From Methylocystis hirsuta (GTDB taxonomy: Bacteria > Pseudomonadota > Alphaproteobacteria > Rhizobiales > Beijerinckiaceae), in contig NZ_QWDD01000003.1 in the NCBI RefSeq assembly GCF_003722355.1, positions 196,029 to 260,028 of the forward strand: a stretch of 64,000 nucleotides of DNA, given 5' to 3'. Both the position numbers and the translations under genes were made by a program. This document shows positions 1 through 64,000 of the stretch, one piece after another. The notes beneath the pieces are model-generated. The model searched no databases, had not been told where the DNA came from, and worked only from the letters and a program-made list of their open reading frames with translations. The stretch's first letter is position 1. The number at the start of each line of letters is the position of its first letter.

Positions 1-1
1 C

Positions 2-607
<606 letters not shown>

Positions 608-610
608 GCG

Positions 611-934
611 ATGAAAGAACGCATGGCGCCCTGTTGCGTCGACAGCTCTGCCGACTGGCGTCCGCTGAACGCCGCGCAGCGCTGGGCGCGATTGATCGTT
701 GGCGTCGCGCTACTCTCGCTGGCATTGGCGCTACCGTCGTCAGCCGCCGTTTGGATCGCGCTGGCTATCGTCGCAGGTTGGCTCGGCGCGACCCATGTCC
801 TCGCGGCGGCGATGGCCTATCCGGGCTGCCCAGAACTGGGGGCGGCGCCCAGTCTTCTGCTCGGCCGCTGGGTGAAGATCAGCTGCAGCCCTTGGCGATG
901 GTTGGATGCGCGATTTCGCTTGACGGCGCGATGA
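611..934 (+). CDS. Small membrane protein of the mer operon
   Basis: A 107-residue protein starting 3 bases after merA stops, so almost certainly co-transcribed with it. Residues about 27-70 form two hydrophobic segments, followed by a YPGCPELG motif and a short basic tail. The arrangement of two helices followed by a Cys-Pro motif is loosely reminiscent of the YgaP/DUF2892 membrane family, but I do not recognise the protein with certainty. The single cysteine of the PGCPE motif, the early CC pair and the operon position make a role in mercury handling plausible (inference). It lacks the paired-cysteine helix of MerT. Confidence 0.7.
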   Translation: MKERMAPCCVDSSADWRPLNAAQRWARLIVGVALLSLALALPSSAAVWIALAIVAGWLGATHVLAAAMAYPGCPELGAAPSLLLGRWVKISCSPWRWLDARFRLTAR

Positions 935-1093
935 GCGCGGACGCAAGTGTTCGGCGCCTTGATGTTCCCCTCTTTGATGGTCAAGCGGCTTGGTTAGGAT
1001 CCTCGTCGCGAAACGCGCCGGGCGCGCTAAATGGGGGAGACCGTCATCGAACTCTCCAGAGAGTTCGACGCTCAGAGATGGCTGAGACAGCAC

Positions 1094-1713
1094 AGGCGCA
1101 TCCGATGGTCCTCATCCACTACGACACGCTAAAGGACGAAGATGCCAAGAGCGCCATCCGGCTCCCGTGATTGTGCGGATGAGCGACTTTAAAACCAACG
1201 AATACGCCAATCTGATCGGCGGCGCCGAGTTCGAGCCTAAGGAAGAAAATCCGATGCTCGGCTTTCGCGGCGCCGCCCGCTATTATTCTCCGCGCTACCG
1301 GGAGGGGTTCGCGCTCGAATGCCGCGCCATCCGCCGCGTGCGGGAGCAGATGGGATTCAAGAATGTCATCGTCATGATCCCCCTTTCTGCCGTTCAACCA
1401 AGGAGGCCGACCGCGTCCTCGAGGTCATGGCAGCCGATGGTTTGAAGCGTGGCGACGACGGCCTTCAGGTCTATGTGATATGTGGAATCCCTTCCAACGT
1501 GATTTTGGCGAAAGCCTTCGCCGAGCGTTTCGACGACTTCTCGATCGGCAGCAACGACCTGACCCAGCTCACGCTCGGCGTCGACCGCGATTCGACAGAT
1601 TTGGCGAATCTCTTCGACGAACAGGATGAGGCGAGTGAAATGGATGATTCGAACGGTCATCGCCGAAGCCCGCAAGGCCGGCGCAAAGGTCGGGCTATGC
1701 GGACAAGCGCCCA
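1094..1713 (+). pseudogene. ppsA: Phosphoenolpyruvate synthase remnant (frameshifted)
   Basis: Pieces of the C-terminal PEP-utilising domain of PEP synthase appear in three successive frames. First comes a short block around 1096-1160 ([17 protein letters not shown]), then a block from about 1163 with [19 protein letters not shown], with roughly 20 residues missing between them. Near 1383 the reading frame shifts to the block containing [18 protein letters not shown] and FSIGSNDLTQLTLGVDRDS, and near 1630 it shifts again to WMIRTVIAEARKAGAKVGLC. SIGSNDLTQ and the GLCGQAPS end are hallmark motifs of the family. With two frameshifts, an internal deletion and no N-terminal domains it cannot make an active enzyme. 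Confidence 0.88.
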
Positions 1714-1725
1714 GTCTGCAATCAG

Positions 1726-1917
1726 CACGACCTGCGCGATCTCGTGGCGGATCATGTGCTGCTTCGAATGCCGAATGTAATCGTCACGCCGCACAGCGCT
1801 TTCAATACAAAGGAAGCCGTAGATCGAATCGTCGAGACCACGGTCGCAAACATCCACGCTTTCCTCGAGGGCCATCCGCAGAACATCATTAGCAGATCAC
1901 CATCGCGCATGAATTAA
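1726..1917 (+). pseudogene. D-2-hydroxyacid dehydrogenase C-terminal remnant
   Basis: Directly after the PEP synthase remnant, another frame encodes about 63 residues resembling the C-terminus of NAD-dependent D-2-hydroxyacid (D-lactate type) dehydrogenases. The sequence HDLRDLVADHVLLRMPNV leads into VTPHSAFNTKEAVDRIVETT and ends at a TAA at 1915-1917. In this family the residues before this stretch carry the nucleotide-binding fold, which is absent here. The junction near 1713-1726 therefore looks like a deletion that joined two unrelated gene tails. Confidence 0.7.
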
Positions 1918-2119
1918 GCGTCAAGATCTGGATCATCGAGGTCCGCCGGGCTGATGTTGTGGCGAAAGCGGGAGGCTTTGAGTCTTGCGGATGCTGATCG
2001 AGCTCGAGGGTGTTGATGCGCGCCAGCGGGAGACTGGTTGTTGTCTCGCTCGGAATTTTTCGTGGTCCGTGATGATCGTATGCGCCCGACAAGGACCGCT
2101 TTCCGAAGCCCCTGGATGT

Positions 2120-2500
2120 AGGACATTGTGACAATTCCTAAGGATAGTCACAGTACCATGAAGCGGATCGACGCCTTCACATCTGTTGAGCGACACCGCC
2201 GTTGGCGCGCCGCTGAATTCCGGGTCGCCGCCGACACGATCGGCGGCTTGATGGATGCGACAAGCGCCAGCGCCCGGCTGCTTCTTCCTCACCGGAGGGT
2301 TACCTTTGTACTTGCCGACGCCCTGCAATGTAACTCCATACTCAAGACAAAACGCGCGCATCTGGCAGATCACGCGTGTGCGCTGGGCGACGAGTCGATC
2401 CCGCCCCCGGTGCAGCGCTTGGAGGTTGATCTGATCGGGGGTGTGCGCTTGGACAAAACGCAGCCACGCACATCATGAGGCGATGCGCGGCCTCGATTGC
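2120..2500 (-). pseudogene. IS110-family transposase remnant
   Basis: The minus strand encodes part of the N-terminal DEDD domain region of IS110/IS1111 transposases. LQALHRGRDRLVAQRTRVI is followed by QMRAFCLEYGVTLQGVGKYK, and a degenerate version of the preceding AIEAA-type motif lies near 2480-2500 in another frame. After the GKYK stretch the similarity ends. No catalytic C-terminal serine region or terminal structures were found, so this is a relic. A different IS110 N-terminal piece lies at 35985-36345. Confidence 0.65.
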
Positions 2501-2645
2501 GTTCTCGTCTTCCAGGTGTTCAAGGCGTGACGCTACAAATGGGGGGTCCTAATAGCGCCTTTCACGATGTCGTTGTGAGCTCGTCACAACGACATGAGCC
2601 GCCATTCACTCTCTTCGCGCAAGCGGCGCCTTCGACGAGTCGATC

Positions 2646-3512
2646 TCAATCGGTTGACTTGGCAGGCGTTTCCACAGAGGCGATGGACGACAGCGGCTTC
2701 ATTGCCCGCCAAAGGGTTAACGACTTCCGCCACCGCCCCTCGACTGTCACAGGTTCAAACCCAGCCTCGCGCAGATAGATCGGTAGCTTCCCTTCAAAGG
2801 CGTCGGCCGAGGTCCCCACGTACGACAGCAGCCACAGGACGATCCGCCACAGCACGCTGTCGGAGCGGTCTAAGTCGACTATGATCAACCGCCCGCCCGG
2901 CCGAAGGACACGGCCGATTTCCTTTAGGCCGCTTCGCTTCACTTCGGCGGGCAGGTGATGGAGGACCAAGCTCAACAGCGCCAAGTCGAAGCTGGCGTCC
3001 TCGAAAGGAAGCTTCTCGACAGCGGCCAACTCGAAGGCCGCCCCGCTTCCATCCCGGGCAGCATTACGGCGGGCGATCCCTATCATCCTGGGACCAGGGT
3101 CGAAGCCGATGACTTGACCCGAAGAGCCGACCGCCTCGGCGGCAAGACGGGTCCATACGCCGGTTCCGCAACCGGCGTCGAGGACGCGCTCGCCGGCCTT
3201 TAGGGCAGCCACCTCGAGAATTTGCCTCCGGAAGGCGCGACCCAACCCGAGCAACGTGCACAAACGGTCGTAGAAGGGCGCGATCCACTCGATGGTCATG
3301 CCATCGGTCTCCGGCGCTAGCTCACTTCCGGCCTCCGGTTGGGACCAACTGAAAATCAAACCCCATAATATGACGAGCGGACATCCAAGCAGCGCCGTAA
3401 CAGCCAATGCATGCCACCAGGTGAGTCCGAAAGCGAGCAGAATGCCGACGGCGAGCGCCAAGGATAGTATCGGGTAGAGCCAGGCGTGGTCGCGTCTCGA
3501 TGTTCTCCGCAT
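2646..3512 (-). CDS. Membrane-anchored class I SAM-dependent methyltransferase
   Basis: A 288-residue protein with two N-terminal hydrophobic segments (about residues 12-30 and 33-53) followed by a soluble Rossmann methyltransferase domain. The SAM-binding motif I VLDAGCGTG sits near residue 110, an acidic FDPG motif follows, then a LPFEDASFDLALLSLVLHHL block (motif IV/post-motif) and the RVLRPGGRLIIVDL motif, all typical of the UbiE/ubiquinone-type small-molecule methyltransferases. The substrate cannot be inferred. It stands alone, flanked by remnants on both sides. The domain call is firm; the biological role is unknown. Confidence 0.85.
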   Translation of the reverse strand: MRRTSRRDHAWLYPILSLALAVGILLAFGLTWWHALAVTALLGCPLVILWGLIFSWSQPEAGSELAPETDGMTIEWIAPFYDRLCTLLGLGRAFRRQILEVAALKAGERVLDAGCGTGVWTRLAAEAVGSSGQVIGFDPGPRMIGIARRNAARDGSGAAFELAAVEKLPFEDASFDLALLSLVLHHLPAEVKRSGLKEIGRVLRPGGRLIIVDLDRSDSVLWRIVLWLLSYVGTSADAFEGKLPIYLREAGFEPVTVEGRWRKSLTLWRAMKPLSSIASVETPAKSTD

Positions 3513-3866
3513 GTCGTTTGCCCCATCACGTTTTGAAAACCTGCTCCAGTTTCAGCGGCCCAATCTCGCTATCATACAACAGGGGCTTGATGAATGCCGG
3601 CAGCGACGATCGGGTTTCGGGACAATCGGGGCTACACGCCCTCTCGCGGCAGCCTGCTTATCGATGGCTTTCATGGTCGAACCGGCCATCCATTCCCCGA
3701 GGCCGGCGTGTGCGCCCGCACCATGGCCATGAACATGTCCCGCGATCGAGAAGCGCTTCGAAGAGCCTTCCTCTGAATAGTGGTTCGATCGATGTAGCCG
3801 CGAGCGCCTCGGGCGGCGTGGCGAGCATATAAGCCAAAACAGTCCGGTTTTGCTGCGAAACCGGAA
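3513..3866. other. Stretch without a convincing gene
   Basis: No frame on either strand shows a recognisable family here. A minus-strand frame (3658-4029) runs on from the GH15 fragment but resembles nothing I know. The segment is probably decayed sequence downstream of the GH15 remnant. Confidence 0.4.
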
Positions 3867-4058
3867 TCAATGCCCCTCTACCGATTGTTTCGGCGAAGCG
3901 AAAGTAAAACTGTGCCGCTCCGCTGGCCGAATGGTCCGCCCAAAATGGCGGTGAACTTTGACGAGTTCGATTGCTGAAACCGCCCTGAGCATGGCGGCGG
4001 CGGAGAGCAGATATTGCCGCTTCATCCATTCCAAAAGCGTGTCCGCATTATCGCTCAT
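3867..4058 (-). pseudogene. GH15 glucoamylase N-terminal fragment, copy A
   Basis: The first 50 or so residues match the start of bacterial GH15 (glucan 1,4-alpha-glucosidase type) proteins: LLEWMKRQYLLSAAAMLRAV followed by FGRTIRPAE. After SFTFASP the frame is lost and a stop follows. The normal protein is several hundred residues longer. A parallel fragment (copy B, 32350-32655) sits in the same relative position downstream of a glycoamylase gene, so the two loci are duplicates of one gene pair, and both GH15 genes are broken. Confidence 0.65.
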
Positions 4059-4102
4059 CGCATTTTCTTTGACCGCCGGCTTTTATGGCTCCCTGCGGGG
4101 TC

Positions 4103-4795
4103 CTATTTGAGATGCGGGCTTTGAAATCCGAGCCGACGCAATCCGACCTGCACATCGGGATCCTTCATGAAAAGATTCCACAGCAGACCCGTGCGGTGAT
4201 TTTCGATCATCGCGACGATAGGTCCCTGGTCGATTGCAAGATAGGTATGGGAGAACCAATCGGCGTCCTCGCTGAACGCATCGGTAAAACCAAAACGACC
4301 CCAAAGCCTGTCGCCGAGTCTATCGTAAAAATGCCGCATGGCGCGAAGCGCCGCTTCCGGCGCATATGGGAAGCTCGACAATGCCGCGGTCGGCGCAATC
4401 ACGCCATTGTCCTCATCCGGCGCACGCCGCTTGCAACATTGCACACTGACGTGCCCGCTCCCGCACGCGTGAGCGCATTTATCGTCTCCCGGCGCGTGAA
4501 CGTAGTAACCCCCGGGATCGTCGCTCGCCGTGAGGCCCCAGCAGGACGGTCCATAACCCTTGTGATTCCCGGGATTGCGGACACAATGTTCAATATTGAT
4601 CCGCACATGATGCGTATTCTGTCGCCAGTAGTTGGCGTAGACATCCTCAAGCCCACGCGGATCAAGGCCACAGAAGGAATAATGGCAAAAGAACCAGGGC
4701 CCGCCGTAAGGAGGGCCGAGCGGCAGTTCGATACCGTAATAAGAATGGCCGTTCAAAAAGCTCCGGCTCATTGGCGACGCGAACGATAGCGCCAT
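4103..4795 (-). pseudogene. Glycoamylase-like protein, C-terminal fragment, copy A
   Basis: About 220 residues nearly identical in layout to the C-terminal half of the full-length glycoamylase-like protein at 32597-34039. Shared blocks include SRSFLNGHSYY, ELPLGPPYGGP, HYSFCGLDPRGL, GLTASDDPGGYYVHAPG, DNGVIAPTAALSSFPYAPE and IENHRTGLLWNLFMKDPDVQ. The homology begins near 4768; the seven or so residues before it are unrelated and end at a PPK2 neighbour, so the N-terminal half has been lost. The pfam Glycoamylase domain occurs in cyclic beta-glucan and other carbohydrate enzymes, but this copy lacks the N-terminal part of the (alpha/alpha) barrel and is likely inactive. Confidence 0.75.
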
Positions 4796-4909
4796 CGTTT
4801 GATGGTTGCGCGAATACAGAAGCCCATGTCAGCCCTCTGGCCGAATGAGCGCGCCAAAATCGCCATGTCGCGCGAGATGCGCGACGACAGCCAGGCGGCC
4901 GGAGTTATC

Positions 4910-5686
4910 TCAGGATATAATCACGCCTTTTGTCAGGAGAAGCTCATCGAAGAGAAAGACTTGATTGGGATCAGGAAATTCGCCATGGCCGCCTTTGCCG
5001 GCGTATTCACAGCGCGATAAGAGATCGCGAATGATATTAAGACGCGCGGATTTTTTGTCGTCGGCTTTCACAAGCGTCCAAGGGGCGAACACGCTGTGCG
5101 TTCTCAGGAGCATCTCGTTGCGCGCTTGCGAATAATCCTTCCAGTGGCTTAGCGCCTTTTCATCGACGGGACTAATTTTCCACTGGCGCAACGGGTCTTC
5201 TCGTCGGCGCTTGAGCCGCCTTTCCTGTTCGTCACGGCTGATGTCGAGATAATATTTGATGATCGTGACGCCGCAATGGACGAGCAATTGCTCATATATC
5301 GGCACTGCGTGCACGAACTGCTCATATTCTTCATTCGTGCAGAAGCCCATGACACGTTCGACGCCAGCACGATTGTACCAGCTGCGGTTGAAGATCACGA
5401 TCTCGCCGCTACTCGGCAAATGTGGCACATAGCGTTGAAAATACCAGGATCTTCGATCCTGGTCTGAGAGCTTGCCGAGCGCGACGATTCGCGATTCGCG
5501 CGGACTGAGATGCTCGGTGATGCGCTTGGCCGTCCCGTCTTTGCCGGCCGCGTCCCGGCCTTCCAAAATGACCAGTATCTTGCGATCGTTTTCGATAACG
5601 TGCTTGTGGAATTTGGCGAGCTCCACCTGCGCCTTGTGCAACGCCTTTCGGTATGCGTCGTTTTCCGAAGTATTATTCTCAGTCAT
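4910..5686 (-). CDS. ppk2: Polyphosphate kinase 2 (PPK2)
   Basis: A cytoplasmic PPK2 transfers phosphate between polyphosphate and nucleotides. The protein has the Walker A-like motif EGRDAAGKDGTAKRI, the following FQRYVPHLPSSGEIVIFNRS block with the conserved FNRSWYNRAGVE motif, the arginine-rich lid (DEQERRLKRRREDP) and the WK..SPVDEKALSHWKDY segment, all in the usual order. With the ATG at 5686 it has 258 residues, the normal length for a one-domain PPK2; an upstream ATG at 5725 would add 13 residues without known homology. It neighbours carbohydrate-reserve remnants, compatible with a storage/energy locus. Confidence 0.93.
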   Translation of the reverse strand: MTENNTSENDAYRKALHKAQVELAKFHKHVIENDRKILVILEGRDAAGKDGTAKRITEHLSPRESRIVALGKLSDQDRRSWYFQRYVPHLPSSGEIVIFNRSWYNRAGVERVMGFCTNEEYEQFVHAVPIYEQLLVHCGVTIIKYYLDISRDEQERRLKRRREDPLRQWKISPVDEKALSHWKDYSQARNEMLLRTHSVFAPWTLVKADDKKSARLNIIRDLLSRCEYAGKGGHGEFPDPNQVFLFDELLLTKGVIIS

Positions 5687-5864
5687 GCGAATTGTCACTT
5701 TGGCCGAGCCAAACGAGGAGCGCAACAGGAACGCGCCTAAAATTTAAGCGATGATCCTCAAATTTCACCGGGCCTACAAATTCGAGTCGACAATGGGCGA
5801 CGCGGCAAGAACGATGGCTCGGATTGAATCGGGACGCGACTGCAATTATATTGCTAAAAACTCT

Positions 5865-6221
5865 ATGAGTTTGGCGAACATGTCTCGTTGGGCACAATCA
5901 TTTGTCGTCCTCCTCACCTTGCTGGTCGTATTGACTAGCGGCTTGAGCGGCGCTTGGGGGTCCAAAGCCCACCAGTGTGATGGCATGGTTGGCATAATGA
6001 ATATGAATATGGATGATTGCCTCGAAAGCATGAATGATGACGACGCCGGCGCTCTCGGCTGCGCGACGCTGACGTGCGGGCTGACGCAAACCATCCTGCC
6101 GCCGCACGAAACCGTTATTACTTCGATAATTGCGACGTGTGCATCGCTGTTGACGCCGCGCGACGACCATGAACGCTGCGGCCTTTCTGGCCCGCCGGAC
6201 CTTCGGCCTCCAATCGCCTAA
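5865..6221 (+). CDS. Small secreted Met/Asp/Cys-rich protein of unknown function
   Basis: From the ATG at 5865 the frame encodes about 118 residues with a clear signal-like hydrophobic segment (WAQSFVVLLTLLVVLTSGL) followed by a short region rich in Met, Asp and Cys (MNMNMDDCLESMNDDD, then CATLTCG). An in-frame upstream ATG at 5751 adds residues without character. The size, export signal and metal-ligand-rich segment resemble small regulatory or chaperone proteins that precede copper operons (CopL-like), and a copper block begins about 400 bases downstream, but I do not recognise the family. Confidence 0.5.
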   Translation: MSLANMSRWAQSFVVLLTLLVVLTSGLSGAWGSKAHQCDGMVGIMNMNMDDCLESMNDDDAGALGCATLTCGLTQTILPPHETVITSIIATCASLLTPRDDHERCGLSGPPDLRPPIA

Positions 6222-6616
6222 CGCCGCAATAGTCGGCCGCAGTAGCGCGACGCCGGACGTCGGACGCACCCGTGGGCGCGTCCCGCCAAAGCGGCGCGCG
6301 AGCTGGGACGCTGCGGGACAGCCCTGAACCAAAGATCACAAGCCGCCTTATTCATGCTTTCTGCGCAATAATACGCGTCAGGAGAATGAGTATCTGTGCG
6401 AGATGTGCTCTACATACTACTTTGTAATTATTTTTGTTTGACGGCATTGACTCGTTTCATACTCGACTTTACTATGTATTATTGGCGGCGTCGGCTATTA
6501 TCAGCGCCCACTATTGGAGGAGACATGGGTCCCTACGTTCCGCCCACGCACGCTCTCGCCTTCACACGGGATGCCGGGGCGTCGAGAGACAGGCGCCTTC
6601 CCCCCGGCTGGTCCAA
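6222..6616 (+). other. Intergenic region before the cus block
   Basis: No convincing gene. A strong GGAGGAG ribosome-binding site precedes an ATG at 6524, but the frame stops after 31 codons (6524-6619). This looks like the mutated start of the outer-membrane-factor gene whose tail follows. An AT-rich patch (6410-6490) could hold a promoter; no clear box is assigned. Confidence 0.4.
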
Positions 6617-6931
6617 TTGACCAGGGCCGGCGCCGCGCAGATGCAATACGACGCCATTCGAATCCGGCTCGATAGCGACGTCGCGGAAGCGTGGTTGGGA
6701 CTTGGAGCCGTGCGCAAGACGATCCGCATCGTCGAACAGCGTCAGGTTCCGCCGGCTTGTTTGTCAGTCGAGACCGCCGCAAGCAGCTTTCAAACCGGCA
6801 CAACCGATCTCGCCGCAGTCTTAAATGCAGAATGTCAGCTCCGTGCGGTCAAATTCGAACTGTTGAAGCTCAAGGTGGATGTACAGGCGAGATATGCCGA
6901 ACTCGAACGTCTGGCAGGAGGCTCGCTATGA
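6617..6931 (+). pseudogene. TolC-type outer membrane factor, C-terminal remnant
   Basis: About 100 residues resemble the last helical repeat of TolC/CusC-family outer membrane efflux proteins: LGLGAVRKTIRIVEQRQVPPA, then SFQTGTTDLAAVLNAE and KVDVQARYAELERLAGGSL, the typical end with a YAELE(R)L motif. The signal peptide and the first two thirds of the gene are missing; the region just upstream contains only a 31-codon frame with a ribosome-binding site. The stop overlaps the cusB start (ATGA at 6928-6931), so the remnant keeps its original operon position. Without this gene the cus block has no channel of its own; the OMF at 30795-32198 could serve instead (inference). Confidence 0.72.
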
Positions 6932-8346
6932 CGCGGCGTTACGTCATTCTTCTCCTGGGCATTGCGGTCTTCGCGGCGGTCTTCGCGCGCTTGGTCGAAG
7001 GGCGTTTTCCATGGTCTGCCCCTTCGGAGACGCCTCGCGCGATTCCGAATGTCTCGGACGGTGCGCCTGCATCGACAGGGCCGATCATTTACTACCGCGA
7101 CCCTGATGGTCGTCCGGCTTATTCGCTCGCGCCTAAAAAGACATCGGCCGGGAAGGATTATCTGCCGGAGCGCGCGAGCGAAGAAGTAAGCTTCGAAGAC
7201 AAGCCGCCACTCGTACCTGCCGCGAGGGGAGAGCGGCGCGTGCGCTTCTATCGCAATCCGATGGGCCTGCCCGACACCTCGTCCGTTCCAAAGAAGGATT
7301 CGATGGGAATGGATTACATTCCCGTCTATGAGGACGAGTCACAGGACGCATCAACTGTCACGATTAGCCCTGGCAAACTGCAAAAGACGGGCGTTCGCTC
7401 AGAGCCCGTCGAGCGCCGGACGCTGAGCGTCCCTGTTCGAGCGACGGGCAGGATCGAGTTCGACCCGCGCCGTATCTCGATCGTCTCCTTGCGCTTCGAG
7501 GGCTTCATCGAATCGGTCGAGAAGTTCGTGGAAGGCGATTACGTCCGCAAGGGCCAGCCGCTCATGCGCATCTATGGCCCCAATGTTTCAAGCGCGGCGG
7601 CCGAATATGTCGCCGTCCTCAAAACGCGACGGGGCGAAGCAATCGAGGCGGCGGGCATTGAGGCTGCGAGGCTGCGACTCCGCAACCTCGGTCTTGATGA
7701 CGACGCTATTGCAGCGATAGCGCGCGCGCGTAGCGTCCCGCATCATATTCTCTGGCGGGCGCCGCAGGACGGACACATCCTCGAGCGGACTGCGCTCAAC
7801 GGCATGCGCGCAGCACCCGGCGACATGCTGTTTCGTATCGTCGACCATTCCGTGGTCTGGGTGCTGGCTGACATCGCCGAGCGGGACATCGCCTTGATCG
7901 CGCCCGGACAAAAGGTCGACGTAAGACCAAGGGCTTACCCCGATCGAGCCTTCAAGGGGCAGGTCGCGCTGATTTATCCCCATCTCAACATGGAGACGCG
8001 CACGGCGCGTGTCAGGATCGAACTGCCAAACCCCGACGGACTGCTGCGGGGAGATATGTATGCCGACGTCGACATCGCCGCCGGCGGCAACGAGAAGGCG
8101 CTTACTGTCCCCGAAAGCGCGGTCATCGACACGGGCAAGCGGCAAGTGGCGATTGTCGACAAGGGCGAAGGGCGTTTCGAGCCGCGCGAAGTCAAAATCG
8201 GCCGACGCGGCGAAGGCTTCGTCGAAATCAAGAGCGGCGTAAACGAAAACGAACGCGTCGTCACGGCCGCAAACTTCCTTATCGACGCCGAAAGCAACCT
8301 GAAGGCGGCGTTGCGAGCTCTCGATCAAGGGGAGGCTGGCAAGTGA
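6928..8346 (+). CDS. cusB: RND efflux periplasmic adaptor, CusB type
   Basis: Membrane fusion protein linking a CusA pump to an outer membrane channel for Cu(I)/Ag(I) export. It has an N-terminal membrane anchor (about residues 4-22) and then two heavy-metal-binding repeats (HMBD), IIYYRDPDGRPAYSLAPKK and VRFYRNPMGLPDTSSVPKK, each ending in a (S/A)G(K/M)DYxP motif. The usual adaptor body follows: barrel-sandwich half with GFIESVEKFVEGDYVRKGQP, helical hairpin, second half with LNGMRAAPGDMLFRIVD, beta-barrel and the VPESAVIDTGKRQVAIVDKG membrane-proximal region. The ATG at 6928 overlaps the preceding stop; upstream frame extension to 6691 is an overlap with the OMF remnant and was not used. 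It overlaps cusA (GTGA at 8343-8346). Confidence 0.93.
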   Translation: MTRRYVILLLGIAVFAAVFARLVEGRFPWSAPSETPRAIPNVSDGAPASTGPIIYYRDPDGRPAYSLAPKKTSAGKDYLPERASEEVSFEDKPPLVPAARGERRVRFYRNPMGLPDTSSVPKKDSMGMDYIPVYEDESQDASTVTISPGKLQKTGVRSEPVERRTLSVPVRATGRIEFDPRRISIVSLRFEGFIESVEKFVEGDYVRKGQPLMRIYGPNVSSAAAEYVAVLKTRRGEAIEAAGIEAARLRLRNLGLDDDAIAAIARARSVPHHILWRAPQDGHILERTALNGMRAAPGDMLFRIVDHSVVWVLADIAERDIALIAPGQKVDVRPRAYPDRAFKGQVALIYPHLNMETRTARVRIELPNPDGLLRGDMYADVDIAAGGNEKALTVPESAVIDTGKRQVAIVDKGEGRFEPREVKIGRRGEGFVEIKSGVNENERVVTAANFLIDAESNLKAALRALDQGEAGK

Positions 8347-11300
8347 TCGCCCGCCTCATCGCTTGGTCGGCGCGCAACCTTGTTCTCATTTTCGTCGGCA
8401 CAGCCTTCGTCGTCGCAGCGGGGTTCTATGCCTTGCGCACGCTGCCACTCGACGCCATTCCCGATCTCTCCGATGTGCAAGCGATCGTCTATACGGAATA
8501 TCCGGGCCAGGCACCGCAAGTCGTCGAGGACCAAGTCACTTATCCGCTCACCAGTTCGATGTTGACGGTTCCGCGTTCCAAAGTAGTCCGCGGGTTTTCG
8601 TTTTTTGGCGTATCCTTCGTCTACGTCATCTTCGACGATGGCGTCGATATTTATTGGGCGCGCTCGCGCGTCCTCGAATATTTGAGCGCGGCGAGTAAGA
8701 GATTGCCGGCGGGCGTGACGCCTGTTCTTGGTCCCGATGCGACCGGCGTTGGCTGGGTCTATCAATATGCGCTCATCGCCAAGGAAATGACGCTCGCCGA
8801 ATTGCGCTCGATCCAGGACTGGACGATCCGCTACGGCCTCGCGAAGGCCGAAGGCGTCGCCGAGATCGCGAGCGTCGGCGGCTTTGTCAAGCAGTATAAT
8901 GTCGTTGTCGATCCTAATCGACTGCGCGCGCTCGGCATTCCGCTGTCGAAAGTGCGCGAGGTCATTCGTGCGAGCAACGCCGATGTCGGCGGCCGCACGG
9001 TTGAGTTGTCCGAATTCGAATTTGTCGTTCGTGGACGCGGCTATCTGCGCGGGACAGCGGATCTTGAAAGCATCGTTCTGCGCGTCGAAAGTGGTACGCC
9101 GCTTCTTCTAAGGGACGTCGCACGCATCGAACTTGGTCCAGACGAACGGCGTGGCATCACGGAACTCAATGGCGAAGGCGAGGTCGCGAGCGGCATCGCG
9201 CTGCAACGATATGGGGCCAATGCGCTCACCGTGATCGATAACATCAAGTCCACACTCGCGCAAATGGCGACAAGCTTGCCGAAGGGCGTCGAGATCGTCT
9301 CGGTTTACGATCGCTCCCAGCTTATTCACGCAGCCATCGAGACCCTCAAAAGCACACTCGTGGAGGAAGGCGTCATTGTCGCTCTCGTCTGCGTCGTCTT
9401 TCTGATGCATATGCGTAGCGCGCTCGTCGCCATCATCATGCTGCCCGTTGGCGTATTAATGGCGTTCGCTGCGATGAAGGCGCTGGGACTCGGCTCCAAC
9501 ATCATGAGTTTGGGCGGCATCGCAATCGCAATCGGCGCAATGGTGGACGCCGCCATCGTCATGATCGAGAACGCCCACAAACATCTAGAGCGGGCACAGC
9601 CCGACGAGCGGCGCATCGAGATTTTGATCGACGCTGCGACCGAGGTTGGCCCCGCGCTGTTCTTCAGCCTGTTGATCATTACGGTTTCGTTTTTGCCCAT
9701 CTTCACGCTCGAAGCGCAAGAAGGACGCCTGTTCAGCCCGCTTGCCTTCACGAAGACTTTTGCGATGGCGGCGGCGGCGCTTCTTTCCGTGACGCTCGTG
9801 CCGGCGCTGATGGTCATTTTCGTGCGCGGCAAAATCGTTCCCGAGGCGAGAAACCCAATTAATCGCGCGCTCATCTGGCTCTATCAGCCGATCATACGTC
9901 TGGTGCTCAAAGCGAAGATCGCCACGATACTGCTGGCGTTGGGAGCGCTCGCGCTTACCATCATTCCGGCGCGCCAGCTTGGTAGCGAATTCATGCCCGC
10001 TCTCAATGAGGGGGCGCTCCTTTACATGCCGACAACTCTGCCGGGGCTCTCCGTCACCAAGGCCGCCGAGCTCCTGCAAACGCAAGACCGCATCATCAAA
10101 TCATTTCCCGAGGTTCAGTCCGCCTATGGCAAGGCCGGGCGCGCCTCCACTGCGACCGATCCAGCGCCGCTCGAAATGTTCGAGACCGTCATCCAGTTGA
10201 AGCCAAAGGATCAATGGCGTCCTGGAATGACGATCGACAAGCTCACTGCGGAATTGGATGCGGCGTTACAATTCCCTGGCGTGTCAAACGCCTGGACCAT
10301 GCCGATCCGAAACAGGATCGACATGCTGGCGACCGGCATCAGGACGCCAATCGGTGTCAAGATTTTCGGCCGCGATCTTGCGCAAATCGAGAATTTGGCG
10401 CGGCAGGTTGAAACTGTGGTGAAACGCGTTCCCGGCGCTACTTCCGCCTACGCCGAACGCGTCATGGGCGGCTATTACCTCGACATCGCGCCGGATCGCG
10501 CTGCGCTCGCGCGCTACGGCCTCATGATCGGCGACATGCAAGCGATAATCGCCACGGCGCTCGGCGGCGAGACCGTCACAACGACGGTTGAAGGACGCGA
10601 ACGCTACGGCGTCAACATCCGCTATCCGCGCGACTTCCGTTCTGATCCGAGAGCGATCGCTGGAGAAGTGCTGATTCCCCTACCCGGCGGCGGCACGGTT
10701 CCGCTCGGCGAGGTGGCGAGGGTCGAACTCGTTCGCGGCCCAACTTCGATCCGCACCGAGAACGGCCAGCTCGCCGTCTACATCTTCGTTGATATCCGCG
10801 ACCGCGATCTCGGCGGTTTTGTCGAAGAAGCGCGCCAGGCGGTCGTCGATGCGATCGAGTTCCCGCCCGGTTCTTATGTCGTCTGGAGCGGTCAGTTCGA
10901 ATATCTGGAGCGCGCACGAGGGCGCATGCAGATCGTGGTACCGGTGACGCTGCTCATCATCTTCCTGCTGCTCTACCTGAATTTCCGCCGCTTGACTGAG
11001 ACGTTGATTGTCATGCTGTCGCTGCCCTTCGCGCTGGTGGGCGGCGTATGGCTAATGTGGCTCCTGAACTTCAACATGTCCGTTGCCGTCGGGGTCGGCT
11101 TCATCGCGCTCGCCGGTGTCGCCGCGGAGACCGGCGTCGTGATGCTGATTTATCTCGATGCGGCGATGCGCGAGGTCGCGGCCAAGCGCGCAGCCGGAGG
11201 GAAGAACTTCACACGTGCCGATTTGCGGGAAGCGATCATGCTCGGCGCGGTCGAGCGCGTGCGGCCGAAGATGATGACGGTCGTTGCGATCATGGCGGGG

Positions 11301-11504
11301 CTTGTGCCGATCCTCTGGAGCACGGGCGCAGGATCAGAAGTTATGCAGCGCATCGCCGTTCCGATGATTGGCGGGATGGTGTCTTCGACGGCTCTGACGC
11401 TCGTCGTCATTCCGGCGATCTATGCGCTGATCAAGGGGTTTGGCCTGTCTGAAAAAGGCGAGGTCAAACAGGAGCTGGAAGGAACTATCCATGCAGTTCC
11501 ATAA
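8343..11504 (+). CDS. cusA: Heavy-metal RND efflux pump, CusA type
   Basis: Inner-membrane proton-driven exporter of Cu(I)/Ag(I), 1053 residues, the usual length of HME-RND pumps. It starts with GTG overlapping the cusB stop. Key features are the N-terminal LDAIPDLSDVQ segment, the TM4 motif AIGAMVDAAIVMIENAHKHL with the proton-relay acidic residues, GREFMP-like GSEFMPALNEGALLYMPTTL in the second periplasmic loop, and the GKAGRASTATDPAPLEMFET signature of the HME family. Twelve transmembrane segments can be counted. The C-terminal end (LEGTIHAVP) is short and lacks a CusF fusion. A broken copy of its last 60 codons lies 420 bases downstream. Confidence 0.95.
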   Translation: MIARLIAWSARNLVLIFVGTAFVVAAGFYALRTLPLDAIPDLSDVQAIVYTEYPGQAPQVVEDQVTYPLTSSMLTVPRSKVVRGFSFFGVSFVYVIFDDGVDIYWARSRVLEYLSAASKRLPAGVTPVLGPDATGVGWVYQYALIAKEMTLAELRSIQDWTIRYGLAKAEGVAEIASVGGFVKQYNVVVDPNRLRALGIPLSKVREVIRASNADVGGRTVELSEFEFVVRGRGYLRGTADLESIVLRVESGTPLLLRDVARIELGPDERRGITELNGEGEVASGIALQRYGANALTVIDNIKSTLAQMATSLPKGVEIVSVYDRSQLIHAAIETLKSTLVEEGVIVALVCVVFLMHMRSALVAIIMLPVGVLMAFAAMKALGLGSNIMSLGGIAIAIGAMVDAAIVMIENAHKHLERAQPDERRIEILIDAATEVGPALFFSLLIITVSFLPIFTLEAQEGRLFSPLAFTKTFAMAAAALLSVTLVPALMVIFVRGKIVPEARNPINRALIWLYQPIIRLVLKAKIATILLALGALALTIIPARQLGSEFMPALNEGALLYMPTTLPGLSVTKAAELLQTQDRIIKSFPEVQSAYGKAGRASTATDPAPLEMFETVIQLKPKDQWRPGMTIDKLTAELDAALQFPGVSNAWTMPIRNRIDMLATGIRTPIGVKIFGRDLAQIENLARQVETVVKRVPGATSAYAERVMGGYYLDIAPDRAALARYGLMIGDMQAIIATALGGETVTTTVEGRERYGVNIRYPRDFRSDPRAIAGEVLIPLPGGGTVPLGEVARVELVRGPTSIRTENGQLAVYIFVDIRDRDLGGFVEEARQAVVDAIEFPPGSYVVWSGQFEYLERARGRMQIVVPVTLLIIFLLLYLNFRRLTETLIVMLSLPFALVGGVWLMWLLNFNMSVAVGVGFIALAGVAAETGVVMLIYLDAAMREVAAKRAAGGKNFTRADLREAIMLGAVERVRPKMMTVVAIMAGLVPILWSTGAGSEVMQRIAVPMIGGMVSSTALTLVVIPAIYALIKGFGLSEKGEVKQELEGTIHAVP

Positions 11505-11540
11505 GACAGTACACAGCAATCTTCAGAGGAGAAAAGACCA

Positions 11541-11753
11541 ATGCTTAGACTCTCTATTGCCTTAGCGACGATGCTGGCCCTATCCGTCCCCACAATGGCC
11601 CAAGAGATGCAGGAGCAAGATCCGCAGATTCACGGAATGGTCCCCGGCGGGCATAGCCGTCACGGGCATCGCGATTGGAGCACTCCGGGTCAACACAGGC
11701 ATAATGTGTGCTGGCATCTCCATAACGGACAATGGGTGTGGGTCTGCCGCTGA
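11541..11753 (+). CDS. Small secreted His-rich protein with WVWVCR end
   Basis: A 70-residue exported protein with an AGGAG ribosome-binding site, 36 bases after cusA. Residues 1-20 form a signal peptide (cleavage after TMAQ). The mature part is rich in histidine (HGMVPGGHSRHGHRDW) and ends in CWHLHNGQWVWVCR. A protein with the same plan and the same C-terminal WVWVCR is encoded at 20776-21003. The histidines and the two cysteines suggest metal binding in the periplasm (inference). I know no characterised family member. Confidence 0.78.
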   Translation: MLRLSIALATMLALSVPTMAQEMQEQDPQIHGMVPGGHSRHGHRDWSTPGQHRHNVCWHLHNGQWVWVCR

Positions 11754-11854
11754 CGGGGGGAGGCCTCGTGATTGAATGCATGTTCAACATGAAGCCGCGC
11801 ATATCGTAATCCCTTTCAGCTATATAGGAACGACCCGACTGGGGCTTTGTTCTG

Positions 11855-11882
11855 GGGCCGTTTCTTATAGGAAAGCGGCCCT
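11855..11882 (+). terminator. Possible hairpin after the small secreted gene
   Basis: GGGCCGTTTC, a six-base loop and GAAAGCGGCCC can pair with one bulge. There is no T-run, so only a weak, factor-dependent terminator or attenuator could be proposed. Confidence 0.3.
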
Positions 11883-11919
11883 GCGCCAAGAAGGTCTCAG
11901 AGCGCCGTTATATATGTGC

Positions 11920-12108
11920 CGAAACGGTCGGCGTCAGCATGACGGGCCTCGTGCCGATCCTCTTGGGCGCAGGCGCCGGATCAGAAATCATGCAGCGTGT
12001 CGCCGTTCCGATGATTGGCGGGATGGCGCCTTCGACGATTCTGATGCTTGTCGTCAACCCTCGATCTATGCGCTGATTAAGCGCTTTGTCTCGCCGCGCG
12101 ACGATGAA
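11920..12108 (+). pseudogene. Remnant of a second cusA 3' end
   Basis: About 170 bases closely repeat the cusA sequence at 11281-11440, coding for the last transmembrane segments (ILLGAGAGSEIMQRVAVPMIGGMAP, interrupted here for length). The copy has a shift near 12057, where a base group is missing before SIYALIKRF, and no start. It sits between the small secreted gene and cusF. Either a duplicate pump gene was deleted here or a recombination event left a scar of a related operon. Confidence 0.75.
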
Positions 12109-12186
12109 ACAGCATGGTTGTCGAAGACGCTGGCCATTCGATCCGCGTTTCAAAGCGCGGAATGATGTTCACCAAGGAGAGAAATA

Positions 12187-12549
12187 ATGCAGAACCTTCC
12201 TCATCACCGCGTCAAACTCGTTGCGGTTCTCGCTGCTTCGGCGATCGCCCCCACGCTCTGCGCGACAAAAGTCGGCGCGGTCGAATCCGCGCAACGGCTC
12301 GTCGTCGCCCAAGCCGCAGACAAGGCGTCTGGCGACGGCGTCATCAAGGGCGTCAATGCAACCGAGCGCAAGCTCCTGATCACGCACGGGCCGATCGCCG
12401 CGTTGAATTGGCCCGGCATGACGATGGCTTTCGGCATCGCGCCCGGCATCGACCTCACGGGCTTGGCGCCGGGAGCCAAAGTGACGTTCACCCTGAGCCG
12501 CGATGCAAAAGGCCTCTATGTCATCGACGAAATTCGCAGCGTGGAGTGA
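12187..12549 (+). CDS. cusF: Periplasmic copper chaperone, CusF domain
   Basis: A 120-residue exported protein: N-terminal signal region to about residue 30, then a CusF-type OB fold. Characteristic blocks are GVIKGVNATERKLLITHGPI, LNWPGMTMAF (the W and two M of the CusF metal site, with the H in THGPI) and LAPGAKVTFTLSRDAKGLYV. CusF binds Cu(I)/Ag(I) and delivers it to CusB. The start at 12187 follows an AAGGAGAG site. It lies in the same strand and block as cusBA, separated from them by a remnant, so it may have its own promoter. Confidence 0.92.
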   Translation: MQNLPHHRVKLVAVLAASAIAPTLCATKVGAVESAQRLVVAQAADKASGDGVIKGVNATERKLLITHGPIAALNWPGMTMAFGIAPGIDLTGLAPGAKVTFTLSRDAKGLYVIDEIRSVE

Positions 12550-12578
12550 GCGGAAGATTGCAAAACGGAAAATTACCC

Positions 12579-12701
12579 ATGATGGAATCGGACGGGATGA
12601 TGAGCGGTTGGGGCATGTCGAGCATGGGACTCTTCTGGATTTTGATCCTGATAGCTCTCATTCTCGCGATAGTAGCGCTCATCAAATATCTGTTCCGGTG
12701 A
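12579..12701 (+). CDS. Very small single-span membrane protein
   Basis: A 40-residue frame beginning with MMESDGMMSGWGMSSMG and continuing as one strong hydrophobic helix (LFWILILIALILAIVALI) ending KYLFR. It starts 30 bases after cusF. The Met-rich head in front of a single helix is common in small proteins of copper clusters and may bind Cu(I) at the membrane surface (inference). The start is chosen at the first ATG with the complete Met-rich head; it is too short for standard ORF cut-offs. Confidence 0.6.
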   Translation: MMESDGMMSGWGMSSMGLFWILILIALILAIVALIKYLFR

Positions 12702-12754
12702 ACCGACGAGCGCAGGTCCACGCGGCCTGCTTGTCCTCCTTCCGGGAGACCGAC

Positions 12755-13195
12755 ATGTCAAAATCGAAAACAAGTTTGGCCATCGTCTTCGCCCTTGGCC
12801 TTATTGCGCCGCTTGCGGCCCTTGCCCAAGACGTCACCGCATGGCGCTCGCCATCCTGTGGATGTTGTCACCTATGGGCGAAGCGTCTCGAAGATGCCGG
12901 CATGAAGGTCACGATGATCGATACGAGGGATGTCTCCAAGATCAAGAAGGAGCACGGCATAACGCCCGAACTCGCCTCTTGCCACACCGCCATTGTGGAA
13001 GGCTACACGATCGAGGGTCACGTGCCGGCGAGCGAAATAAAGCGGCTGCTGGCGGAGCGGCCCGACGCGATCGGGCTGAGCGTTCCTGGAATGCCTACGG
13101 GTTCGCCAGGCATGGAGCATGGTGCGGCCGAATCTTACAACGTGCTGCTCCTGAAACGCGACGGTTCGACTGAGGTGTTCGCGCACTATCCATGA
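12755..13195 (+). CDS. DUF411 periplasmic metal-binding protein
   Basis: A 146-residue exported protein with a signal peptide ending ALAQ. The mature domain has the DUF411 hallmark WRSPSCGCCHLWAKRL, a thioredoxin-like beta-alpha unit with a CGCC metal site, then ELASCHTAIVEGYTIEGHVP and a basic segment ending at KRLLAERP. The family is found almost only in copper/silver resistance clusters, where it probably binds Cu(I). The ATG at 12755 with GGGAGAC upstream gives the full signal peptide; the longer frame from 12503 overlaps cusF and the small membrane gene and is not used. Confidence 0.92.
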   Translation: MSKSKTSLAIVFALGLIAPLAALAQDVTAWRSPSCGCCHLWAKRLEDAGMKVTMIDTRDVSKIKKEHGITPELASCHTAIVEGYTIEGHVPASEIKRLLAERPDAIGLSVPGMPTGSPGMEHGAAESYNVLLLKRDGSTEVFAHYP

Positions 13196-13250
13196 GGACT
13201 GCGCGAGCGCAAGAGGAAGACACCCGGGGATATAGACGACGGGGTTGGCC

Positions 13251-15785
13251 ATGATCGACACCACGCTACCGACAACTGGCGCATTGTCCACGGCTGCTCG
13301 ACGTGAGCACATAGAATTGACTGTGGGCGGCATGACCTGCGCCCACTGCCCTCCCGCGATCGAAAAGGCGCTCAAGGAAATAAAGGGAGTCGTATCGGCG
13401 CGAGTGAACCTCGCGAACCAGATCGCCGCGATCAATTATGACGCGGATCGCGTAAATATCGCCGATCTCGCAAGGGCCATCCGCGTCGCCGGCTACGTTG
13501 CGGGCGCCGCGAAAATTCGCGTTTCTGTAGCGCAAATGCATTGCGCCTCCTGCGTGACCCGCGTCGAGTCCGCCCTGAAGGGAACGCCGGGCGTCATCGC
13601 CGCTACAGCCAATCTCGGCACAAGCGCCGTTGATATCGAATATGACCCGCAAAAGACCGATTTCAGCGCGATCCGCGCGGCGATCGAATCTTCCGGCCAC
13701 AGGATCGCGGAGCAACGGCCCCAAGAGATAAAGGTCGCCGTTGAAGCCGGTGCTGATCCCGATCAGATTGCGCGCGAAAGTGAATATAAAACGCTCATGC
13801 ACAAGTTCTGGTTCGCGGCGATCGTATCGGCGCCAGTCATGGCGCTGAGCTATCCCGATCTGATTCCCGGGTTGCGCGACTGGATGCCGGCGGGCAGCGA
13901 CACTCGGCGTATCGTCTGGGCGCTGCTTGGCGTGGCATCGGTTCCCGTGCTCGTCTGGTCGGGCTCGCAATTCTTTGTCGGCATGTGGGACGCGTTGAAG
14001 CACCGCGCCGCCAATATGCACACCTTGATCTCGATTGGCGTCTCGGCGGCTTTCCTTTATTCGGTAATCGCAGTCGCCTTCCCCCATCTCTTCCCGAGCA
14101 TGGCGCTCGCCGAAGTCTTCTGGGATGTGACCGATGTGGTGATCGCCCTCGTCACGCTGGGGCTGGCCTTAGAGCTAAAGGCCAAGGGCCGCACCTCGGA
14201 AGCGATCAAAAAGCTCATCGGGCTACAAGCCAAGACCGCACGGGTGCTGCGTGACGGCGAGGAAATCGACTTGGCCGTAGAAGAGGTCGTTGCCGGCGAC
14301 ATAGTCGTGATCCGTCCAGGCGACAAGATCCCTGTGGACGGCGAAGTGACCGAAGGGTCCAGCGCCGTCGATGAGTCGATGATCACCGGGGAGTCGATTC
14401 CCGTCGAGAAACACGTCGGCGACGAGGCGATTGGCGGCACGCTCAACAAGATGGGCAGTTTTAAGTTCCGCGCGACCAAGGTCGGCAAGGACACAGCTCT
14501 CGCCAACATCATCCGGATGGTCAAGGACGCGCAAGGCTCGAAAGCGCCAATCCAGCGCGTCGTGGATGCGGTGTCGGGCTTTTTCGTTCCGACCGTGATG
14601 ATTTTGAGCGTTCTCGCCTTCATGATCTGGTATGCCTTCGGCCCAGAGCCGCGCGTCATCTACGCGACCATCGTTCTGGTCACGACACTGATCATCGCCT
14701 GCCCTTGTGCGCTGGGGCTCGCCACGCCGACTTCGTTAACGGTAGGTATCGGCAAGGGCGCCGAGAATGGAATCCTCATCCGCTCCGGCGATGCGCTTCA
14801 AAGCTCGGAGAAACTCCAGGCGATCATTCTCGATAAGACCGGAACGATCACACGCGGCGAGCCTTCGTTGACGGACGTGGTTCCCGTCGACGGTCAACGC
14901 GAAGAGACCGTGCTGCGGCTCGCGGTGGCTCTCGAACGCGGCTCCGAGCACCCGCTTGGCGAAGCCATCGTTAAGGGTGCGGAGGCGCGCGGCCTTCCGC
15001 CCGTTGAAGCGAGGGGATTCGTGGCGATACCGGGTCATGGCGTGAGCGGCGAGGTCGATGGCCGTCAGGTCCTCCTCGGCAACACAAAGCTGATGGGTGA
15101 TCGTGGCGTAGCAATCGACGCACTCACGGCAGCTTGGGAGCGCCTAGCCAATGAAGGAAAGACGCCAATGTATGTGGCTGCCGATGGGCAGTGCCTCGGT
15201 CTCGTCGCCGTCGCCGACACAGTGAAGTCCGATTCGAAAGCGGCGATCGAAGCCCTCCTTCGCTTGGGGCTCGAAGTGGTCATGCTGACAGGCGACAACG
15301 AACGAACGGCCAAGGCGATTGCAAGTCAAGTAGGCGTCGGTCGCGTGCTCGCAGAAGTGCTGCCCGACGCCAAGGCGCATGAGGTTCAAAAACTCCAGCT
15401 TGAAGGAAAGACCGTCGGCATGGTGGGCGACGGCGTCAATGACGCGCCGGCGCTTGCGCAAGCCGATGTCGGCTTCGCCATCGGCACGGGCACGGATGTC
15501 GCGATCGAAGCAAGCGACGTGACGCTCATCAGGGGCAGCTTACAGGGCGTTGTCACGGCGATCGAGATCAGCCGCGCCACCATGCGTAACGTGCGCCAAA
15601 ACTTGGTCGGCGCCTTCGGTTACAACGTTCTCGGCATACCTGTGGCGATGGGCGCGCTTTATCCGGCCCTAGGCATCCTGCTGTCGCCGCTTATCGCCTC
15701 GGCGGCGATGGCCTTCAGTTCCGTCACGGTTGTCAGTAACGCCAATCGCCTGCGCTTCTTTCAGCCGAGGAGGACCGCGTCATGA
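13251..15785 (+). CDS. copA: Copper-exporting P1B-type ATPase with two HMA domains
   Basis: CopA exports Cu(I) from the cytoplasm with ATP. The first 150 residues hold two HMA domains with MTCAHC and MHCASC metal sites. The membrane core contains the CPC motif (C484-P-C486 in [15 protein letters not shown]), TGES, the phosphorylated Asp528 in DKTGT, the SEHPLG motif of P1B ATPases and the hinge [18 protein letters not shown]. The last helix carries [16 protein letters not shown], the M..SS/N-type Cu(I) signature. ATG 13251 is preferred to an in-frame TTG at 13245. Its stop overlaps the next gene (ATGA), so the TPR-cupredoxin protein is translationally coupled. Confidence 0.96.
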
Positions 15786-16846
15786 TCTCACGCCCGCTCC
15801 GCCTTGCGCTCGCCGGGTTCCTTTTGGTTTTGCTCGGGGCGACGGCGTCGGCGCAGAGCGATCGCTGGGGGCGGTGTCGAAGCGCCGAACCGGACGCTCG
15901 GATCGCGGGCTGTACGGAGGTCATCGACCGTCTAAAACGCCAGAGTAGGCGTGATCAGTTCTCAGCCTATTTTAATCGTGGCGGCGCCTATCGAGCGAAG
16001 GGCGATCTTGATCGCGCCCTCGCCGATTTGGACAAGGCGCTGAAACTCTATCCCAAGGCGGCGTCCGCGCTTGCAGAACGCGCATCCATCTTCAAAGCGA
16101 AGGGCGATTCCGACAAGGCGATCGCCGATTACGACGCGTCCATCGCGGAGCGACCGAACCCCGCCGCTTTCCTTGGCCGAGGCGAGGTCTATCGAGCGAA
16201 AAACGAGTTCGACCCCGCCATCGCGGACTACAACGAGGCGATCGCTCTCGATCCCCAATTGGCGGACGCCTTCCTCTCCCGGGCCAAGGCCTATCTCGGT
16301 AAGGAAGATCTCGAGCGCGCCAAACAGGATCTCGAAGCAGCGTTGAAACTCGATCCCCGGCTCGCCTCAGCCAAAGCGGCGCTCGACGAGGTGACGAAGC
16401 GTGTCGCCGAGCGCGTTGCGGCTTCGGGCGCTCCGACGACGTCGGGACCGACCGCGGAGGCGGACTATGCCTCGCCGGATCGTTTGATCGTCGTCGCCAC
16501 CGGATTCGTCCTTATCGCCTTCATCGTCTGGTTCTTCTGGCTCAAGCGCGCAACAGGCGTGCGCGCGGCCGAAACCAGCGGCGGCTATCAGGAGGCGATG
16601 ATTCTGGTGAAAGGCGGTTACACGCCCGACACCATCATCGTGCGGCGAGGCAAGCCCGTGCGGCTCAACTTTCGCCGCGAAGAGACGGCGTCGTGTTCCG
16701 ACAAGGTGATTTTCTCCGAATTTCAAAAGAGCGCCGAACTGCCCACCGGCGAAACCGTCGCGGTCGAGTTCCTCCCGACGGAGTCTGGCGAATTCAATTT
16801 CGCATGCCCCATGGGCATGTTCCGCGGCAGGCTGGTTGTCGAATAG
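15782..16846 (+). CDS. TPR repeat protein fused to a membrane span and cupredoxin domain
   Basis: A 354-residue fusion. After a signal peptide (cleavage after ASAQ) come three to four tetratricopeptide repeats (about residues 60-200; [41 protein letters not shown] and [21 protein letters not shown] are cut here to one repeat each). Then one transmembrane helix ([20 protein letters not shown], about 240-260) and a C-terminal cupredoxin_1/EfeO-like domain with ASCSDKVIF and [15 protein letters not shown], whose Cys and Met are the likely copper ligands. Coupling to copA suggests that it accepts or buffers the exported copper. With the signal peptide removed, the TPR part is outside and the cupredoxin would face the cytoplasm unless the first segment stays as an anchor; topology is unresolved. 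Confidence 0.88.
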
Positions 16847-16883
16847 AACGCCTGTCGGCCGGCGTAACGTCGAAGGAGCCGCG

Positions 16884-17096
16884 ATGCGACACGAACACTA
16901 TACACAGAATGGCGGTTCTGACAGTCCGAAGCGCGGCCTCCTCGCGTCACGGGAAAACTGGGTTCTGATCGGGTTCCTGGCGATCGCGGGGTTCTATCTC
17001 GTGACGGAACACACCGCGCATCTCTTCGGAGCGCTTCCTTACTTGCTACTCCTAGCCTGCCCCCTCATGCACATTTTCATGCATCGCGATCATGGG
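16884..17096 (+). pseudogene. DUF2933 membrane protein, 5' part, interrupted by IS21
   Basis: The frame from ATG 16884 encodes a short DUF2933 protein: basic N-terminus, one or two hydrophobic segments (NWVLIGFLAIAGFYLVTEHT and ALPYLLLLACPLMHIFMHR) and the family's LMHIFMH-x-DHG end. At 17097 the IS21 element begins. Joining base 17096 to 19759 restores the frame and gives a 91-residue protein ending QSDLPRQH at 19821. DUF2933 proteins are frequent in copper/silver clusters. The IS insertion now replaces the last 20 residues by read-through into IS sequence, so the protein may still be partly made. Confidence 0.85.
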
Positions 17097-17194
17097 TGTC
17101 AACGGCGGCGACAAATTGTGCCAGATGGCGGCGTAAAAGTGTACCGTTCTGGTTGAGAGAAAAGGGCCGTGAAGCCCTTGTGAGTTGGGTTGTC

Positions 17195-17243
17195 GCGCGC
17201 ATTGAGGCGCGCGGAGCGTAGCGAAGCGCGCTTCAATGCGCGC
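17195..17243 (-). terminator. GC-rich hairpin downstream of istB
   Basis: GCGCGCATTGAGGCGCGC and GCGCGCTTCAATGCGCGC pair with one mismatch around a short spacer, just after the istB stop. No T-run follows, so termination would be factor-dependent, or the structure may protect the host from read-through. Confidence 0.5.
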
Positions 17244-17251
17244 GGCGGCGG

Positions 17252-18094
17252 TTAAATGTCTGCGTCGGCTTCTCCCTTGGTTCTTGGGCTTACGCTAGGC
17301 TCGTCGGCATTGCGCCGTTGCGCCTTCCTGGCTGTCGCGAGACGATAGCTGTCGCCGTTCATCTCCAGAATGTGGACATGATGGGTGAGCCGATCGAGCA
17401 GTGCGCCGGTGAGCCGTTCCGACCCGAACACCGACGTCCATTCATCGAATGGCAGATTGCTGGTCACCAGCGTGGCGCCACGTTCATAGCGCTGGCTGAA
17501 GACCTCGAAGAGCAGTTCAGAACCAACCGCCGTGAACGGCACGTAGCCCAGCTCATCGACGATCAGCAATTTGACGGTGTTGAGATGCTTTTGCAGCGCC
17601 CGCAGGCGGCGCTCGTCGCGCGCTTCCATGAGTTCGTGCACGAGAGCGGCGGCCGAGGTGAAGGCGACGCTGAAGCCCTTTTGGCAAGCGGCGAGCCCAA
17701 GGGCGAGCGCGACGTGAGTCTTGCCGGTTCCGGATGGACCCAGCGCGATGCAGTTCTGTCGCTTCTCTATCCATTCGCACCGCGCCAGCTCCAGAACCAG
17801 CGGCTTGTTGAGTGACGGCTGCGCGGCGAAGTCGAATGTGTCGAGGCTCTTGATCTGCGTAAAGCGCGCCAGGCGAATGCGACGCTCGACATTGCGCCGC
17901 TCGCGATCGATGCGCTCCAGTTCGCACAGGCGCAGCAAATAGCGCGGATAATCGGCGCGATCTTGCGCCGATTCCAGCGCCACTTTCTCATATTCGCGCG
18001 CGAAGGTGGGAAGCTTCAACGCCTTGAGGTGATTGCCCAGTAGCACCTGCGGCGCGACGATCGTTTGGGAGGTCGACTCCTGCGAGGCGCTCAT
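17252..18094 (-). CDS. istB: IS21 helper ATPase IstB
   Basis: A 280-residue AAA+ ATPase that assists IstA during transposition. Seen are the Walker A GPSGTGKTHVALALG, the Walker B-like LLIVDELGYVPF, and the sensor region TSNLPFDEWTSVFGSERLTG. The start overlaps the istA stop by 4 bases (ATGA), the normal translational coupling of the family. The C-terminus is slightly extended (RRNADEPSVSPRTKGEADADI, shown only in part) but otherwise of normal length. Confidence 0.96.
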   Translation of the reverse strand: MSASQESTSQTIVAPQVLLGNHLKALKLPTFAREYEKVALESAQDRADYPRYLLRLCELERIDRERRNVERRIRLARFTQIKSLDTFDFAAQPSLNKPLVLELARCEWIEKRQNCIALGPSGTGKTHVALALGLAACQKGFSVAFTSAAALVHELMEARDERRLRALQKHLNTVKLLIVDELGYVPFTAVGSELLFEVFSQRYERGATLVTSNLPFDEWTSVFGSERLTGALLDRLTHHVHILEMNGDSYRLATARKAQRRNADEPSVSPRTKGEADADI

Positions 18095-19617
18095 GCCGAA
18101 ACTCGTGCACTTGGCTCGATAGCGGCTGCGTTGGCGACGAGCCCGAGATAGGCGCGCGGGTCTGTCGCGCCGACTGTCGCCACTGGCAGATAGGGATAGA
18201 ATGTCAGATCGAGCCGGGCTGGCCGGTTCTCCAATTTGGCGAGCAGGAGCATCTTCACCGCGTCAAAACTGATTGCGCCAAGACGCAGCGCCTCCGCGAT
18301 GGCCTGTTCGACGAGATGTTGATGGAAGTCCTCCATCAGCCGCAGCACCTGGATGAACTCGCGGCGCCCGCTGTTCCCCATGCGCGCCTCCATCAGCCGC
18401 CGCAGACGATAGACGCAATCGGCGAGGCGCCAGTCGTCGAGCGGCGCGGCCTGATCGAGCGCCTGGCTCTTGTGTTCGAGCAAGGCGAGATAATGCAGCG
18501 GATTATAAATGAACTCGGCCTTGTCGTAGCTGCGCGCATGCACGGCGACCGTCTCACCGCGACAGACAATCTCGACTCTGTCGACGTAACCCTTCGCCAA
18601 CACCTCTTGATGGCCATAGCGGGTTGGAACCGAGTAATCGTTGTTGCGGTAGCGCACCAACGACATGGACGAGACGCGCGTCGCAATCTTGTGACAGGCG
18701 TCATAAGGGGTCGGCGGCAACGGCATGAACGCGGATATGTCCGACTGCATGCGTTCGCTGATCGTCATCGACTGGCCGCGCAATATTGCCTGTCGTCGCT
18801 TCGTGCAGGCGTCGAGGAGCCTTACGTTGAGCGCGTCGAAACTCTCCGCGACAGGCAGAGGCGTCATGAAGTTGCGCCGGACATAGCCGACCAGCCCCTC
18901 GACCTTGCCCTTGTCATTGCCTTTGCCCGGTCTGCCGAAGCGATCCTCAAACAGATAATGGCTTTGGAGTTCGGCAAACATTTGCGAACGCAGGCGCCTG
19001 CCGCCCTTCACGATCTTTGCAACGGCGAGCCGAGTGTTGTCGTATAAAATCGACTGCGGCACGCCGCCGAAAAAATCGAACGCCGCCACATGACCATCGC
19101 AAAAGGCTTCCGCTGTCTCGGCGGGATAGGCCTTGACGAAGCAACTGTCCGAGTGCGGCAGGTCCACGCAAAAGTAATGAAAGCGGACCTTCTTGCCGGC
19201 GATGTAGCCGTCCGCCTCGCCAAAATCCGCCTGCGCCTGTCCGGGGCAATGGCTCAACGGAATAAACATCTCGCGCGACCGCAACAGCGCCCGCGCCACA
19301 TACTCGCGAACGATCGTGTAGCCGCCGGAAAACCCCTCTTCGTCCCGTAACCGTTCAAAAATCCGCTGCGCCGTATGCCGCTGCTTTTTGTGAACGCTCC
19401 GGTCGCCCTCCAGAATATTGTCGATCCAGGCCATATACGGCCCCAGCTTCTTCGATGCCGGCCGCTCGCGCCGCCGATAGCCCGGCGGAATCGAATATTG
19501 GAGCATCTTCGTGATCGTGTTGCGATGAACGCCAAAGCGCTTAGCCGCCTCCCGCCGGCTCAGCCCGTCCGCCATCACTGCGCGTCGTATCGCGGCATAG
19601 AGTTCCACTGTGAACAT
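18091..19617 (-). CDS. istA: IS21 transposase IstA
   Basis: A 508-residue DDE transposase. The N-terminus has a helix-turn-helix (LSRREAAKRFGVHRNTITKML). The integrase core has QADFGEADGYIAGKKVRFHY (first D), LYDNTRLAVAKIVKGG (second D) and GNDKGKVEGLVGYVRRNFM (catalytic E). The C-terminal Mu-type barrel domain follows (SVPTRYGHQEVLAKGYVDRV). The length is normal and the frame is undisturbed, so the element is probably active. Confidence 0.96.
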   Translation of the reverse strand: MFTVELYAAIRRAVMADGLSRREAAKRFGVHRNTITKMLQYSIPPGYRRRERPASKKLGPYMAWIDNILEGDRSVHKKQRHTAQRIFERLRDEEGFSGGYTIVREYVARALLRSREMFIPLSHCPGQAQADFGEADGYIAGKKVRFHYFCVDLPHSDSCFVKAYPAETAEAFCDGHVAAFDFFGGVPQSILYDNTRLAVAKIVKGGRRLRSQMFAELQSHYLFEDRFGRPGKGNDKGKVEGLVGYVRRNFMTPLPVAESFDALNVRLLDACTKRRQAILRGQSMTISERMQSDISAFMPLPPTPYDACHKIATRVSSMSLVRYRNNDYSVPTRYGHQEVLAKGYVDRVEIVCRGETVAVHARSYDKAEFIYNPLHYLALLEHKSQALDQAAPLDDWRLADCVYRLRRLMEARMGNSGRREFIQVLRLMEDFHQHLVEQAIAEALRLGAISFDAVKMLLLAKLENRPARLDLTFYPYLPVATVGATDPRAYLGLVANAAAIEPSARVSA

Positions 19618-19758
19618 CCTTTCGGCCTCTCCATGCCTTTCAAAGACATCGATTCGGCCTATCAGGACCGGTACACTTTTGTCCCGCCATCAAAGCGGCA
19701 GATCAAAGCCGGTTCAGTGGTACACTTTGCGCCCGCGCTTTATAATGGGCGACATGGG

Positions 19759-19821
19759 TCGAACCAAGGCGCGAACAAGAGCCCTTCCGAGGGCCAGAGC
19801 GACCTCCCGCGCCAACACTGA
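19759..19821 (+). pseudogene. DUF2933 membrane protein, 3' part behind IS21
   Basis: Twenty codons and a stop (SNQGANKSPSEGQSDLPRQH) that continue the interrupted DUF2933 frame when the IS21 element and one copy of the TGGG duplication are removed. The polar tail has no motif. Confidence 0.8.
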
Positions 19822-19848
19822 TAATCTTGATGAGAGCGGAGGTTCCCT

Positions 19849-20514
19849 ATGCACAATGACATTCCGGCCTATGGCCTGTGGTCGCTCGTCATTCTCAATT
19901 CGGCGATCTTCATCTTTTTCGCCTTTACCTTCTTCAAACCGCAGATGAAACGCGACTGGCGTTCCTTTGGCGCCTTCAGCGCGTTTCTCGTAGCGTTATT
20001 CGCTGAAATGTACGGCTTTCCGCTCACGATCTATGTGCTGTCTGGCTGGCTGCAAAGCCGTTGGCCTGACGTGAACTGGTTCACGCATGATGCCGGACAT
20101 CTGCTCGAGATGATATTCGGCTGGAAAGCCAATCCGCATTGGGGCCCATTCCACGTGGCAAGCATAGCGCTCATAGGCGGCGGCTTTATTTTGATTTCAG
20201 CGGGCTGGAGCGTCCTCTATGAGGCGCAGCGCCGACGCGAGCTTGCAACCACTGGAGTGTACGCGTATGTGCGTCATCCCCAATACGTCGGTTTCATACT
20301 CGTCATGCTCGGCTTCCTTCTGCAATGGCCGACATTGCTGACGCTGGCGATGTTTCCGGTCCTCGTCGTCATGTACATGCGCCTCGCCCGGGCAGAAGAA
20401 AACGAGGCGCTCGCTGAATTCGGCGCGACATACCGACAGTACATGGCCGAGGTTCCTGCTTTCATTCCGCGAATCGTAGCCGCAAGTCGGCGTCGTAATC
20501 ACAGCCAAGGCTGA
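19849..20514 (+). CDS. Isoprenylcysteine carboxyl methyltransferase-like membrane protein
   Basis: A 221-residue protein with five or so transmembrane segments and the C-terminal ICMT/phospholipid methyltransferase signature: TTGVYAYVRHPQYVGFILVM (RHPxY motif that binds SAM) and RLARAEENEALAEFGATYRQY with the conserved E-x-x-L...FG..Y pattern. An N-terminal part contains MYGFPLTIYVLSGWL and a His/Asp-rich NWFTHDAGHLLE loop, as in homologues in copper clusters. The substrate is unknown. It follows the DUF2933 gene by 27 bases, so it was originally the last gene of the copper operon; the IS21 insertion probably affects its transcription. Confidence 0.88.
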   Translation: MHNDIPAYGLWSLVILNSAIFIFFAFTFFKPQMKRDWRSFGAFSAFLVALFAEMYGFPLTIYVLSGWLQSRWPDVNWFTHDAGHLLEMIFGWKANPHWGPFHVASIALIGGGFILISAGWSVLYEAQRRRELATTGVYAYVRHPQYVGFILVMLGFLLQWPTLLTLAMFPVLVVMYMRLARAEENEALAEFGATYRQYMAEVPAFIPRIVAASRRRNHSQG

Positions 20515-20775
20515 CAGAGCAATCTTTGAAACGCCGATCCTCGGGATGATGAGAGCCCCTCTGCTAATTTGTGCTGACAGCTCGTTCGGCCACATGGAGA
20601 CCTGAAGAACTGAAGGGGGCGCGCCGCATAGTTGTTGTTGAACGATGCAATAACTTCAATGGCATTAGAAGCGTCGAACTGAGCGCTTGATCCAAAATCT
20701 TGATTGATGGGTCTGCGCCCTTGTATTCGACCCCAAGCGTCATAGTTCTCCATCAGAAAAATAGGGAGGAACCCT
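20515..20775. other. Intergenic region
   Basis: No gene seen. The AGGGAGG ribosome-binding site of the next small gene is at its right end (20762-20769). Confidence 0.5.
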
Positions 20776-21003
20776 ATGCGCAAAATGCTAACTTCTGGCG
20801 CAGTTCTAGCAGCCGCAATGTTGTGGGCGTCATTGGCGCAAGCCGGCACATTTCACCACGGCCGGTATCTGCCGGACTACGGAGGGCACTACCGCTATCA
20901 GCACAGGGATTGGAGCGGCTACTATGGCTACGGTGGAGGCATGCCCTTCCGCGGTCCTTGTTGGGTATGGGATCAAGGCCACTGGGTTTGGGTTTGCCGG
21001 TGA
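20776..21003 (+). CDS. Small secreted Gly/Tyr-rich protein with WVWVCR end
   Basis: A 75-residue exported protein: signal peptide to about residue 23 (ASLAQA), then a Tyr/His/Gly-rich region (HHGRYLPDYGGHYRYQHRDW) and the end CWVWDQGHWVWVCR. The HRDW motif, the Cys and the WVWVCR tail match the small protein at 11541-11753, so the two are paralogues that differ in the central part. A strong ribosome-binding site and a terminator-like hairpin directly behind show that it is expressed as a single-gene unit. Function unknown; an envelope or metal-binding role is a guess. Confidence 0.78.
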   Translation: MRKMLTSGAVLAAAMLWASLAQAGTFHHGRYLPDYGGHYRYQHRDWSGYYGYGGGMPFRGPCWVWDQGHWVWVCR

Positions 21004-21025
21004 CGCCCAGGCTGTTCGCATCAAA

Positions 21026-21051
21026 GACGCCCGCCATGTTTGGCGGGCGTC
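21026..21051 (+). terminator. Terminator-like hairpin
   Basis: A perfect 10-bp stem (GACGCCCGCC / GGCGGGCGTC) with a 6-base loop ATGTTT, 22 bases after the small secreted gene. The following bases GGATTCTTG are only weakly T-rich. Confidence 0.75.
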
Positions 21052-21109
21052 GGATTCTTGCGACGCAGATCTCACCCGCCCTCAAACCAATTTGAAAGCA
21101 ATTGCAAGC

Positions 21110-21232
21110 TGAAAGCGCTGCTGCGCACGAACCGTTGACGGTCTCTGGGACAGGATCGGTGCCGTGTTCCAAGAGTTCACGCCGCAAGAATGCAAAAATT
21201 CTTCGCCTGCCGCTGGATACGAGCCGGGTTAA
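21110..21232 (+). pseudogene. IS630-family transposase C-terminal remnant
   Basis: Residues RTVDGLWDRIGAVFQEFTPQ followed by ECKN match the last helix of IS630-type DDE transposases (RT(V/I)..LW..I......FTP.EC.NY). The preceding LKALLR piece lies in another frame, so at least one frameshift is present. No catalytic residues remain. Confidence 0.7.
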
Positions 21233-21859
21233 GACGAATTCGCTCTACGAGCTTGACCAATTGAGGTAGCGCAACGTCATGATCGTTTACCCACGCCAGC
21301 GACGTCACCGAATGCAGTTTGTAAGCTCGCCATAACTTCTTTCGCAAGCTCGCGCTCGGCGTCTTCTACCACGTTTGACGTGGCCCGCCGTCGCTTTAAT
21401 CATCCCCCGCAGCCGGCTTTGATCGCACTACTTCTTATCCTGGACACTATCGAGTTGCCGACGATGACGTTCATGAAAAACGCTTGCAGATGTTGAGCGA
21501 AACACTACCGCCACCGTTTGTCTGAAGGTGGAACCCTTGCCTATGCTGGGCGCCGATGAACTTCTCGCTCGAGCGGGCAGCCAAGTGGTCACATCCAGCA
21601 CGCCGCAGCGGACAAATGACAGCGACCTTGCGAACATTTTTGGCGGACGCAGTTCGAACTGCTAACTTACGAATTAAGATCGCCGTGTGGCTCTCAGGCG
21701 CCGGTCTCGTGAGAACAAGCCATCGATAGCGTCGCGCTCAATGGGATAAATTGGCTGCTTGTCACATGCAATTTTGCAGAGATGTCACGGGCCTGAACCC
21801 TGCAACAGAACCGAACAGAACCAGAGTCCGATCGCGAGGCAAATACCGGGCAGCGTGAG
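21233..21859. other. Region before the ATPase-adaptor gene
   Basis: No frame with recognisable similarity on either strand. The last 170 bases form the likely promoter region and leader of the ATPase-adaptor gene; I could not fix -35/-10 boxes with confidence. Confidence 0.4.
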
Positions 21860-24800
21860 ATGGAATCGGTTGACAAGCCCTGGCATTGCTTGACCGGCGA
21901 TGAAGCGCTGCAGCGCCTCGGCGCGCCCGCGAACGGCCTGAGCTCAGCGGAGGCCAAGAACAGACGCGCCGTAATCGGGCCGAATGCGATCGCGGAGACA
22001 AAGCCGGTTAGCCCCTGGGCGATCTTTTTCGCCCAGTTCAAGAGCATTCTCATCTGGCTCTTGATCGGCGCCAGCGTCGTCTCGGGCGCGCTCGGCGAGG
22101 CGACAGATTCGTTTGTCATTCTCGCGATCGTGTTCCTGAACGCAGTTGTGGGCTTTTATCAGGAATACAGCGCAGAAAAATCGATTGCGGCCTTGAAGCA
22201 AATGACCGCGCCGCGGGCGAAGGTTTGGCGTGACGGCGCGGTGACAACCAGTGCCTCGGCCGACGTGGTTCCTGGCGACCTGCTGGAACTCGAGTCCGGC
22301 GATCTCGTCGCGGCCGATGCGCGCTTGCTGTCCGCGGCGTCGCTCACCTGCGTCGAGGCCGCCCTGACGGGCGAGTCCGAGCCCGTCGGGAAGAGCATCG
22401 AGGCCCTGGACAACCCGGAGTTCGCCATCGGCGACCGGACCAACATGGTGTTCATGGGAACGAGCGTCGCGACCGGCTCCGGCCGCGCCGTCGTCGTCGC
22501 CACCGGGATGCGAACCGAAATGGGCCACATCGCTTCGCTGATCAGCGAGGCGGGCGCTGAAGCGGAGACGCCCCTTCAGCAGAAACTCGAGCGGTTCGGC
22601 CACGTGCTCCTGTGGGCCACGCTTGGAACCGTGACATTACTCTTCGGCCTCGGCTTCTTGCGCAAAGAGCCGATCCTCGACCTGTTCATGACGTCGGTCA
22701 GCCTCGCCGTCGCGGCGATACCCGAAGGCCTGCCGGCCGTGGCGACGGCGGCTCTGTCGCTCGGCGTGCTGCGCATGTCGCGACGCCGCGCCCTCGTGCG
22801 CCGGCTAGCGTCCGTAGAGACGCTGGGCTCGACCAATGTCATCTGCACCGACAAGACCGGAACTTTGACAGTTGGTCAGATGACCGTCCGCGCCATGGTC
22901 GTCGCCGACCGGACCTACGAGGTCTCCGGCGAGGGCTACAGTCCCGAAGGCGATGTGCGATTGAGCGGCGCGGCCGTCGACCCCAGTCGCGACAGCGCGC
23001 TGCGCCAAATGGCGCAAATCCTTGTCGGTTGCAACAACGCTCAATTCGAGCGATCGAAAGACAATGCGTGGAGCGTTATTGGCGACCCGACCGAAGGCGC
23101 GCTGCTCTCCGCGGGTCAAAAAGCAGGCGCCGACCGGAGCGCGTTGGACCGGGACGATCCGAGGGTTCACGAAATCCCCTTTGATTCCGACCGCAAGCTG
23201 CATTCGATTGTTCGGCGCTTGCCCGATGGGCGTCTGCGCGTTCTCACAAACGGCGCCCCAGAGATGCTGTCGGCCAAATGCTCACACATTTGGCGCGAGG
23301 ACGGCGTTCATCCGCTGACCGACGCGGATCGCGAAGAACTCGCCCGGCAAAACGCCAATCTGGCCGGCAAGGCGCTGCGCGTGCTCGGCGCGGCTTATCG
23401 CGATTTCGATGGATTGTCGCTCGATCAACTTACCCCGGAAACCGTCGAGCGTGATCTGGTTTTCGTGGGACTCGCCGGCTTATACGACCCCCCGAGGGCC
23501 GAGGCGAAAGAGGCCGTCGCAAAATGCCAAGCCGCCGGCATCCGGGTTGTGATGATAACCGGCGATCATCCGCGCACCGCCATCGCCATCGGCAGGGAGT
23601 TGGGGCTCGCTGAAGAAGGTCAGGTAGCGACGGGCGTCGAACTCGACCGGCTGACCGATGACGCTCTGCAGCAACGCGTCCCCAGAATCGCCGTCTATGC
23701 GCGCGTCAGCGCCGCGCACAAATTGCGCATCGTCAGGGCGTGGCAGGCGAACGGCGCCGTCGTCGCCATGACCGGCGATGGCGTGAATGACGCGCCGGCA
23801 ATCAAGGGCGCCGATATCGGGGTAGCGATGGGCCGAATCGGCACGGAAGTGACGAAGCAGGCGTCCGACATGATCGTCACCGACGACAATTTCGCGACCA
23901 TCGTCGACGCGGTGGAGGTAGGCCGCGGCATCTATGAGAACATTCGCAAGACCCTGCTATACCTTCTCGGCTGCAACGCCAGCGAACTGCTGCTTATCAC
24001 GATTTGCATCGTCAGCGGTCTCCCGACGCCTCTCCTGCCCATTCATCTGCTCTGGATCAATCTCGTCACCGACGGGCCGCCGGCGCTATGTCTCGCGGCG
24101 GACCGCGTCGATCCAGGACTAATGAGCCAGCGTCCGCGCGCGCGGGGAGAGCAGCTCGCGGATGCGCGATTTTTCTGGGCGATGTTGTTGACCGGATCGC
24201 TCATCGCTGGCGTGACTTTCCTCGCCTTTTTATGGGGGCTGCAATCGGGGGGCCTCGAGGTCGCGCGCACTTACGCATTCTGCGGGATGGTCTTCGCGCA
24301 ACTGCTGATTTCGCTGGGCGCGCGCAGCCAGACGACGCCGATCTGGCGCCTGGACCTTATGTCGAACCTCAATTTGCTCCTCGTCGTGAGCGTGTCCATC
24401 ACGATCCAGATGTGGACTCACATCAGCGCCACGCTCTCGCGTTTCTTGTCGACGTCACAACTTCCTTACCAGGATGGCTTCGTCTTGCTGGCCGCCGGCG
24501 CCGTGCCATTGCTGGCGCTCGAATTCGTCAAGCTCGCGCCTGCCGCAGCAAAAGAAGAGCGCGGGGCGATCCCCTCGACAAGATGGATTGGGTCGATAAC
24601 GGCGGTCGTCATTGTGGCGACCTTCGCTGCAAGTTGGCTCTATTGGCCGCAGCCGCGGGAAACCGCCGCGCAATTTTTGACCCACGCGATCGAACGAGGC
24701 GACGTGATCCGCGCCGTCACGGCGACCGGCGTCGTCCGTCCGCGGCTGACGACCGAGGTTTTCGCGCCCCTGACGGGCGTCGTGCGATTTCCCGATTGCG

Positions 24801-25663
24801 AGGTCGGCGCTACGGTTACGAAAGGCCAGCTTTGCGCAACGATTGATCAGCAGCATTATCGTCTACTCGTCGAACGCCGAAGAGCCAATTTATCCGCCGC
24901 CCAAACGCAATTGGACAAGGACAAGAAGGAACTCGCGCGTGCGAAATCGACCTTGGAGCGCGCTCGTGCCTCGGCGAAGCGGAGCTTGATCGACAAAGCG
25001 ACAAGCGCACATGAGCGGGCGCTCGCAAGAACGAAGCGTAGCGAGAACCTGACCGCACAGCGTGAAGCTGCGTTGCGCGTGGCCGAAACGGCTTTCCGAC
25101 GAACGGAAGTCCGGGCGCCCATGGACGGGGCCGTGACTTTCCGGCGGCTCGAGACTGGCCAGACGGTCGAAGCGGGAAGGTCGATGCTCTTCATCATCAC
25201 GGATCACGCCGACGCGCAGATCGAGGTTGTGGCGGCGCCGGGCGAGGTTGGCAAGGTCAAGATCGACGATCGGGCTTCAATCAAGATGGACGCGGCGCCG
25301 GGGCGGGCGTTAGACGGGCGGGCGACAGAGATACGCAAGCTGCAGAATGTTATCGTCCTGTCCGTCCCGGACGCCGAAAGCGTGCTTGAATCGGGCATGA
25401 CAGCGACTGCGCGGATTGTAATCGATGAGCGCGTTAACGTGCTCCGCGCGCCGAACGAGGCGCTGCGCTATTCGCGGAGGCGCGATGCGGCGCAAGTCCC
25501 CGCCAGAGGCGAAAAATCTGACATCATGTCAATTTGGGTGCTGCGCAAAGAGAAGCCGACGCCTGTCCCTGTCCGACTTGGTCTGGACGACGGCGCGTAT
25601 ACGGAAATCGTCGAAGGCGATTTCGAACCCGGCGACGAGTTGATCGTCGGCGAGAAGGTTTGA
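21860..25663 (+). CDS. Fusion: P2A (Ca-type) P-type ATPase + HlyD/MacA-like periplasmic adaptor
   Basis: One uninterrupted 1267-codon frame. Residues 1 to about 900 are a complete P2A ATPase: N-terminal cation-ATPase domain, T170-GES, TM4 with P288-EGL, phosphorylated Asp331 in ICTDKTGT, MITGDHPRTA, the hinge with [10 protein letters not shown] (637-646) and ten membrane helices. The Ca-binding positions of SERCA are kept in TM5 (N706, E709 in GCNASELLLI) and TM6 (N734, T737, D738 in WINLVTDG). A further helix (about 909-929, WIGSITAVVIVATFAASWLYW, quoted in part) leads into about 340 residues of an adaptor: ATGVVRPRLTTEVFAPLTGVV, an alpha-helical coiled coil (about 990-1060), APMDGAVTFRRLETGQTVEA, then beta-barrel and a C-terminal membrane-proximal region. 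The order is topologically sound, since the ATPase tail is cytoplasmic and the extra helix exports the adaptor to the periplasm. No known tripartite system uses a P-type ATPase; the function is inferred. Confidence 0.92.
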   Translation: MESVDKPWHCLTGDEALQRLGAPANGLSSAEAKNRRAVIGPNAIAETKPVSPWAIFFAQFKSILIWLLIGASVVSGALGEATDSFVILAIVFLNAVVGFYQEYSAEKSIAALKQMTAPRAKVWRDGAVTTSASADVVPGDLLELESGDLVAADARLLSAASLTCVEAALTGESEPVGKSIEALDNPEFAIGDRTNMVFMGTSVATGSGRAVVVATGMRTEMGHIASLISEAGAEAETPLQQKLERFGHVLLWATLGTVTLLFGLGFLRKEPILDLFMTSVSLAVAAIPEGLPAVATAALSLGVLRMSRRRALVRRLASVETLGSTNVICTDKTGTLTVGQMTVRAMVVADRTYEVSGEGYSPEGDVRLSGAAVDPSRDSALRQMAQILVGCNNAQFERSKDNAWSVIGDPTEGALLSAGQKAGADRSALDRDDPRVHEIPFDSDRKLHSIVRRLPDGRLRVLTNGAPEMLSAKCSHIWREDGVHPLTDADREELARQNANLAGKALRVLGAAYRDFDGLSLDQLTPETVERDLVFVGLAGLYDPPRAEAKEAVAKCQAAGIRVVMITGDHPRTAIAIGRELGLAEEGQVATGVELDRLTDDALQQRVPRIAVYARVSAAHKLRIVRAWQANGAVVAMTGDGVNDAPAIKGADIGVAMGRIGTEVTKQASDMIVTDDNFATIVDAVEVGRGIYENIRKTLLYLLGCNASELLLITICIVSGLPTPLLPIHLLWINLVTDGPPALCLAADRVDPGLMSQRPRARGEQLADARFFWAMLLTGSLIAGVTFLAFLWGLQSGGLEVARTYAFCGMVFAQLLISLGARSQTTPIWRLDLMSNLNLLLVVSVSITIQMWTHISATLSRFLSTSQLPYQDGFVLLAAGAVPLLALEFVKLAPAAAKEERGAIPSTRWIGSITAVVIVATFAASWLYWPQPRETAAQFLTHAIERGDVIRAVTATGVVRPRLTTEVFAPLTGVVRFPDCEVGATVTKGQLCATIDQQHYRLLVERRRANLSAAQTQLDKDKKELARAKSTLERARASAKRSLIDKATSAHERALARTKRSENLTAQREAALRVAETAFRRTEVRAPMDGAVTFRRLETGQTVEAGRSMLFIITDHADAQIEVVAAPGEVGKVKIDDRASIKMDAAPGRALDGRATEIRKLQNVIVLSVPDAESVLESGMTATARIVIDERVNVLRAPNEALRYSRRRDAAQVPARGEKSDIMSIWVLRKEKPTPVPVRLGLDDGAYTEIVEGDFEPGDELIVGEKV

Positions 25664-25791
25664 TACCGGCGAGGATTTGTCGCCGAATTTTGATCGGACA
25701 CAGGCCGGGAAGCGCGGGCGCATGGAAAATCGGCGCTGATGCACGAATAGAATTCTGACGCTATGGGACACCGCTCGTCGTGTACGGTCTA

Positions 25792-26133
25792 TTACTTCTG
25801 CTCTTTGTAGAGATAACGATGGCTCGTCGGATGCTGAAATTCCGGCAGGTCGAGGAAAGCGCGAATTACATTTACGTGCAACAACGATTCATGATCCTTG
25901 CCTTCTTCGCAAAGGCTCCTAGCCTGATGCAGATGATAACGCATGGATGTGACGGCCGCCTGAATATGCTCATGGCCGCGAACGCCTTTGGAGATTGAGC
26001 TCGGCTTGCTTCCTGGCTCGAGGCGGAGAGCGGCCCAGTCACTCTTGGTCTTCTCAATTTCCGACTTGCAGTCCGCATGAGCAGTCCCAACGCCAACCGC
26101 GAGCATGCATGCAAGTGACATGAAATTTCTCAT
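25792..26133 (-). CDS. Small secreted protein of unknown function
   Basis: From ATG 26133 the protein has 113 residues. The signal peptide (MRNFMSLACMLAVGVGTAHA) is followed by a helical domain with one Cys near the mature start (DCKSEIEKTKSDWAALRLEP) and a second in ARSLCEEGKDHESLLHVN. A longer start at 26157 adds eight residues before the signal peptide and is less likely. It lies convergently behind the ATPase-adaptor gene and near the distal end of the RND operon, without clear membership in either. No family recognised. Confidence 0.65.
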   Translation of the reverse strand: MRNFMSLACMLAVGVGTAHADCKSEIEKTKSDWAALRLEPGSKPSSISKGVRGHEHIQAAVTSMRYHLHQARSLCEEGKDHESLLHVNVIRAFLDLPEFQHPTSHRYLYKEQK

Positions 26134-26291
26134 CCTCGTCGTCCCCTTGGCGAGCACGCTAAAACGAAACTCTAGTGTCGCTCTAGCGCATAAGCTAACA
26201 CACTAAAGCTTGTCAGCAAGCCGCTTGAGCAGATATTCATCTGCTGCAGTTTTAAACTGAATTATGAATGAGTATTTTCTTTCGGCGAGGC

Positions 26292-29200
26292 TCACGATTG
26301 TCCATCAATCGAGTCCGAAGCCAATTTCCGCTGCGACGAGCCAGTAATGTGGCGCACTTCGCTCCAATCCTTCCAGATAAAATAGATGGCTGGATAGATC
26401 AGCAGCTCTACGAGGAAACTGAACACGATCCCGCCGGCCATCGGCGCGGCGATCCGCTTCATGAGGTCGGCGCCGGTCCCGGTGGCGAACATGATCGGCG
26501 AAAGGCTCAGCAGCACCGACCAGAATGTCATCATTTTGGGCCGCACGCGCTGAACGGTGGCCTCAGTGACCGCCCCTTCCAGGTCGACGAGGTTCGTCAT
26601 CCGTCCTTCCCGCTTCCAACGGTCATACGCCACGTCCAAATAGAGGAGCGTCACCATCCCGGTCTCGGCGTCGACGCCTGCGAGCCCGAGAATTCCGACC
26701 CACACCGCAACGCTGAGATTGTAGCCCATCAGCAACAGCGCCGTGAACGCGCCGGCGACGGCGACGGGCACCGCCAGGACCACCATCAACACTCGGACGA
26801 GCGATGGGTTGTTGAGATAGAGCAACAGGAAGATGGCAGCGAGGGTAATCGGAATGAAATACACGAGCAGGCGGCGCGCCCGCTCCATTCCCTCGTACGC
26901 CCCGCTCCATTCAAGCCTGTAGCCCGCGGGCAGCTTGACCTTCTCGCCGACGATCCTGCGAGCGTCGTCCATATAGCTCCCGGTGTCGCGGCCGGCTATG
27001 TCGACATAAGCGTAGCCCACAAGCTGCGCCGCTTCGCTCTTAATGAGCCCAGGACCATCGACGAAGCGAAGCTCGCCCAATTCCTCCAAAGGGACCTGAG
27101 CCCCCGTCGGCGTCGCGATCAACACGCGCTTGAGCTTCGCTAGATCGTCCCGCAGTTCGCGCCCGTAGCGGACGTTCACGGGAAAGCGCTGGCGGCCCTC
27201 GATCGTTTGCGTGAGATTGGCGCCGCCCACCGCCGCCTGGATCACTTCCTGCACGTCCATCACCGACAGACCGTAGCGGGCGATAGCGTCGCGGTTGATG
27301 TCGATGTCGAGATAGCGACCTTCCGCCACGCGTTCGGCGAAAACGTTTCTTGTTCCCGGGACCATGGCGACGGCGGTTTCGACCTGCGAAAGGATGCTTT
27401 CGATTTGCGCAAGGTCCGGCCCAAAAACCTTCACGCCGATCGGCGTCCTGACGCCGGTCGAAAGCATATCGATCCTGGCCTTGATCGGCATGGTCCAACT
27501 GCTGACGAATCCCGGGATGTCGATTTTCAGCGCGTCATTCATTTCCCCGATCAGTTTTTCGGGGGTCATGCCGGCGCGCCACTCGCCTTCGGGCTTGAGG
27601 TTGATGACTGTTTCGATCATCTCGAGCGGCGCCGGGTCGGTGGCGGTGTTGGCCCGCCCCGCCTTGGCGAAAACGCTCGTCACTTCCGGAAACGTCATTA
27701 AGATTTTGTCTTGTTCTTGGATGGCCCGCTGCATCGTCTGGATAGACGCCGCCGGCAGGGTCGTGGGCATGAAGAGCGCCGTTTCTTCCCACAATGGCGG
27801 CATGAACTCGCGGCCAAGGCTAAAATAAAGAGGGACGACCGAGGCGATGGCGAGAAATCCGAGCGCGACCATCCCGTAACGAAATTTCAGCGACAGCCTG
27901 ATGATGGGCCGATGGATCCAGATAAAGAATCGATTGATCGGGTTCGCCTCTTCGGCCGGAATTTTGCCCCGGATAAGGACTCTCAAGAGGAAAGGCGTGA
28001 CGGCGATGGACAAGATCGCCGCAGAGAACATGCTGAACACATTGGTATAGGCGAGCGGCTTGAACAACCGGCCCTCCTGCTCCTGAAGCGCGAATATCGG
28101 CAACAGGCTCAAAGTCATGATCAGGAGCGAGAAGAACAGCGACGGACCCACCTCCTTGCTGGCTTCGATCAGGACCTCGAGGCGCGGACGGCGCTCTTCG
28201 ACGGGTTTTCTCTCCTCATATTCGATGTGCTTGTGGGCGTTCTCGACCATCACAGTGGCGGCGTCCTCCATCGACCCGATCGCGATGGCGATGCCGCCGA
28301 GGCTCATGATGTTGCTGGTGAGCCCGAACCATCGCATCGCCAGCAGCGCCATCAGGATCGCCAAGGGGAAGGTGACGATCACGACCAAACCGCTGCGGAC
28401 GTGGAACAGAAACACCAAGCATACCAGGCCGACGAGGACGCTTTCTTCAACGAGCGCCTCCCTCAACGTCGCCACCGAATGGTCGATGAGCGTCGATCGA
28501 TCATAGGTGACGACGAGCTCGACGCCTTCCGGCAAGGCGGGCGCGACCTTCTCGGCGATCGTCTTCTTGACGCGCGCCAACACGTCATAAACACTCTCGC
28601 CGAATCGGACGACGACGATGCCGGCGGCGGCGGCGCCCATCCCGTTGTAGTCCACGGTCCCCCGACGGATGTCGGGACCGATCTGCACGAAACCAACGTC
28701 CCGCACGAGAATGGGCGTGCCGTCGGGCCGCGCTCCGACCGCGACCTTCTCGATGTCGGAAGGGCTTTGAATGTACCCCCTCCCGCGCACCATGTATTCC
28801 GCGCCGGTGAACTCCAGCACGCGGCCGCCGACTTCCTGATTGGAGCGGCGGACCTGGTCGACTACCTTGTTGATCGGGATTTGGTAGGCGAGCAGCTTAT
28901 CGGGATCGAGCGTGACTTGATATTGCTTTACGAAGCCGCCGACGCTCGCCACTTCCGCGACGCCCGGCACGGATCGAAGCTGATATTTCACTTGCCAGTC
29001 CTGCAAGCTGCGAAGCTCGGAGAGCGAGTGTTTCCCCGTCTTGTCGATCAGGACGTATTCAAGTCCCCAACCGACGCCGGTGGCGTCTGGCCCGAGTTGC
29101 GGAGACACGCCCGGCGGCAACCTCCCCGCCATGCCGCTCAAATACTCCAGCACGCGGCTGCGCGCCCAATAGAGGTCGGTACCGTCCTCGAAGATGACGT

Positions 29201-29480
29201 AAACGAGAGACTGGCCGTAGAAGCTGCTCGCTCGCACCGCCTTAACTTTGGAGGTGGACAAGAGCTGCGTGACGATAGGATATGTAATCTGGTCTTCGAT
29301 GATGTTGGGACTGCGATCCTCCCAGTCCGTGGCGACGATCACCTGCGCGTCGGAAAGGTCGGGGAGCGCGTCAAGGGGCGTGTTGTATGCGGCCCAAAGG
29401 CCTGCGCCGACGATGACAACGATCGCCGATATGACGGGAAACGCGTTGCGGGCGCTGAATTCGATGATGCGGCCGATCAT
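26292..29480 (-). CDS. Heavy-metal RND efflux pump, second system
   Basis: A 1062-residue HME-RND transporter related to CusA/CzcA. It has LDALPDLSDAQVIV at the N-terminus, the GREFMPPLWEETALFMPTTL block, the GRANTATDPAPLEM signature and twelve membrane segments. Its TM4 motif reads AIGSMEDAATVMVENAHKH where the other pump (8343-11504) has AIGAMVDAAIVMIENAHKH, so an extra acidic residue replaces Val in front of the relay Asp. It is the last gene of a minus-strand operon with the adaptor (40 bases upstream) and an outer membrane factor. Metal specificity cannot be read safely; copper/silver is most likely by similarity. Confidence 0.93.
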   Translation of the reverse strand: MIGRIIEFSARNAFPVISAIVVIVGAGLWAAYNTPLDALPDLSDAQVIVATDWEDRSPNIIEDQITYPIVTQLLSTSKVKAVRASSFYGQSLVYVIFEDGTDLYWARSRVLEYLSGMAGRLPPGVSPQLGPDATGVGWGLEYVLIDKTGKHSLSELRSLQDWQVKYQLRSVPGVAEVASVGGFVKQYQVTLDPDKLLAYQIPINKVVDQVRRSNQEVGGRVLEFTGAEYMVRGRGYIQSPSDIEKVAVGARPDGTPILVRDVGFVQIGPDIRRGTVDYNGMGAAAAGIVVVRFGESVYDVLARVKKTIAEKVAPALPEGVELVVTYDRSTLIDHSVATLREALVEESVLVGLVCLVFLFHVRSGLVVIVTFPLAILMALLAMRWFGLTSNIMSLGGIAIAIGSMEDAATVMVENAHKHIEYEERKPVEERRPRLEVLIEASKEVGPSLFFSLLIMTLSLLPIFALQEQEGRLFKPLAYTNVFSMFSAAILSIAVTPFLLRVLIRGKIPAEEANPINRFFIWIHRPIIRLSLKFRYGMVALGFLAIASVVPLYFSLGREFMPPLWEETALFMPTTLPAASIQTMQRAIQEQDKILMTFPEVTSVFAKAGRANTATDPAPLEMIETVINLKPEGEWRAGMTPEKLIGEMNDALKIDIPGFVSSWTMPIKARIDMLSTGVRTPIGVKVFGPDLAQIESILSQVETAVAMVPGTRNVFAERVAEGRYLDIDINRDAIARYGLSVMDVQEVIQAAVGGANLTQTIEGRQRFPVNVRYGRELRDDLAKLKRVLIATPTGAQVPLEELGELRFVDGPGLIKSEAAQLVGYAYVDIAGRDTGSYMDDARRIVGEKVKLPAGYRLEWSGAYEGMERARRLLVYFIPITLAAIFLLLYLNNPSLVRVLMVVLAVPVAVAGAFTALLLMGYNLSVAVWVGILGLAGVDAETGMVTLLYLDVAYDRWKREGRMTNLVDLEGAVTEATVQRVRPKMMTFWSVLLSLSPIMFATGTGADLMKRIAAPMAGGIVFSFLVELLIYPAIYFIWKDWSEVRHITGSSQRKLASDSIDGQS

Positions 29481-29520
29481 GGGCTACCCTCGATCGAGAG
29501 GCGGAGGACGCGGAGGCGAC

Positions 29521-30750
29521 CTAGTGCGTCGTCTTTGGATGAGCGGCGTCCTTCTTTTCTTTTTGCTCGACGCCCATCCCGGGCATGCCCGTCATGTCGC
29601 CGCCGCCAGCGCGCAGCCGGCTTTCCGAATCGATGAGGAAGTTGGCGGAGGTCACAACCTCGTCGCCGGCCTTAAGCCCCTCGAGAATCTGGAAGCGGTC
29701 ATCGAACCGCAAGGGACTGATTCTTACCTCGACCGGCGCGAAGCGGTCGGGGGCGACCGCACGAAAGGCGATGTCACGCTCGCCGGTGCGCAGGACGGCG
29801 GATGTCGGAACGGTCAAGCCGCTTCCCATTGCGTGAGCGATCAAAACATTAGCGAACATGCCGGGCTTAATTAGGCCGTCAGGATTGGGCAGCTCGACGC
29901 GAACCTGCACCGTCCTGCTCGGCTCGTCGATCACCGGATCGATGAAGACAATTCTGCCGACGAAGGATCGCGCCGCCAGTGATGGAAACGTCACCGTCGC
30001 TGGCATTCCGAGAGCAACATGCGGCAATTCATACGCGAAAACCTTCCCCTGCACCCATACCGTCGAGAGGTCGGCGACCGTATACAATTCGGCCTGCGGC
30101 ATCACATATTGGCCTTCGAACGTCTTCTTTTCCAGGATGACCCCCGAAATGGGGCTCCGCAAAATAAGCGATTTGCTAGGTTTCCCCGTCTTTTCCAACG
30201 CCTCGATCGTGCTCATTGGCACGTCCCACAACGCCAGTCGTTGCCGAGCCGTGTCGACCACGTTTCGCTGACCGGGCGAGGGTGCGGCCCTGCTGTACTG
30301 TAGCGCAATCAGGAACTCCCGCTGTGCCGCAAAGAATGCGGGACTGTAGATCGAGAGCATGGGATCGCCGGCTTTGACTTTCTGGCCGGTGAAGGAGACG
30401 AACAGCTTTTCGACCCAGCCTTCCGTTTTCAAGTGGATGTGTCTGACTTTGGTTTCGTCAGGACGCACGATGCCGACGGTACGAATCGTCATCGTCAACG
30501 GCGTCCGCCGCACGGTTCCTAACGTCACGCCGATGCGTTGTTGCACTTCCGGCGCAATGCGGACCTCGGCGAATCCTGACGGCGGCGCGGCGCGTGTCTT
30601 AGGGGCGTCGCTCGATCCCGGCATTTCCATGCCGGACATGGTCTTGTCTGGAGTTGATTTTCGCTCATCGCCAACACTGGGAGTGACGGTTAAAATCAGC
30701 AGCGCCGTTAGCGCCAGTCTGCCGAGATATCCGCACCGCTTCATCGACAT
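29521..30750 (-). CDS. RND efflux periplasmic adaptor, second system
   Basis: A 409-residue membrane fusion protein. A signal/anchor segment (residues 8-25) is followed by a short Met/Ser-rich linker with SGMEMPGSSDAPKT, then the adaptor body: VGIVRPDETKVRHIHLKTEG (barrel-sandwich), helical hairpin with FFAAQREFLIALQYS, SPISGVILEKKTFEGQYVMP, beta-barrel with AARSFVGRIVFIDPVID and the C-terminal VPTSAVLRTGERDIAFRAV region. It lacks the HMBD repeats present in the first adaptor. The tail GMPGMGVEQKEKKDAAHPK adds a few Met/His residues. Between OMF and pump genes, spacing 40-45 bases, so one operon. Confidence 0.92.
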   Translation of the reverse strand: MSMKRCGYLGRLALTALLILTVTPSVGDERKSTPDKTMSGMEMPGSSDAPKTRAAPPSGFAEVRIAPEVQQRIGVTLGTVRRTPLTMTIRTVGIVRPDETKVRHIHLKTEGWVEKLFVSFTGQKVKAGDPMLSIYSPAFFAAQREFLIALQYSRAAPSPGQRNVVDTARQRLALWDVPMSTIEALEKTGKPSKSLILRSPISGVILEKKTFEGQYVMPQAELYTVADLSTVWVQGKVFAYELPHVALGMPATVTFPSLAARSFVGRIVFIDPVIDEPSRTVQVRVELPNPDGLIKPGMFANVLIAHAMGSGLTVPTSAVLRTGERDIAFRAVAPDRFAPVEVRISPLRFDDRFQILEGLKAGDEVVTSANFLIDSESRLRAGGGDMTGMPGMGVEQKEKKDAAHPKTTH

Positions 30751-30794
30751 GCCATTCTCCGCTATAGCCGTGTCGCCGCTCCGGCCAGTCCAGG

Positions 30795-32198
30795 CTATTG
30801 CAGAGAGGCTTGTTCCGGCGGCTCCGGCGGCGACATCTCTGGCCGACCGAGCGTTTCTATGTCCACGCCCGCAAGAGCTTCGAGTTCCGCTAGCCGCTTT
30901 TCTCGCTCGATCCTGGCTTCGGCGACCAAGACCCGGACTGAAATATAAGTCCGCTGGCTGTCGATGAGATCCGCGAACTGCACGCTTCCAGCTGCGTAGG
31001 CTTCCCGCGAACTGTTGATCAGTTGCTCGACGATAGGGACCACCCGCCGCCGGTAAAAACTCGTTTGTCGCTCTGCGTTGCGCATAAAGTAAAGGTTGGC
31101 GACGAAGCTCGCAGCGCGGTCTTTCTCGGTTTGCCGCAGGACTGCTTCCGATGACCGCGCCATCGCCTCCGTGTCCTGGATCATCGCGAGAATCGCCGGG
31201 ATCCTCGTCGGCACCATCACAAACATTTCGGCCGTTCTTTCAATATTGCCGGTGATGCTCCCGGCAGGCACGAGATCCGGCAGAAATTCCAGCCTGGCGA
31301 GCTCTATGGCGTCCTTGCGTCCGGCCACTTGGCGGGCGAGAGCGGCCAATTCCGGGTTTTGATCGACGGCGACCTCGATGATGCGAGCATCCTTACCGAT
31401 CACGGGACGCGCGGCGGGCAAAGTCGGGGGAAGGTCCAGCGGCGCCTCGGCGTCGCGAGCAAGAAGACCGTTGAGCTTACTGCGCGCCGAGCGGACCTCG
31501 GCTTCCAAGTTCAGCAGGTTGTTCTTCGCCAGCTCCCAGTTGGTCTGGGCCTTCAACATGTCTTGCAGGGGAGCCCCAGCCTGGCTCCGAGCGGCGGCCG
31601 AGCTCGTCAAGAGCTTGAGAAGGTTTACGTTGTCGCGCTCGATGCGGACTTTTTCCCTGGCCAGCGCCAAATCCAAATAAGCGATGAGAACCTTACGCTG
31701 AAGCTCGAACTTGACAGTGCGAAATCTCTCGCTGGCCGCTCTGGCCGCCTCCAGCGCTACTTTTCCAGCGGTCCACGTTTTGATCGGCAACTGCAGAGTC
31801 GTCGACGGCATGAAGGTGCCGCTGAGCGTCATGCGGTCCCATGTCTTCATCTGATCACGCGAAAACATGTAGCGGTAACCGAACATCAAATTGGTGTTGG
31901 GCCAGCTCGCATCCCGGTCGACCCGGGCCAAAGCCGCCTTCCACTCGAAATAGGCCGATTCTAATTCCCCATTGGCTAGGAACGCTCTGTGCAGCACGTC
32001 GCGCCAGCTGGCAACCGCAGGCAGAGCCGGCAACTCCCGAGCCTCAATCGGCGGCTCGAAGTGCTCGGAAACTTCGCTCAGCTTGGCTTGCTCCTCCGTC
32101 GTGCCAGGTGGCGTGAGAGCACAGCCGCTAAGCCCCAAGGCTGTCGCCATGCTCAACCATGCCCTCAGGATGAGGTCGCGCGGTCGTTTGCTGAGCAT
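30795..32198 (-). CDS. TolC-family outer membrane factor (lipoprotein)
   Basis: An outer membrane channel subunit of tripartite efflux. From ATG 32198 the protein has a lipoprotein signal with lipobox LSGC (ALGLSGCALTPPG), so the mature protein is lipid-anchored as in CusC. Two helical repeats follow with the typical segments YFEWKAALARVDRDASWPN, KFELQRKVLIAYLDLALARE and YAAGSVQFADLIDSQRTYIS. A start at 32249 would add 17 residues in front of the signal peptide and is rejected. It is the first gene of the minus-strand operon. As the only intact OMF in the window it could also serve the CusBA pump and the ATPase-adaptor fusion (inference). Confidence 0.92.
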   Translation of the reverse strand: MLSKRPRDLILRAWLSMATALGLSGCALTPPGTTEEQAKLSEVSEHFEPPIEARELPALPAVASWRDVLHRAFLANGELESAYFEWKAALARVDRDASWPNTNLMFGYRYMFSRDQMKTWDRMTLSGTFMPSTTLQLPIKTWTAGKVALEAARAASERFRTVKFELQRKVLIAYLDLALAREKVRIERDNVNLLKLLTSSAAARSQAGAPLQDMLKAQTNWELAKNNLLNLEAEVRSARSKLNGLLARDAEAPLDLPPTLPAARPVIGKDARIIEVAVDQNPELAALARQVAGRKDAIELARLEFLPDLVPAGSITGNIERTAEMFVMVPTRIPAILAMIQDTEAMARSSEAVLRQTEKDRAASFVANLYFMRNAERQTSFYRRRVVPIVEQLINSSREAYAAGSVQFADLIDSQRTYISVRVLVAEARIEREKRLAELEALAGVDIETLGRPEMSPPEPPEQASLQ

Positions 32199-32349
32199 CA
32201 AGCATTCGGTCCTAGAAAGGGGCTGCAAAGTCTCGCGAAGACAACACAATAAGCGCTGGAGTTATCAAATCAACCTGTTCCCAGTCGGCGCGTCGCCTCG
32301 GAACGCCCTTCAAATATCCGCGCGACGGCACACGCAGGCGTGGCGCGCA

Positions 32350-32655
32350 GTGCGCAGTGCGGGCGTCAAACAAGAGCGGCTATGATCGCCGAATCGCGCA
32401 ACCAATGGAAAAAATAGTCTGGTTTGAATCGTAAGGCGCGATCTCGGGCGACGCTAAGATGGACCCCGGCGCTGGCCGAATGGTTTGACCAAGGTCAGGC
32501 GGTTGCTTGACGAGTTCCGTCGCCGAAATGGCTGGGAGCATGGTTGCGGCAGAGAATTGGCGTTGCCGGGTCATCCAATCGAGAAGCGTGTCAGCCTCAC
32601 CTCTCGTCGCATTGTCGTTGGCCACAGGATCTATCGCTCCCATGCTCGGTTCCAT
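32350..32655 (-). pseudogene. GH15 glucoamylase N-terminal fragment, copy B
   Basis: The start of a GH15-type glucoamylase: EADTLLDWMTRQRQFSAATM, then LGQTIRPAPGSILASPEIAP followed by YD. A one-base shift then separates this frame from DYFFHWLRDSAIIA, which is still readable at about 32355-32400 and is the family's conserved block. After that a stop follows. The rest of the gene is gone. Its start lies inside the 3' end of the upstream glycoamylase gene (overlap), which mirrors the layout of copy A at 3867-4058. Confidence 0.72.
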
Positions 32656-34039
32656 TCAAATACGGGCTTTGAAACCCTAGCCGACGCAAGCCCACTTGCA
32701 CGTCTGGATCTTTCATAAACAAATTCCACAGTAGGCTCGAACGATGATTTTCGATCATGATTACGATAGGCCCCTGGTCGATTGCGGCGTAGGCTTTCGA
32801 ATACCAATCAGCGCCCTCGCTGAATGCATCCACAAAGCCGAAACGACCCCACAGTCTATCGCCGAGTCCATCGTAGAAATGTCGCAAGGCGCGAAGCGCA
32901 GCTTCTGGCGCATACGGAAAGCTCGATAAAGCCGCGGTGGGAGCAATCACCCCGTTGTCTTCATCGGGCGCATGCCGTTTGCAACATCGCATCCCGACGT
33001 GCCCGGTACCACAGACGCGAGCGCAAATGTCTTCGCCCGGCGCATGCACGTAATAACCTCCGGGATCATCGCTCGCGGTAAGGCCCCAACTGGATGGTCC
33101 GTAACCCTTATGATTCCATGGATTGCGAAGGCAATGCTCAAGATTGATCAGGACATGGCGCGTATTTTGACGCCAGTAATCGGCGTAAACATCCTTGAGC
33201 CCCCGCGGATCAAGACCGCAAAAGGAGTAATGGCTAAAGAATAAAGGCCCGCCATAAGGGGGGCCCAGCGGCAGTTCGATGTCATAATAAGAATGTCCGT
33301 TCAAGAAGCTGCGGCTCTGTGCCCACCCCTCATGGTAAACTGAGCGGTCAATTGCGAAACGCGGCGAAGCGGCCGCCAGGACATAGCTAATCAGACATTC
33401 GTTCCAACCACGGACCTCATGGCCAAGACTGAAGCCATTATTAGGGCTCCAATGCCAAGTCAGCACGCTGCGTCCATCACGATTGTGCCAGTTCCACTCG
33501 ACGTCGAGCCACAGGCAGGTGATGCGCTCGCGCAGGCTCTTTTCGGCGGACGCATCGCGATCGAAATATCGCCGGGCGCACAGGAGGCCTTGAAAAAGAA
33601 ACGAGGTCTCGACGATATCGCCGCCATCGTCCTTTCGGCTGAACGGCACGGTGGCGCCAGTGCGACCATTCATAAAGTGCGGAAAATGTCCATGGTAGCA
33701 AGTCGCGCTCTCAAGGAGATCGAGCATGAGCGCAAGACGCGCTACGGCGTCCTCCCGCGTGATCCATCCTCTTTCCGTTGCGACGATGATGGCCATGACG
33801 CCAAAGCCCGAACCGCCGACCGCGACCACATCATCCTTCGGATCCGAATGGAGCCCGATGCTATCGCGCGCAAGACCGCTCGATGGATGCGCCCCGTCCC
33901 AAAAATAAAGGAACGTCTGCCGCTGCACGAGATCGAGTAGCTCCGCGTCCGACAGCGCCGGCTTTTGGCTGGGGATGACGCGGCGTATCTGATTGGCTGT
34001 CATCGTCGACGGATCCTGCTTATCTTTGGCGCTCGTCAT
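32597..34039 (-). CDS. Glycoamylase-like carbohydrate-active protein (full length)
   Basis: A 480-residue protein with the Glycoamylase (PF10091-type) fold. ALSDAELLDLVQRQTFLYFW opens the domain, followed by HPSSGLARDSIG, the VGGSGFGVMAIIVATERGWI block, GHFPHFMNGRTGATVPFS, GGDIVETSFLFQGLLCARRY, the WHWSPNNGFSLGHEVRGWNE motif, CGLDPRGLKDVYADYW, GLTASDDPGGYYVHAPG and APTAALSSFPYAPE. The start at 34039 overlaps the stop of the ABC transporter (ATGA), so both are translationally coupled; a start at 34288 would overlap that gene by 250 bases. No signal peptide is seen. Such proteins act on beta-glucans or related glycans; the substrate here is unknown. Confidence 0.85.
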   Translation of the reverse strand: MTSAKDKQDPSTMTANQIRRVIPSQKPALSDAELLDLVQRQTFLYFWDGAHPSSGLARDSIGLHSDPKDDVVAVGGSGFGVMAIIVATERGWITREDAVARLALMLDLLESATCYHGHFPHFMNGRTGATVPFSRKDDGGDIVETSFLFQGLLCARRYFDRDASAEKSLRERITCLWLDVEWNWHNRDGRSVLTWHWSPNNGFSLGHEVRGWNECLISYVLAAASPRFAIDRSVYHEGWAQSRSFLNGHSYYDIELPLGPPYGGPLFFSHYSFCGLDPRGLKDVYADYWRQNTRHVLINLEHCLRNPWNHKGYGPSSWGLTASDDPGGYYVHAPGEDICARVCGTGHVGMRCCKRHAPDEDNGVIAPTAALSSFPYAPEAALRALRHFYDGLGDRLWGRFGFVDAFSEGADWYSKAYAAIDQGPIVIMIENHRSSLLWNLFMKDPDVQVGLRRLGFQSPYLNGTEHGSDRSCGQRQCDER

Positions 34040-35963
34040 GCCAAACTGGAATTTAGCCGTGGCGGGCGAATGGCGCTCGATATTCTCGTTCTGTAACATT
34101 TCCGACGGCGAAGCTGCTTGCTTCGCCTGGATATGTTTTGGCGTGAGTTCGCAGAAACGACTTCCTCCTCTTTCGGAGCCGTAGCACAAGGCAGGCAAGG
34201 GACCGCGAGACGCTGACCTTGCTGATTCATCGTGAGGTGCAGAACACGTGTGTAGAACTTGTCCTGCGCCTGCGGTCCGCTGATACAAACGAGGGTCGTC
34301 GTCGCCAATTCTTTTTCGAGGATGTGAAAAAGTGTTTTGCGCGCCTCGGGCGCAAGCGACCCGATCGCTTCATCGACAATGACCCAGCGCGGATTGTGCA
34401 GCAGCATGCGCGCGAAAGCGAGGCCTTGTTGTTCGAAGTCGATCAGTTCCTTATCCCACCGCGCAACCCGATCGAGCTGCCGCGTTAGGTGTAAGAGCCC
34501 CATTCGCGTTAGAACGGAGATGAGCTTCTGTTCCGTGAACCCATCTGGCGAAGCCGGATAGGCGAGCACGTCGCGCAAGGCGCCGTCGGAAATGTAGGGC
34601 CGCTTCGGCATAAACATGAATTGTTCCGCCGCTGGCAAGCCAATCCTGCCGCTTCCCCAAGGCCATAACCCCGCGATGGCGCGAAAGAGACTCGTTTTAC
34701 CCGAACCCGGCGCGCCGACGATCAGGACATGCTCTCCCGGCGCCATCTCGACATGGGCCTCGTTCAAACTGGTGCACCCGGATGGCGACGTAACGCCCAA
34801 ATCGTCAAAGACGAGTTTATCCTCCGCCGTCGCGACAAGTTCGATGTGGCTTGCTTCGTCGCCAATCTTGTCGATTTCGGGCAACGCCTGACGAAAGTCG
34901 CCCACACGGGCGAGCGTCGCGCGCCAATCCGCGATCGCGCCGGCATTGTCGACGAACCAACGCAAGGATTGCTGCACCTGGGTGATGGCGCCAACGGCCA
35001 TGAGCAGTCCGCCAAAGGAAAGATTTCCCCCAAAGTAGGCGGGCGCGGCGACGATGATCGGCGCGACGATCGTGAACCATCCATATCCGGCCGTGACCCA
35101 GGTCAATCTCGTCGTCGCGCCAATGAGACGACGCAGAACCACGAGGAGGCGATCGAATTCCTCGCGCAGTCGACCTTCTTCTTCCGCCTCTCCACGATAA
35201 ACGGCGATCGCCTCGCGTTGCTCGTTGACGTGCACGAGCGCGAAGCGAAGGTCGGATTCGCGCGCGTAACGTTCGGCGCCGAGATGAAGGAGAGGTCGGC
35301 CCACGCGCCAACTCGCTAAAGACGCAGCGCCCGCATAAGCGAGTGAACACCAGACCATATAACCGGGAATAACAAAACTCCTTCCTTCTATTTCGAACAC
35401 GACACCCGCCGACAGCGTCCATAGGACGCCGATAAAGCTCACAAGAAGGACCGTGGCTTGAAGGAGGCCGACGCTGAGATCGATCGAAAGTTCGGCCAGA
35501 TGCTGGGCGTCCGCATGAATACGCTGATCTGGATTGGCGCCGATTTCGCCGGCGGCCGCGAGGAGAAAAGCGCGCTTCGGCATGAGCCATTGCGTAAATA
35601 AGTCCCGTGTCAGACCTTCGCGCAATTTAAGCTTCGCCATCTGGTTGAGCCAAGTCTGGGCGACGTTGAGAATCAACAAAGCCCGGCGATGAGTGCGAAG
35701 ACGAGAAGCTGATGACCAAATGCAGAAATATCCTTGCGAGCGAGAGCGTCGTAAAATGGGCGGTTCCACGCATTGAGCTTGATTTGTCCGTAAGCGGTCG
35801 CACTGATCACCACGACGAGACCAATGCCGAGCCAATACAGTACGGTCCGCTCACGCGAAACGTACAAAGCGCACAGAATCAGTCTCACATGCGGCGCAAG
35901 TTCACCGACGGTCGCGCGTTGTTCGGCGAAGTTTCTGCGCCCAGTGTCGCATTGATCCATCAT
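34036..35963 (-). pseudogene. SbmA/YddA-type ABC transporter (membrane + ATPase), frameshifted
   Basis: A half-size exporter with an N-terminal SbmA/BacA-like membrane domain and a C-terminal ATPase. The N-terminal 95 residues (start 35963; YVSRERTVLYWLGIGLVVVI, NAWNRPFYDALARKDISAFG) end in a stop after ALIAGLC, while the next codons of the protein (ALLILNVAQTWLNQMAKLKL) lie in the neighbouring frame; a single base near 35680 restores continuity. The ATPase has Walker A GAPGSGKTS, but its signature is LIDFEQQGLAFARML instead of an LSGGEQQR-type motif and its Walker B ends VDEAIGSL. The frameshift and the weak signature both point to decay, unless the shift is a sequencing error. It is coupled to the glycoamylase gene. 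Confidence 0.8.
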
Positions 35964-35984
35964 TGATCCTCGAGACCCGTTTTT

Positions 35985-36345
35985 TGCATCGCTCCTTGGT
36001 CGGCACGAAGCGCATGGAGGGGCGCGTCAGCGCCTCGCAGATCGCTTCGGCGTCGGCGGCGTCGTTCTTGTTCCGCTTGACGTAGGCCTCACATGGGCGA
36101 GCAGCATGAGCTTGACCTCGTACCCGAAGGCGATCAACTCGCGCTCCCAGTGCTGGGCTGTCGCGCAGGATTCCATGCCAGTGAGGCAAGAGGAGCCACC
36201 CCTTTGAAAAACTCGAACACCTCCGACGTTCGCAGCCGTCGCCGGACGACGATTTTCCCGGCTGCGTCGACACCGTGGATCCGAAACCAGTGCTTGCCGA
36301 GGTCGTTCCGCTTCTGTTTGGCCTCGACGTGCTGCGCGGGCATCT
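35985..36345 (-). pseudogene. IS110-family transposase N-terminal remnant
   Basis: Pieces of the DEDD N-terminus in two frames. KHWFRIHGVDAAGKIVVRRR followed by LRTSEVFEFF sits near 36190-36345 and AYVKRNKNDAADAEAICEAL with TRPSMRFVPTK near 35985-36090. The second block is the conserved region preceding the IS110 helix. A frameshift and a missing part lie between. No C-terminal domain is present. Confidence 0.75.
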
Positions 36346-36605
36346 GACGATCTTCCCTATTCCGCTTGCCGAGGCTGGCTTGTTCGATCTCCCATGGAAG
36401 CGCACGGTAGGCGCGGCGGCCACAGAAGCCGTAAGCGATGGAACCGCCCTGACTGTCCTGGGGGCAGACGATTGACGCCATCGGTTTCGCAGGGAAAGCA
36501 TCGCTGCCGCGCCCTGGGCGCGGGCATATGGGAGGGCTGGCCGGCCATTGACCGGCGCGCTCTCGGGCACGAAAGCAGCCGCGATGCTCGATGCGCGCAC
36601 AAGCG

Positions 36606-36887
36606 CTAAAAGGTAGGAGCCCCCAGCCCGACACCGCCCTCGCCCTGTTCGCTGTCGTAACGGCCTGGCGCCGCGCAGCCATAGGCCGGACCGACCATGT
36701 CCATACTGTACCCGAAAGCGTAGGTTGTGGGCCCCATGTATTCGTAAAGGGTGCCCCCCCGGTGAGAATGCCAGCCGTAGTGCCGCTTCGTCTGGTAACG
36801 GGCATCAGCCACACTTGAGTAACCAACTCCCGCGCAAGTCACGACGGCAGCCGCCAGAGCCAAGGTCTTGATGCGCTTCGAGGCCAT
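36606..36887 (-). CDS. Small secreted protein of unknown function
   Basis: A 93-residue protein with an AGGAGG-type ribosome-binding site 6-8 bases before ATG 36887. Signal peptide MASKRIKTLALAAAVVTCAG ends near residue 28, followed by a Tyr/Gly/His-rich mature part (RYQTKRHYGWHSHRGGTLYE, YMGPTTYAFGYSMDMVGPAYG) and a Gly-rich tail. It resembles other small Gly/Tyr-rich exported proteins in style, including those ending WVWVCR, but lacks that motif. Isolated between IS110 debris and a long intergenic region. Confidence 0.6.
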   Translation of the reverse strand: MASKRIKTLALAAAVVTCAGVGYSSVADARYQTKRHYGWHSHRGGTLYEYMGPTTYAFGYSMDMVGPAYGCAAPGRYDSEQGEGGVGLGAPTF

Positions 36888-37271
36888 GCCTTCCTCCTAA
36901 TAAGAATATCTCGCGATGGGCGCAGTGCCGAAAGCCGGCGATTCCCCTCTCTTGGGCGCTACAGTCGGGGATTCGACGTTAATGTCGAGAAGGGGAGGTA
37001 ACTTGGAGTGAAAGCAACTTTGTCAAGCGAGGCGACAGGAAGCCCTGAGCCCCGCGCAACCCCATATGCGGCTGCGGTCGGCGAGCGACCGGCGACATCC
37101 CACGGCTTCCGAGAGGACCGTCAAATTAAGCTGACCTTGAGGTGAGAAGTTCGCGGGCTGACTCTGCGCTCACAGGCGACGCGCCAAGATCGAGCGAAGC
37201 GCAAGCGTCTACGACGACTATTTTGCGGGTCGCCGACACGCCCTCAGAATGCTCGTTTCGCCGAACCAACC
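36888..37271. other. Intergenic region without a gene
   Basis: No convincing frame. The region holds the promoter side of the small secreted gene. A GC-rich part (37040-37120) may fold, but no known RNA family was recognised. Confidence 0.4.
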
Positions 37272-38246
37272 TCAACCCCTGGAACCATCGTCGAGATAGG
37301 CGGGGATGATCGCTGCGATTGGCTGCGGCGCGACTCCAAGTCCTTCCAGCGTCATTCCCGCCGCTTTCGCTTCATCCGAAACGACGTTGTCACGGCGGAG
37401 CAATCCGACCTGATCAGTCGTCATGGATAGCATTTTCGGGAACAGTCCGAGGGACAACTTACCCGCGATTTGCGTGACACCGGCCATGAGCTTCCCGGTC
37501 TCGAAGCCGAGCGAGATGATATAGCGACGTCGCCTCGTAACATCACAGACATACTGAACCAGTTCGCGAAATGTCTTCACCTCGGGTCCACCCAGTTCGT
37601 AGGTTGCTCCAGGCGTCGCCTTTCCATCCAAGGCGTGAACTATCGCCTGCGCGATGTCGTCCACGAAAACAGGTTGGAATCGCGTGCTTGCGCCGACCAA
37701 AGGCAGGATCGGCATAAGGCGCGCCATGGCCGCGAAACGGTTGAAAAAATCGTCCTCCGGACCGAATACGATCGACGGCCGAAAGATAATGGCTTGCGGC
37801 ACGAGTTCATGCACCGCCGCCTCACCCTCGGGCTTGCTGCGGGCGTAACCGGAAGGAGAGTTCTTACGTGCGCCGATCGCCGATATGTGAATGAAGCGCG
37901 TTATGCCTGCTTCTTTGACTGCTTCGGCGACGGCGCGCGCCCCCCGCGACTGAATATCGGCGAATGTCTGATCGTCACTTTCGGTCAGGATGCCAACGAG
38001 ATTGACTGCGGCGTCGACGCCCTCGAGCGCGGCGGCGATTGTTCGCGCATCGCGCAAATTAGCCTGAATTAACTCGATCTGGCCCGGCTTCCCGTCCGAC
38101 TGCAGATGAACGGCGAGTTCGGGTCGCCGGCATGCGATCTTGACGCGCCAACCGTTGTGGATCAGCGCCCGGACGACATGTCGTCCGATAAAGCCGGATC
38201 CGCCAAACACGGTCACCAGTCCCTTTCGCGTTTGATTATCATTCAT
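37272..38246 (-). CDS. NAD(P)-dependent epimerase, NDUFA9-like
   Basis: An SDR-type extended protein of about 324 residues related to the complex I assembly/NDUFA9 group. Motif VTVFGGSGFIGRHVVRALIH is the NAD(P)-binding GxxGxxG loop, followed by LIQANLRDARTIAAALEGVD, AAVNLVGILTES, and YARSKPEGEAAVHE with the Y-x-x-x-K catalytic pair. The RPSIVFGPEDDFFNRFAAMA block is characteristic of the NDUFA9-like subgroup. Two adjacent ATGs (38249, 38246) follow a GAGG site; the second gives the better spacing, and the longer frame up to 38327 is not used. In bacteria such genes often lie near respiratory or stress genes; here the neighbours are bacterioferritin and an Lrp-like protein. Confidence 0.88.
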   Translation of the reverse strand: MNDNQTRKGLVTVFGGSGFIGRHVVRALIHNGWRVKIACRRPELAVHLQSDGKPGQIELIQANLRDARTIAAALEGVDAAVNLVGILTESDDQTFADIQSRGARAVAEAVKEAGITRFIHISAIGARKNSPSGYARSKPEGEAAVHELVPQAIIFRPSIVFGPEDDFFNRFAAMARLMPILPLVGASTRFQPVFVDDIAQAIVHALDGKATPGATYELGGPEVKTFRELVQYVCDVTRRRRYIISLGFETGKLMAGVTQIAGKLSLGLFPKMLSMTTDQVGLLRRDNVVSDEAKAAGMTLEGLGVAPQPIAAIIPAYLDDGSRG

Positions 38247-38249
38247 CAT

Positions 38250-38881
38250 GAGCCTCGCAATTGCGATGGAAGCAGGCGTCGTGTGAGAACCCAAATCGCT
38301 GCTCGAGGCGATTGCGCCCGATAGCAAAACTCTTATTCGCCTGCGTGGCCGTCACAATGTCAGATAGGGGAGCGGTGGCGCGCGTCGTGGTCCCTTGAGG
38401 TTCCAGTGAGCCTGCTTTGTCAAAAACGCGAGATCAATCGCGTCCGCCAAGCCGGCGTTGAGAACTTCGATGGACGCCTTCTTCGCATTTGCCGACATGT
38501 CGTACTTGCTACGATGCGCTTTCATGTGGATGCTCGTCGGTGCTCTTACCTCATAACGCTAAGCTCGCAGACGCGAAGCGCAAGCTGCTCGATGCCACTT
38601 ATGACCACGCGCCGCACCATCTCCGAGTTCGACGCTTGGCAAATCGTCATCTTGGAAAACCGCATTGCCCTTGTGCAAGCCGCGCCCACGCGAACGGATC
38701 GCCGTTCTCGGCGCAACACAACGCTGAGCGCCGCAACCGGACCTGACGCGCTGATCGACCATTCTGTAACAACCTCGTTAGCCGCCGACGACTATACCTT
38801 TGGTGGTGTCGCTGAAGGAATATATATATATACGCTAGCTGGTGGGGATATCACTCGAGCTTCCGCCTGGTCTAGAGACAG
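38250..38881. other. Region without a recognised gene
   Basis: Plus-strand frames exist (for example 38406-39023) but none shows family features or good start signals, and one would overlap the Lrp-like gene on the opposite strand. An AT-rich (TA)5-type tract lies at 38820-38832. I see no feature to name. Confidence 0.4.
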
Positions 38882-39100
38882 TCAGGCGGAGGCAAGCAAT
38901 AGACTGGTCTCGCTTCTCGCGACTCCCTCGATTGTCCTGACGCTCGAAAGCAGCCGATCGAATTCCACCAAGTTTGCGACCTCGATTTCCGCGATCAGAT
39001 CGAAAGCGGCATCGGTGCTGTGATGCGCATGAATCTGCGGCAGTTCGTGGAGCGTTTGTCGCGCCATCATGTCGGGCGCCAGTTTAGTCAGAGTGCTCAC
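38882..39100 (-). CDS. Stand-alone Lrp/AsnC ligand-binding domain protein
   Basis: A 72-residue protein matching the effector-binding (RAM) domain of Lrp/AsnC regulators: a conserved HHSTDAAFDLIAEIEVANLV strand-helix block and VEFDRLLSSVRTIEGVARSE ending TSLLLAS. The helix-turn-helix domain is absent. Stand-alone RAM domains exist and bind amino acids, but truncation of a normal regulator cannot be excluded because the first 25 residues are atypical. The ribosome-binding region (GAGAGTAG before 39100) is reasonable. It lies between the epimerase and bacterioferritin genes on the same strand. Confidence 0.6.
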   Translation of the reverse strand: MSTLTKLAPDMMARQTLHELPQIHAHHSTDAAFDLIAEIEVANLVEFDRLLSSVRTIEGVARSETSLLLASA

Positions 39101-39206
39101 CGCTACTCTCTCCTAACGCGGACAGGAAAGTGATTGGATGGAGACGCACTCCTGCAGGTCAGAAGCTCCCTCGGCCGAATACGCTGGCGGCCTGAGAATA
39201 GGCTGA

Positions 39207-39680
39207 TCAATGACCGGAGAAAACGGAGACGTCCCCAGGCTTTCGCAGCATCTTGTTGACCTCGCCCTGATGCAGCTCCTCTGTATAGATCATCGTGCGC
39301 GCATATTCTTCCAACATCACCGACACACCTTCCACTTCCTTGAGTAGGTCACGGTAAAGCTGCAGCGCAGCTCCTTCGTGATCCAGGGACTCGCGCAGGA
39401 TATCGCCGATATCATGTTTGTGGGTTTCCAACAGCGGGCCAATTGCAAGCGATGGATGCCCGCCGAGGTGGGTGATCAACTCGCCGGCCTTGTGTGCATG
39501 AGCGAGAGATTCGTCTGCTTGTCCCCGCAACCAGGAAATGATGGGAAGCCGATTGTAGCCGAACACCATGAGGGAATAGTGCGTATAGCGCACCACTCCG
39601 GCCAGCTCACTTTCCATGATATGGTTGAGCATGGCGATGACCTTATCGTTTCCTTTCAACGCATTTTCTTTCTTGGTCAT
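39207..39680 (-). CDS. bfr: Bacterioferritin-type ferritin
   Basis: A 157-residue four-helix ferritin storing iron as ferric mineral and protecting against Fe(II) chemistry. Helix A contains MESELAGVVRYTHYS (the E of the ferroxidase site), helix B has ADESLAHAHKAGELITHLGG with the E-x-x-H pair, and helices C and D include LLKEVEGVSVMLEEYARTMI and YTEELHQGEVNKML. The expected E, E, H and E, E, H ligands are present. Haem-binding Met at the dimer axis (M52 in E. coli Bfr) was not located with certainty, so a non-haem ferritin is also possible. Its start follows a GAGAG site. Confidence 0.88.
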   Translation of the reverse strand: MTKKENALKGNDKVIAMLNHIMESELAGVVRYTHYSLMVFGYNRLPIISWLRGQADESLAHAHKAGELITHLGGHPSLAIGPLLETHKHDIGDILRESLDHEGAALQLYRDLLKEVEGVSVMLEEYARTMIYTEELHQGEVNKMLRKPGDVSVFSGH

Positions 39681-40133
39681 GCCTCTCTCCTGATTTTAAA
39701 ATCGCGAAGTATGCCGCCTGAGGTTACTCACTATGGCTGACCCCTTAACGAAACGAACCGGGGGCTCCGCTCGAAGAGCAGCTTAGCACCGACCTACCGA
39801 TTCCGGCGAGCCTAGGCGCAGCGAATAGCTTGCAGCAAATGGGCCGCGGCACACCACGAGTTTCCATCGGTCTTGTTCTCAGCGCCTGCGCGAGAGCCGA
39901 TAGGCGCGACTGAGCCAGGGGGGCGCGCCGCTTCGCCCCGTCGTTATGGCGACCTCACCGCATCGCCAATCGTGGCGCTTTGCAGCGCGCCGCTGGTGCG
40001 GGTCGCCTCTTACGTTCCAGTTGGTCGGAGGCCCGATAACGGTCGCGTTGACGTGATTGAGAATAAGGTCGCCCGCGGTTGGCCCGCTTAGTCTGAAATT
40101 AGGTAGCCATGACGCAGGCTTCGCATCTTAAAG
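39681..40133. other. Intergenic region without a recognised gene
   Basis: Several short frames but none with homology or start signals. Probably contains the promoter of bfr on its left side (TTTTAAAATC before 39700). Confidence 0.4.
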
Positions 40134-40379
40134 TTAGCTCCTATATGTTTGTTTGGCGGGAAACAGAGGATTGGTCACGCGAGCGATTCTAAGGCTCACG
40201 ATACCGACGGCGGATGGTAACCGCGCGACAAAAGACGGGCCCAATGCGGAAGTTGAGCTACTGCCTGTCGCGAATTCCGAATATCCCCAAAAGGGGTCTA
40301 AGCACCGCAATGCAGGCAATGTGATGAGCGAAATAGAGAAATTGCTTCGAGATATCCATACGCTCAGAGAGTCGATCCA

Positions 40380-40799
40380 AATTAGCCAGGGACAAGCGAT
40401 GCGATCAACCTTTGGGCGCGCGCGGGTAACCCAAACGGTGCGCCCCAACGCGTCGCGCGTCGGCAGTTTAGCCGCCGGCACGAGCGGCCCATTCGATTGC
40501 GCCCAGGCGATATGGCCTCCGATCAACACATCGGCGGAGTCGACGCCAGCGTGTCGCAGCCACGCGGCGACGGCTTCGCCGAGATCGTCGCCTTTCTGGT
40601 CAATGACGACGGCAGCGCGGCCGGCGAATTCGCTGGCCCATTCAGCAATGGAAGCGTGAGGGCGTCGCACTGCGCCGGGAACGAAGCGTGGATCGCTTTC
40701 CCATTCCTCGTCAGTCCGTACATCGATGAGCGCGGGACAATGCGGGACGCCGATCAGGCGCACGAGCTTATCAGGAGAGATGGCGTTGATTGACGACAT
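40380..40799 (-). pseudogene. Rhodanese-ChrB fusion protein, truncated
   Basis: The gene starts at ATG 40799 with an AAGGG site 8 bases before it. The first 110 residues are a rhodanese domain (PALIDVRTDEEWESDPRFVP, then GGHIAW), but the catalytic cysteine position is not evident (VVIDQKGDDLGEAVAAWLR has no CR(S/T)G motif). Then GRTVWVTRARPKVDRIACPW begins a ChrB/chromate-resistance domain, in which ARPK.DR(I/L)ACPWLI is the conserved signature. At about 40380 the similarity stops and the frame runs on to 40134 in unrelated sequence. A plus-strand frame with a different start (MSEIEKLLRDIHTLRESIQI at 40324) meets the break, so a deletion joined two genes. A 48-nt RNA-like leader and promoter lie just upstream. 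Confidence 0.75.
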
Positions 40800-40821
40800 G
40801 ATGCGCCCTTGGTGAAAAACC

Positions 40822-40869
40822 GGACGCGATTCTTGGGCATGTCGCCTCGTGGGGAGATCGCTTCCCCAT
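40822..40869 (-). ncRNA. 48-nt structured leader element, copy 1
   Basis: This stretch is identical base for base to 42243-42290. Read on the minus strand it begins ATGGGGAAGCGATCTCCCC: GGGGA pairs with TCCCC around the loop AGCGATC, and the loop bases GCGAT are complementary to ATCGC in the end segment (AAGAATCGCGTCC), so a pseudoknot is possible. A small second stem GGC-GACAT-GCC lies between. It is 8 nt downstream of a TTGACA-17-TGTAAC promoter, so the transcript should start at or near its first base. The rhodanese-ChrB start codon is 22 nt behind it. The family is not identified. Confidence 0.6.
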
Positions 40870-40877
40870 GCGCGAAG

Positions 40878-40906
40878 GTTACATCAGACCCGCACACGCG
40901 TGTCAA
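40878..40906 (-). promoter_or_regulatory. Sigma70-like promoter of the rhodanese-ChrB gene
   Basis: On the minus strand: -35 TTGACA (40906-40901), 17-base spacer, -10 TGTAAC (40883-40878). The predicted start falls at the beginning of the 48-nt leader. The same arrangement occurs at 42299-42327. Confidence 0.6.
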
Positions 40907-41041
40907 TAAGGGCTCGCCCAGAGCGAATATCGTGGCCGACACACGCGCGACTGACCCTTTGCGAGACGGCCCATTTTCCGACAGAGCGAACCGCACCGGG
41001 TTTGCGCGGTCGCGCCTTGAGCAACCCGCCCGAAAGCCAAC

Positions 41042-42022
41042 TCAACGCTTCACGGCGACGCCCTCGGGCGCCTTGGGAACGGAAATTGTCTTGGCCACTT
41101 CGTCCGTCGCCGTGTCGATGATCGAAAGCGTATTGGCTCCCGTGTTTGTTATGAGCAGCCAACGCCCTTCCCCGGCGAAACCGACGCCGTGACTGCCGGC
41201 GTCCGGGGCGATGGAAATTGTCTTGACGATCTGGTTTGTCACGAGATCGATCTTCTGCACCGTGCCTGCGCCGTCGTTGGCGACATAGGCGAATAACTGG
41301 TTTGGCGTCACCGTCACCTGCACGGGGCCAGCGCCGGTGGGGATGTCGGCGATGCGCTTTAAGGTCTCGCCGTCGATCACGGCGACGTGGTTGGCGGAAT
41401 GGCATGCGAAATAGATGCGCTTGCCGTCTTTGGTCGCGCCGGCGCCGAGCGGGCCTGCGCCGATGGCGATCCTGGCGATCGTCTTTCGTTTCGATCGCGA
41501 GAACACACTCGCGTCGCCGGAGCCGTAATTCGTAACGAAAACCTTGTCGCCCGAGACGAGGGCGAAATGCGGCATCGAACCGACCTTGACGATGCCGAAG
41601 GACTTCGCTGTCTCTGCATCGAAAATCTCAACCCGATCGTCGAATTCGTTCGTCACAAACGCCTCTTTCCCGTCGGGGCTGAAATAGGCGTGTCGAGGCC
41701 CCTTTCCGGTTTGGATCGTTTTGGCGACACTGTTTGATTCCGAGTCGATGATCGAGATGGTCCCCGCATTATTATTCGTCACCCAGGCCTGTTTCTGATC
41801 GGGCCGCAGCGCCACGTTGTGATTGTGGACTCCGACGGGGATCGTTCTTGCTGACGAGCCGGAGGCGAGGTCGATCGCCGTGACGACGCCGCCAAACCAG
41901 GAGGTGACATAGGCCGTTCCTTTCAAGGATGCGGGAGCTTGCGCCAACGCTGGCGACGCGCCGCAAGAGGCGAGAAGGATGAACACGGGTATCGCATTAT
42001 TTAGGAAGGTCGCGCGGGTCAT
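41042..42022 (-). CDS. Secreted YVTN beta-propeller protein
   Basis: From ATG 42022 (AGGAGG site 7 bases upstream; the ATG at 42028 is too close to it) the gene encodes 326 residues. Signal peptide (about 1-28, cleavage after ALAQ) and then a seven-bladed YVTN/NHL-type propeller with repeats such as AWVTNNNAGTISIIDSESN, AFVTNEFDDRVEIFDAETA, YVANDGAGTVQKIDLVTNQI and LLITNTGANTLSIIDTATDE. These exported propellers occur with cytochrome/quinoprotein or metal genes and mediate protein interactions; this one precedes a di-haem peroxidase on the same strand but 900 bases away. Function unknown. Confidence 0.88.
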   Translation of the reverse strand: MTRATFLNNAIPVFILLASCGASPALAQAPASLKGTAYVTSWFGGVVTAIDLASGSSARTIPVGVHNHNVALRPDQKQAWVTNNNAGTISIIDSESNSVAKTIQTGKGPRHAYFSPDGKEAFVTNEFDDRVEIFDAETAKSFGIVKVGSMPHFALVSGDKVFVTNYGSGDASVFSRSKRKTIARIAIGAGPLGAGATKDGKRIYFACHSANHVAVIDGETLKRIADIPTGAGPVQVTVTPNQLFAYVANDGAGTVQKIDLVTNQIVKTISIAPDAGSHGVGFAGEGRWLLITNTGANTLSIIDTATDEVAKTISVPKAPEGVAVKR

Positions 42023-42037
42023 GGGCATTCCTCCTTC

Positions 42038-42217
42038 TCAGCGTGCGTGACGAAGCGGGAATTGTGATCGGAAGATCGACAAGGCAATCGCCCGGAAAGG
42101 CGATGAGGCGCCGGCCGAGAAATTTCTGGCAGCACGGCAGGCGGCAAGGATCAGGCTCTCGAAGAACCATCTCCGCCGGGCGCACTCGCGAGGAAAGATT
42201 GAGGCATATATGGACAT
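42038..42217 (-). CDS. Small ORF between leader and propeller gene
   Basis: ATG 42217 with a GAGGGA ribosome-binding site 6-7 bases before it opens a 59-codon frame (begins MSIYASIFPRECARRRWFFE, ends FPLRHAR) that stops 15 bases before the propeller start. It contains no recognisable domain and is Arg/Ala/Ser-rich, so it may be a decayed gene, a leader peptide or a small protein. Its position between the 48-nt element and the propeller start makes it worth a look. Confidence 0.35.
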   Translation of the reverse strand: MSIYASIFPRECARRRWFFESLILAACRAARNFSAGASSPFRAIALSIFRSQFPLRHAR

Positions 42218-42242
42218 GCGGCGTCCCTCGCTTTGAAAAGCT

Positions 42243-42290
42243 GGACGCGATTCTTGGGCATGTCGCCTCGTGGGGAGATCGCTTCCCCAT
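42243..42290 (-). ncRNA. 48-nt structured leader element, copy 2
   Basis: Identical to 40822-40869 over all 48 bases, while the flanks differ. Same hairpin (GGGGA/TCCCC) and possible pseudoknot (GCGAT/ATCGC), same 8-nt distance to the upstream promoter. The next start codons on the transcript are the 59-codon ORF (42217) and the YVTN propeller gene (42022). Confidence 0.6.
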
Positions 42291-42298
42291 CTGAAAAA

Positions 42299-42327
42299 CT
42301 TACACCGAAAGGTCCCCCACGAGTCAA
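42299..42327 (-). promoter_or_regulatory. Sigma70-like promoter before leader copy 2
   Basis: On the minus strand: -35 TTGACT (42327-42322), 17-base spacer, -10 TGTAAG (42304-42299), then 8 bases to the 48-nt element. Matches the promoter at 40878-40906 in both boxes and spacing although the spacer sequence differs. Confidence 0.6.
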
Positions 42328-42980
42328 GGTAACTGTAAAACAAAAAGCGGCGGAAGCCTGCGTTTTCCGTTTGTGAACGTTCCAGGCCGGGATTTGCAAC
42401 GCCACCGCGCTCAAGTAGTCGGACATGCCCCGCCAAAGCTCGGCACGCCACGCTGTAGCCTGTCGCATTGAGCGCGGCAGATGCCCGACGCGGCCTCCAT
42501 AACGGGAAATCCCCGGAAGATCCTTCTTCAACGCTGAAGAGTGTGGAGAGAACACGATGACCCGAAGCTTCTGGGTGTGGCTGCATCGCTAGGCTGGTCC
42601 GAGCATGGCGGAATTTTTGATCCCCGTCGGACTAACCGGTAGGGGCAACGCACATGCCTGTCGCGATAGCATGCAAAACGCTATTTGGATTGCCGACCGG
42701 TGATCGTGCGGCGCTGCCGGTGAGTTGGGACACAGCGGAACGACGCGGCGATCGTCTTTATCAACCGGTGATGACGCCCACAAGAGCGACGCCCGGAGGA
42801 AACCAAAGGACCGTACTCGGGTCGTGAGCCCCGCAGCAATCGGAACGCGTGGGAAACCGGTGGCGGCCGCGAAAGAAAGCAGCGAATCCCTCAGCTTGCT
42901 GTCTCCGAGTGGCGCTGCTTGCGACTCGTTCCGGCCGATGAAGCGAGCGCAGCTACTTCTCTCGCTTGCCCTTCTCAGAA
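42328..42980. other. Intergenic region, one doubtful short ORF
   Basis: No family recognised. A plus-strand frame 42654-42827 (57 codons, MPVAIACKTLFGLPTGDRAA at the start) has an AGGGG site and could be a small gene or the remnant of one; its codon use looks coding-like but there is no homology to cite. Confidence 0.3.
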
Positions 42981-44057
42981 TTAAGGCGTAGGCGCGGAGA
43001 ACGCCCGCGACGTCAACACCGGCTCGGTGGCAAAATCTTTCGGCAAGTCGCCCGTCAAGCTGTTCAGAAGGGAAACCAGATCGCTAACTTCCCGATCCGT
43101 GAGTTCTTTGCCGAGTTGTACCTTGCCCATCACGTGCACCGCCTGCGGCAAGGTGGCGACGGAACCGTCATGAAAATACGGTGGGGTCATGGCCACGTTG
43201 CGCAGGCTTGGCGCCTTGAAGACGTACTTATCGGCGGGAGCCTTTGTTTCATTGAAACGCCCCTCGTCGATCGACTGGCTGCGGGTTTCCTTCCCGTAAT
43301 CTTCGAAAATTCCAAACTTTTGAAAGGCGGAGCCGCCGACCGCCACGCCGTTGTGACAAGATACGCATCCAATGTTGATGAACGTCTCTAACCCCCGCTG
43401 CGCCTGGGAGGAAAGAGCCTTGAGATCGCCATTGAGGTAAGCGTCGAATGGCGATGGAGTTGCGAGCGTGCGCTCGTAGGCGCCAATCGCCTTGCCCCAG
43501 TTCTCTGGCTTCACCGGATCCCGGTCATCCGGAAAAGTTTGCGCAAACTCGCCCGCATAGCCCAGCGTTTTGATCTTTCGAATTACCACTCCATAGTCGG
43601 GATTACCGAAACTGGCGTGTCCCACGAGCGACTTCATCGCCTGCTCCTCCACGTTTGCGCGATCGCCGATCCAGTGTTGCTTGAACTGGAGCGCGGCGTT
43701 GAGGACGGTTGGGGCGTTGCGGGCGTTCAGGCGATGTTCGGCGCCAATCGATTTGGCCAGGGCGTCGGTACCGTAGAGGCCCGGGCGATGGCAGGTCGAG
43801 CAACTCACGGTCCCGTCAACGGAAAGCCTTGGATCGAAAAACATCTTCCTGCCCAGCGCCACGCGAGCGGGAGTGGTCGGAAACTCCTTTGTCGCCATAT
43901 CTTGCGGGAGCGCTTCGAATAGCTGCCTGGCTCTTTGCCTCAAGCCCTGCCTCGCCTCTTGGGCCTCGGCCGTCATCGCGAGCAGAGCCGCCGCCACGGC
44001 GATGAGCCGCGCCAGCCCGGGCAATACATTTCTTGCTAGAGATCCGTGCGCGGGCAT
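42981..44057 (-). CDS. Di-haem cytochrome c peroxidase (MauG/CcpA type)
   Basis: A 358-residue periplasmic protein: basic N-terminus and a signal helix (LARLIAVAAALLAMTAEAQE), then two c-type haem sites CSTCH (about residue 90) and CVSCH (about residue 230). The N-terminal domain contains LGRKMFFDPRLSVDGTVSC and HRPGLYGTDALAKSIG; the C-terminal domain contains NIGCVSCHNGVAVGGSAFQK and APSLRNVAMTPPYFHDGSV, typical of the peroxidase/MauG superfamily. Such enzymes reduce H2O2 or oxidise protein partners. It sits on the same strand behind the OmpA-ATPase gene with 100 bases between them, so possible co-expression. Confidence 0.92.
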   Translation of the reverse strand: MPAHGSLARNVLPGLARLIAVAAALLAMTAEAQEARQGLRQRARQLFEALPQDMATKEFPTTPARVALGRKMFFDPRLSVDGTVSCSTCHRPGLYGTDALAKSIGAEHRLNARNAPTVLNAALQFKQHWIGDRANVEEQAMKSLVGHASFGNPDYGVVIRKIKTLGYAGEFAQTFPDDRDPVKPENWGKAIGAYERTLATPSPFDAYLNGDLKALSSQAQRGLETFINIGCVSCHNGVAVGGSAFQKFGIFEDYGKETRSQSIDEGRFNETKAPADKYVFKAPSLRNVAMTPPYFHDGSVATLPQAVHVMGKVQLGKELTDREVSDLVSLLNSLTGDLPKDFATEPVLTSRAFSAPTP

Positions 44058-44156
44058 TTTTGCATCCTAACGTCAGAGCCCAAGCAGAGCGATTTCTCTG
44101 CTCGCCGGCCTTTCTGTTTACGCCACCAGACACGAACGGTAGCCCATGTCCGCGTG

Positions 44157-47100
44157 TCATTCTCGGATCACGCCGAGAGAAATACGTCGATTTTTTGCGC
44201 GTCCCTCTTCGGTGTCATTGCCCGCGATCGGACGGTCTTCGCCATAGCCCTTCGCCTCCAAGCGCGAAGGGGCGACCCCCATTTGTGTCAGTTCACGGGT
44301 TACAATATCGGCGCGCGCTTTCGAGAGCCTCTTATTCGCGATTGCATTGCCGAGGCTATCGGTGTGGCCGCCAATGACCACCTTGACCTCGGCGTAGGCG
44401 GAAAGAATCCGAGCGATATTTTGCAGTTGCTCCCGCGACGACATCTGCGGAGCCTTTTTGCCCTTGCCGAACGAGACGCGATCGAAATCGAACCAGACAA
44501 TTTTGGCTGCGGACTTAGGCGTGCTCTCGAGGAACGCAAGCAACTTTCTTTCGACACCCGCGCTGGAAACGTCTAACTCGACGCCATTCGGGAGGCTTAT
44601 TCTGGCATATGCGTGTGGCCCCTCGCCCACCGTTTTCGCCTCGCGTTCTCCGGTCTCTGTTTGGGTTTGCTTCTCGATTGTCGAGCCCACCCCTTTCCGG
44701 ACGGTAAGCGTGGCCGGTGGCGGAGCAGGCGTCACTTGTTGCGTCGGCGCCGGCGTCGGTTTCTCTATCGAACTCGGTTCCGTTTCTTGCGAGCCGAAAA
44801 ACTTCGGCCCATAGCCGATGAGGATCACACCGAAGGAGATCGTCAACAACGCCGCCAATACAGCCCACGCAACGCCCTTTCGACCCCGAACGGACGAATA
44901 AGGTTGATCGCTTGCAGACTGTTCTCCCTTGACCACTTTTGCGACCTCGATCCAAAACGTAGTCAAAATTGTCACGGCGATAATTGCAATCCATAAGTCA
45001 GGTCCAAGCGCAGCAGTCTTAAAGTAAATGTTGAGCGTCGGCGTGGAGGTTATCGCAACGGAGAAAATAATCATCCCGACGAGCCACGAGGCGCCAAACC
45101 GATTGGAAAACAATCCTTGTTTGAAGAGCGACAGTTTTTCTTGCTTCAGGTTGAGCGCCAAGGCGATATGCCCAAGAAGCCAGGTGACGAACGCCGCGGT
45201 TTGGGCGAGCACAAGATCGCCAGTTTGGAAATAGATCGACAGGTAGAGTGCGGTGATCCCGACAGCTAAGGCCGCTCCATTGCGAATGATTTCGAATACC
45301 AGTTCTCGGCCCAAAAACTCGTCGAGTCTTGGCGCTCTCTTCTTCATCACATCCGGCTCTGCCGCTTCCGTGACAAAGATCGTGGAAGACGCCAAATCCA
45401 TAAGCAGTTCGGTCAGGATGATGTGGATCGGCGCAAAAGGAAATGGAACTCCGAGGGCTAACGGCACAAGAAAGATCGCCAGCAGAATGCCTTTGGCGGT
45501 CAGATAGTAAGTCAAACCCTTGCGGAAGTTATCGAGAGCCGAGCGTGCGACGCCAATCGCATCGGCGACATGCGTGTAATTATCATCGGTGAGGACGAGA
45601 TCTGCGGTTTCCTTGGCGAGATCGGCGCCGATCTCGCCCATTGCGATTCCAACATCAGCGGCTTTTAGCGCGGGCGCGTCGTTAATCCCGTCGCCGATAA
45701 CTGCAACAATTTGTCCTTCTTGCCTGAGCGCCTGGACAAGGCGCAGTTTCTGCGCCGGTGAAATACGGGCGAACGCCTTCGTCTTCTCGAGCGCGGACTC
45801 GAGCTCGCTTTCGCTCATGTTCTCGAGATTGCCACCCGTTAATACCTCTGCGTCTAGGCCGATTTCTCTTGCGATCGTCGCCGCGGTCGCCGGGTGGTCG
45901 CCGGTCACCATGATCGTTTCCACCTTGGCGGCTTCAAGCTCTGTGATGGTTTGGGCGACGCCCTGTCTCACAGGATCGGAGAGGACAGCAAGCGCAAGAA
46001 GTTCGGCTTTGTTCGGATCATCGGAATTTTGCAACTGCCCGTATGCGACGACGCGCTTGCCTTCTCCAACTTTTACCTCAAGCGCCCGGCGCAGCCGTTC
46101 CTTCCGGGAGGAATCGGAGACGCTTTCGATCAGCCGTTCGGCCTTACCGGCGGCATATCCGAGACGCTTGCCCCCGATGTCGTAGCCGATGATTCTCAAA
46201 GGCCTGTCTTCGCCAAATCCAGAGAAGCTCGCCTGCCGAGGAACATCAATTGAGTCTTGAACAACAGAGCGCACTGCAAGGTCGGTGGGGTCATTGGAGT
46301 ACATCGGAAGCGCCAGCAAGATGGCTCGCTTATTATCAGCGGAGAGACTTGCAGGCGTTCGTTCTTCGCCATTCAGCAATATGAATGTTTCGACGCGCAT
46401 TCTGTTTTCGGTGATCGTGCCGGTCTTGTCCGTGACAACCGCCGTAATTTGCGCCAGCACCTCGACGCCTCTGAGGCGCTTTACGACGAGCTTGATGTTC
46501 GCCAGCCGAAAGGAGGCCAACGCCAGCGCCATGGTGATGATGATCGGCGGCTGGCCCGGTATCATGAGGAACGTAAGGGCAAGCCAGGTGACAATCATTT
46601 CTTGAAGATTGAGGCCTCGTAAAAATCCGACTGCCGGAATGAGGGCGCTGACCGCCAGTGCGAAAATCGCCAAGACCTTGGCAAGCCGCGTCATCGTCTC
46701 CTGTAAGAGGGTCTTTTCCTTCGCAGCGACAGCAACCTCATGCGCGGTCTCGCCGAATTCGCTCTCGCGGCCGACCGCGCAGGCAAGCGCCTTGCCTTCG
46801 CCGCTCATCACCACCGTCCCTGAAAATACCGAGTTCTTGCGTTCGGCAAGGGGAGCGTCTGCGGACACGATCGTCTTTGCGTCTTTCTCGACCGGCAGCG
46901 ATTCTCCAGTTAGCGCCGCTTCGTTCACGACGAGACCGTAGGCTTCCAATAGGCGGCCATCGGCGGGTACGCGAACGCCTTCAGTGAGAACCAAGACATC
47001 GCCGACGACAACATCGGTCGTCGGTATCTCCTGCGCCTGACCGTCGCGAATCGCCTTCGTTGTCGGCGACGTGAGCTGGCGGAGCGCCGCCATAGTGCGG

Positions 47101-47432
47101 TCCGTGCGATATTTGTTGACGAATTCAACCGCGATGTACGCCGCCACCACGAAAACCATCACGATCGCTTCGTTGGTCTTGCCAAAAACAAAGGACAAAA
47201 CGGCAATGGCAAGCAAGACGAGCATCATCGGCTCGCGTATGCCATCGAGAACGAGTTTGAACGCGCTCGTGGGCTTGACTTCGTCGATCGTGTTGGCGCC
47301 GAACCGCTCGCGAGATTTGCTCACGCCATCGGCGGAAAGACCGTCCCTTTCGTTGGAGCCGAATTCGGCGAGAAGGGACGGCGGCGGAACCGACCACCAT
47401 GCGTCTTTCTTTCGAAGGGCATTTCCAGCCAT
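44157..47432 (-). CDS. Fusion: P-type ATPase + OmpA-family peptidoglycan-binding domain
   Basis: A single 1091-codon frame. Residues 1 to about 840 form a P-type ATPase of P2-like layout: N-terminal segment, T175-GES, phosphorylated Asp335 in VVTDKTGTIT, MVTGDHPATAA, hinge IGDGINDAPALKAADVG with D581, N584 and D585, and ten membrane helices. The ion site is unusual: TM4 reads P292-GQPP instead of PEGLP, TM5 has LTAKGILLAI and TM6 ILTELLMDLASS, so the classical Ca ligands are missing. An eleventh helix (about 852-874) and a Pro/Thr-rich linker lead to an OmpA domain (about 950-1091) with WFDFDRVSF, VIGGHTDSLGNAIANKRLSK and RAKNRRISLG, including the Asp and Arg that hold diaminopimelate in peptidoglycan. 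Start and linker show no internal stop or restart. Confidence 0.92.
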   Translation of the reverse strand: MAGNALRKKDAWWSVPPPSLLAEFGSNERDGLSADGVSKSRERFGANTIDEVKPTSAFKLVLDGIREPMMLVLLAIAVLSFVFGKTNEAIVMVFVVAAYIAVEFVNKYRTDRTMAALRQLTSPTTKAIRDGQAQEIPTTDVVVGDVLVLTEGVRVPADGRLLEAYGLVVNEAALTGESLPVEKDAKTIVSADAPLAERKNSVFSGTVVMSGEGKALACAVGRESEFGETAHEVAVAAKEKTLLQETMTRLAKVLAIFALAVSALIPAVGFLRGLNLQEMIVTWLALTFLMIPGQPPIIITMALALASFRLANIKLVVKRLRGVEVLAQITAVVTDKTGTITENRMRVETFILLNGEERTPASLSADNKRAILLALPMYSNDPTDLAVRSVVQDSIDVPRQASFSGFGEDRPLRIIGYDIGGKRLGYAAGKAERLIESVSDSSRKERLRRALEVKVGEGKRVVAYGQLQNSDDPNKAELLALAVLSDPVRQGVAQTITELEAAKVETIMVTGDHPATAATIAREIGLDAEVLTGGNLENMSESELESALEKTKAFARISPAQKLRLVQALRQEGQIVAVIGDGINDAPALKAADVGIAMGEIGADLAKETADLVLTDDNYTHVADAIGVARSALDNFRKGLTYYLTAKGILLAIFLVPLALGVPFPFAPIHIILTELLMDLASSTIFVTEAAEPDVMKKRAPRLDEFLGRELVFEIIRNGAALAVGITALYLSIYFQTGDLVLAQTAAFVTWLLGHIALALNLKQEKLSLFKQGLFSNRFGASWLVGMIIFSVAITSTPTLNIYFKTAALGPDLWIAIIAVTILTTFWIEVAKVVKGEQSASDQPYSSVRGRKGVAWAVLAALLTISFGVILIGYGPKFFGSQETEPSSIEKPTPAPTQQVTPAPPPATLTVRKGVGSTIEKQTQTETGEREAKTVGEGPHAYARISLPNGVELDVSSAGVERKLLAFLESTPKSAAKIVWFDFDRVSFGKGKKAPQMSSREQLQNIARILSAYAEVKVVIGGHTDSLGNAIANKRLSKARADIVTRELTQMGVAPSRLEAKGYGEDRPIAGNDTEEGRAKNRRISLGVIRE

Positions 47433-47485
47433 GGGTCTGACCCGGTTGGCGAGCGCCCACCGACCTTATCGGTCGGGAGCCGCCT

Positions 47486-48958
47486 TCATACGACGTCGAA
47501 CAGCTGCATGAAGCCGTAATCCATGTGCAGCTGATGATGACAATGAAACAGGGAAAGGCCCGGCTGGTCGGCGGTGAAGTCAACATCGACGCGGCCGAAG
47601 CCCCTAATGACGACGACGTCCTTCATGACTCCCGCCGTCGGCCTGCCGTCGACGCTGGTCAGCTCGAAGACGTTGCGGTGCAAATGTAAGGGATGCGCGT
47701 CATCCGTTCGGTTGTCGAAAGCGAGCCGGTAGCGCAGTCCCTTCTGCAATTTCATCGGCTCGCCCTGATCTTCGTACGTCTTGCCGTTGATTGTCCAACG
47801 ATTGAACCCGCCCTTGCCGCCGTTGATCTTTCCGAACACCATCGGGATCACTTGGTCGGGCTTCGGCGCCGGTCGACCGCCGCCGAAAATCGTGTAATCC
47901 CACTTGGATTTCCGCGGCGGCGCCACCCACTGCGGATCCCCGCGGCTGCCGGCGTATTCGACGATGACGCCCAAGCCGTTTTTGCGGTCATCGTCCCTGG
48001 GCGTGCCGAGCACCCACGCGCCGGGATGGTTCATCTCGACTATCGCATCGATCCGTTCGGCGGCGCCGAGCCGCAGCACGTCGACGAGCTTCGGCGTGGG
48101 AACTGGATTGCCGTCGAGCGCCACGACGAGGAAGCGGTGCCCCGGCAAGGCGAGCTTGATGTTTTCGGTGGCGCTGGCGTTGAGAATACGAAAGAGGACG
48201 CGCGCGCCTTGGCGCACGCGGATAGGTTCGCCATGGCCCAGCGCTCGGCCGTTGATGGAGAACAGTCGGTAGCCGACCTCCCAGCCATTCGGTTTTTCCT
48301 CGCCTGCCTCCGTCTTCTCCTTTTCTTCCTTCTGTTCCTCGTGCTCTTCTCCTTCTTCCATTTCTTGGCCGGTGAAGAACGGCTCCCATTCATGAGTGGT
48401 GAGGAAGACTTCCTGGTCATAGCGGCCCGGATCGTTGGCGGGCTCGATGTAAACGGGCGCGTGCTGGCCCGTGTAGCCGCCGCGGTGAAGATCGGCTCCC
48501 GCCACGACATGGCTGTGGACGAAGCGCAGCCCCGCCGGTTGCGGCGTGAGCCGATAACGGAGTTTGCCGCGCGCCGGGACAACAAGACTGTTCTCTTCGG
48601 CCGCGCCATCCACAGCTGCGGCGACGAGCTGGCCGTGCCAATGCACGAATTCAGGCGCATCGGTCTCGTTGATGAGCTCGACCGTGACTGTCTTGCCTTC
48701 TTTCAAGCGGATGAGCGGACCAGGAGAAGCGCCGTTGTAGCCGATCGTGCTGATTGTGTGGTCATCAGCGACATCGACAAGGACGGGGCCGATGCGCAGC
48801 GTCACGTCCGCAGGTCCCTCAAAAGGCGCTTCCACGTTCGGATCGATTGTTGGCGTTGCGGCGGTCGCAGCGCGAACCGAAGGGGCGTCCAGCAATAGGC
48901 CGCTTCCTGCCATTGCTCCGAAACGGAGCAAGTCGCGGCGACGGAGAGAACGAATCAT
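47486..48958 (-). CDS. Multicopper oxidase with acidic insertion (Tat-exported)
   Basis: A 490-residue periplasmic laccase-type oxidase. The N-terminus has a twin-arginine signal (RSLRRRDLLRFGAMAGSG). Copper motifs are in order: HWHG (type 2/3), HSH, HPLHLH near residue 422 and HCHHQLHMDYGFM at the end, which carries the type 1 Cys and the axial Met. Between the first two cupredoxin domains, residues about 197-221 form an insertion of Glu and Lys (EEGEEHEEQKEEKEKTEAGE) that is unusual for the family and could bind metal or act as a flexible loop. Enzymes of this kind oxidise Cu(I) in the periplasm. It lies 50 bases upstream of the OmpA-ATPase gene on the same strand, so probably one operon. 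Confidence 0.93.
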   Translation of the reverse strand: MIRSLRRRDLLRFGAMAGSGLLLDAPSVRAATAATPTIDPNVEAPFEGPADVTLRIGPVLVDVADDHTISTIGYNGASPGPLIRLKEGKTVTVELINETDAPEFVHWHGQLVAAAVDGAAEENSLVVPARGKLRYRLTPQPAGLRFVHSHVVAGADLHRGGYTGQHAPVYIEPANDPGRYDQEVFLTTHEWEPFFTGQEMEEGEEHEEQKEEKEKTEAGEEKPNGWEVGYRLFSINGRALGHGEPIRVRQGARVLFRILNASATENIKLALPGHRFLVVALDGNPVPTPKLVDVLRLGAAERIDAIVEMNHPGAWVLGTPRDDDRKNGLGVIVEYAGSRGDPQWVAPPRKSKWDYTIFGGGRPAPKPDQVIPMVFGKINGGKGGFNRWTINGKTYEDQGEPMKLQKGLRYRLAFDNRTDDAHPLHLHRNVFELTSVDGRPTAGVMKDVVVIRGFGRVDVDFTADQPGLSLFHCHHQLHMDYGFMQLFDVV

Positions 48959-49026
48959 CGCTTATCCTCGTAGTGAGTGTGACGGCCTCTCGGGTTCAAC
49001 AGGTGCCCGGATCCGGGGCAGCGAGA

Positions 49027-49539
49027 TTACTTTCCCGCCGGCTTGTCGCGTTTGTTTCGAAGTCCGCGCGCCTCTCGCTCGTGCTTGAAGGGGAACTCGA
49101 TGCGCGCCGGCTCGGCCGACGAGGGCGTCCTCACGGTCACGCGAATGCGATAATTCGTGTTGGGCGCCAGAGTGAAATAATTGCCGTAAGTGACGGCGCC
49201 GGCCACGGCCATACTTTCGAGCTTTTTTTCTTGGCCCGCGAGGCCGACCTCCGTGACCTTCGCGGTCACCTCCGCATCGGTGATGCGGCGCGAAGTTGCA
49301 GCGTCGAAGAGCGCGACCATCAGATGGTAGGCATGGCGGGAGCGGGGCGGGCCACCGTGCATGGTCGCTTCCGGCTCCTGCTGCTCGCGCCCGCGGATCA
49401 TCTCGGCCGGAAACAGCGCGTAATAAAAGGCGACGCCGCGATCCGTCAGATAACCAGCGCTTTCGGCGCTTGCTTGCGCAGGCAAGAGCGACGCCAGCGC
49501 TGCGGCAATGAACAGGAAGGATCGTTTGCGTTGTCGCAT
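49027..49539 (-). CDS. Secreted protein of unknown function
   Basis: From ATG 49539 (GGGAG six bases upstream) the protein has 170 residues with a signal peptide ending QASAE. The mature part begins GYLTDRGVAFYYALFPAEMI and continues with a His/Met-containing segment (ATMHGGPPRSRHAYHLMVAL) and a beta-rich C-terminal part (TYGNYFTLAPNTNYRIRVTV). The layout resembles periplasmic beta-sandwich proteins that bind metal near the start (Tp34/P19-like), but I cannot assign a family. It is 70 bases in front of the multicopper oxidase on the same strand, so likely the first gene of that operon. A start at 49608 would add a basic stretch before the signal. Confidence 0.7.
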   Translation of the reverse strand: MRQRKRSFLFIAAALASLLPAQASAESAGYLTDRGVAFYYALFPAEMIRGREQQEPEATMHGGPPRSRHAYHLMVALFDAATSRRITDAEVTAKVTEVGLAGQEKKLESMAVAGAVTYGNYFTLAPNTNYRIRVTVRTPSSAEPARIEFPFKHEREARGLRNKRDKPAGK

Positions 49540-49686
49540 TCCCGGCTCCCTTGCGCCTTTTCGGTCTCGCGCCCATCGCCAAGCCGCCTTTTGCCCCTCA
49601 GGCGTCAAAGCCGCAGGCGCTTGACGCGGTAATGAAGAAAAGCAATTATCGGCTACCGATTACGAAACTCGATATTAGGGCGCAAT

Positions 49687-50007
49687 ATGGCCGCCGACAA
49701 GAGCGAGCACCAGGAATTCCTGGCCGGCCTGATCCGGCTGCACATCCTCCATCACGCGGTGCATGGGGAACTCTATGGCCAGTGGTTGATCGAGGAGCTG
49801 CAACGACATGGCTACCGGATCAGCCCCGGCACGCTCTACCCCATGCTGCATGCGCTCGAACGCAAGGGGTACTTGAAGTCCAGCATGCAAGGCGTTGGCC
49901 GGCGTGCGCGCCGTGTCTATCACGCGACCAAGAAGGGGCGCGAGGCTCTTCACGTGCTGAAAGACAAAGTGCGCGAGTTGTTCTCCGAATTGATCGAGGG
50001 CCGATAA
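49687..50007 (+). CDS. PadR-family transcriptional regulator
   Basis: A 106-residue winged-helix protein: LIRLHILHHAVHGELYGQWL, IEELQRHGYRISPGTLYPML, HALERKGYLKS and RRARRVYHATKKGREALHVL are the four conserved blocks (helices 1-4 and the wing) of PadR. The short helical tail would form the dimer interface. It is divergent to the secreted protein-oxidase-ATPase operon with 148 bases between their starts, so it is the natural candidate to control that operon. An ISKra4 element sits directly after its stop; the coding sequence is intact. Confidence 0.9.
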   Translation: MAADKSEHQEFLAGLIRLHILHHAVHGELYGQWLIEELQRHGYRISPGTLYPMLHALERKGYLKSSMQGVGRRARRVYHATKKGREALHVLKDKVRELFSELIEGR

Positions 50008-50011
50008 TGAG

Positions 50012-51502
50012 GAGAGCATGCAAGGTTGTGGGGAGTATGCATATTTTCGAGGGTTAAGATCGCCTCTTTGGGAAAGGCGAGCCTATGCAAAAGCTGGTTT
50101 GGCGGGTGAAGCTTGTCGCGGACCTCGGGGACGAAGCGGCGGAAACCGAGGTCGAGGTGGCGCGGATCGAAAGAGACGAGTTCACTGTCCCGGAAACGCT
50201 TGGTCTGTCGCTTGGCGAAGGGAAACGCCTTACCGCTGCTATTCAAACGGAAATGGTCCGCGCGCAGGCGGCGACGATGGGCGAGCGCTTCCGGTGCTGC
50301 GCGCATTGTGGTTCGACCTTGTCCAGCAAAGGCTACAGATTGGTCACCTTTCGATCCCTCTTCGGCGACGTGCCGCTTCGAGTTCGTCGGTTCGCGAACT
50401 GCCAATGCTGCCGTGAAGTCGCGGACGAACCGAGAAGTTTTTCGGCGTTGACGCTTGAACGTGGCATAGCGCCCGAACTCGCCTACGTCACCGCCAAATT
50501 CGCCGCGCTCGCGCCGTTTGCTAAGGTGGCTGATCTGCTCGCCGAGTTGCTGCCCGTTGGCGGCGCTGTTAATGCCGGCACGGTGCGCAATCGAACCCGC
50601 CGTGTCGGCGAGCATATCGCGCGACTGCGTCCCGAGGGAGTGGCGGATCCCGATATTGACGCAGTGAATCCCGCAGTCGTGATCGGCCTTGATGGAGGCT
50701 ATCTGCGCAGCCGGCATCGTCGCCCCGAACGGAATTTCGAAGTGCTGGCGGGCAAGGTGCTCAATATCGATGGATCGCAGCATCGCTTCGCCTTTGCTCG
50801 CAACGGCAATTCTGCGAGCGAATTTGCCGATGCGGTTGTGAGCGCGGGCGTCCGTCTCGGCACGCCGGCGACGGTGCTTTGCGACGGCGACCCTGGACTG
50901 TGGAAGTTGCAGCGTCAGGTCATGCCAGAGGCGGCTCTCGTCCTCGACTGGTTCCATATCGCCATGCGATTTGAACACGCTTTGCAGGCGGCGCGCGGCC
51001 TTGGCGCCGGCACTTTCAGCGACTGCCTCCAAGGCCATCCAATCCGCGAACTCGAGAGCGCCAAGTGGAGACTCTGGCACGGCCGCTCCAGCGCATGTCT
51101 TGGGCGCTTGGCGCGACTGATGCATTGGTTTGACGCCGCTCATGTCAGAGACGTCAAAGGCGCCGCCGCGGTCCGGCGACACATCAACGATCTGATTGAA
51201 TATCTCTACGCCAATGAACTTACGCTCGTGAACTACGGACGGCGACGCCGCGATCGGCTGCCGATTTCAACCGCATTTGTGGAAAGCGCAGTCAACGAAA
51301 TCCTATCAAAGCGCATGATCAAGAAGCAGCAGATGCGATGGAATAGGTGGACTGTGCAGCCCTTTCTTGACGTGCGTGTTGCCGTTCTCAACAACACGCT
51401 CGCCGGCTCGTTCAGGCGGCTCTATCCAGACTTCCAACCAGACAATGAAAATCACCCAAAGCAGCTCGCAGCGTGACAAACCCCACGACTTTGCATGCTC
51501 CC
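50012..51502 (+). mobile_element. ISKra4-family insertion sequence
   Basis: The element carries one transposase gene. Its ends are imperfect inverted repeats with the core GAGCATGCAA followed by GGTTGTGGGG (left, from 50014) and AGTCGTGGGG (right, complement, from 51500). The bases just outside differ, so the exact edges and a target duplication could not be set. It inserted only a few bases behind the PadR stop. A broken C-terminal piece of a related transposase lies at 60410-60540. Confidence 0.85.
50085..51476 (+). CDS. ISKra4-family transposase
   Basis: A 463-residue transposase. The N-terminal part has a zinc-binding region (RCCAHCGSTL and RFANCQCCREV), the core has AVVIGLDGGYLRSRHRR (first D), TPATVLCDGDPGLWKLQRQV (second D) with VLDWFHIAMRFEHALQAARG and the C-terminal block RLPISTAFVESAVNEILSKR with MIKKQQMRWNRW (catalytic E and the conserved MxKKQQMRW motif). 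The frame is complete. The start at 50085 follows a GGAAAGGCG site. Confidence 0.93.
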   Translation: MQKLVWRVKLVADLGDEAAETEVEVARIERDEFTVPETLGLSLGEGKRLTAAIQTEMVRAQAATMGERFRCCAHCGSTLSSKGYRLVTFRSLFGDVPLRVRRFANCQCCREVADEPRSFSALTLERGIAPELAYVTAKFAALAPFAKVADLLAELLPVGGAVNAGTVRNRTRRVGEHIARLRPEGVADPDIDAVNPAVVIGLDGGYLRSRHRRPERNFEVLAGKVLNIDGSQHRFAFARNGNSASEFADAVVSAGVRLGTPATVLCDGDPGLWKLQRQVMPEAALVLDWFHIAMRFEHALQAARGLGAGTFSDCLQGHPIRELESAKWRLWHGRSSACLGRLARLMHWFDAAHVRDVKGAAAVRRHINDLIEYLYANELTLVNYGRRRRDRLPISTAFVESAVNEILSKRMIKKQQMRWNRWTVQPFLDVRVAVLNNTLAGSFRRLYPDFQPDNENHPKQLAA

Positions 51503-51655
51503 GATCTCGTCGACGCGGACTTCAAAGGGACATTCGACGAGCTTTGTCGGCGTTAATGCGTTCATGAGCGTCGATAGAAATACCCCTCACCCGCCGGAGA
51601 ATTTGAGTTTCATAGGTGTAACAGGGTCAGCAGCGATCAGTCTGGATCGTCAGGC
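51503..51655. other. Short spacer behind the IS element
   Basis: No gene seen. Confidence 0.5.
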
Positions 51656-52225
51656 CTATGCCGCCAGCCTATGAACATGCACGTCGTGGCCTCCATTGTT
51701 CTGCATGGCAGACATGGCGGCGCGTTCATGTTCTTCGGTCCGGGTTCGCGCCCACAGCAACAGCCCGCCGCGCGCTAATTGCGCCTGCACCCAATTGCGC
51801 TGACGACGTCGAATGAATGCGCCGACGCCCACGCCAACCAGGCTGGCGGCCATACCAGCGCCAATGCCCGCAACGATCGCCTCGGCGAAACTGCCGTAGA
51901 TGGTCCAAACGGCGATCGCGCCAGCAATGGCGCCAACATAGAAGAGCAGGCCGATGAGCGCAGCTTTGCCTTCATTAAGCGACTCGGCTTCGATGTAGGA
52001 AATGCGAGGAGCTTCATCGCTGTCCTCGATTTCGACCGAGCGTTTCGATCCAATCTTTTCGCGCGTCTTCGCGTCTTCGGTGAGCAGGCTGATTTCGGAT
52101 CTGTCGAATCCGTGAGTCATCAAATAGTCAATGGCGGACTGCAGCTTATCAAGCGAGTCGAACAGGCCTACGACTTCGGTAAATTCGCGAGACTGTTCGA
52201 GCGCAGTCGTTTCATTCGATTCCAT
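51656..52225 (-). CDS. Membrane protein with general-stress 17M-like N-terminus
   Basis: A 189-residue protein. The N-terminal 60 residues (TEVVGLFDSLDKLQSAIDYL, MTHGFDRSEISLLTE) match the heat-induced/general stress protein 17M-like (alpha-beta) domain; a charged linker follows. Two Ala/Gly-rich membrane segments follow (LIGLLFYVGAIAGAIAVWTI and AIVAGIGAGMAASLVGVGVG), then a basic, His-ending tail (GGHDVHVHRLAA). Such proteins are frequent in alphaproteobacteria as stress-related envelope proteins. Function unknown. Confidence 0.75.
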   Translation of the reverse strand: MESNETTALEQSREFTEVVGLFDSLDKLQSAIDYLMTHGFDRSEISLLTEDAKTREKIGSKRSVEIEDSDEAPRISYIEAESLNEGKAALIGLLFYVGAIAGAIAVWTIYGSFAEAIVAGIGAGMAASLVGVGVGAFIRRRQRNWVQAQLARGGLLLWARTRTEEHERAAMSAMQNNGGHDVHVHRLAA

Positions 52226-52543
52226 GGAGTTCCTCCCGAAGCTCAGTACTCTTGAATCGAAGCCGGCCTCTGTGTGCGCCCTTGCCCATCTGAGCGGTCA
52301 TTTGCCCTGTGGTCGGCGTATCAAATATCAGCATGCCCCCGCTTGAAGCCTTCGACAAGGCCAAGCGCTAACGGAGCCCCGGAGAAAAGCTCTTCCCAGG
52401 ACAGATGCTGCGTGAAGCGTCCGCACGTAGGCGGGACGATAGCGCCAAGGCCACGTAAAGCCAAAAAAGCCTCGCAAGCGCACGTCCGAACGGCGACGCT
52501 CCATTTGCAAGGTCTGAGCAGCGGGACCCTGGGCGTGAACCTG
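52226..52543. other. Region with a tiny SRAP-like trace
   Basis: No intact gene. On the minus strand, 52387-52428 could read GRFTQHLSWEEL, the start of SRAP/YedK proteins without its Met-Cys, so at most a trace of a deleted gene. Confidence 0.3.
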
Positions 52544-52573
52544 AAAAAAGGCCCGCGGCTTTGAACCGCGGGC
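52544..52573 (-). terminator. Rho-independent terminator (minus strand)
   Basis: Stem GCCCGCGG/CCGCGGGC (52551-52558 with 52566-52573), 7-base loop, followed on the minus strand by TTTTTT (52549-52544). A textbook terminator, acting on minus-strand transcripts from the psiF-like gene side. Confidence 0.85.
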
Positions 52574-52763
52574 GAGGTCACTGCAAACGTCGCTATGATG
52601 CGACGCCGGCCATATAGTTCTGAAGCGCGCCGAGGCAAACGGGGCTGCGAGCTGCGTCACGACGGCTTATTCCCGGATGTCATGAGGTTGCTTACCATTG
52701 CCGCCCGCCTATGATCTGGAATTGTGACAACTGCGCCCTTTTTATTAACCGGGAGAATGACCG

Positions 52764-52928
52764 ATGACAGCCCGCACCGAGAGCGAGATTTCCGCCATTT
52801 CCGGGGCCGCAGTCGGCGCAACGGTTGGCGCCTTGGTTGGTTCACTGTTCGGCGTGATCGGAAGCGCAGTGGGAGCATTCTTGGGGGCAACGATTGGCGC
52901 CGCCGCCCGTCTCGCGAAACACGCCTGA
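52764..52928 (+). CDS. Small glycine-zipper protein
   Basis: A 54-residue frame with a GGGAGA site nine bases before ATG 52764. Its hydrophobic part repeats Gly every fourth residue (AAVGATVGALVGSLFG, VIGSAVGAFLGATIGAAA), the glycine-zipper pattern seen in small membrane and outer membrane proteins. It ends in RLAKHA. No partner can be named. It is shorter than most annotation cut-offs, but the pattern and the ribosome-binding site support it. Confidence 0.7.
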   Translation: MTARTESEISAISGAAVGATVGALVGSLFGVIGSAVGAFLGATIGAAARLAKHA

Positions 52929-52977
52929 TGAACCGCCGGCTCGCAGCGGCGTCGCCGCCAAGGTCCCGCGCAGCGCG

Positions 52978-53256
52978 CTATTGAGCATTCGACGTCGCCG
53001 TCGCGTCCTTGACGCACTTCTTCGTGAAGCTCGTCTTGGCGGCGCCCGCCAACTTTTTCTCGACGGCGGCGGCTTCGCAGGAAGCAGCGGCGGTGTCCCT
53101 TTCGCACCTTTTCATGAAGCTGTTCAGCGCCGCGCCATGCAGTTTCTTCTCGGTAGCCCGGGCGGCGCAGTCCGGAGCGGGAGGCGGCGTTTGAGCGGAA
53201 GCCGCAGCGGAAACGCCAGCGGCGAAGATCGCGGCGGCCAAAATCCTTTTCAACAT
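52978..53256 (-). CDS. PsiF-repeat secreted protein
   Basis: From ATG 53256 the protein has 92 residues: signal peptide (ILAAAIFAAGVSAAASAQ), then two PsiF repeats (CAARATEKKLHGAALNSFMK with RC, and CEAAAVEKKLAGAAKTSFTK with KC), each having the C-x(n)-EKKL-x-GAA-x-x-SF-x-K-x-C pattern. The family is periplasmic; PsiF of E. coli is phosphate-starvation inducible. The four cysteines could form two disulfides. The upstream ATG at 53301 is not used as it lies before the signal. Confidence 0.88.
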   Translation of the reverse strand: MLKRILAAAIFAAGVSAAASAQTPPPAPDCAARATEKKLHGAALNSFMKRCERDTAAASCEAAAVEKKLAGAAKTSFTKKCVKDATATSNAQ

Positions 53257-53288
53257 GTTGTCTTCCTCAAAGGTGCGCGTTTTCACTG

Positions 53289-53453
53289 CTAGAACAACCA
53301 AAGAAGGGCGACCAGAGAAGCCATCCCAAGGGCGTCAAACACTATCCCTTCCCAAGTCGGGCCGATCCATATTCCGAGCGTGAGCAGGCCGACTCCCGCG
53401 ACGAGTGCTATGAACGATGACCCTATTCCAGGGCGGGTCGGACGCTCGGCCAT
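53289..53453 (-). CDS. Small two-helix membrane protein
   Basis: A 54-residue frame with a GGAGAAGGAAG site directly before ATG 53453. It reads MAERPTRPGIGSS, then two hydrophobic segments (FIALVAGVGLLTLGIWIG and GIVFDALGMASLVALLWLF). No family recognised. It ends 33 bases before the psiF-like start on the same strand, so the two may be co-transcribed. Confidence 0.55.
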   Translation of the reverse strand: MAERPTRPGIGSSFIALVAGVGLLTLGIWIGPTWEGIVFDALGMASLVALLWLF

Positions 53454-53779
53454 GACTTCCTTCTCCATCCTTGCATCTTGCCGAGACGTCGATTGGCGCT
53501 CCCCCGATGTCGTTGTCGTAAATTCGCAGACACCTCACTCTTAAGAAAACCGCGACCCTTATCCGCGCCGCGGGCAAGGGCCAAAGACAGAACGGCCTGC
53601 CGCCGCCGAGGACGGAAAACGACAGGCGCAGGCTTACTTAGGAGCACGTCGAAATACGGCAAGCGTCGACGTCGCGGGGCGCGGGCTGCGCCAACAGTCA
53701 CGCTTGGCAATCGATGGTGCGACTCCATATTTTTGCGGGGGCATATCGCTTGCGCACAAATGCGCACACAGGAGCGCAT
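53454..53779. other. Intergenic region
   Basis: No gene seen; two divergent small genes are served from this region. Confidence 0.4.
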
Positions 53780-54037
53780 ATGCTGAATCACTCCGAATTT
53801 CTCCAGTCTTCCCGAAAGCGCGGCGTGACGTCGATGCCGCAGCGAACCGAGCGCGAACCACGTATTGAAGTACAAGAGACCCGCACCGCACTGCTTCGCT
53901 CAGGAATGGCGTCCGAAGCGACAACGCTGGAGTTACTTGTCGAACTGGATCGGATCGGGCGAATTGTGCGCGAGATCGAGCGAGAGCTTTCGCTGTGGGA
54001 CGCATCGGAGGCTCGTGGAGATTCCCGCGCCAATTGA
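53780..54037 (+). CDS. Hypothetical small acidic-helical protein
   Basis: A frame of 85 codons from ATG 53780 (MLNHSEFLQSSRKRG) with a predicted helical C-terminal half (LLVELDRIGRIVREIERELS). No known family, no strong ribosome-binding site. The longer start at 53714 is possible. Keep as doubtful. Confidence 0.35.
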   Translation: MLNHSEFLQSSRKRGVTSMPQRTEREPRIEVQETRTALLRSGMASEATTLELLVELDRIGRIVREIERELSLWDASEARGDSRAN

Positions 54038-54284
54038 CCAGAAACGGGCAGAGCGCAAGGGTGTCCGACTCGAGCCCCTCTCGGCGTGAAGGTGGCAATT
54101 GTCGGAGGGGCGGGTGCCATGAATGGCTAGCATGCATGCTCGATCTTTCGTCGTCACAGACGATCAGTCAAAAATGTCGCTGAGATGAATTATCGTTCGC
54201 TGGCGTCCGGCGACGCTTATCGGGCAAATGTTGGGCACGCGCGCCAGTCGCGGGCCAGCTTCAGTCGTAAGATATTGGAATCAT

Positions 54285-54335
54285 TGGCGCGCCCAAGGGG
54301 ATTCGAACCCTGTTTTCGCCGTGAAAGGGCGACGA
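54285..54335 (-). tRNA. tRNA-Glu (TTC) 3'-half remnant
   Basis: Read on the minus strand: an anticodon arm with GTCGCC-CTTTCAC-GGCGAA (anticodon TTC), the AACA variable loop, a T-arm around GTTCGAATCCC and the end TTGGGCGCGCCA including CCA. The acceptor 5' strand and the D-arm do not fit in the 45 bases before it, so only the 3' half is present. A 3'-half tRNA is the usual footprint of integration of a mobile island (attachment site). Confidence 0.6.
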
Positions 54336-54366
54336 GCAGGCAGGGAGTTGCGAACCCTATCACCGG

Positions 54367-55086
54367 TCATTCCCAATGCTCTTTGAGATCCTCCTCTTCC
54401 GCGAAAAGAACGGCGTCAAGATCGGCCTCCGGCTGCGGCCTCTCCAAAAGTCCCTCGTCTTCGAGCCGTTCGATGTCGGGGAGATCGCGCAGCGACGCGA
54501 GTCCGAAGACCTCCAGAAACTTCCTCGTCGTGACATAGGCGTACGGCGCGCCGGGCGTTGGGGCGCGTGGGCCGGCGGCGATGAGGTCGAGACCTTTCAA
54601 GCGACCGATCACGTCGCGGCTGATCTCTTTGCCCGCAAGTCGGGAAAGTTCCGCGCGCGTCGCTGGCTGCAGATAGGCGATCGCCGTCACGGTGAGGAGT
54701 TCGGTCGGCGTCAGCGCTGGCGGTCCGGCGGCGCGGGCGTCGTTGTTCAAGACGCGAATAGCGTCGGCGTAGCGCGGTTTGGTGCGCAGTTGATAGCCGC
54801 CGGCGACAAGAACGAGGTCATAGGGTCTTGGCCGCAAATCGTCGCGAATGTCGCAAATCAAATCATCAAAATTGCAATCGCGCCCGACCAGTTTGGTGAG
54901 CGCGTCGCGCGTGACCGGCGACGGCGCGGCGAAGATCGCCGCTTCGACGCGCCCCATCCATTCGCGCCAGCGCATCGCCTGTGGCAGATCGGAAAGATCG
55001 GCGTCGAACAGCAAATCCCCGTCGCGCCGCGGCACACGACGGTTTGGCGGCGCACTGTCCTGTCGATGCGCCTTCATCGACGGCAT
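54367..55086 (-). CDS. scpB: ScpB-like segregation protein
   Basis: A 239-residue winged-helix protein of the SMC-ScpA-ScpB family. Key blocks: AIFAAPSPVTRDALTKLVGR, LVLVAGGYQLRTKPRYADAI, TPTELLTVTAIAYLQPATRA, ELSRLAGKEISRDVIGRLKG, PYAYVTTRKFLEVFGLASLR, and the acidic tail DAVLFAEEEDLKEHWE. It forms an operon with the DUF1403 gene 18 bases upstream. The chromosomal scpA and smc are not here; this pair is typical of plasmid or island-borne segregation units in the Hyphomicrobiales. Confidence 0.88.
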   Translation of the reverse strand: MPSMKAHRQDSAPPNRRVPRRDGDLLFDADLSDLPQAMRWREWMGRVEAAIFAAPSPVTRDALTKLVGRDCNFDDLICDIRDDLRPRPYDLVLVAGGYQLRTKPRYADAIRVLNNDARAAGPPALTPTELLTVTAIAYLQPATRAELSRLAGKEISRDVIGRLKGLDLIAAGPRAPTPGAPYAYVTTRKFLEVFGLASLRDLPDIERLEDEGLLERPQPEADLDAVLFAEEEDLKEHWE

Positions 55087-55104
55087 GTCGGCATCCTTTT
55101 CATG

Positions 55105-56244
55105 TCACAGTCCGTAGAGCCGAAAATTGGCGCGACCGGAGAGTTCGCGCACGGCGCCAAGCGCAACGAGCCGATCGAACAGCCGCCGCGCGGCGCGATC
55201 CGAAAGCCCCGCCGTTTTCGCCGCCCGCGCCGGCGAAACGCAATCATCCGCAAGTAACAGGTCGACGACTCGCGCGGCCTTTTTGGCGCGCAATTTTGGC
55301 GCGACGCTCGACAGCATGGCGGAACGCCGCGACAACTCGCCGGCCAACGCGTAAGCCTCTTGCGCGGCCCGCGCATAGGCGCGCGCGACGCTCAAAGACC
55401 AATCAGGATCGCCGGGGTGCGGTCGGCGACCATTTGCGACGCGCATCGACGGATGCGAGATCGTCGTCGCCAACAGCGGCAGCGGCGCCGCCCAGCCGAG
55501 GCGTCGCGCCAGCACGAGATCGGCGAGCCACAAGGCAAAAATTTCCGCGTCGATTTGCGGCGCATCGTCAAGGATGTGCAGAGCTGCGGTGCTCACACGC
55601 GTCGCAGCATTGAGCGGATTCTCAGTTGTCAAACTCTCGCGCACAAGAACGGCGAGCGCTTCGCAATCGATATGCGGGGGCACCTCGAGACAATCGGCGG
55701 CGGCGCGCATGAACGGCGCGTCAAGCCGCGCCGGACGCGTCGCGAAGAGACGCCAGAGTCGATGCAGGCGGCCGCCCGGCGTCAGCGCCGCATCGAAGCT
55801 GGCGAGATGTTCGGCGTCGCGTAGCGCCGGCTCATCTTCCCGCAACCGCGCTATTCGTGCGCAGGCGGTGGCGGCGCGCAAGGCGAGACGCTGACGCAAC
55901 GCGCCGGCAAAGGGCGGCTCGGCGCTGCTCTTGCCGGCGCTCGAAACATCGGGGCCGGAGTGCAGAATGTGATCGAGCAACGCGAGCGCTGCGCCGGCGA
56001 AAAACTGCGCGTCACCCGCGCCGCCAAGCGCGTCGTCTTGCCGCCGGCCTTGCGCACCGGCGTCGCCTTTCGCCCAACGCGGCAGCGGCTGTATTTGCGG
56101 GCTATTGCTGTGGTGGTGCGCCTCCTCGCCGCGGGTCCGCCCGCGCCGTTTGATCGTCGCGCGCGACGACGATTGCGCTCCAAGACCCGCGTCCGAATCG
56201 CTCTGCAGCAACGCTGTCGATTTCGGTTTCAAGATGAGACTCAC
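55105..56244 (-). CDS. DUF1403 protein, start overlapping a transposon end
   Basis: A 379-residue frame. From about residue 75 it matches DUF1403: DDALGGAGDAQFFAGAALAL, RLALRAATACARIARLREDE, ALRDAEHLASFDAALTPGGR, and the helix-turn-helix-like tail SPARAAKTAGLSDRAARRLF. Members are found next to scpB on plasmids, as here. The first ten codons lie inside the left terminal repeat of the tniA-tniB transposon (56215-56244), so the present start was created, or the original start removed, by that insertion. An internal start closer to DDALGGAGD may be used. Confidence 0.8.
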   Translation of the reverse strand: MSLILKPKSTALLQSDSDAGLGAQSSSRATIKRRGRTRGEEAHHHSNSPQIQPLPRWAKGDAGAQGRRQDDALGGAGDAQFFAGAALALLDHILHSGPDVSSAGKSSAEPPFAGALRQRLALRAATACARIARLREDEPALRDAEHLASFDAALTPGGRLHRLWRLFATRPARLDAPFMRAAADCLEVPPHIDCEALAVLVRESLTTENPLNAATRVSTAALHILDDAPQIDAEIFALWLADLVLARRLGWAAPLPLLATTISHPSMRVANGRRPHPGDPDWSLSVARAYARAAQEAYALAGELSRRSAMLSSVAPKLRAKKAARVVDLLLADDCVSPARAAKTAGLSDRAARRLFDRLVALGAVRELSGRANFRLYGL

Positions 56245-56342
56245 GATCTTTTGAAAAACAGCGTCTTAGAAAAAATCAGTCTCAGTCCGATTTCGGTTTC
56301 AATTGAGACTATATCGGCAAATTTTCGGTTTCAATTGAGATT
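56215..56342 (+). repeat. Left-end transposase-binding repeats
   Basis: Three copies of a 22-bp motif (A/G)TTTCGGTTTCAATTGAGACT-like, all in the same orientation: 56218-56241, 56289-56310 and 56321-56342. Probable TniA-binding sites. Confidence 0.85.
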
Positions 56343-56376
56343 GATCGACCCGTCGATCGACCGTACTATTATCGAC

Positions 56377-57993
56377 ATGGCTGGTCTCATCGACGATCCA
56401 AACGATCCGCGTTGGCAGGAGGCCGAACGCCGAGACCAATTTCTGCGCGAACTGTTGAAGGCAACTGGATGGAAAGCGACGCGAGACGTTGTCGATGCCG
56501 CGCGCATGACCTTTGGTGTCAGCCGATCGACTGTGTACAGAATAATTAGTCGATTTCTTGCGTCGCGCAGGGCATCCAGCCTGGTGCCTGCGGATCGGGG
56601 AACTCCGCGAGGGGCCAAACGCGTTGACAGCAAGGTCGAGCGCGTCATTGCTGAACAGATCAATCGCGTCTGGTTGAAGAAGGAAAAGCCGAATATGCGC
56701 GCTCTGATCGAGCGCGTGCATGAAGCTTGCCGCATCGACGGACTGCGCCTGCCCCATCGCAGCACCATCCAACGCCGCGTTGACGAACTCGACGTGCTCC
56801 GCGCCGCCCGCAGGCGAGGAGAAACTGCCTTGGAAGCCGCCGCAACTCCGAGCGCCGGCAATTACCGCGCGGACAAGCCGAACGAGATTTGGCAAATCGA
56901 CCACACAATCGTCGATATGATCGTTGTCGATGAAGAGACGCGATTGCCGATAGGACGTCCAGTTTTGACGATAGCCATCGACGTTTGCACGCGAATGGTA
57001 GCTGGCTTCTATCTATCGCTGGATCCGCCAAGCAGCGTCTCCGTGGGACTGTGTCTTCTTCACGCGGTCTATGACAAAACCTCGTGGCTACAAGAGCGCA
57101 ATATCGATTATCCTTGGCCCGTCGCTGGCATTCCTTCAATTCTGCACTGCGACAACGGTGCAGAATTCCATTCAAAGTCACTGCAGGCAGCTTGCCGTGA
57201 ATATGGGATAAAGCTCGTCCACCGTCCGCCTGCAACACCACGCTTCGGCGGACACATTGAACGTCTCATCGGCACCATGATGGGAGCCGTTCATATCCTT
57301 CCCGGCACAACGTTCAGCAACACGAAAATTCGCGATGGTTACGCTTCTGAGCAACACGCGATATTCACTCTAAGGGAACTTGAACGCTGGCTCGCGGTCG
57401 AAATCACCGGCCGCTATCAGCAGCGAATTCATTCCTCCTTGTTACGCCCGCCCCTGGCAGTCTGGCGAGAAGGCCAAGGCGAAGTGAGTTGTGACTTGCC
57501 GCCTGACAGGATGGCCTTCTGGACAAGCTTCCTGCCAGAAGCCCGGCGCCGATTGCTGAAGGACGGAATCCATCTCGAAAAAATCCGATATTGGTCAGAT
57601 GTCCTCTCGCGGGACCTTGGGCGTCGAGAAGAATTACTCGTCAAATATGACCCCCGCGATCTGTCCCGAATTTTCGTACGTCGCCCTGAAGGTCACTACA
57701 TCGAAGCCCGCTACCGCAACCTGTCCTACCCTGCGATCACGATCTGGGAGTGGCGCAATGCGAAGCGCCGTCTTTTCGATCTTGGTAAGCGCGATCTCAG
57801 TGAAGAGACTATTTTTTCTGCTCTCGCGCTTCAACGCCGAATCGAGGATGATGCAGCCTCGGCAAGCGCTGCTGCGCGCCGGAAAATTGTGAGGCGACCA
57901 CGATCCGCAAAACAAGACGCCCCCATCGAACTGTCTGGCGTTGACACCTCGAAGCAGCATGATGGGCTGGACGATATGGAGTTTTGGGAATGA
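56377..57993 (+). CDS. tniA: TniA/TnsB-type DDE transposase
   Basis: A 538-residue transposase of the Tn5053/Tn402/Mu-like group. It begins MAGLIDDPNDPRWQEAERRD, has a helix-turn-helix region (TFGVSRSTVYRIISRFLASR), then the integrase core: IWQIDHTIVDMIVVDEET (first D), ILHCDNGAEFHSKSLQAACR (second D) and GGHIERLIGTMMGAVHILPG (E). The C-terminal Mu-type beta barrel follows. The ATG at 56377 is chosen; the open frame continues upstream to 55960 through the transposon end and DUF1403, which is only a shadow. The stop overlaps the tniB start (ATGA). Confidence 0.93.
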   Translation: MAGLIDDPNDPRWQEAERRDQFLRELLKATGWKATRDVVDAARMTFGVSRSTVYRIISRFLASRRASSLVPADRGTPRGAKRVDSKVERVIAEQINRVWLKKEKPNMRALIERVHEACRIDGLRLPHRSTIQRRVDELDVLRAARRRGETALEAAATPSAGNYRADKPNEIWQIDHTIVDMIVVDEETRLPIGRPVLTIAIDVCTRMVAGFYLSLDPPSSVSVGLCLLHAVYDKTSWLQERNIDYPWPVAGIPSILHCDNGAEFHSKSLQAACREYGIKLVHRPPATPRFGGHIERLIGTMMGAVHILPGTTFSNTKIRDGYASEQHAIFTLRELERWLAVEITGRYQQRIHSSLLRPPLAVWREGQGEVSCDLPPDRMAFWTSFLPEARRRLLKDGIHLEKIRYWSDVLSRDLGRREELLVKYDPRDLSRIFVRRPEGHYIEARYRNLSYPAITIWEWRNAKRRLFDLGKRDLSEETIFSALALQRRIEDDAASASAAARRKIVRRPRSAKQDAPIELSGVDTSKQHDGLDDMEFWE

Positions 57994-58871
57994 ACCTCGA
58001 TCATCCTCATCTCGCGCCACAGGCTGCGGCGCTTCTGTCGATGACGGATGAACTACGCATCAAGGCAACACGAACGGAGAGATGGATCGGCTTCGCCCGC
58101 GCGCGGCACACTCTCGAACATCTGCAATTCCTCTGTGACTACCCGCCCTCGACGCGCCCGCCTGGACTCGCCATTTACGCCCACAGTGGCATGGGAAAAA
58201 CGATGCTCGTCGAGAAATTTCGTCGCGCAAATCCGCCAATCGTTCATTCATTCGCTGGCTCCGAGGTTGTCCCAGTCTTATCGATTTCCTTGTCGTCAAA
58301 ACCTTCCGAGCGACGAATTTACGCGCAACTCTTGAGTAGCGCTGGCGTGGACATGCGAAACGCAATGACCCTCGTCGAAATGGAAGTGCGCGCGCTCAAT
58401 CTTTTAAAGCAGCTGAAAGTTCGCGTGATCGTCATTGATGAGGTTCATAATCTCCTCGCGGGCAGTCCACGCGAGCAACGTGTCATTCTTCAGCTCTTTC
58501 GTCATCTGAGCAATGAGTTGAAAGCGTCATTGGTGTGTCTCGGTATTGCCGACGCTCGTGAAGCGATTGCTGGCGACACACAGCTTGCGCGGCGGCTTGA
58601 TCAAATCGTTCTTCCACGGTGGAAGGCTGATGAAGAGTTTCAGGGATTGGTGGTTGGCATCCTTCGAAGCCTGCCGCTCCGTCGGCCATCAGCCCTCTCG
58701 GCTCAGAGCTTGCGCACTCTTACTCGCGCCACGGATGGGATCACCGCGAAGGTTTTTTGCATGCTGAACGAACTCGCAGTCGAAGCCGTTCGCTCGGGCA
58801 GTGAGCAAATCACCGACGAAGATGTTGAGCGCTGGAAACCAGCGCTTGAACGTGAAGCCGTCTTTGCCTGA
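57990..58871 (+). CDS. tniB: TniB-type AAA+ ATPase
   Basis: A 293-residue ATPase activating TniA. Walker A AHSGMGKTMLVEKFRR, Walker B RVIVIDEVHNLLAGSPREQR, sensor region ASLVCLGIADAREAIAGDTQ, and arginine finger motif QLARRLDQIVLPRW. The translationally coupled start at 57990 is preferred to a TTG at 57984. The absence of TniQ downstream is notable: in Tn5053-like elements tniQ follows. Confidence 0.93.
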   Translation: MNLDHPHLAPQAAALLSMTDELRIKATRTERWIGFARARHTLEHLQFLCDYPPSTRPPGLAIYAHSGMGKTMLVEKFRRANPPIVHSFAGSEVVPVLSISLSSKPSERRIYAQLLSSAGVDMRNAMTLVEMEVRALNLLKQLKVRVIVIDEVHNLLAGSPREQRVILQLFRHLSNELKASLVCLGIADAREAIAGDTQLARRLDQIVLPRWKADEEFQGLVVGILRSLPLRRPSALSAQSLRTLTRATDGITAKVFCMLNELAVEAVRSGSEQITDEDVERWKPALEREAVFA

Positions 58872-58880
58872 ACACGTCCG

Positions 58881-58982
58881 ATTTTCGGTTTCATTTGAGA
58901 CTCGGATTGCCATCCAGTCTCAAATGAGACCGAAAAAACACACCGGGTATCCTTCAGTCTCACTTTGAAACCGAAATCGACA
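58881..58982 (+). repeat. Right-end transposase-binding repeats
   Basis: Three copies of the motif: 58881-58902 in direct orientation, 58916-58937 and 58956-58982 inverted. The outermost copy ends in CGACA and mirrors the left end. Confidence 0.85.
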
Positions 58983-59424
58983 CCACTTCGTAGGCTACAA
59001 TGTATTTGGGGTTAGCGTCGTACTGCATGTCCGACTCCATTGCGAATGTGAACGCGGCTGAGGCGGCGTCGAAACAACGAGATTGACGCCACGAGGTGGA
59101 CTTCTTCGTCGCACTCGCGTTTGCCGCTGCATATTATTTCACCATAAATCCAACTCATTCGAACATGAAATCGCATAACGTCGCATGAACGAGACGGCGC
59201 CGGCGTCATCGCTCTCTAGCTCGACCGGAGCGACAACTGTTGAATATGACTTGACCCGCATCAACGCCTAGAACGAATTGAACCCGGTAGTGTTTAATTT
59301 GTACGAGCAACCCTATTTCTTGGGTTGTGTTCGCGGGCTGGGGAGGCGCATGGAGCCGGGGGACAATGAAGCAAGCGGAAGCGCTGCGATAAGCCCCTGT
59401 ACGACTAATCTCAGGAGTTTTCCC
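58983..59424. other. Intergenic region
   Basis: No recognisable gene. Right side contains the CAGGAG ribosome-binding site of the CBS protein. Confidence 0.4.
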
Positions 59425-59844
59425 ATGAAGGTTCGAGATGTAATGCATAGGGGCGTCGAATGGCTTTCGCCCGATACGCCGATCGCGACTGTGGCGAAGG
59501 AGATGCTGGAACATGACATCGGCGCGATCCCAATCGGTGAAAATGACCGTCTTGTCGGTATGGTCACCGACCGCGACATCACGATTAGGGCCGTTGTTCA
59601 GGGTAAGGATATCTCTAAGCTCACGGCGCGCGACGTGATGACCAGCGGCGTCATCTATTGTCGCGACGCCGAAGAGATCGACGATGCGGCGCGCATCATG
59701 GAAAGCAAGCAGATTCGTCGCCTTCCAGTGATCGACGAGAACAAGCGCATGGTTGGAATTGTCACTCTTGGCGATATTTCTCATGCAGGGTCGCGCGACC
59801 TCTCGGCCGAAGTTATGAAGGCCGTTTCGGCGCATCACGCCTGA
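59425..59844 (+). CDS. Two-CBS-domain protein
   Basis: A 139-residue cytoplasmic protein made of two CBS motifs: VRDVMHRGVEWLSPDTPIAT with VAKEMLEHDIGAIPIGENDR, and ARDVMTSGVIYCRDAEEIDD with AARIMESKQIRRLPVIDENK. Such proteins bind adenine nucleotides and regulate partner enzymes or act as stress sensors. ATG 59425 with a CAGGAG site 9 bases before; the longer frame from 59278 has no homology. Single-gene unit. Confidence 0.92.
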   Translation: MKVRDVMHRGVEWLSPDTPIATVAKEMLEHDIGAIPIGENDRLVGMVTDRDITIRAVVQGKDISKLTARDVMTSGVIYCRDAEEIDDAARIMESKQIRRLPVIDENKRMVGIVTLGDISHAGSRDLSAEVMKAVSAHHA

Positions 59845-59988
59845 GCCGTTAAGCCACAGCGTGAATTCGCTGTCGCGACCGGCGCCGGATCGGTCGATAA
59901 ATACAGCGCGTGCGAGGGGGCGCTTGCTGCAGCGTGATGCGTCCCAAAGGCCTTTGCTATAGGAACCTTACACTGGGGAGCGCGTCAC

Positions 59989-60436
59989 ATGAGCACAACA
60001 GGTTTCGAGGCAATTGATCACACGGTTCAGTTGACCCATCGCTGGGTCAACTGAATTGGATGCAATGGTTGGTTGGGGCAACAAGCCGCGCGCCTATCGC
60101 TTAATCAGGACGGTGCTTCAAGCTGTACGCGACTGGTTGCAGGTAAACGATGCCGCGCATCTCGGCGCGCAGTTGCCGCTCTTGCTGCGTGGGGTCTACT
60201 ACGAAGACTGGCGGCCCGCCGCCACCCCGGTCAAGAAGCGCGACAAAGCGAGTTTCCTCGCCCGGATTGACGACGCCTTCGTCACCGACCCGATGAGCGA
60301 CACCTTGGAGGCGGTCACGGCGACATTCCGTCTGCTCTCAGATAAAATCAGCGGCGGCGAGATTGACAAGGTGCGCCAAGCCCTGCCATCCGACCTGCGC
60401 GCGCTATGGCCTCCGCCAGCATCGAATCCACGGTGA
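59989..60436 (+). pseudogene. DUF2267 protein, frameshifted and cut at the end
   Basis: ATG 59989 (GGGGAG site 6-7 bases before) starts MSTTGFEAIDHTVQLTHRWV and runs into a TGA after N; skipping one base near 60051 continues the family sequence ELDAMVGWGNKPRAYRLIR, AVRDWLQVNDAAHLGAQLPL and LRGVYYEDWRPAATP. DUF2267 proteins are soluble helical proteins of unknown role. The expected end LPSDLRALWP is present, after which the frame enters an ISKra4-like transposase fragment. Frameshift plus lost terminus indicate a pseudogene. Confidence 0.8.
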
Positions 60437-60540
60437 AGCAATTGATCAATCAACGCATGTGCAAAAAGCGTCAGATGCGATGGTCTCGGCTAGGCGCTCA
60501 GCTGATGCTCCATGTCCGGACTGCTCATCTCAACGGAACT
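60410..60540 (+). pseudogene. ISKra4-like transposase C-terminal remnant
   Basis: Residues SIESTVKQLINQRMCKKRQM followed by RWSRLGAQLMLHVRTAHLNG correspond to the end of ISKra4 transposases (compare FVESAVNEILSKRMIKKQQM in the intact element at 50085-51476). Only about 45 codons remain; the catalytic Glu (E in ESTV) is present but the rest is gone. Confidence 0.75.
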
Positions 60541-61139
60541 CTCGAACGCTACTGCCGTCTGCCGCAGCCAGTTGAATGGACATGGCCGCCTGACCCCCCA
60601 ACTTCTTTCTGGTCTCCATTTGATGGCCTTCTCTTCTCGGTTGAGCTTCGAGCTGAGCCGCGTCGCGCAAGCATTCGAAAGCCATTTTCGCTACGCCGGG
60701 GCGTCTCGCCGTCTTCGGGAACGTCGCCTGCGCCGCCCATCGGCGCGCGTCAAATCTTCAAAAAGGTTGGAGAAACAAATTCGCAAATTGGATGGCAACA
60801 AAACTGCGCGAGAATTCCTCGTCGGCATAGGCCTCCTAACCGTTTTCGTTTTCTGGATCAATGGAATCAGACCGTAATGCACTGCCCCAACAAATGGACA
60901 GTATTGCGTTATGCGCGCCCCCGGCTCGCACCCAAGGGCCCATTCAAATTACGTGACGCGGCCCTGTAGCCAGGGGGTGCCCCAAACCCGAAGGGGCGGC
61001 GCTCGTTCCAGCCGCCGCACGAGTTCTCCGTCTTGACACAAAGTAGAAATCATATGGAACTTCATTCGTTCGAATGTTCCGAATCCCAATGCAACGATCG
61101 TTCTTCGAGAACAGGCGACTCCACTGATGGGGCGACCCG
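60541..61139. other. Region without a recognised gene
   Basis: Two plus-strand frames (60406-60969 and 60512-60877) run through but show no family. The second ends in a hydrophobic stretch (EFLVGIGLLTVFVFWINGI); I do not trust it as a gene. Confidence 0.35.
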
Positions 61140-62464
61140 ATGGTCCGCGACGATGGGAGGGCCGGCAAGACAGGGCTGATATCCGATCAGGGCGGCGGCA
61201 TCGCCAGAGCGCAACGCGCTGGCCTGGTTTCGTGGTGCCTCTATGACTGGGCCAATTCGGCATTCTCCACGATCGTCAGCACCTTTGTTTTCCCGGTGTA
61301 TTTCACCCAGATGGTGGCGCGCGATCCGATCCAGGGGGCCGCGCATTGGAGTTATGCCGTCGCCGCGGCGGCGCTCGCCGTTGCGCTTGGCGCCCCGGCG
61401 CTCGGTGCCGTTGCCGACAATCTGGGAAGGCGCAAACCTTGGCTGTTTGCCTTTACGCTTCTGACGCTCATCTTCACTGCCGCGCTCTGGTGGGTGGAGC
61501 CGTCGCCACAGTTCGCACTACCGGCGCTGGCGCTGTATGCCGCAGCCGCCACGTCATTTGGTTTCGCAATGATTTTCTACGATGCGATGCTACGCAGCAT
61601 CGCCCCACCGGATTATCTCGGGCGCGTCTCCGGCTGGGGCTGGTCACTGGGTTATGCCGGTGGCCTCATCTGTCTCGTGGCGGCGTTGTTTGGTTTGCTG
61701 AAGACGGATCCGCCGCCGTTCGGACTAGCAATCGCGCAATCTGAACATATTCGCGCAACCAACCTGCTCGTGGCGGCATGGTTCGCACTCTTCTCGATTC
61801 CGTTCTTCGCATTTACACCGGACCGACCCGCTACTGGCGTCTCTCTCAATCAGGCCGTGCAAACGGGGATAGCCGGTCTATTGGGCAGCGTATCCCGAAT
61901 TGTGCGGCGCCCCGGCATAGGCCGGTTCCTGATTGCCTACACGCTCTATTCGAACGGCATCAACACGCTTTTTTCTTTTGGTGGCATTTATGCAGCGAGC
62001 GCCTTCGGGCTGAGCCTGGACGAGGTTCTCTATTTCGGGATCGTCTTGAATGTGACCGCAGGCCTCGGCGCCGCAACCTTTGCATGGATCGATGACCTGA
62101 TTGGCTCGAAATGGACAATCTGATCGCATTGTGCGGGTTAAGTTCTCTCGGAACTGCGCTGGTGCTTATCCAGTCGCAAGCTCTATTTTTGTGTTGGGCA
62201 GCGTTTTGGGCCTGTTCGTTGGGCCGGCGCAAGCTGCGGGGCGCTCGATGATGGCGAGATTAGCGCCGTCCGGTCTCGAAACGGAGGCATTCGGTCTCTA
62301 CGAACTTTCCGGAAAAGCGGACAATCTCGTGGGCCCTTGTCCTGGGATTCACAACCTGGATGTTCCAGTCGCAGCGCGCTGGCATGTCGGACTATCCTGC
62401 TGTTTTTTGTCGCCGGCCTGTTTGTCCTGCTGCCACTGCGCGGGGCCAGTTCGATCGAACGGCT
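61140..62464 (+). pseudogene. Atg22/UMF1-type MFS transporter, frameshifted
   Basis: The first 320 residues (61140-62100) are a normal Atg22-like transporter: GLVSWCLYDWANSAFSTIVS, PALGAVADNLGRRKPWLFAF, YDAMLRSIAPPDYLGRVSGW, GWSLGYAGGLICLVAALFGL and FGIVLNVTAGLGAATFAWID. After GSKWT the frame ends at 62123, while the following family blocks continue in other frames: SVLGLFVGPAQAAGRSMMAR, LAPSGLETEAFGLYELSGKA (62101-62320) and LFVLLPLR near 62410. At least two shifts are needed, so it is a recent pseudogene or error-laden. Confidence 0.8.
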
Positions 62465-62739
62465 AGGAATTCTGCAACTTCGCTCTTGATGCCCGTAGTA
62501 GGCCCAGGCCGGCCAATCATGAGGCTGCCGGAAGAGAGAACGTCCGCGACGCGCGTGGCGCGGATGCAGCTCGACGGCACATTCACGACCCGATCGAATA
62601 TCTTCACGCCAACCGCCACGCTCGTCCGCCGCGATCATGGACGCGACGCTCTTTTGGGCAAGCCTTCCGTGTCGCGCGCAACGCGCCGACAGGCCCTGGT
62701 CCGAAGGGATTGTCGCCCTTGATCGCTACCTGGACGCCT

Positions 62740-64000
62740 GCTCACAACCCGAAGGGATAAGTGTCGGGACGCCATGCGGTCTGACCCATTGGAAGCGGAT
62801 GTCACGGCTCTCGTCTCCTCGAACCAGACATAGGCGTCAAACTGCTCCGCGAGCACGGCCGCAAAATAATGGCTGAGGAACTCGGTTTCGGGCCGCTAGA
62901 CAACGCCGATGGCGCGTTTCGAGCATCGGTTCTCGCAAAACGTCCGCGAGAAGCCGTTTGCGCGAGTTCGCGCCAGTCAGTGAGCGACGCGAGCAAGCCG
63001 GTCTTGCGAAAGCATATTCATAGCTGTCCTCGCGGGCCGGAAGCACTGTCTTGATCTCCATCGGCTGGCCCAGTCGCTCGCCGCGGCGACAGTGCCGCGA
63101 TCGGTGCCGAAGGCCGATGAGGACGGCGTTATCCCCGAAGGCCGTCCGGCACAGTTCGCCAATGTTGAACTCGCCTGCCCAGCCCATAGCGGTCGCCACT
63201 GCGTTGCCGATATGTGAATTATGAGCCCAGATTACGGCTTTCGCCCCACGCCCCCGATGAGCAGGAGAGCTTGCAGCGTTGTGAACATGTGCCGATCGCG
63301 CAGGTTCCAGGACTCGCGCGAACCGCGATACATCAGCCGGTAGTATTCCTCGGCCGCGCGGACGATCCGTGCGTTCTGAGCGGCGTCGAAGAAGGCTTCG
63401 CCATCATCTTGCATGTAAGCCAGTCGTTTTGAAAGCAAGCCCGTGAGTTGTGCGGCCGCCTCGTCCTCACAGGGTTTCTGCTGGCCGCGAAGACCGCCCG
63501 CCCATAAACGGCGGGCTCGTCCTGCCAAGGTAAGGCAGGCATAACGCCGGCGGGCGACCTTGGCTTGCTTCTGGATCGACACGGTCAAGATAATCGACTA
63601 CCGCTCCGATCGAGCGCCGAGGCTATAAACACAAGTCCGTGGAATGAAACGCGGCGCTCCGCCGGCAGTCCCTCGTTATGGTCTCTCAACCAATCCAAAA
63701 ATTCCATCACTTCGACGTTGCGCCCATCCAAGTCGGAAAACGGGTGAAGGCTTCGCCAGAGACTGCCTTGGGCATGATGCGGACATAGCGATCTATCCGC
63801 GCCGCATCTGGCCAATCGGCCTCAACGGCGACGATGGTGAAGCCATGGTTTCTGACGAGTTCCCGGGTGATGGCGGCGCGCGCTCGATAGAATTCGGACG
63901 TTCCATGGGTCGCCCTCGCCGAGAAGCACGACCTGAGCGTCGCCGAAGCGGGCGAAGTGTTCTCCTAAATGCTCAGACCCTCTCAGGCGGGGCAGGACTC
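62740..64000 (-). pseudogene. Erythromycin-esterase-family protein, many frameshifts
   Basis: Pieces of one protein of the erythromycin esterase/succinoglycan-type family appear in order along the minus strand but in changing frames: [16 protein letters not shown] (about 63930), [20 protein letters not shown] (about 63860), [20 protein letters not shown] (about 63690), RRVSFHGL, RGQQKPCEDEAAAQLTGLLS (about 63470), IVRAAEEYYRLMYRGSRESW (about 63360), AMGWAGEFNIGELCRTAFGD (about 63170) and FDAYVWFEETRAV (about 62830). The 5' end is outside the window. No single frame could make the enzyme. The 62465-62740 stretch on its left shows nothing I can name. Confidence 0.8.

Follow-up and report, generated by a model that had tools for sequence, protein, structure and literature searches.

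A P2A cation ATPase of Methylocystis hirsuta fused to a MacA-derived adaptor domain, a candidate periplasmic tether

An excerpt of PMC8277102 describes periplasmic adaptors as partners of RND, ABC and MFS transporters and also supplied the adaptor domain order used here for comparison; an excerpt of PMC3391258 gives the TolC-binding RLS motif as RxxxLxxxxxxS at the hairpin tip. The gene studied here bears comparison with two described systems, MacA of MacAB-TolC and the P2A Ca2+-ATPases, namely LMCA1 (Listeria lmo0841) and SPCA/SERCA. P-type ATPases with added hemerythrin or TPR domains offer a further comparison; these domains are cytoplasmic. The original prediction knew of no P-type ATPase of this kind that works with such an adaptor, and our literature search on P-type ATPase fusions, conducted partly by titles only, found no paper on such a protein.

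The fusion gene lies at 21860..25663 on the + strand of the window, the 64,000-nt stretch of DNA that was analysed, and forms one uninterrupted ATG-to-stop frame of 1267 aa. Residues 1-894 (21860..24541, +) constitute a P2A cation ATPase carrying DKTGT, TGES, TGDGVND and PEGLP, with Pfam matches to Cation_ATPase_N (8-75), E1-E2_ATPase (115-309), Cation_ATPase (390-477), Hydrolase (480-652) and Cation_ATPase_C (722-892). Past the last ATPase helix, an additional hydropathy peak at residues 909-927 marks an eleventh transmembrane helix (24584..24640, +); in the AlphaFold2 model, which covers residues 55-1254, the linker is a single helix (model 854-873, residues 908-927) running from ATPase to adaptor. 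The MacA-like adaptor domain extends from residue 944, where the NCBIfam RND_mfp match (TIGR01730; residues 944-1260; score 110.7, cut-off 94.9 bits) begins, to the end of the protein (24689..25660, +). HlyD_D23 (1023-1158) and HlyD_3 (1084-1159) match this tail, with adaptor Pfam scores of 46.6 for PF16576 (cut-off 30) and 44.6 for PF13437 (cut-off 22.2), and every Pfam match on the fusion exceeds its own curated cut-off. The predicted domain order, ATPase, helix, adaptor, is therefore real, and the predicted topology also held, with the eleventh helix placing the tail in the periplasm by hydropathy and AlphaFold2. A search for the same order in other bacterial proteins returned many independent copies. 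Because the identical order recurs in independent proteins and genomes, a misassembly or frameshift at the junction is very unlikely.

All P2A catalytic motifs are present in the ATPase part, as is the domain order PF00690/PF00122/PF13246/PF00702/PF00689, while the NCBIfam equivalog cut-offs are missed for both the PMR1 type (673.8 < 798.3) and the SERCA type (592.6 < 703.4). Its closest solved structure is LMCA1 (1.1e-163 against PDB 9euq). Like LMCA1 and SPCA/SERCA, the fusion keeps the ion-site residues of TM4 (PEGLP, 288-292), TM5 (N706/E709) and TM6 (N734/T737/D738) in the alignment to LMCA1, which we take to be the SERCA ion-site positions; Q814 aligns with the TM8 arginine of LMCA1. Unlike these pumps, the fusion adds the eleventh helix and ~340 periplasmic residues. 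By its motifs and domain order, the ATPase part is a P2A export pump with Ca2+ or a similar cation as its predicted cargo.

The predicted fold of the tail is that of an adaptor (AlphaFold pLDDT 85.6), as the original prediction had it, and membrane-proximal, beta-barrel, barrel-sandwich and hairpin domains are all present by AlphaFold2 and Foldseek. The best Foldseek matches are to MacA (9qgy_G, 5nik_D, 4dk0), with which the tail shares its fold, domain order and membrane anchor, although the score for the NCBIfam MacA equivalog PRK11578 (74.8 < 342) falls short. Unlike MacA, the tail is covalently joined to a P-type ATPase, lacks the RLS motif and has a shortened tip, and the fusion gene has neither an adjoining MacB gene (one MacB as bait, searched in the flanks) nor an OMF gene of its own. 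The alpha-hairpin (residues 998-1080; 24851..25099, +) consists of two ~40-residue helices whose tip is 5 residues shorter in this gene; in another fused clade the shortening reaches 21 residues. The C-terminal membrane-proximal part is missing from many fused tails, and from some the beta-barrel as well.

We compared 97 tails, 75 fused and 22 standalone, many of the fused rows coming from related strains. The set took 12 of the 20 proteins of the first homologue search and ORFs with tail scores of >=60 bits (first ORF set) or >=70 bits (second ORF set); it excludes copies from L043/L044, as well as L136 and L139, which are adaptor-like with long N-parts and without the Cys pair. L090, standalone in an earlier motif count (15/17), is counted here as CyoD-fused after a Pfam COX4_pro match. 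The RLS motif occurs in 6 of the 75 fused tails (P0018, L030, L096, L040, L059 and L067) versus 19 of the 22 standalone adaptors, the six comparing with ~3.6 expected at the shuffle rate; by this pattern match, TolC docking may be possible for those six. A Cys pair in the barrel-sandwich part, C980-x11-C992 (24797..24835, +), is kept in 75/75 fused tails and in 8/22 standalone adaptors, those of the same MacA family; besides it, only G973 and P1087 are invariant in a 62-row alignment. Among standalone-like ORFs the Cys count is 69 of 70, a figure biased by a search pattern that itself contained the second Cys; that ORF survey kept 80 of 127 confirmed loci. Since the pair comes down from the standalone family, it does not have to signal any new role.

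P-type ATPase/adaptor fusion ORFs were verified in at least 30 of 39 Methylocystis genomes, and such fusions also occur outside the genus, in two others of its family. Genera g56 and g58 of the analysis may be Methylocapsa and Methylosinus, a tentative assignment aided by named Methylocapsa loci. In a P2A tree of 78 rows (44 fused, 34 unfused; L131, L135, L137 and L138 not among them), there were five changes between plain and fused forms. An AU test on a 52-row subset, 26 rows having been left out for speed and long branches, rejected a single clade of 29 fused rows (p-AU 1.4e-124; quick trees under LG+G4, the tested group having been named after the earlier tree was known). Both the ATPase tree and the AU test reject the spread of a single ready-made P2A fusion. 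The tails were placed on a tree of 79 rows, where every fused tail and seven standalone Methylocystis adaptors formed one 70-row clade (SH-aLRT 100), and from these phylogenies we conclude that the fused tails share ancestry in one MacA family although the P2A fusions arose repeatedly. This parent family normally adjoins MacB: 64 of the 70 standalone-like ORFs have a MacB match in their locus. In all 15 close pairs compared, not all of them independent, tail dN/dS lies below 1 (0.22-0.64), and, as judged from these ratios, purifying selection acts on the tails. Their own ATPase parts show lower values, 0.06-0.32; since the tails evolve faster, the module may in part be drifting.

The module is also fused to P3A ATPases, P1B-hemerythrin ATPases, an ABC ATPase, the alpha subunit of an alternate F1F0-ATPase (the gamma gene being next in 3/3 loci) and the quinol-oxidase subunit CyoD. 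Hydropathy predicts a periplasmic tail in every fusion class examined. The extra helix is absent from all four CyoD fusions by hydropathy, and the C-terminus of CyoD is periplasmic. A weaker second hydropathy peak after the added helix in L030, L059, L135, P0012 and P0018 is taken for adaptor strands. Domain accretion of the hemerythrin and TPR kinds is similar, and both types are also present in our data; unlike those additions, the adaptor tail follows an added helix and is predicted to be periplasmic. An extra helix leading into an OmpA or SPOR tail is also seen on other P-type ATPases of the genus, and the window itself holds a second C-terminally extended P-type ATPase (44157..47432, -), in which an eleventh helix is followed by an OmpA domain (992-1082).

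The original prediction proposed tripartite efflux, in which an OMF is bound by the tail and the ATPase moves a cation out through inner and outer membrane. The adaptor fold with a full-length hairpin, the best fold matches to MacA in MacAB-TolC, the suitable topology and the six RLS fits all speak for it. The prediction also cited the only intact OMF, 6 kb away. This gene exists (30795-32198, -) but citing it was misleading: it is the third gene of an opposite-strand row at 26292..32198 that is not part of the fusion and also holds a CusA/CzcA-type RND gene (26292-29480, -) and an adaptor gene (29521-30750, -), so this OMF already has a partner. Neither an OMF nor an inner-membrane exporter belonging to the fusion was found at the locus, and dependence on the neighbouring OMF is rejected there. 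Tip deletions and truncated C-terminal parts in several clades also argue against docking. Because the RLS motif is lost here, as in 69 of 75 fused tails, the OMF sits in a CusA-type RND operon, and the module also occurs on CyoD and F1 alpha, which are not exporters, tripartite efflux is unsupported for this gene and we regard it as quite unlikely. If the tail instead acted as the periplasmic partner of a MacB-type ABC exporter, fusion would put an ion pump beside a MacAB system. The MacB genes next to the parent family agree with this, as do an Azospirillum plasmid row of MFP, ABC, permease and P-type ATPase and the loci L059 and L040, where an ABC ATPase and a MacB-like permease come after the P1B fusion. 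However, the single MacB bait matched beside those two P1B fusions and not in the flanks of this gene or the other fusions compared; its match at L031 was weak (52 bits), and many tails have lost the membrane-proximal C-terminal part, which makes a MacB partnership rather unlikely.

The invariant Cys pair, with so few other invariant positions, and the small metal-binding proteins (smbP) and PepSY proteins near some fusions would fit a metal-handling or redox-sensing domain that accepts the exported ion or controls its passage. Yet standalone relatives and the F1 alpha and CyoD fusions have the same pair, which may be a structural disulfide, and we consider such a role unlikely. Fusions that are merely tolerated, without function, would account for the variable lengths and faster evolution of the tails and for one interrupted (L066) and one split copy (L061); against this improbable reading stand the dN/dS values, the Cys pair, a frame kept across genera and the five changes on the P2A tree.

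The explanation we prefer, at about even odds, is that the module, derived from MacA, acts in the periplasm of alphaproteobacterial methanotrophs as a tether or scaffold for their bioenergetic membrane complexes. A MacA-type adaptor with its own membrane anchor, originating from the one MacB-adjoining family, was joined to the cytoplasmic C-terminus of a P2A ATPase, making the periplasmic barrel-sandwich and coiled-coil domain part of the pump. In these methanotrophs, ion-motive and respiratory membrane complexes acquired the module on several occasions; it mostly lost the motif for docking TolC and in many cases the region that grips an inner-membrane partner, while apparently retaining its periplasmic side, its anchor and the Cys pair. 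As a tether or oligomerisation scaffold, it could fix or cluster complexes in the envelope, and the ATPase would export its cation to the periplasm only. A tether or scaffold is also what the OmpA and SPOR tails of the other P-type ATPases suggest; we know of no adaptor that serves as one. More tentatively, and with real doubt, one MacA-derived module might serve as a common plug through which P1B, P2A, P3A, ABC and alternate F1F0 ATPases, as well as the bo3 quinol oxidase, are joined in shared oligomers of the periplasm or fastened to outer envelope layers, an efflux adaptor turned envelope organiser of bioenergetic membranes. That a single group of methane oxidisers has grafted the module again and again onto unrelated energy-converting complexes suggests that these require something periplasmic which other bacteria do not supply in this manner.

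The fusion gene (21860-25663, plus strand) is one open frame of 1267 codons. In profile searches, residues 1-892 contain the full P2 ATPase domain set and the C-terminal part matches HlyD_D23, HlyD_3 and RND_mfp; every one of these matches exceeds the curated cut-off. LMCA1, SPCA1 and SERCA are the nearest solved structures for the ATPase part; among sequence matches to the tail, MacA chains rank first, ahead of MexJ and others. The AlphaFold2 model of the tail (residues 897-1267; alignment of 24 tails) has a mean pLDDT of 85.6 and a predicted layout, with domain names assigned by us, of anchor helix, membrane-proximal strands, barrel-sandwich, a hairpin whose two helices have 40 residues each, and beta-barrel. 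Its top Foldseek match is MacA of MacAB-TolC (probability 1.00), in line with the adaptor fold of the original prediction. In a model of residues 55-1254 (pLDDT 77.2, pTM 0.60), the extra helix sits between the ATPase and adaptor parts. We conclude that the gene encodes a P2A pump to which a periplasmic adaptor domain is covalently tied.

The surroundings resemble a metal-resistance region, with a second RND/adaptor pair (6691-11504, plus strand, by similarity) and a copper-type P1B ATPase (13245-15785, plus strand, by profiles). An IS21 element lies at 17252-19617 (minus strand, by profiles), and a gene upstream of the fusion (20776-21002, plus strand) encodes a secreted-looking protein of 75 residues with a high content of His, Tyr and Gly.

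The fusion proposed from the sequence is borne out, and the phenomenon is broader than claimed. A protein search with residues 900-1267 gave 20 matches, and five of these (P0002, P0003, P0005, P0006 and P0007) share the domain order, with Pfam support for P0002, P0006 and P0007. The tail profile matched at E <= 1e-30 in 34 of 39 Methylocystis genomes, and ORFs matching a P-type ATPase as well as an adaptor occurred at 46 loci, spread over 30 of these genomes, within the stretches examined. Across 199 genomes of the family (E <= 1e-50, at most 9 candidates per genome scored), the tail matches listed in open frames above 1000 aa fell only in genera g1, g56 and g58; across 385 genomes of the class (E <= 1e-60, at most 4 scored), the only one listed was in the window's own genome. 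Among 80 named loci (80 of 127 confirmed) there were nine fused ORFs: two in Methylocapsa aurea, one each in M. palsarum and M. acidiphila, three in a Methylocapsa MAG, and one each in a Methylocystaceae MAG and a Hyphomicrobiales MAG. Apart from the last, these hosts belong to methanotroph groups, and a methanotroph lifestyle may be the reason for the distribution. In the literature searched, which covered few subscription journals, we met no account of an adaptor fused to a P-type ATPase.

In a P2A ATPase tree of 78 rows, 34 are unfused and 44 fused, one of the latter interrupted; five switches between fused and unfused are required. A constraint uniting 29 fused rows was rejected in a subset of 52 rows (p-AU 1.4e-124; quick tree, LG+G4). 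In a tail tree of 79 rows, a 70-row clade (SH-aLRT 100) unites all fused tails, a CyoD fusion (L090) and seven standalone Methylocystis adaptors, and nine other adaptors fall outside. Since the ATPase tree scatters the fusions and the tail tree unites the tails, one adaptor family was placed on several ATPases: the fused tails descend from a common ancestor and the fusions arose repeatedly. The spread of a single ready-made P2A fusion is rejected by the five changes and the AU test.

The module also has other partners. It is joined to P3A proton ATPases above the NCBIfam cut-off (P0009, P0019, L026, L027) or slightly below it (L041, L071), to P1B ATPase-hemerythrin proteins by Pfam (L059, L128, L132, P0012) or by similarity (L040, L082, L125), and to an ABC ATPase (P0018). 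In three genomes it extends an alternate F1F0-ATPase alpha subunit (L060, 7245-9830; L127, 1791-4364; L130, 1733-4246). An alternate gamma gene follows at all three loci, its start overlapped by the fusion stop in L060 and L130; beta and b genes also precede the fusion in L060. Four Methylocystis loci (L090, L129, L134, L140) carry fusions to CyoD, quinol oxidase subunit IV, all above the CyoD cut-off. Ahead of them lie CyoB and CyoC in L140, CyoC in L134 and CyoB in L090, all best matches somewhat below cut-off, with the L140 CyoB cut by the stretch end. A COX4_pro match marks adaptor fusions at L224, L161 (preceded by a COX1 protein) and L155, and in L154 the module sits on a small membrane protein that matches no Pfam family. 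Single ORFs of about 1600 aa join an AI-2E-type transporter, a P2A ATPase and the tail (L025, 9617-14503, by Pfam; L040, 6784-11583, and L059, 12172-16971, by length and similarity). On an Azospirillum brasilense plasmid (L022, 5833-12556), one strand encodes in a row a MacA-like adaptor, an ABC ATPase, a permease, a P-type ATPase and, last, an ABC membrane fragment; here genes of like kinds stand side by side without being fused.

Hydropathy plots show a helix added ahead of the tail in the window's protein and six other P2A fusions, in all three F1 alpha fusions, and in the P1B (four), P3A (one) and ABC (one) fusions plotted; a weaker second peak follows it in L030, L059, L135, P0012 and P0018. 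None is added after the third CyoD helix in the four CyoD fusions. From hydropathy and the topologies of the partner proteins, the tail is predicted to be periplasmic in every class plotted.

The original prediction had the pump drive tripartite efflux, with the tail joined to a TolC-type channel. A Cys pair (C980-x11-C992 in the window's protein) is kept in every one of the 75 fused tails, of which many come from related strains, and 6 fit the TolC-binding RLS/RLT pattern (RxxxLxxxxxxS) at the hairpin tip; shuffled hairpins fit in 4.8%, or about 3.6 of 75. Among standalone adaptors, 19 of 22 have the pattern and 8 the Cys pair. The named-genome set has some loci in common with the main set; in it the pattern occurs in 0 of 9 fused ORFs and 53 of 70 standalone-like ORFs, 64 of the 70 having a MacB match in the locus; L196, a tenth ORF with a long N-terminal part, MacB and the pattern, was counted in neither group. 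Most fused tails have thus lost the docking motif. The hairpin is shortened by 5 residues in 8 of 12 rows of the window's clade and by up to 21 in clade E; the C-terminal membrane-proximal part is absent from clades B, C and D and some of A and E. Clade B and some of E lack the beta-barrel as well. In 15 pairs, some reusing strains and four with dS below 0.07 in one or both parts, dN/dS is 0.22-0.64 for tails versus 0.06-0.32 for the same ATPases. The tail values are low yet exceed those of the ATPases, and the module is therefore under purifying, but weaker, selection. Given the losses of motif, hairpin and domains, this selection is apparently not for TolC docking. Tripartite efflux is thus unlikely for the window's gene and possible for the few tails retaining the pattern. 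Two fusion genes are broken, one between ATPase and tail (L066, 1643-5240) and one inside the ATPase part (L061, 6575-10287).

Other P-type ATPases are also extended. TPR repeats precede P2A or Mg-type ATPases in frame (L035, 8402-12115; L041, 4042-7908; L058, 5748-9338), and a 2236-aa ORF (L080, 1313-8023) has its P-type ATPase domains confined to the first 552 residues. Genes for smbP-like small metal-binding proteins lie near extended ATPases in L030, which also has a PepSY protein gene, and in L048, L049, L037, L021 and L042. L073-L076 and L079, with 258-residue extensions, are of OmpA type by length and identity only. By Pfam, a C-terminal OmpA domain ends a P-type ATPase with an extra helix in the window (44157-47432, minus strand) and another in L037 (8171-11596); a SPOR domain ends P3A-type ATPases in L077 (800-3844; above the proton-ATPase cut-off) and L078 (1932-4910). 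The extra helix precedes the OmpA or SPOR tail in all three such proteins of the genus examined.

The pump would send its cation into the periplasm, like other P2A pumps, and the tail may anchor it through self-association or contact with an envelope component. Because OmpA and SPOR, by family peptidoglycan-binding domains, stand behind an extra helix in the same way, we favour the adaptor tail as a tether of the pump to a putative binding partner.
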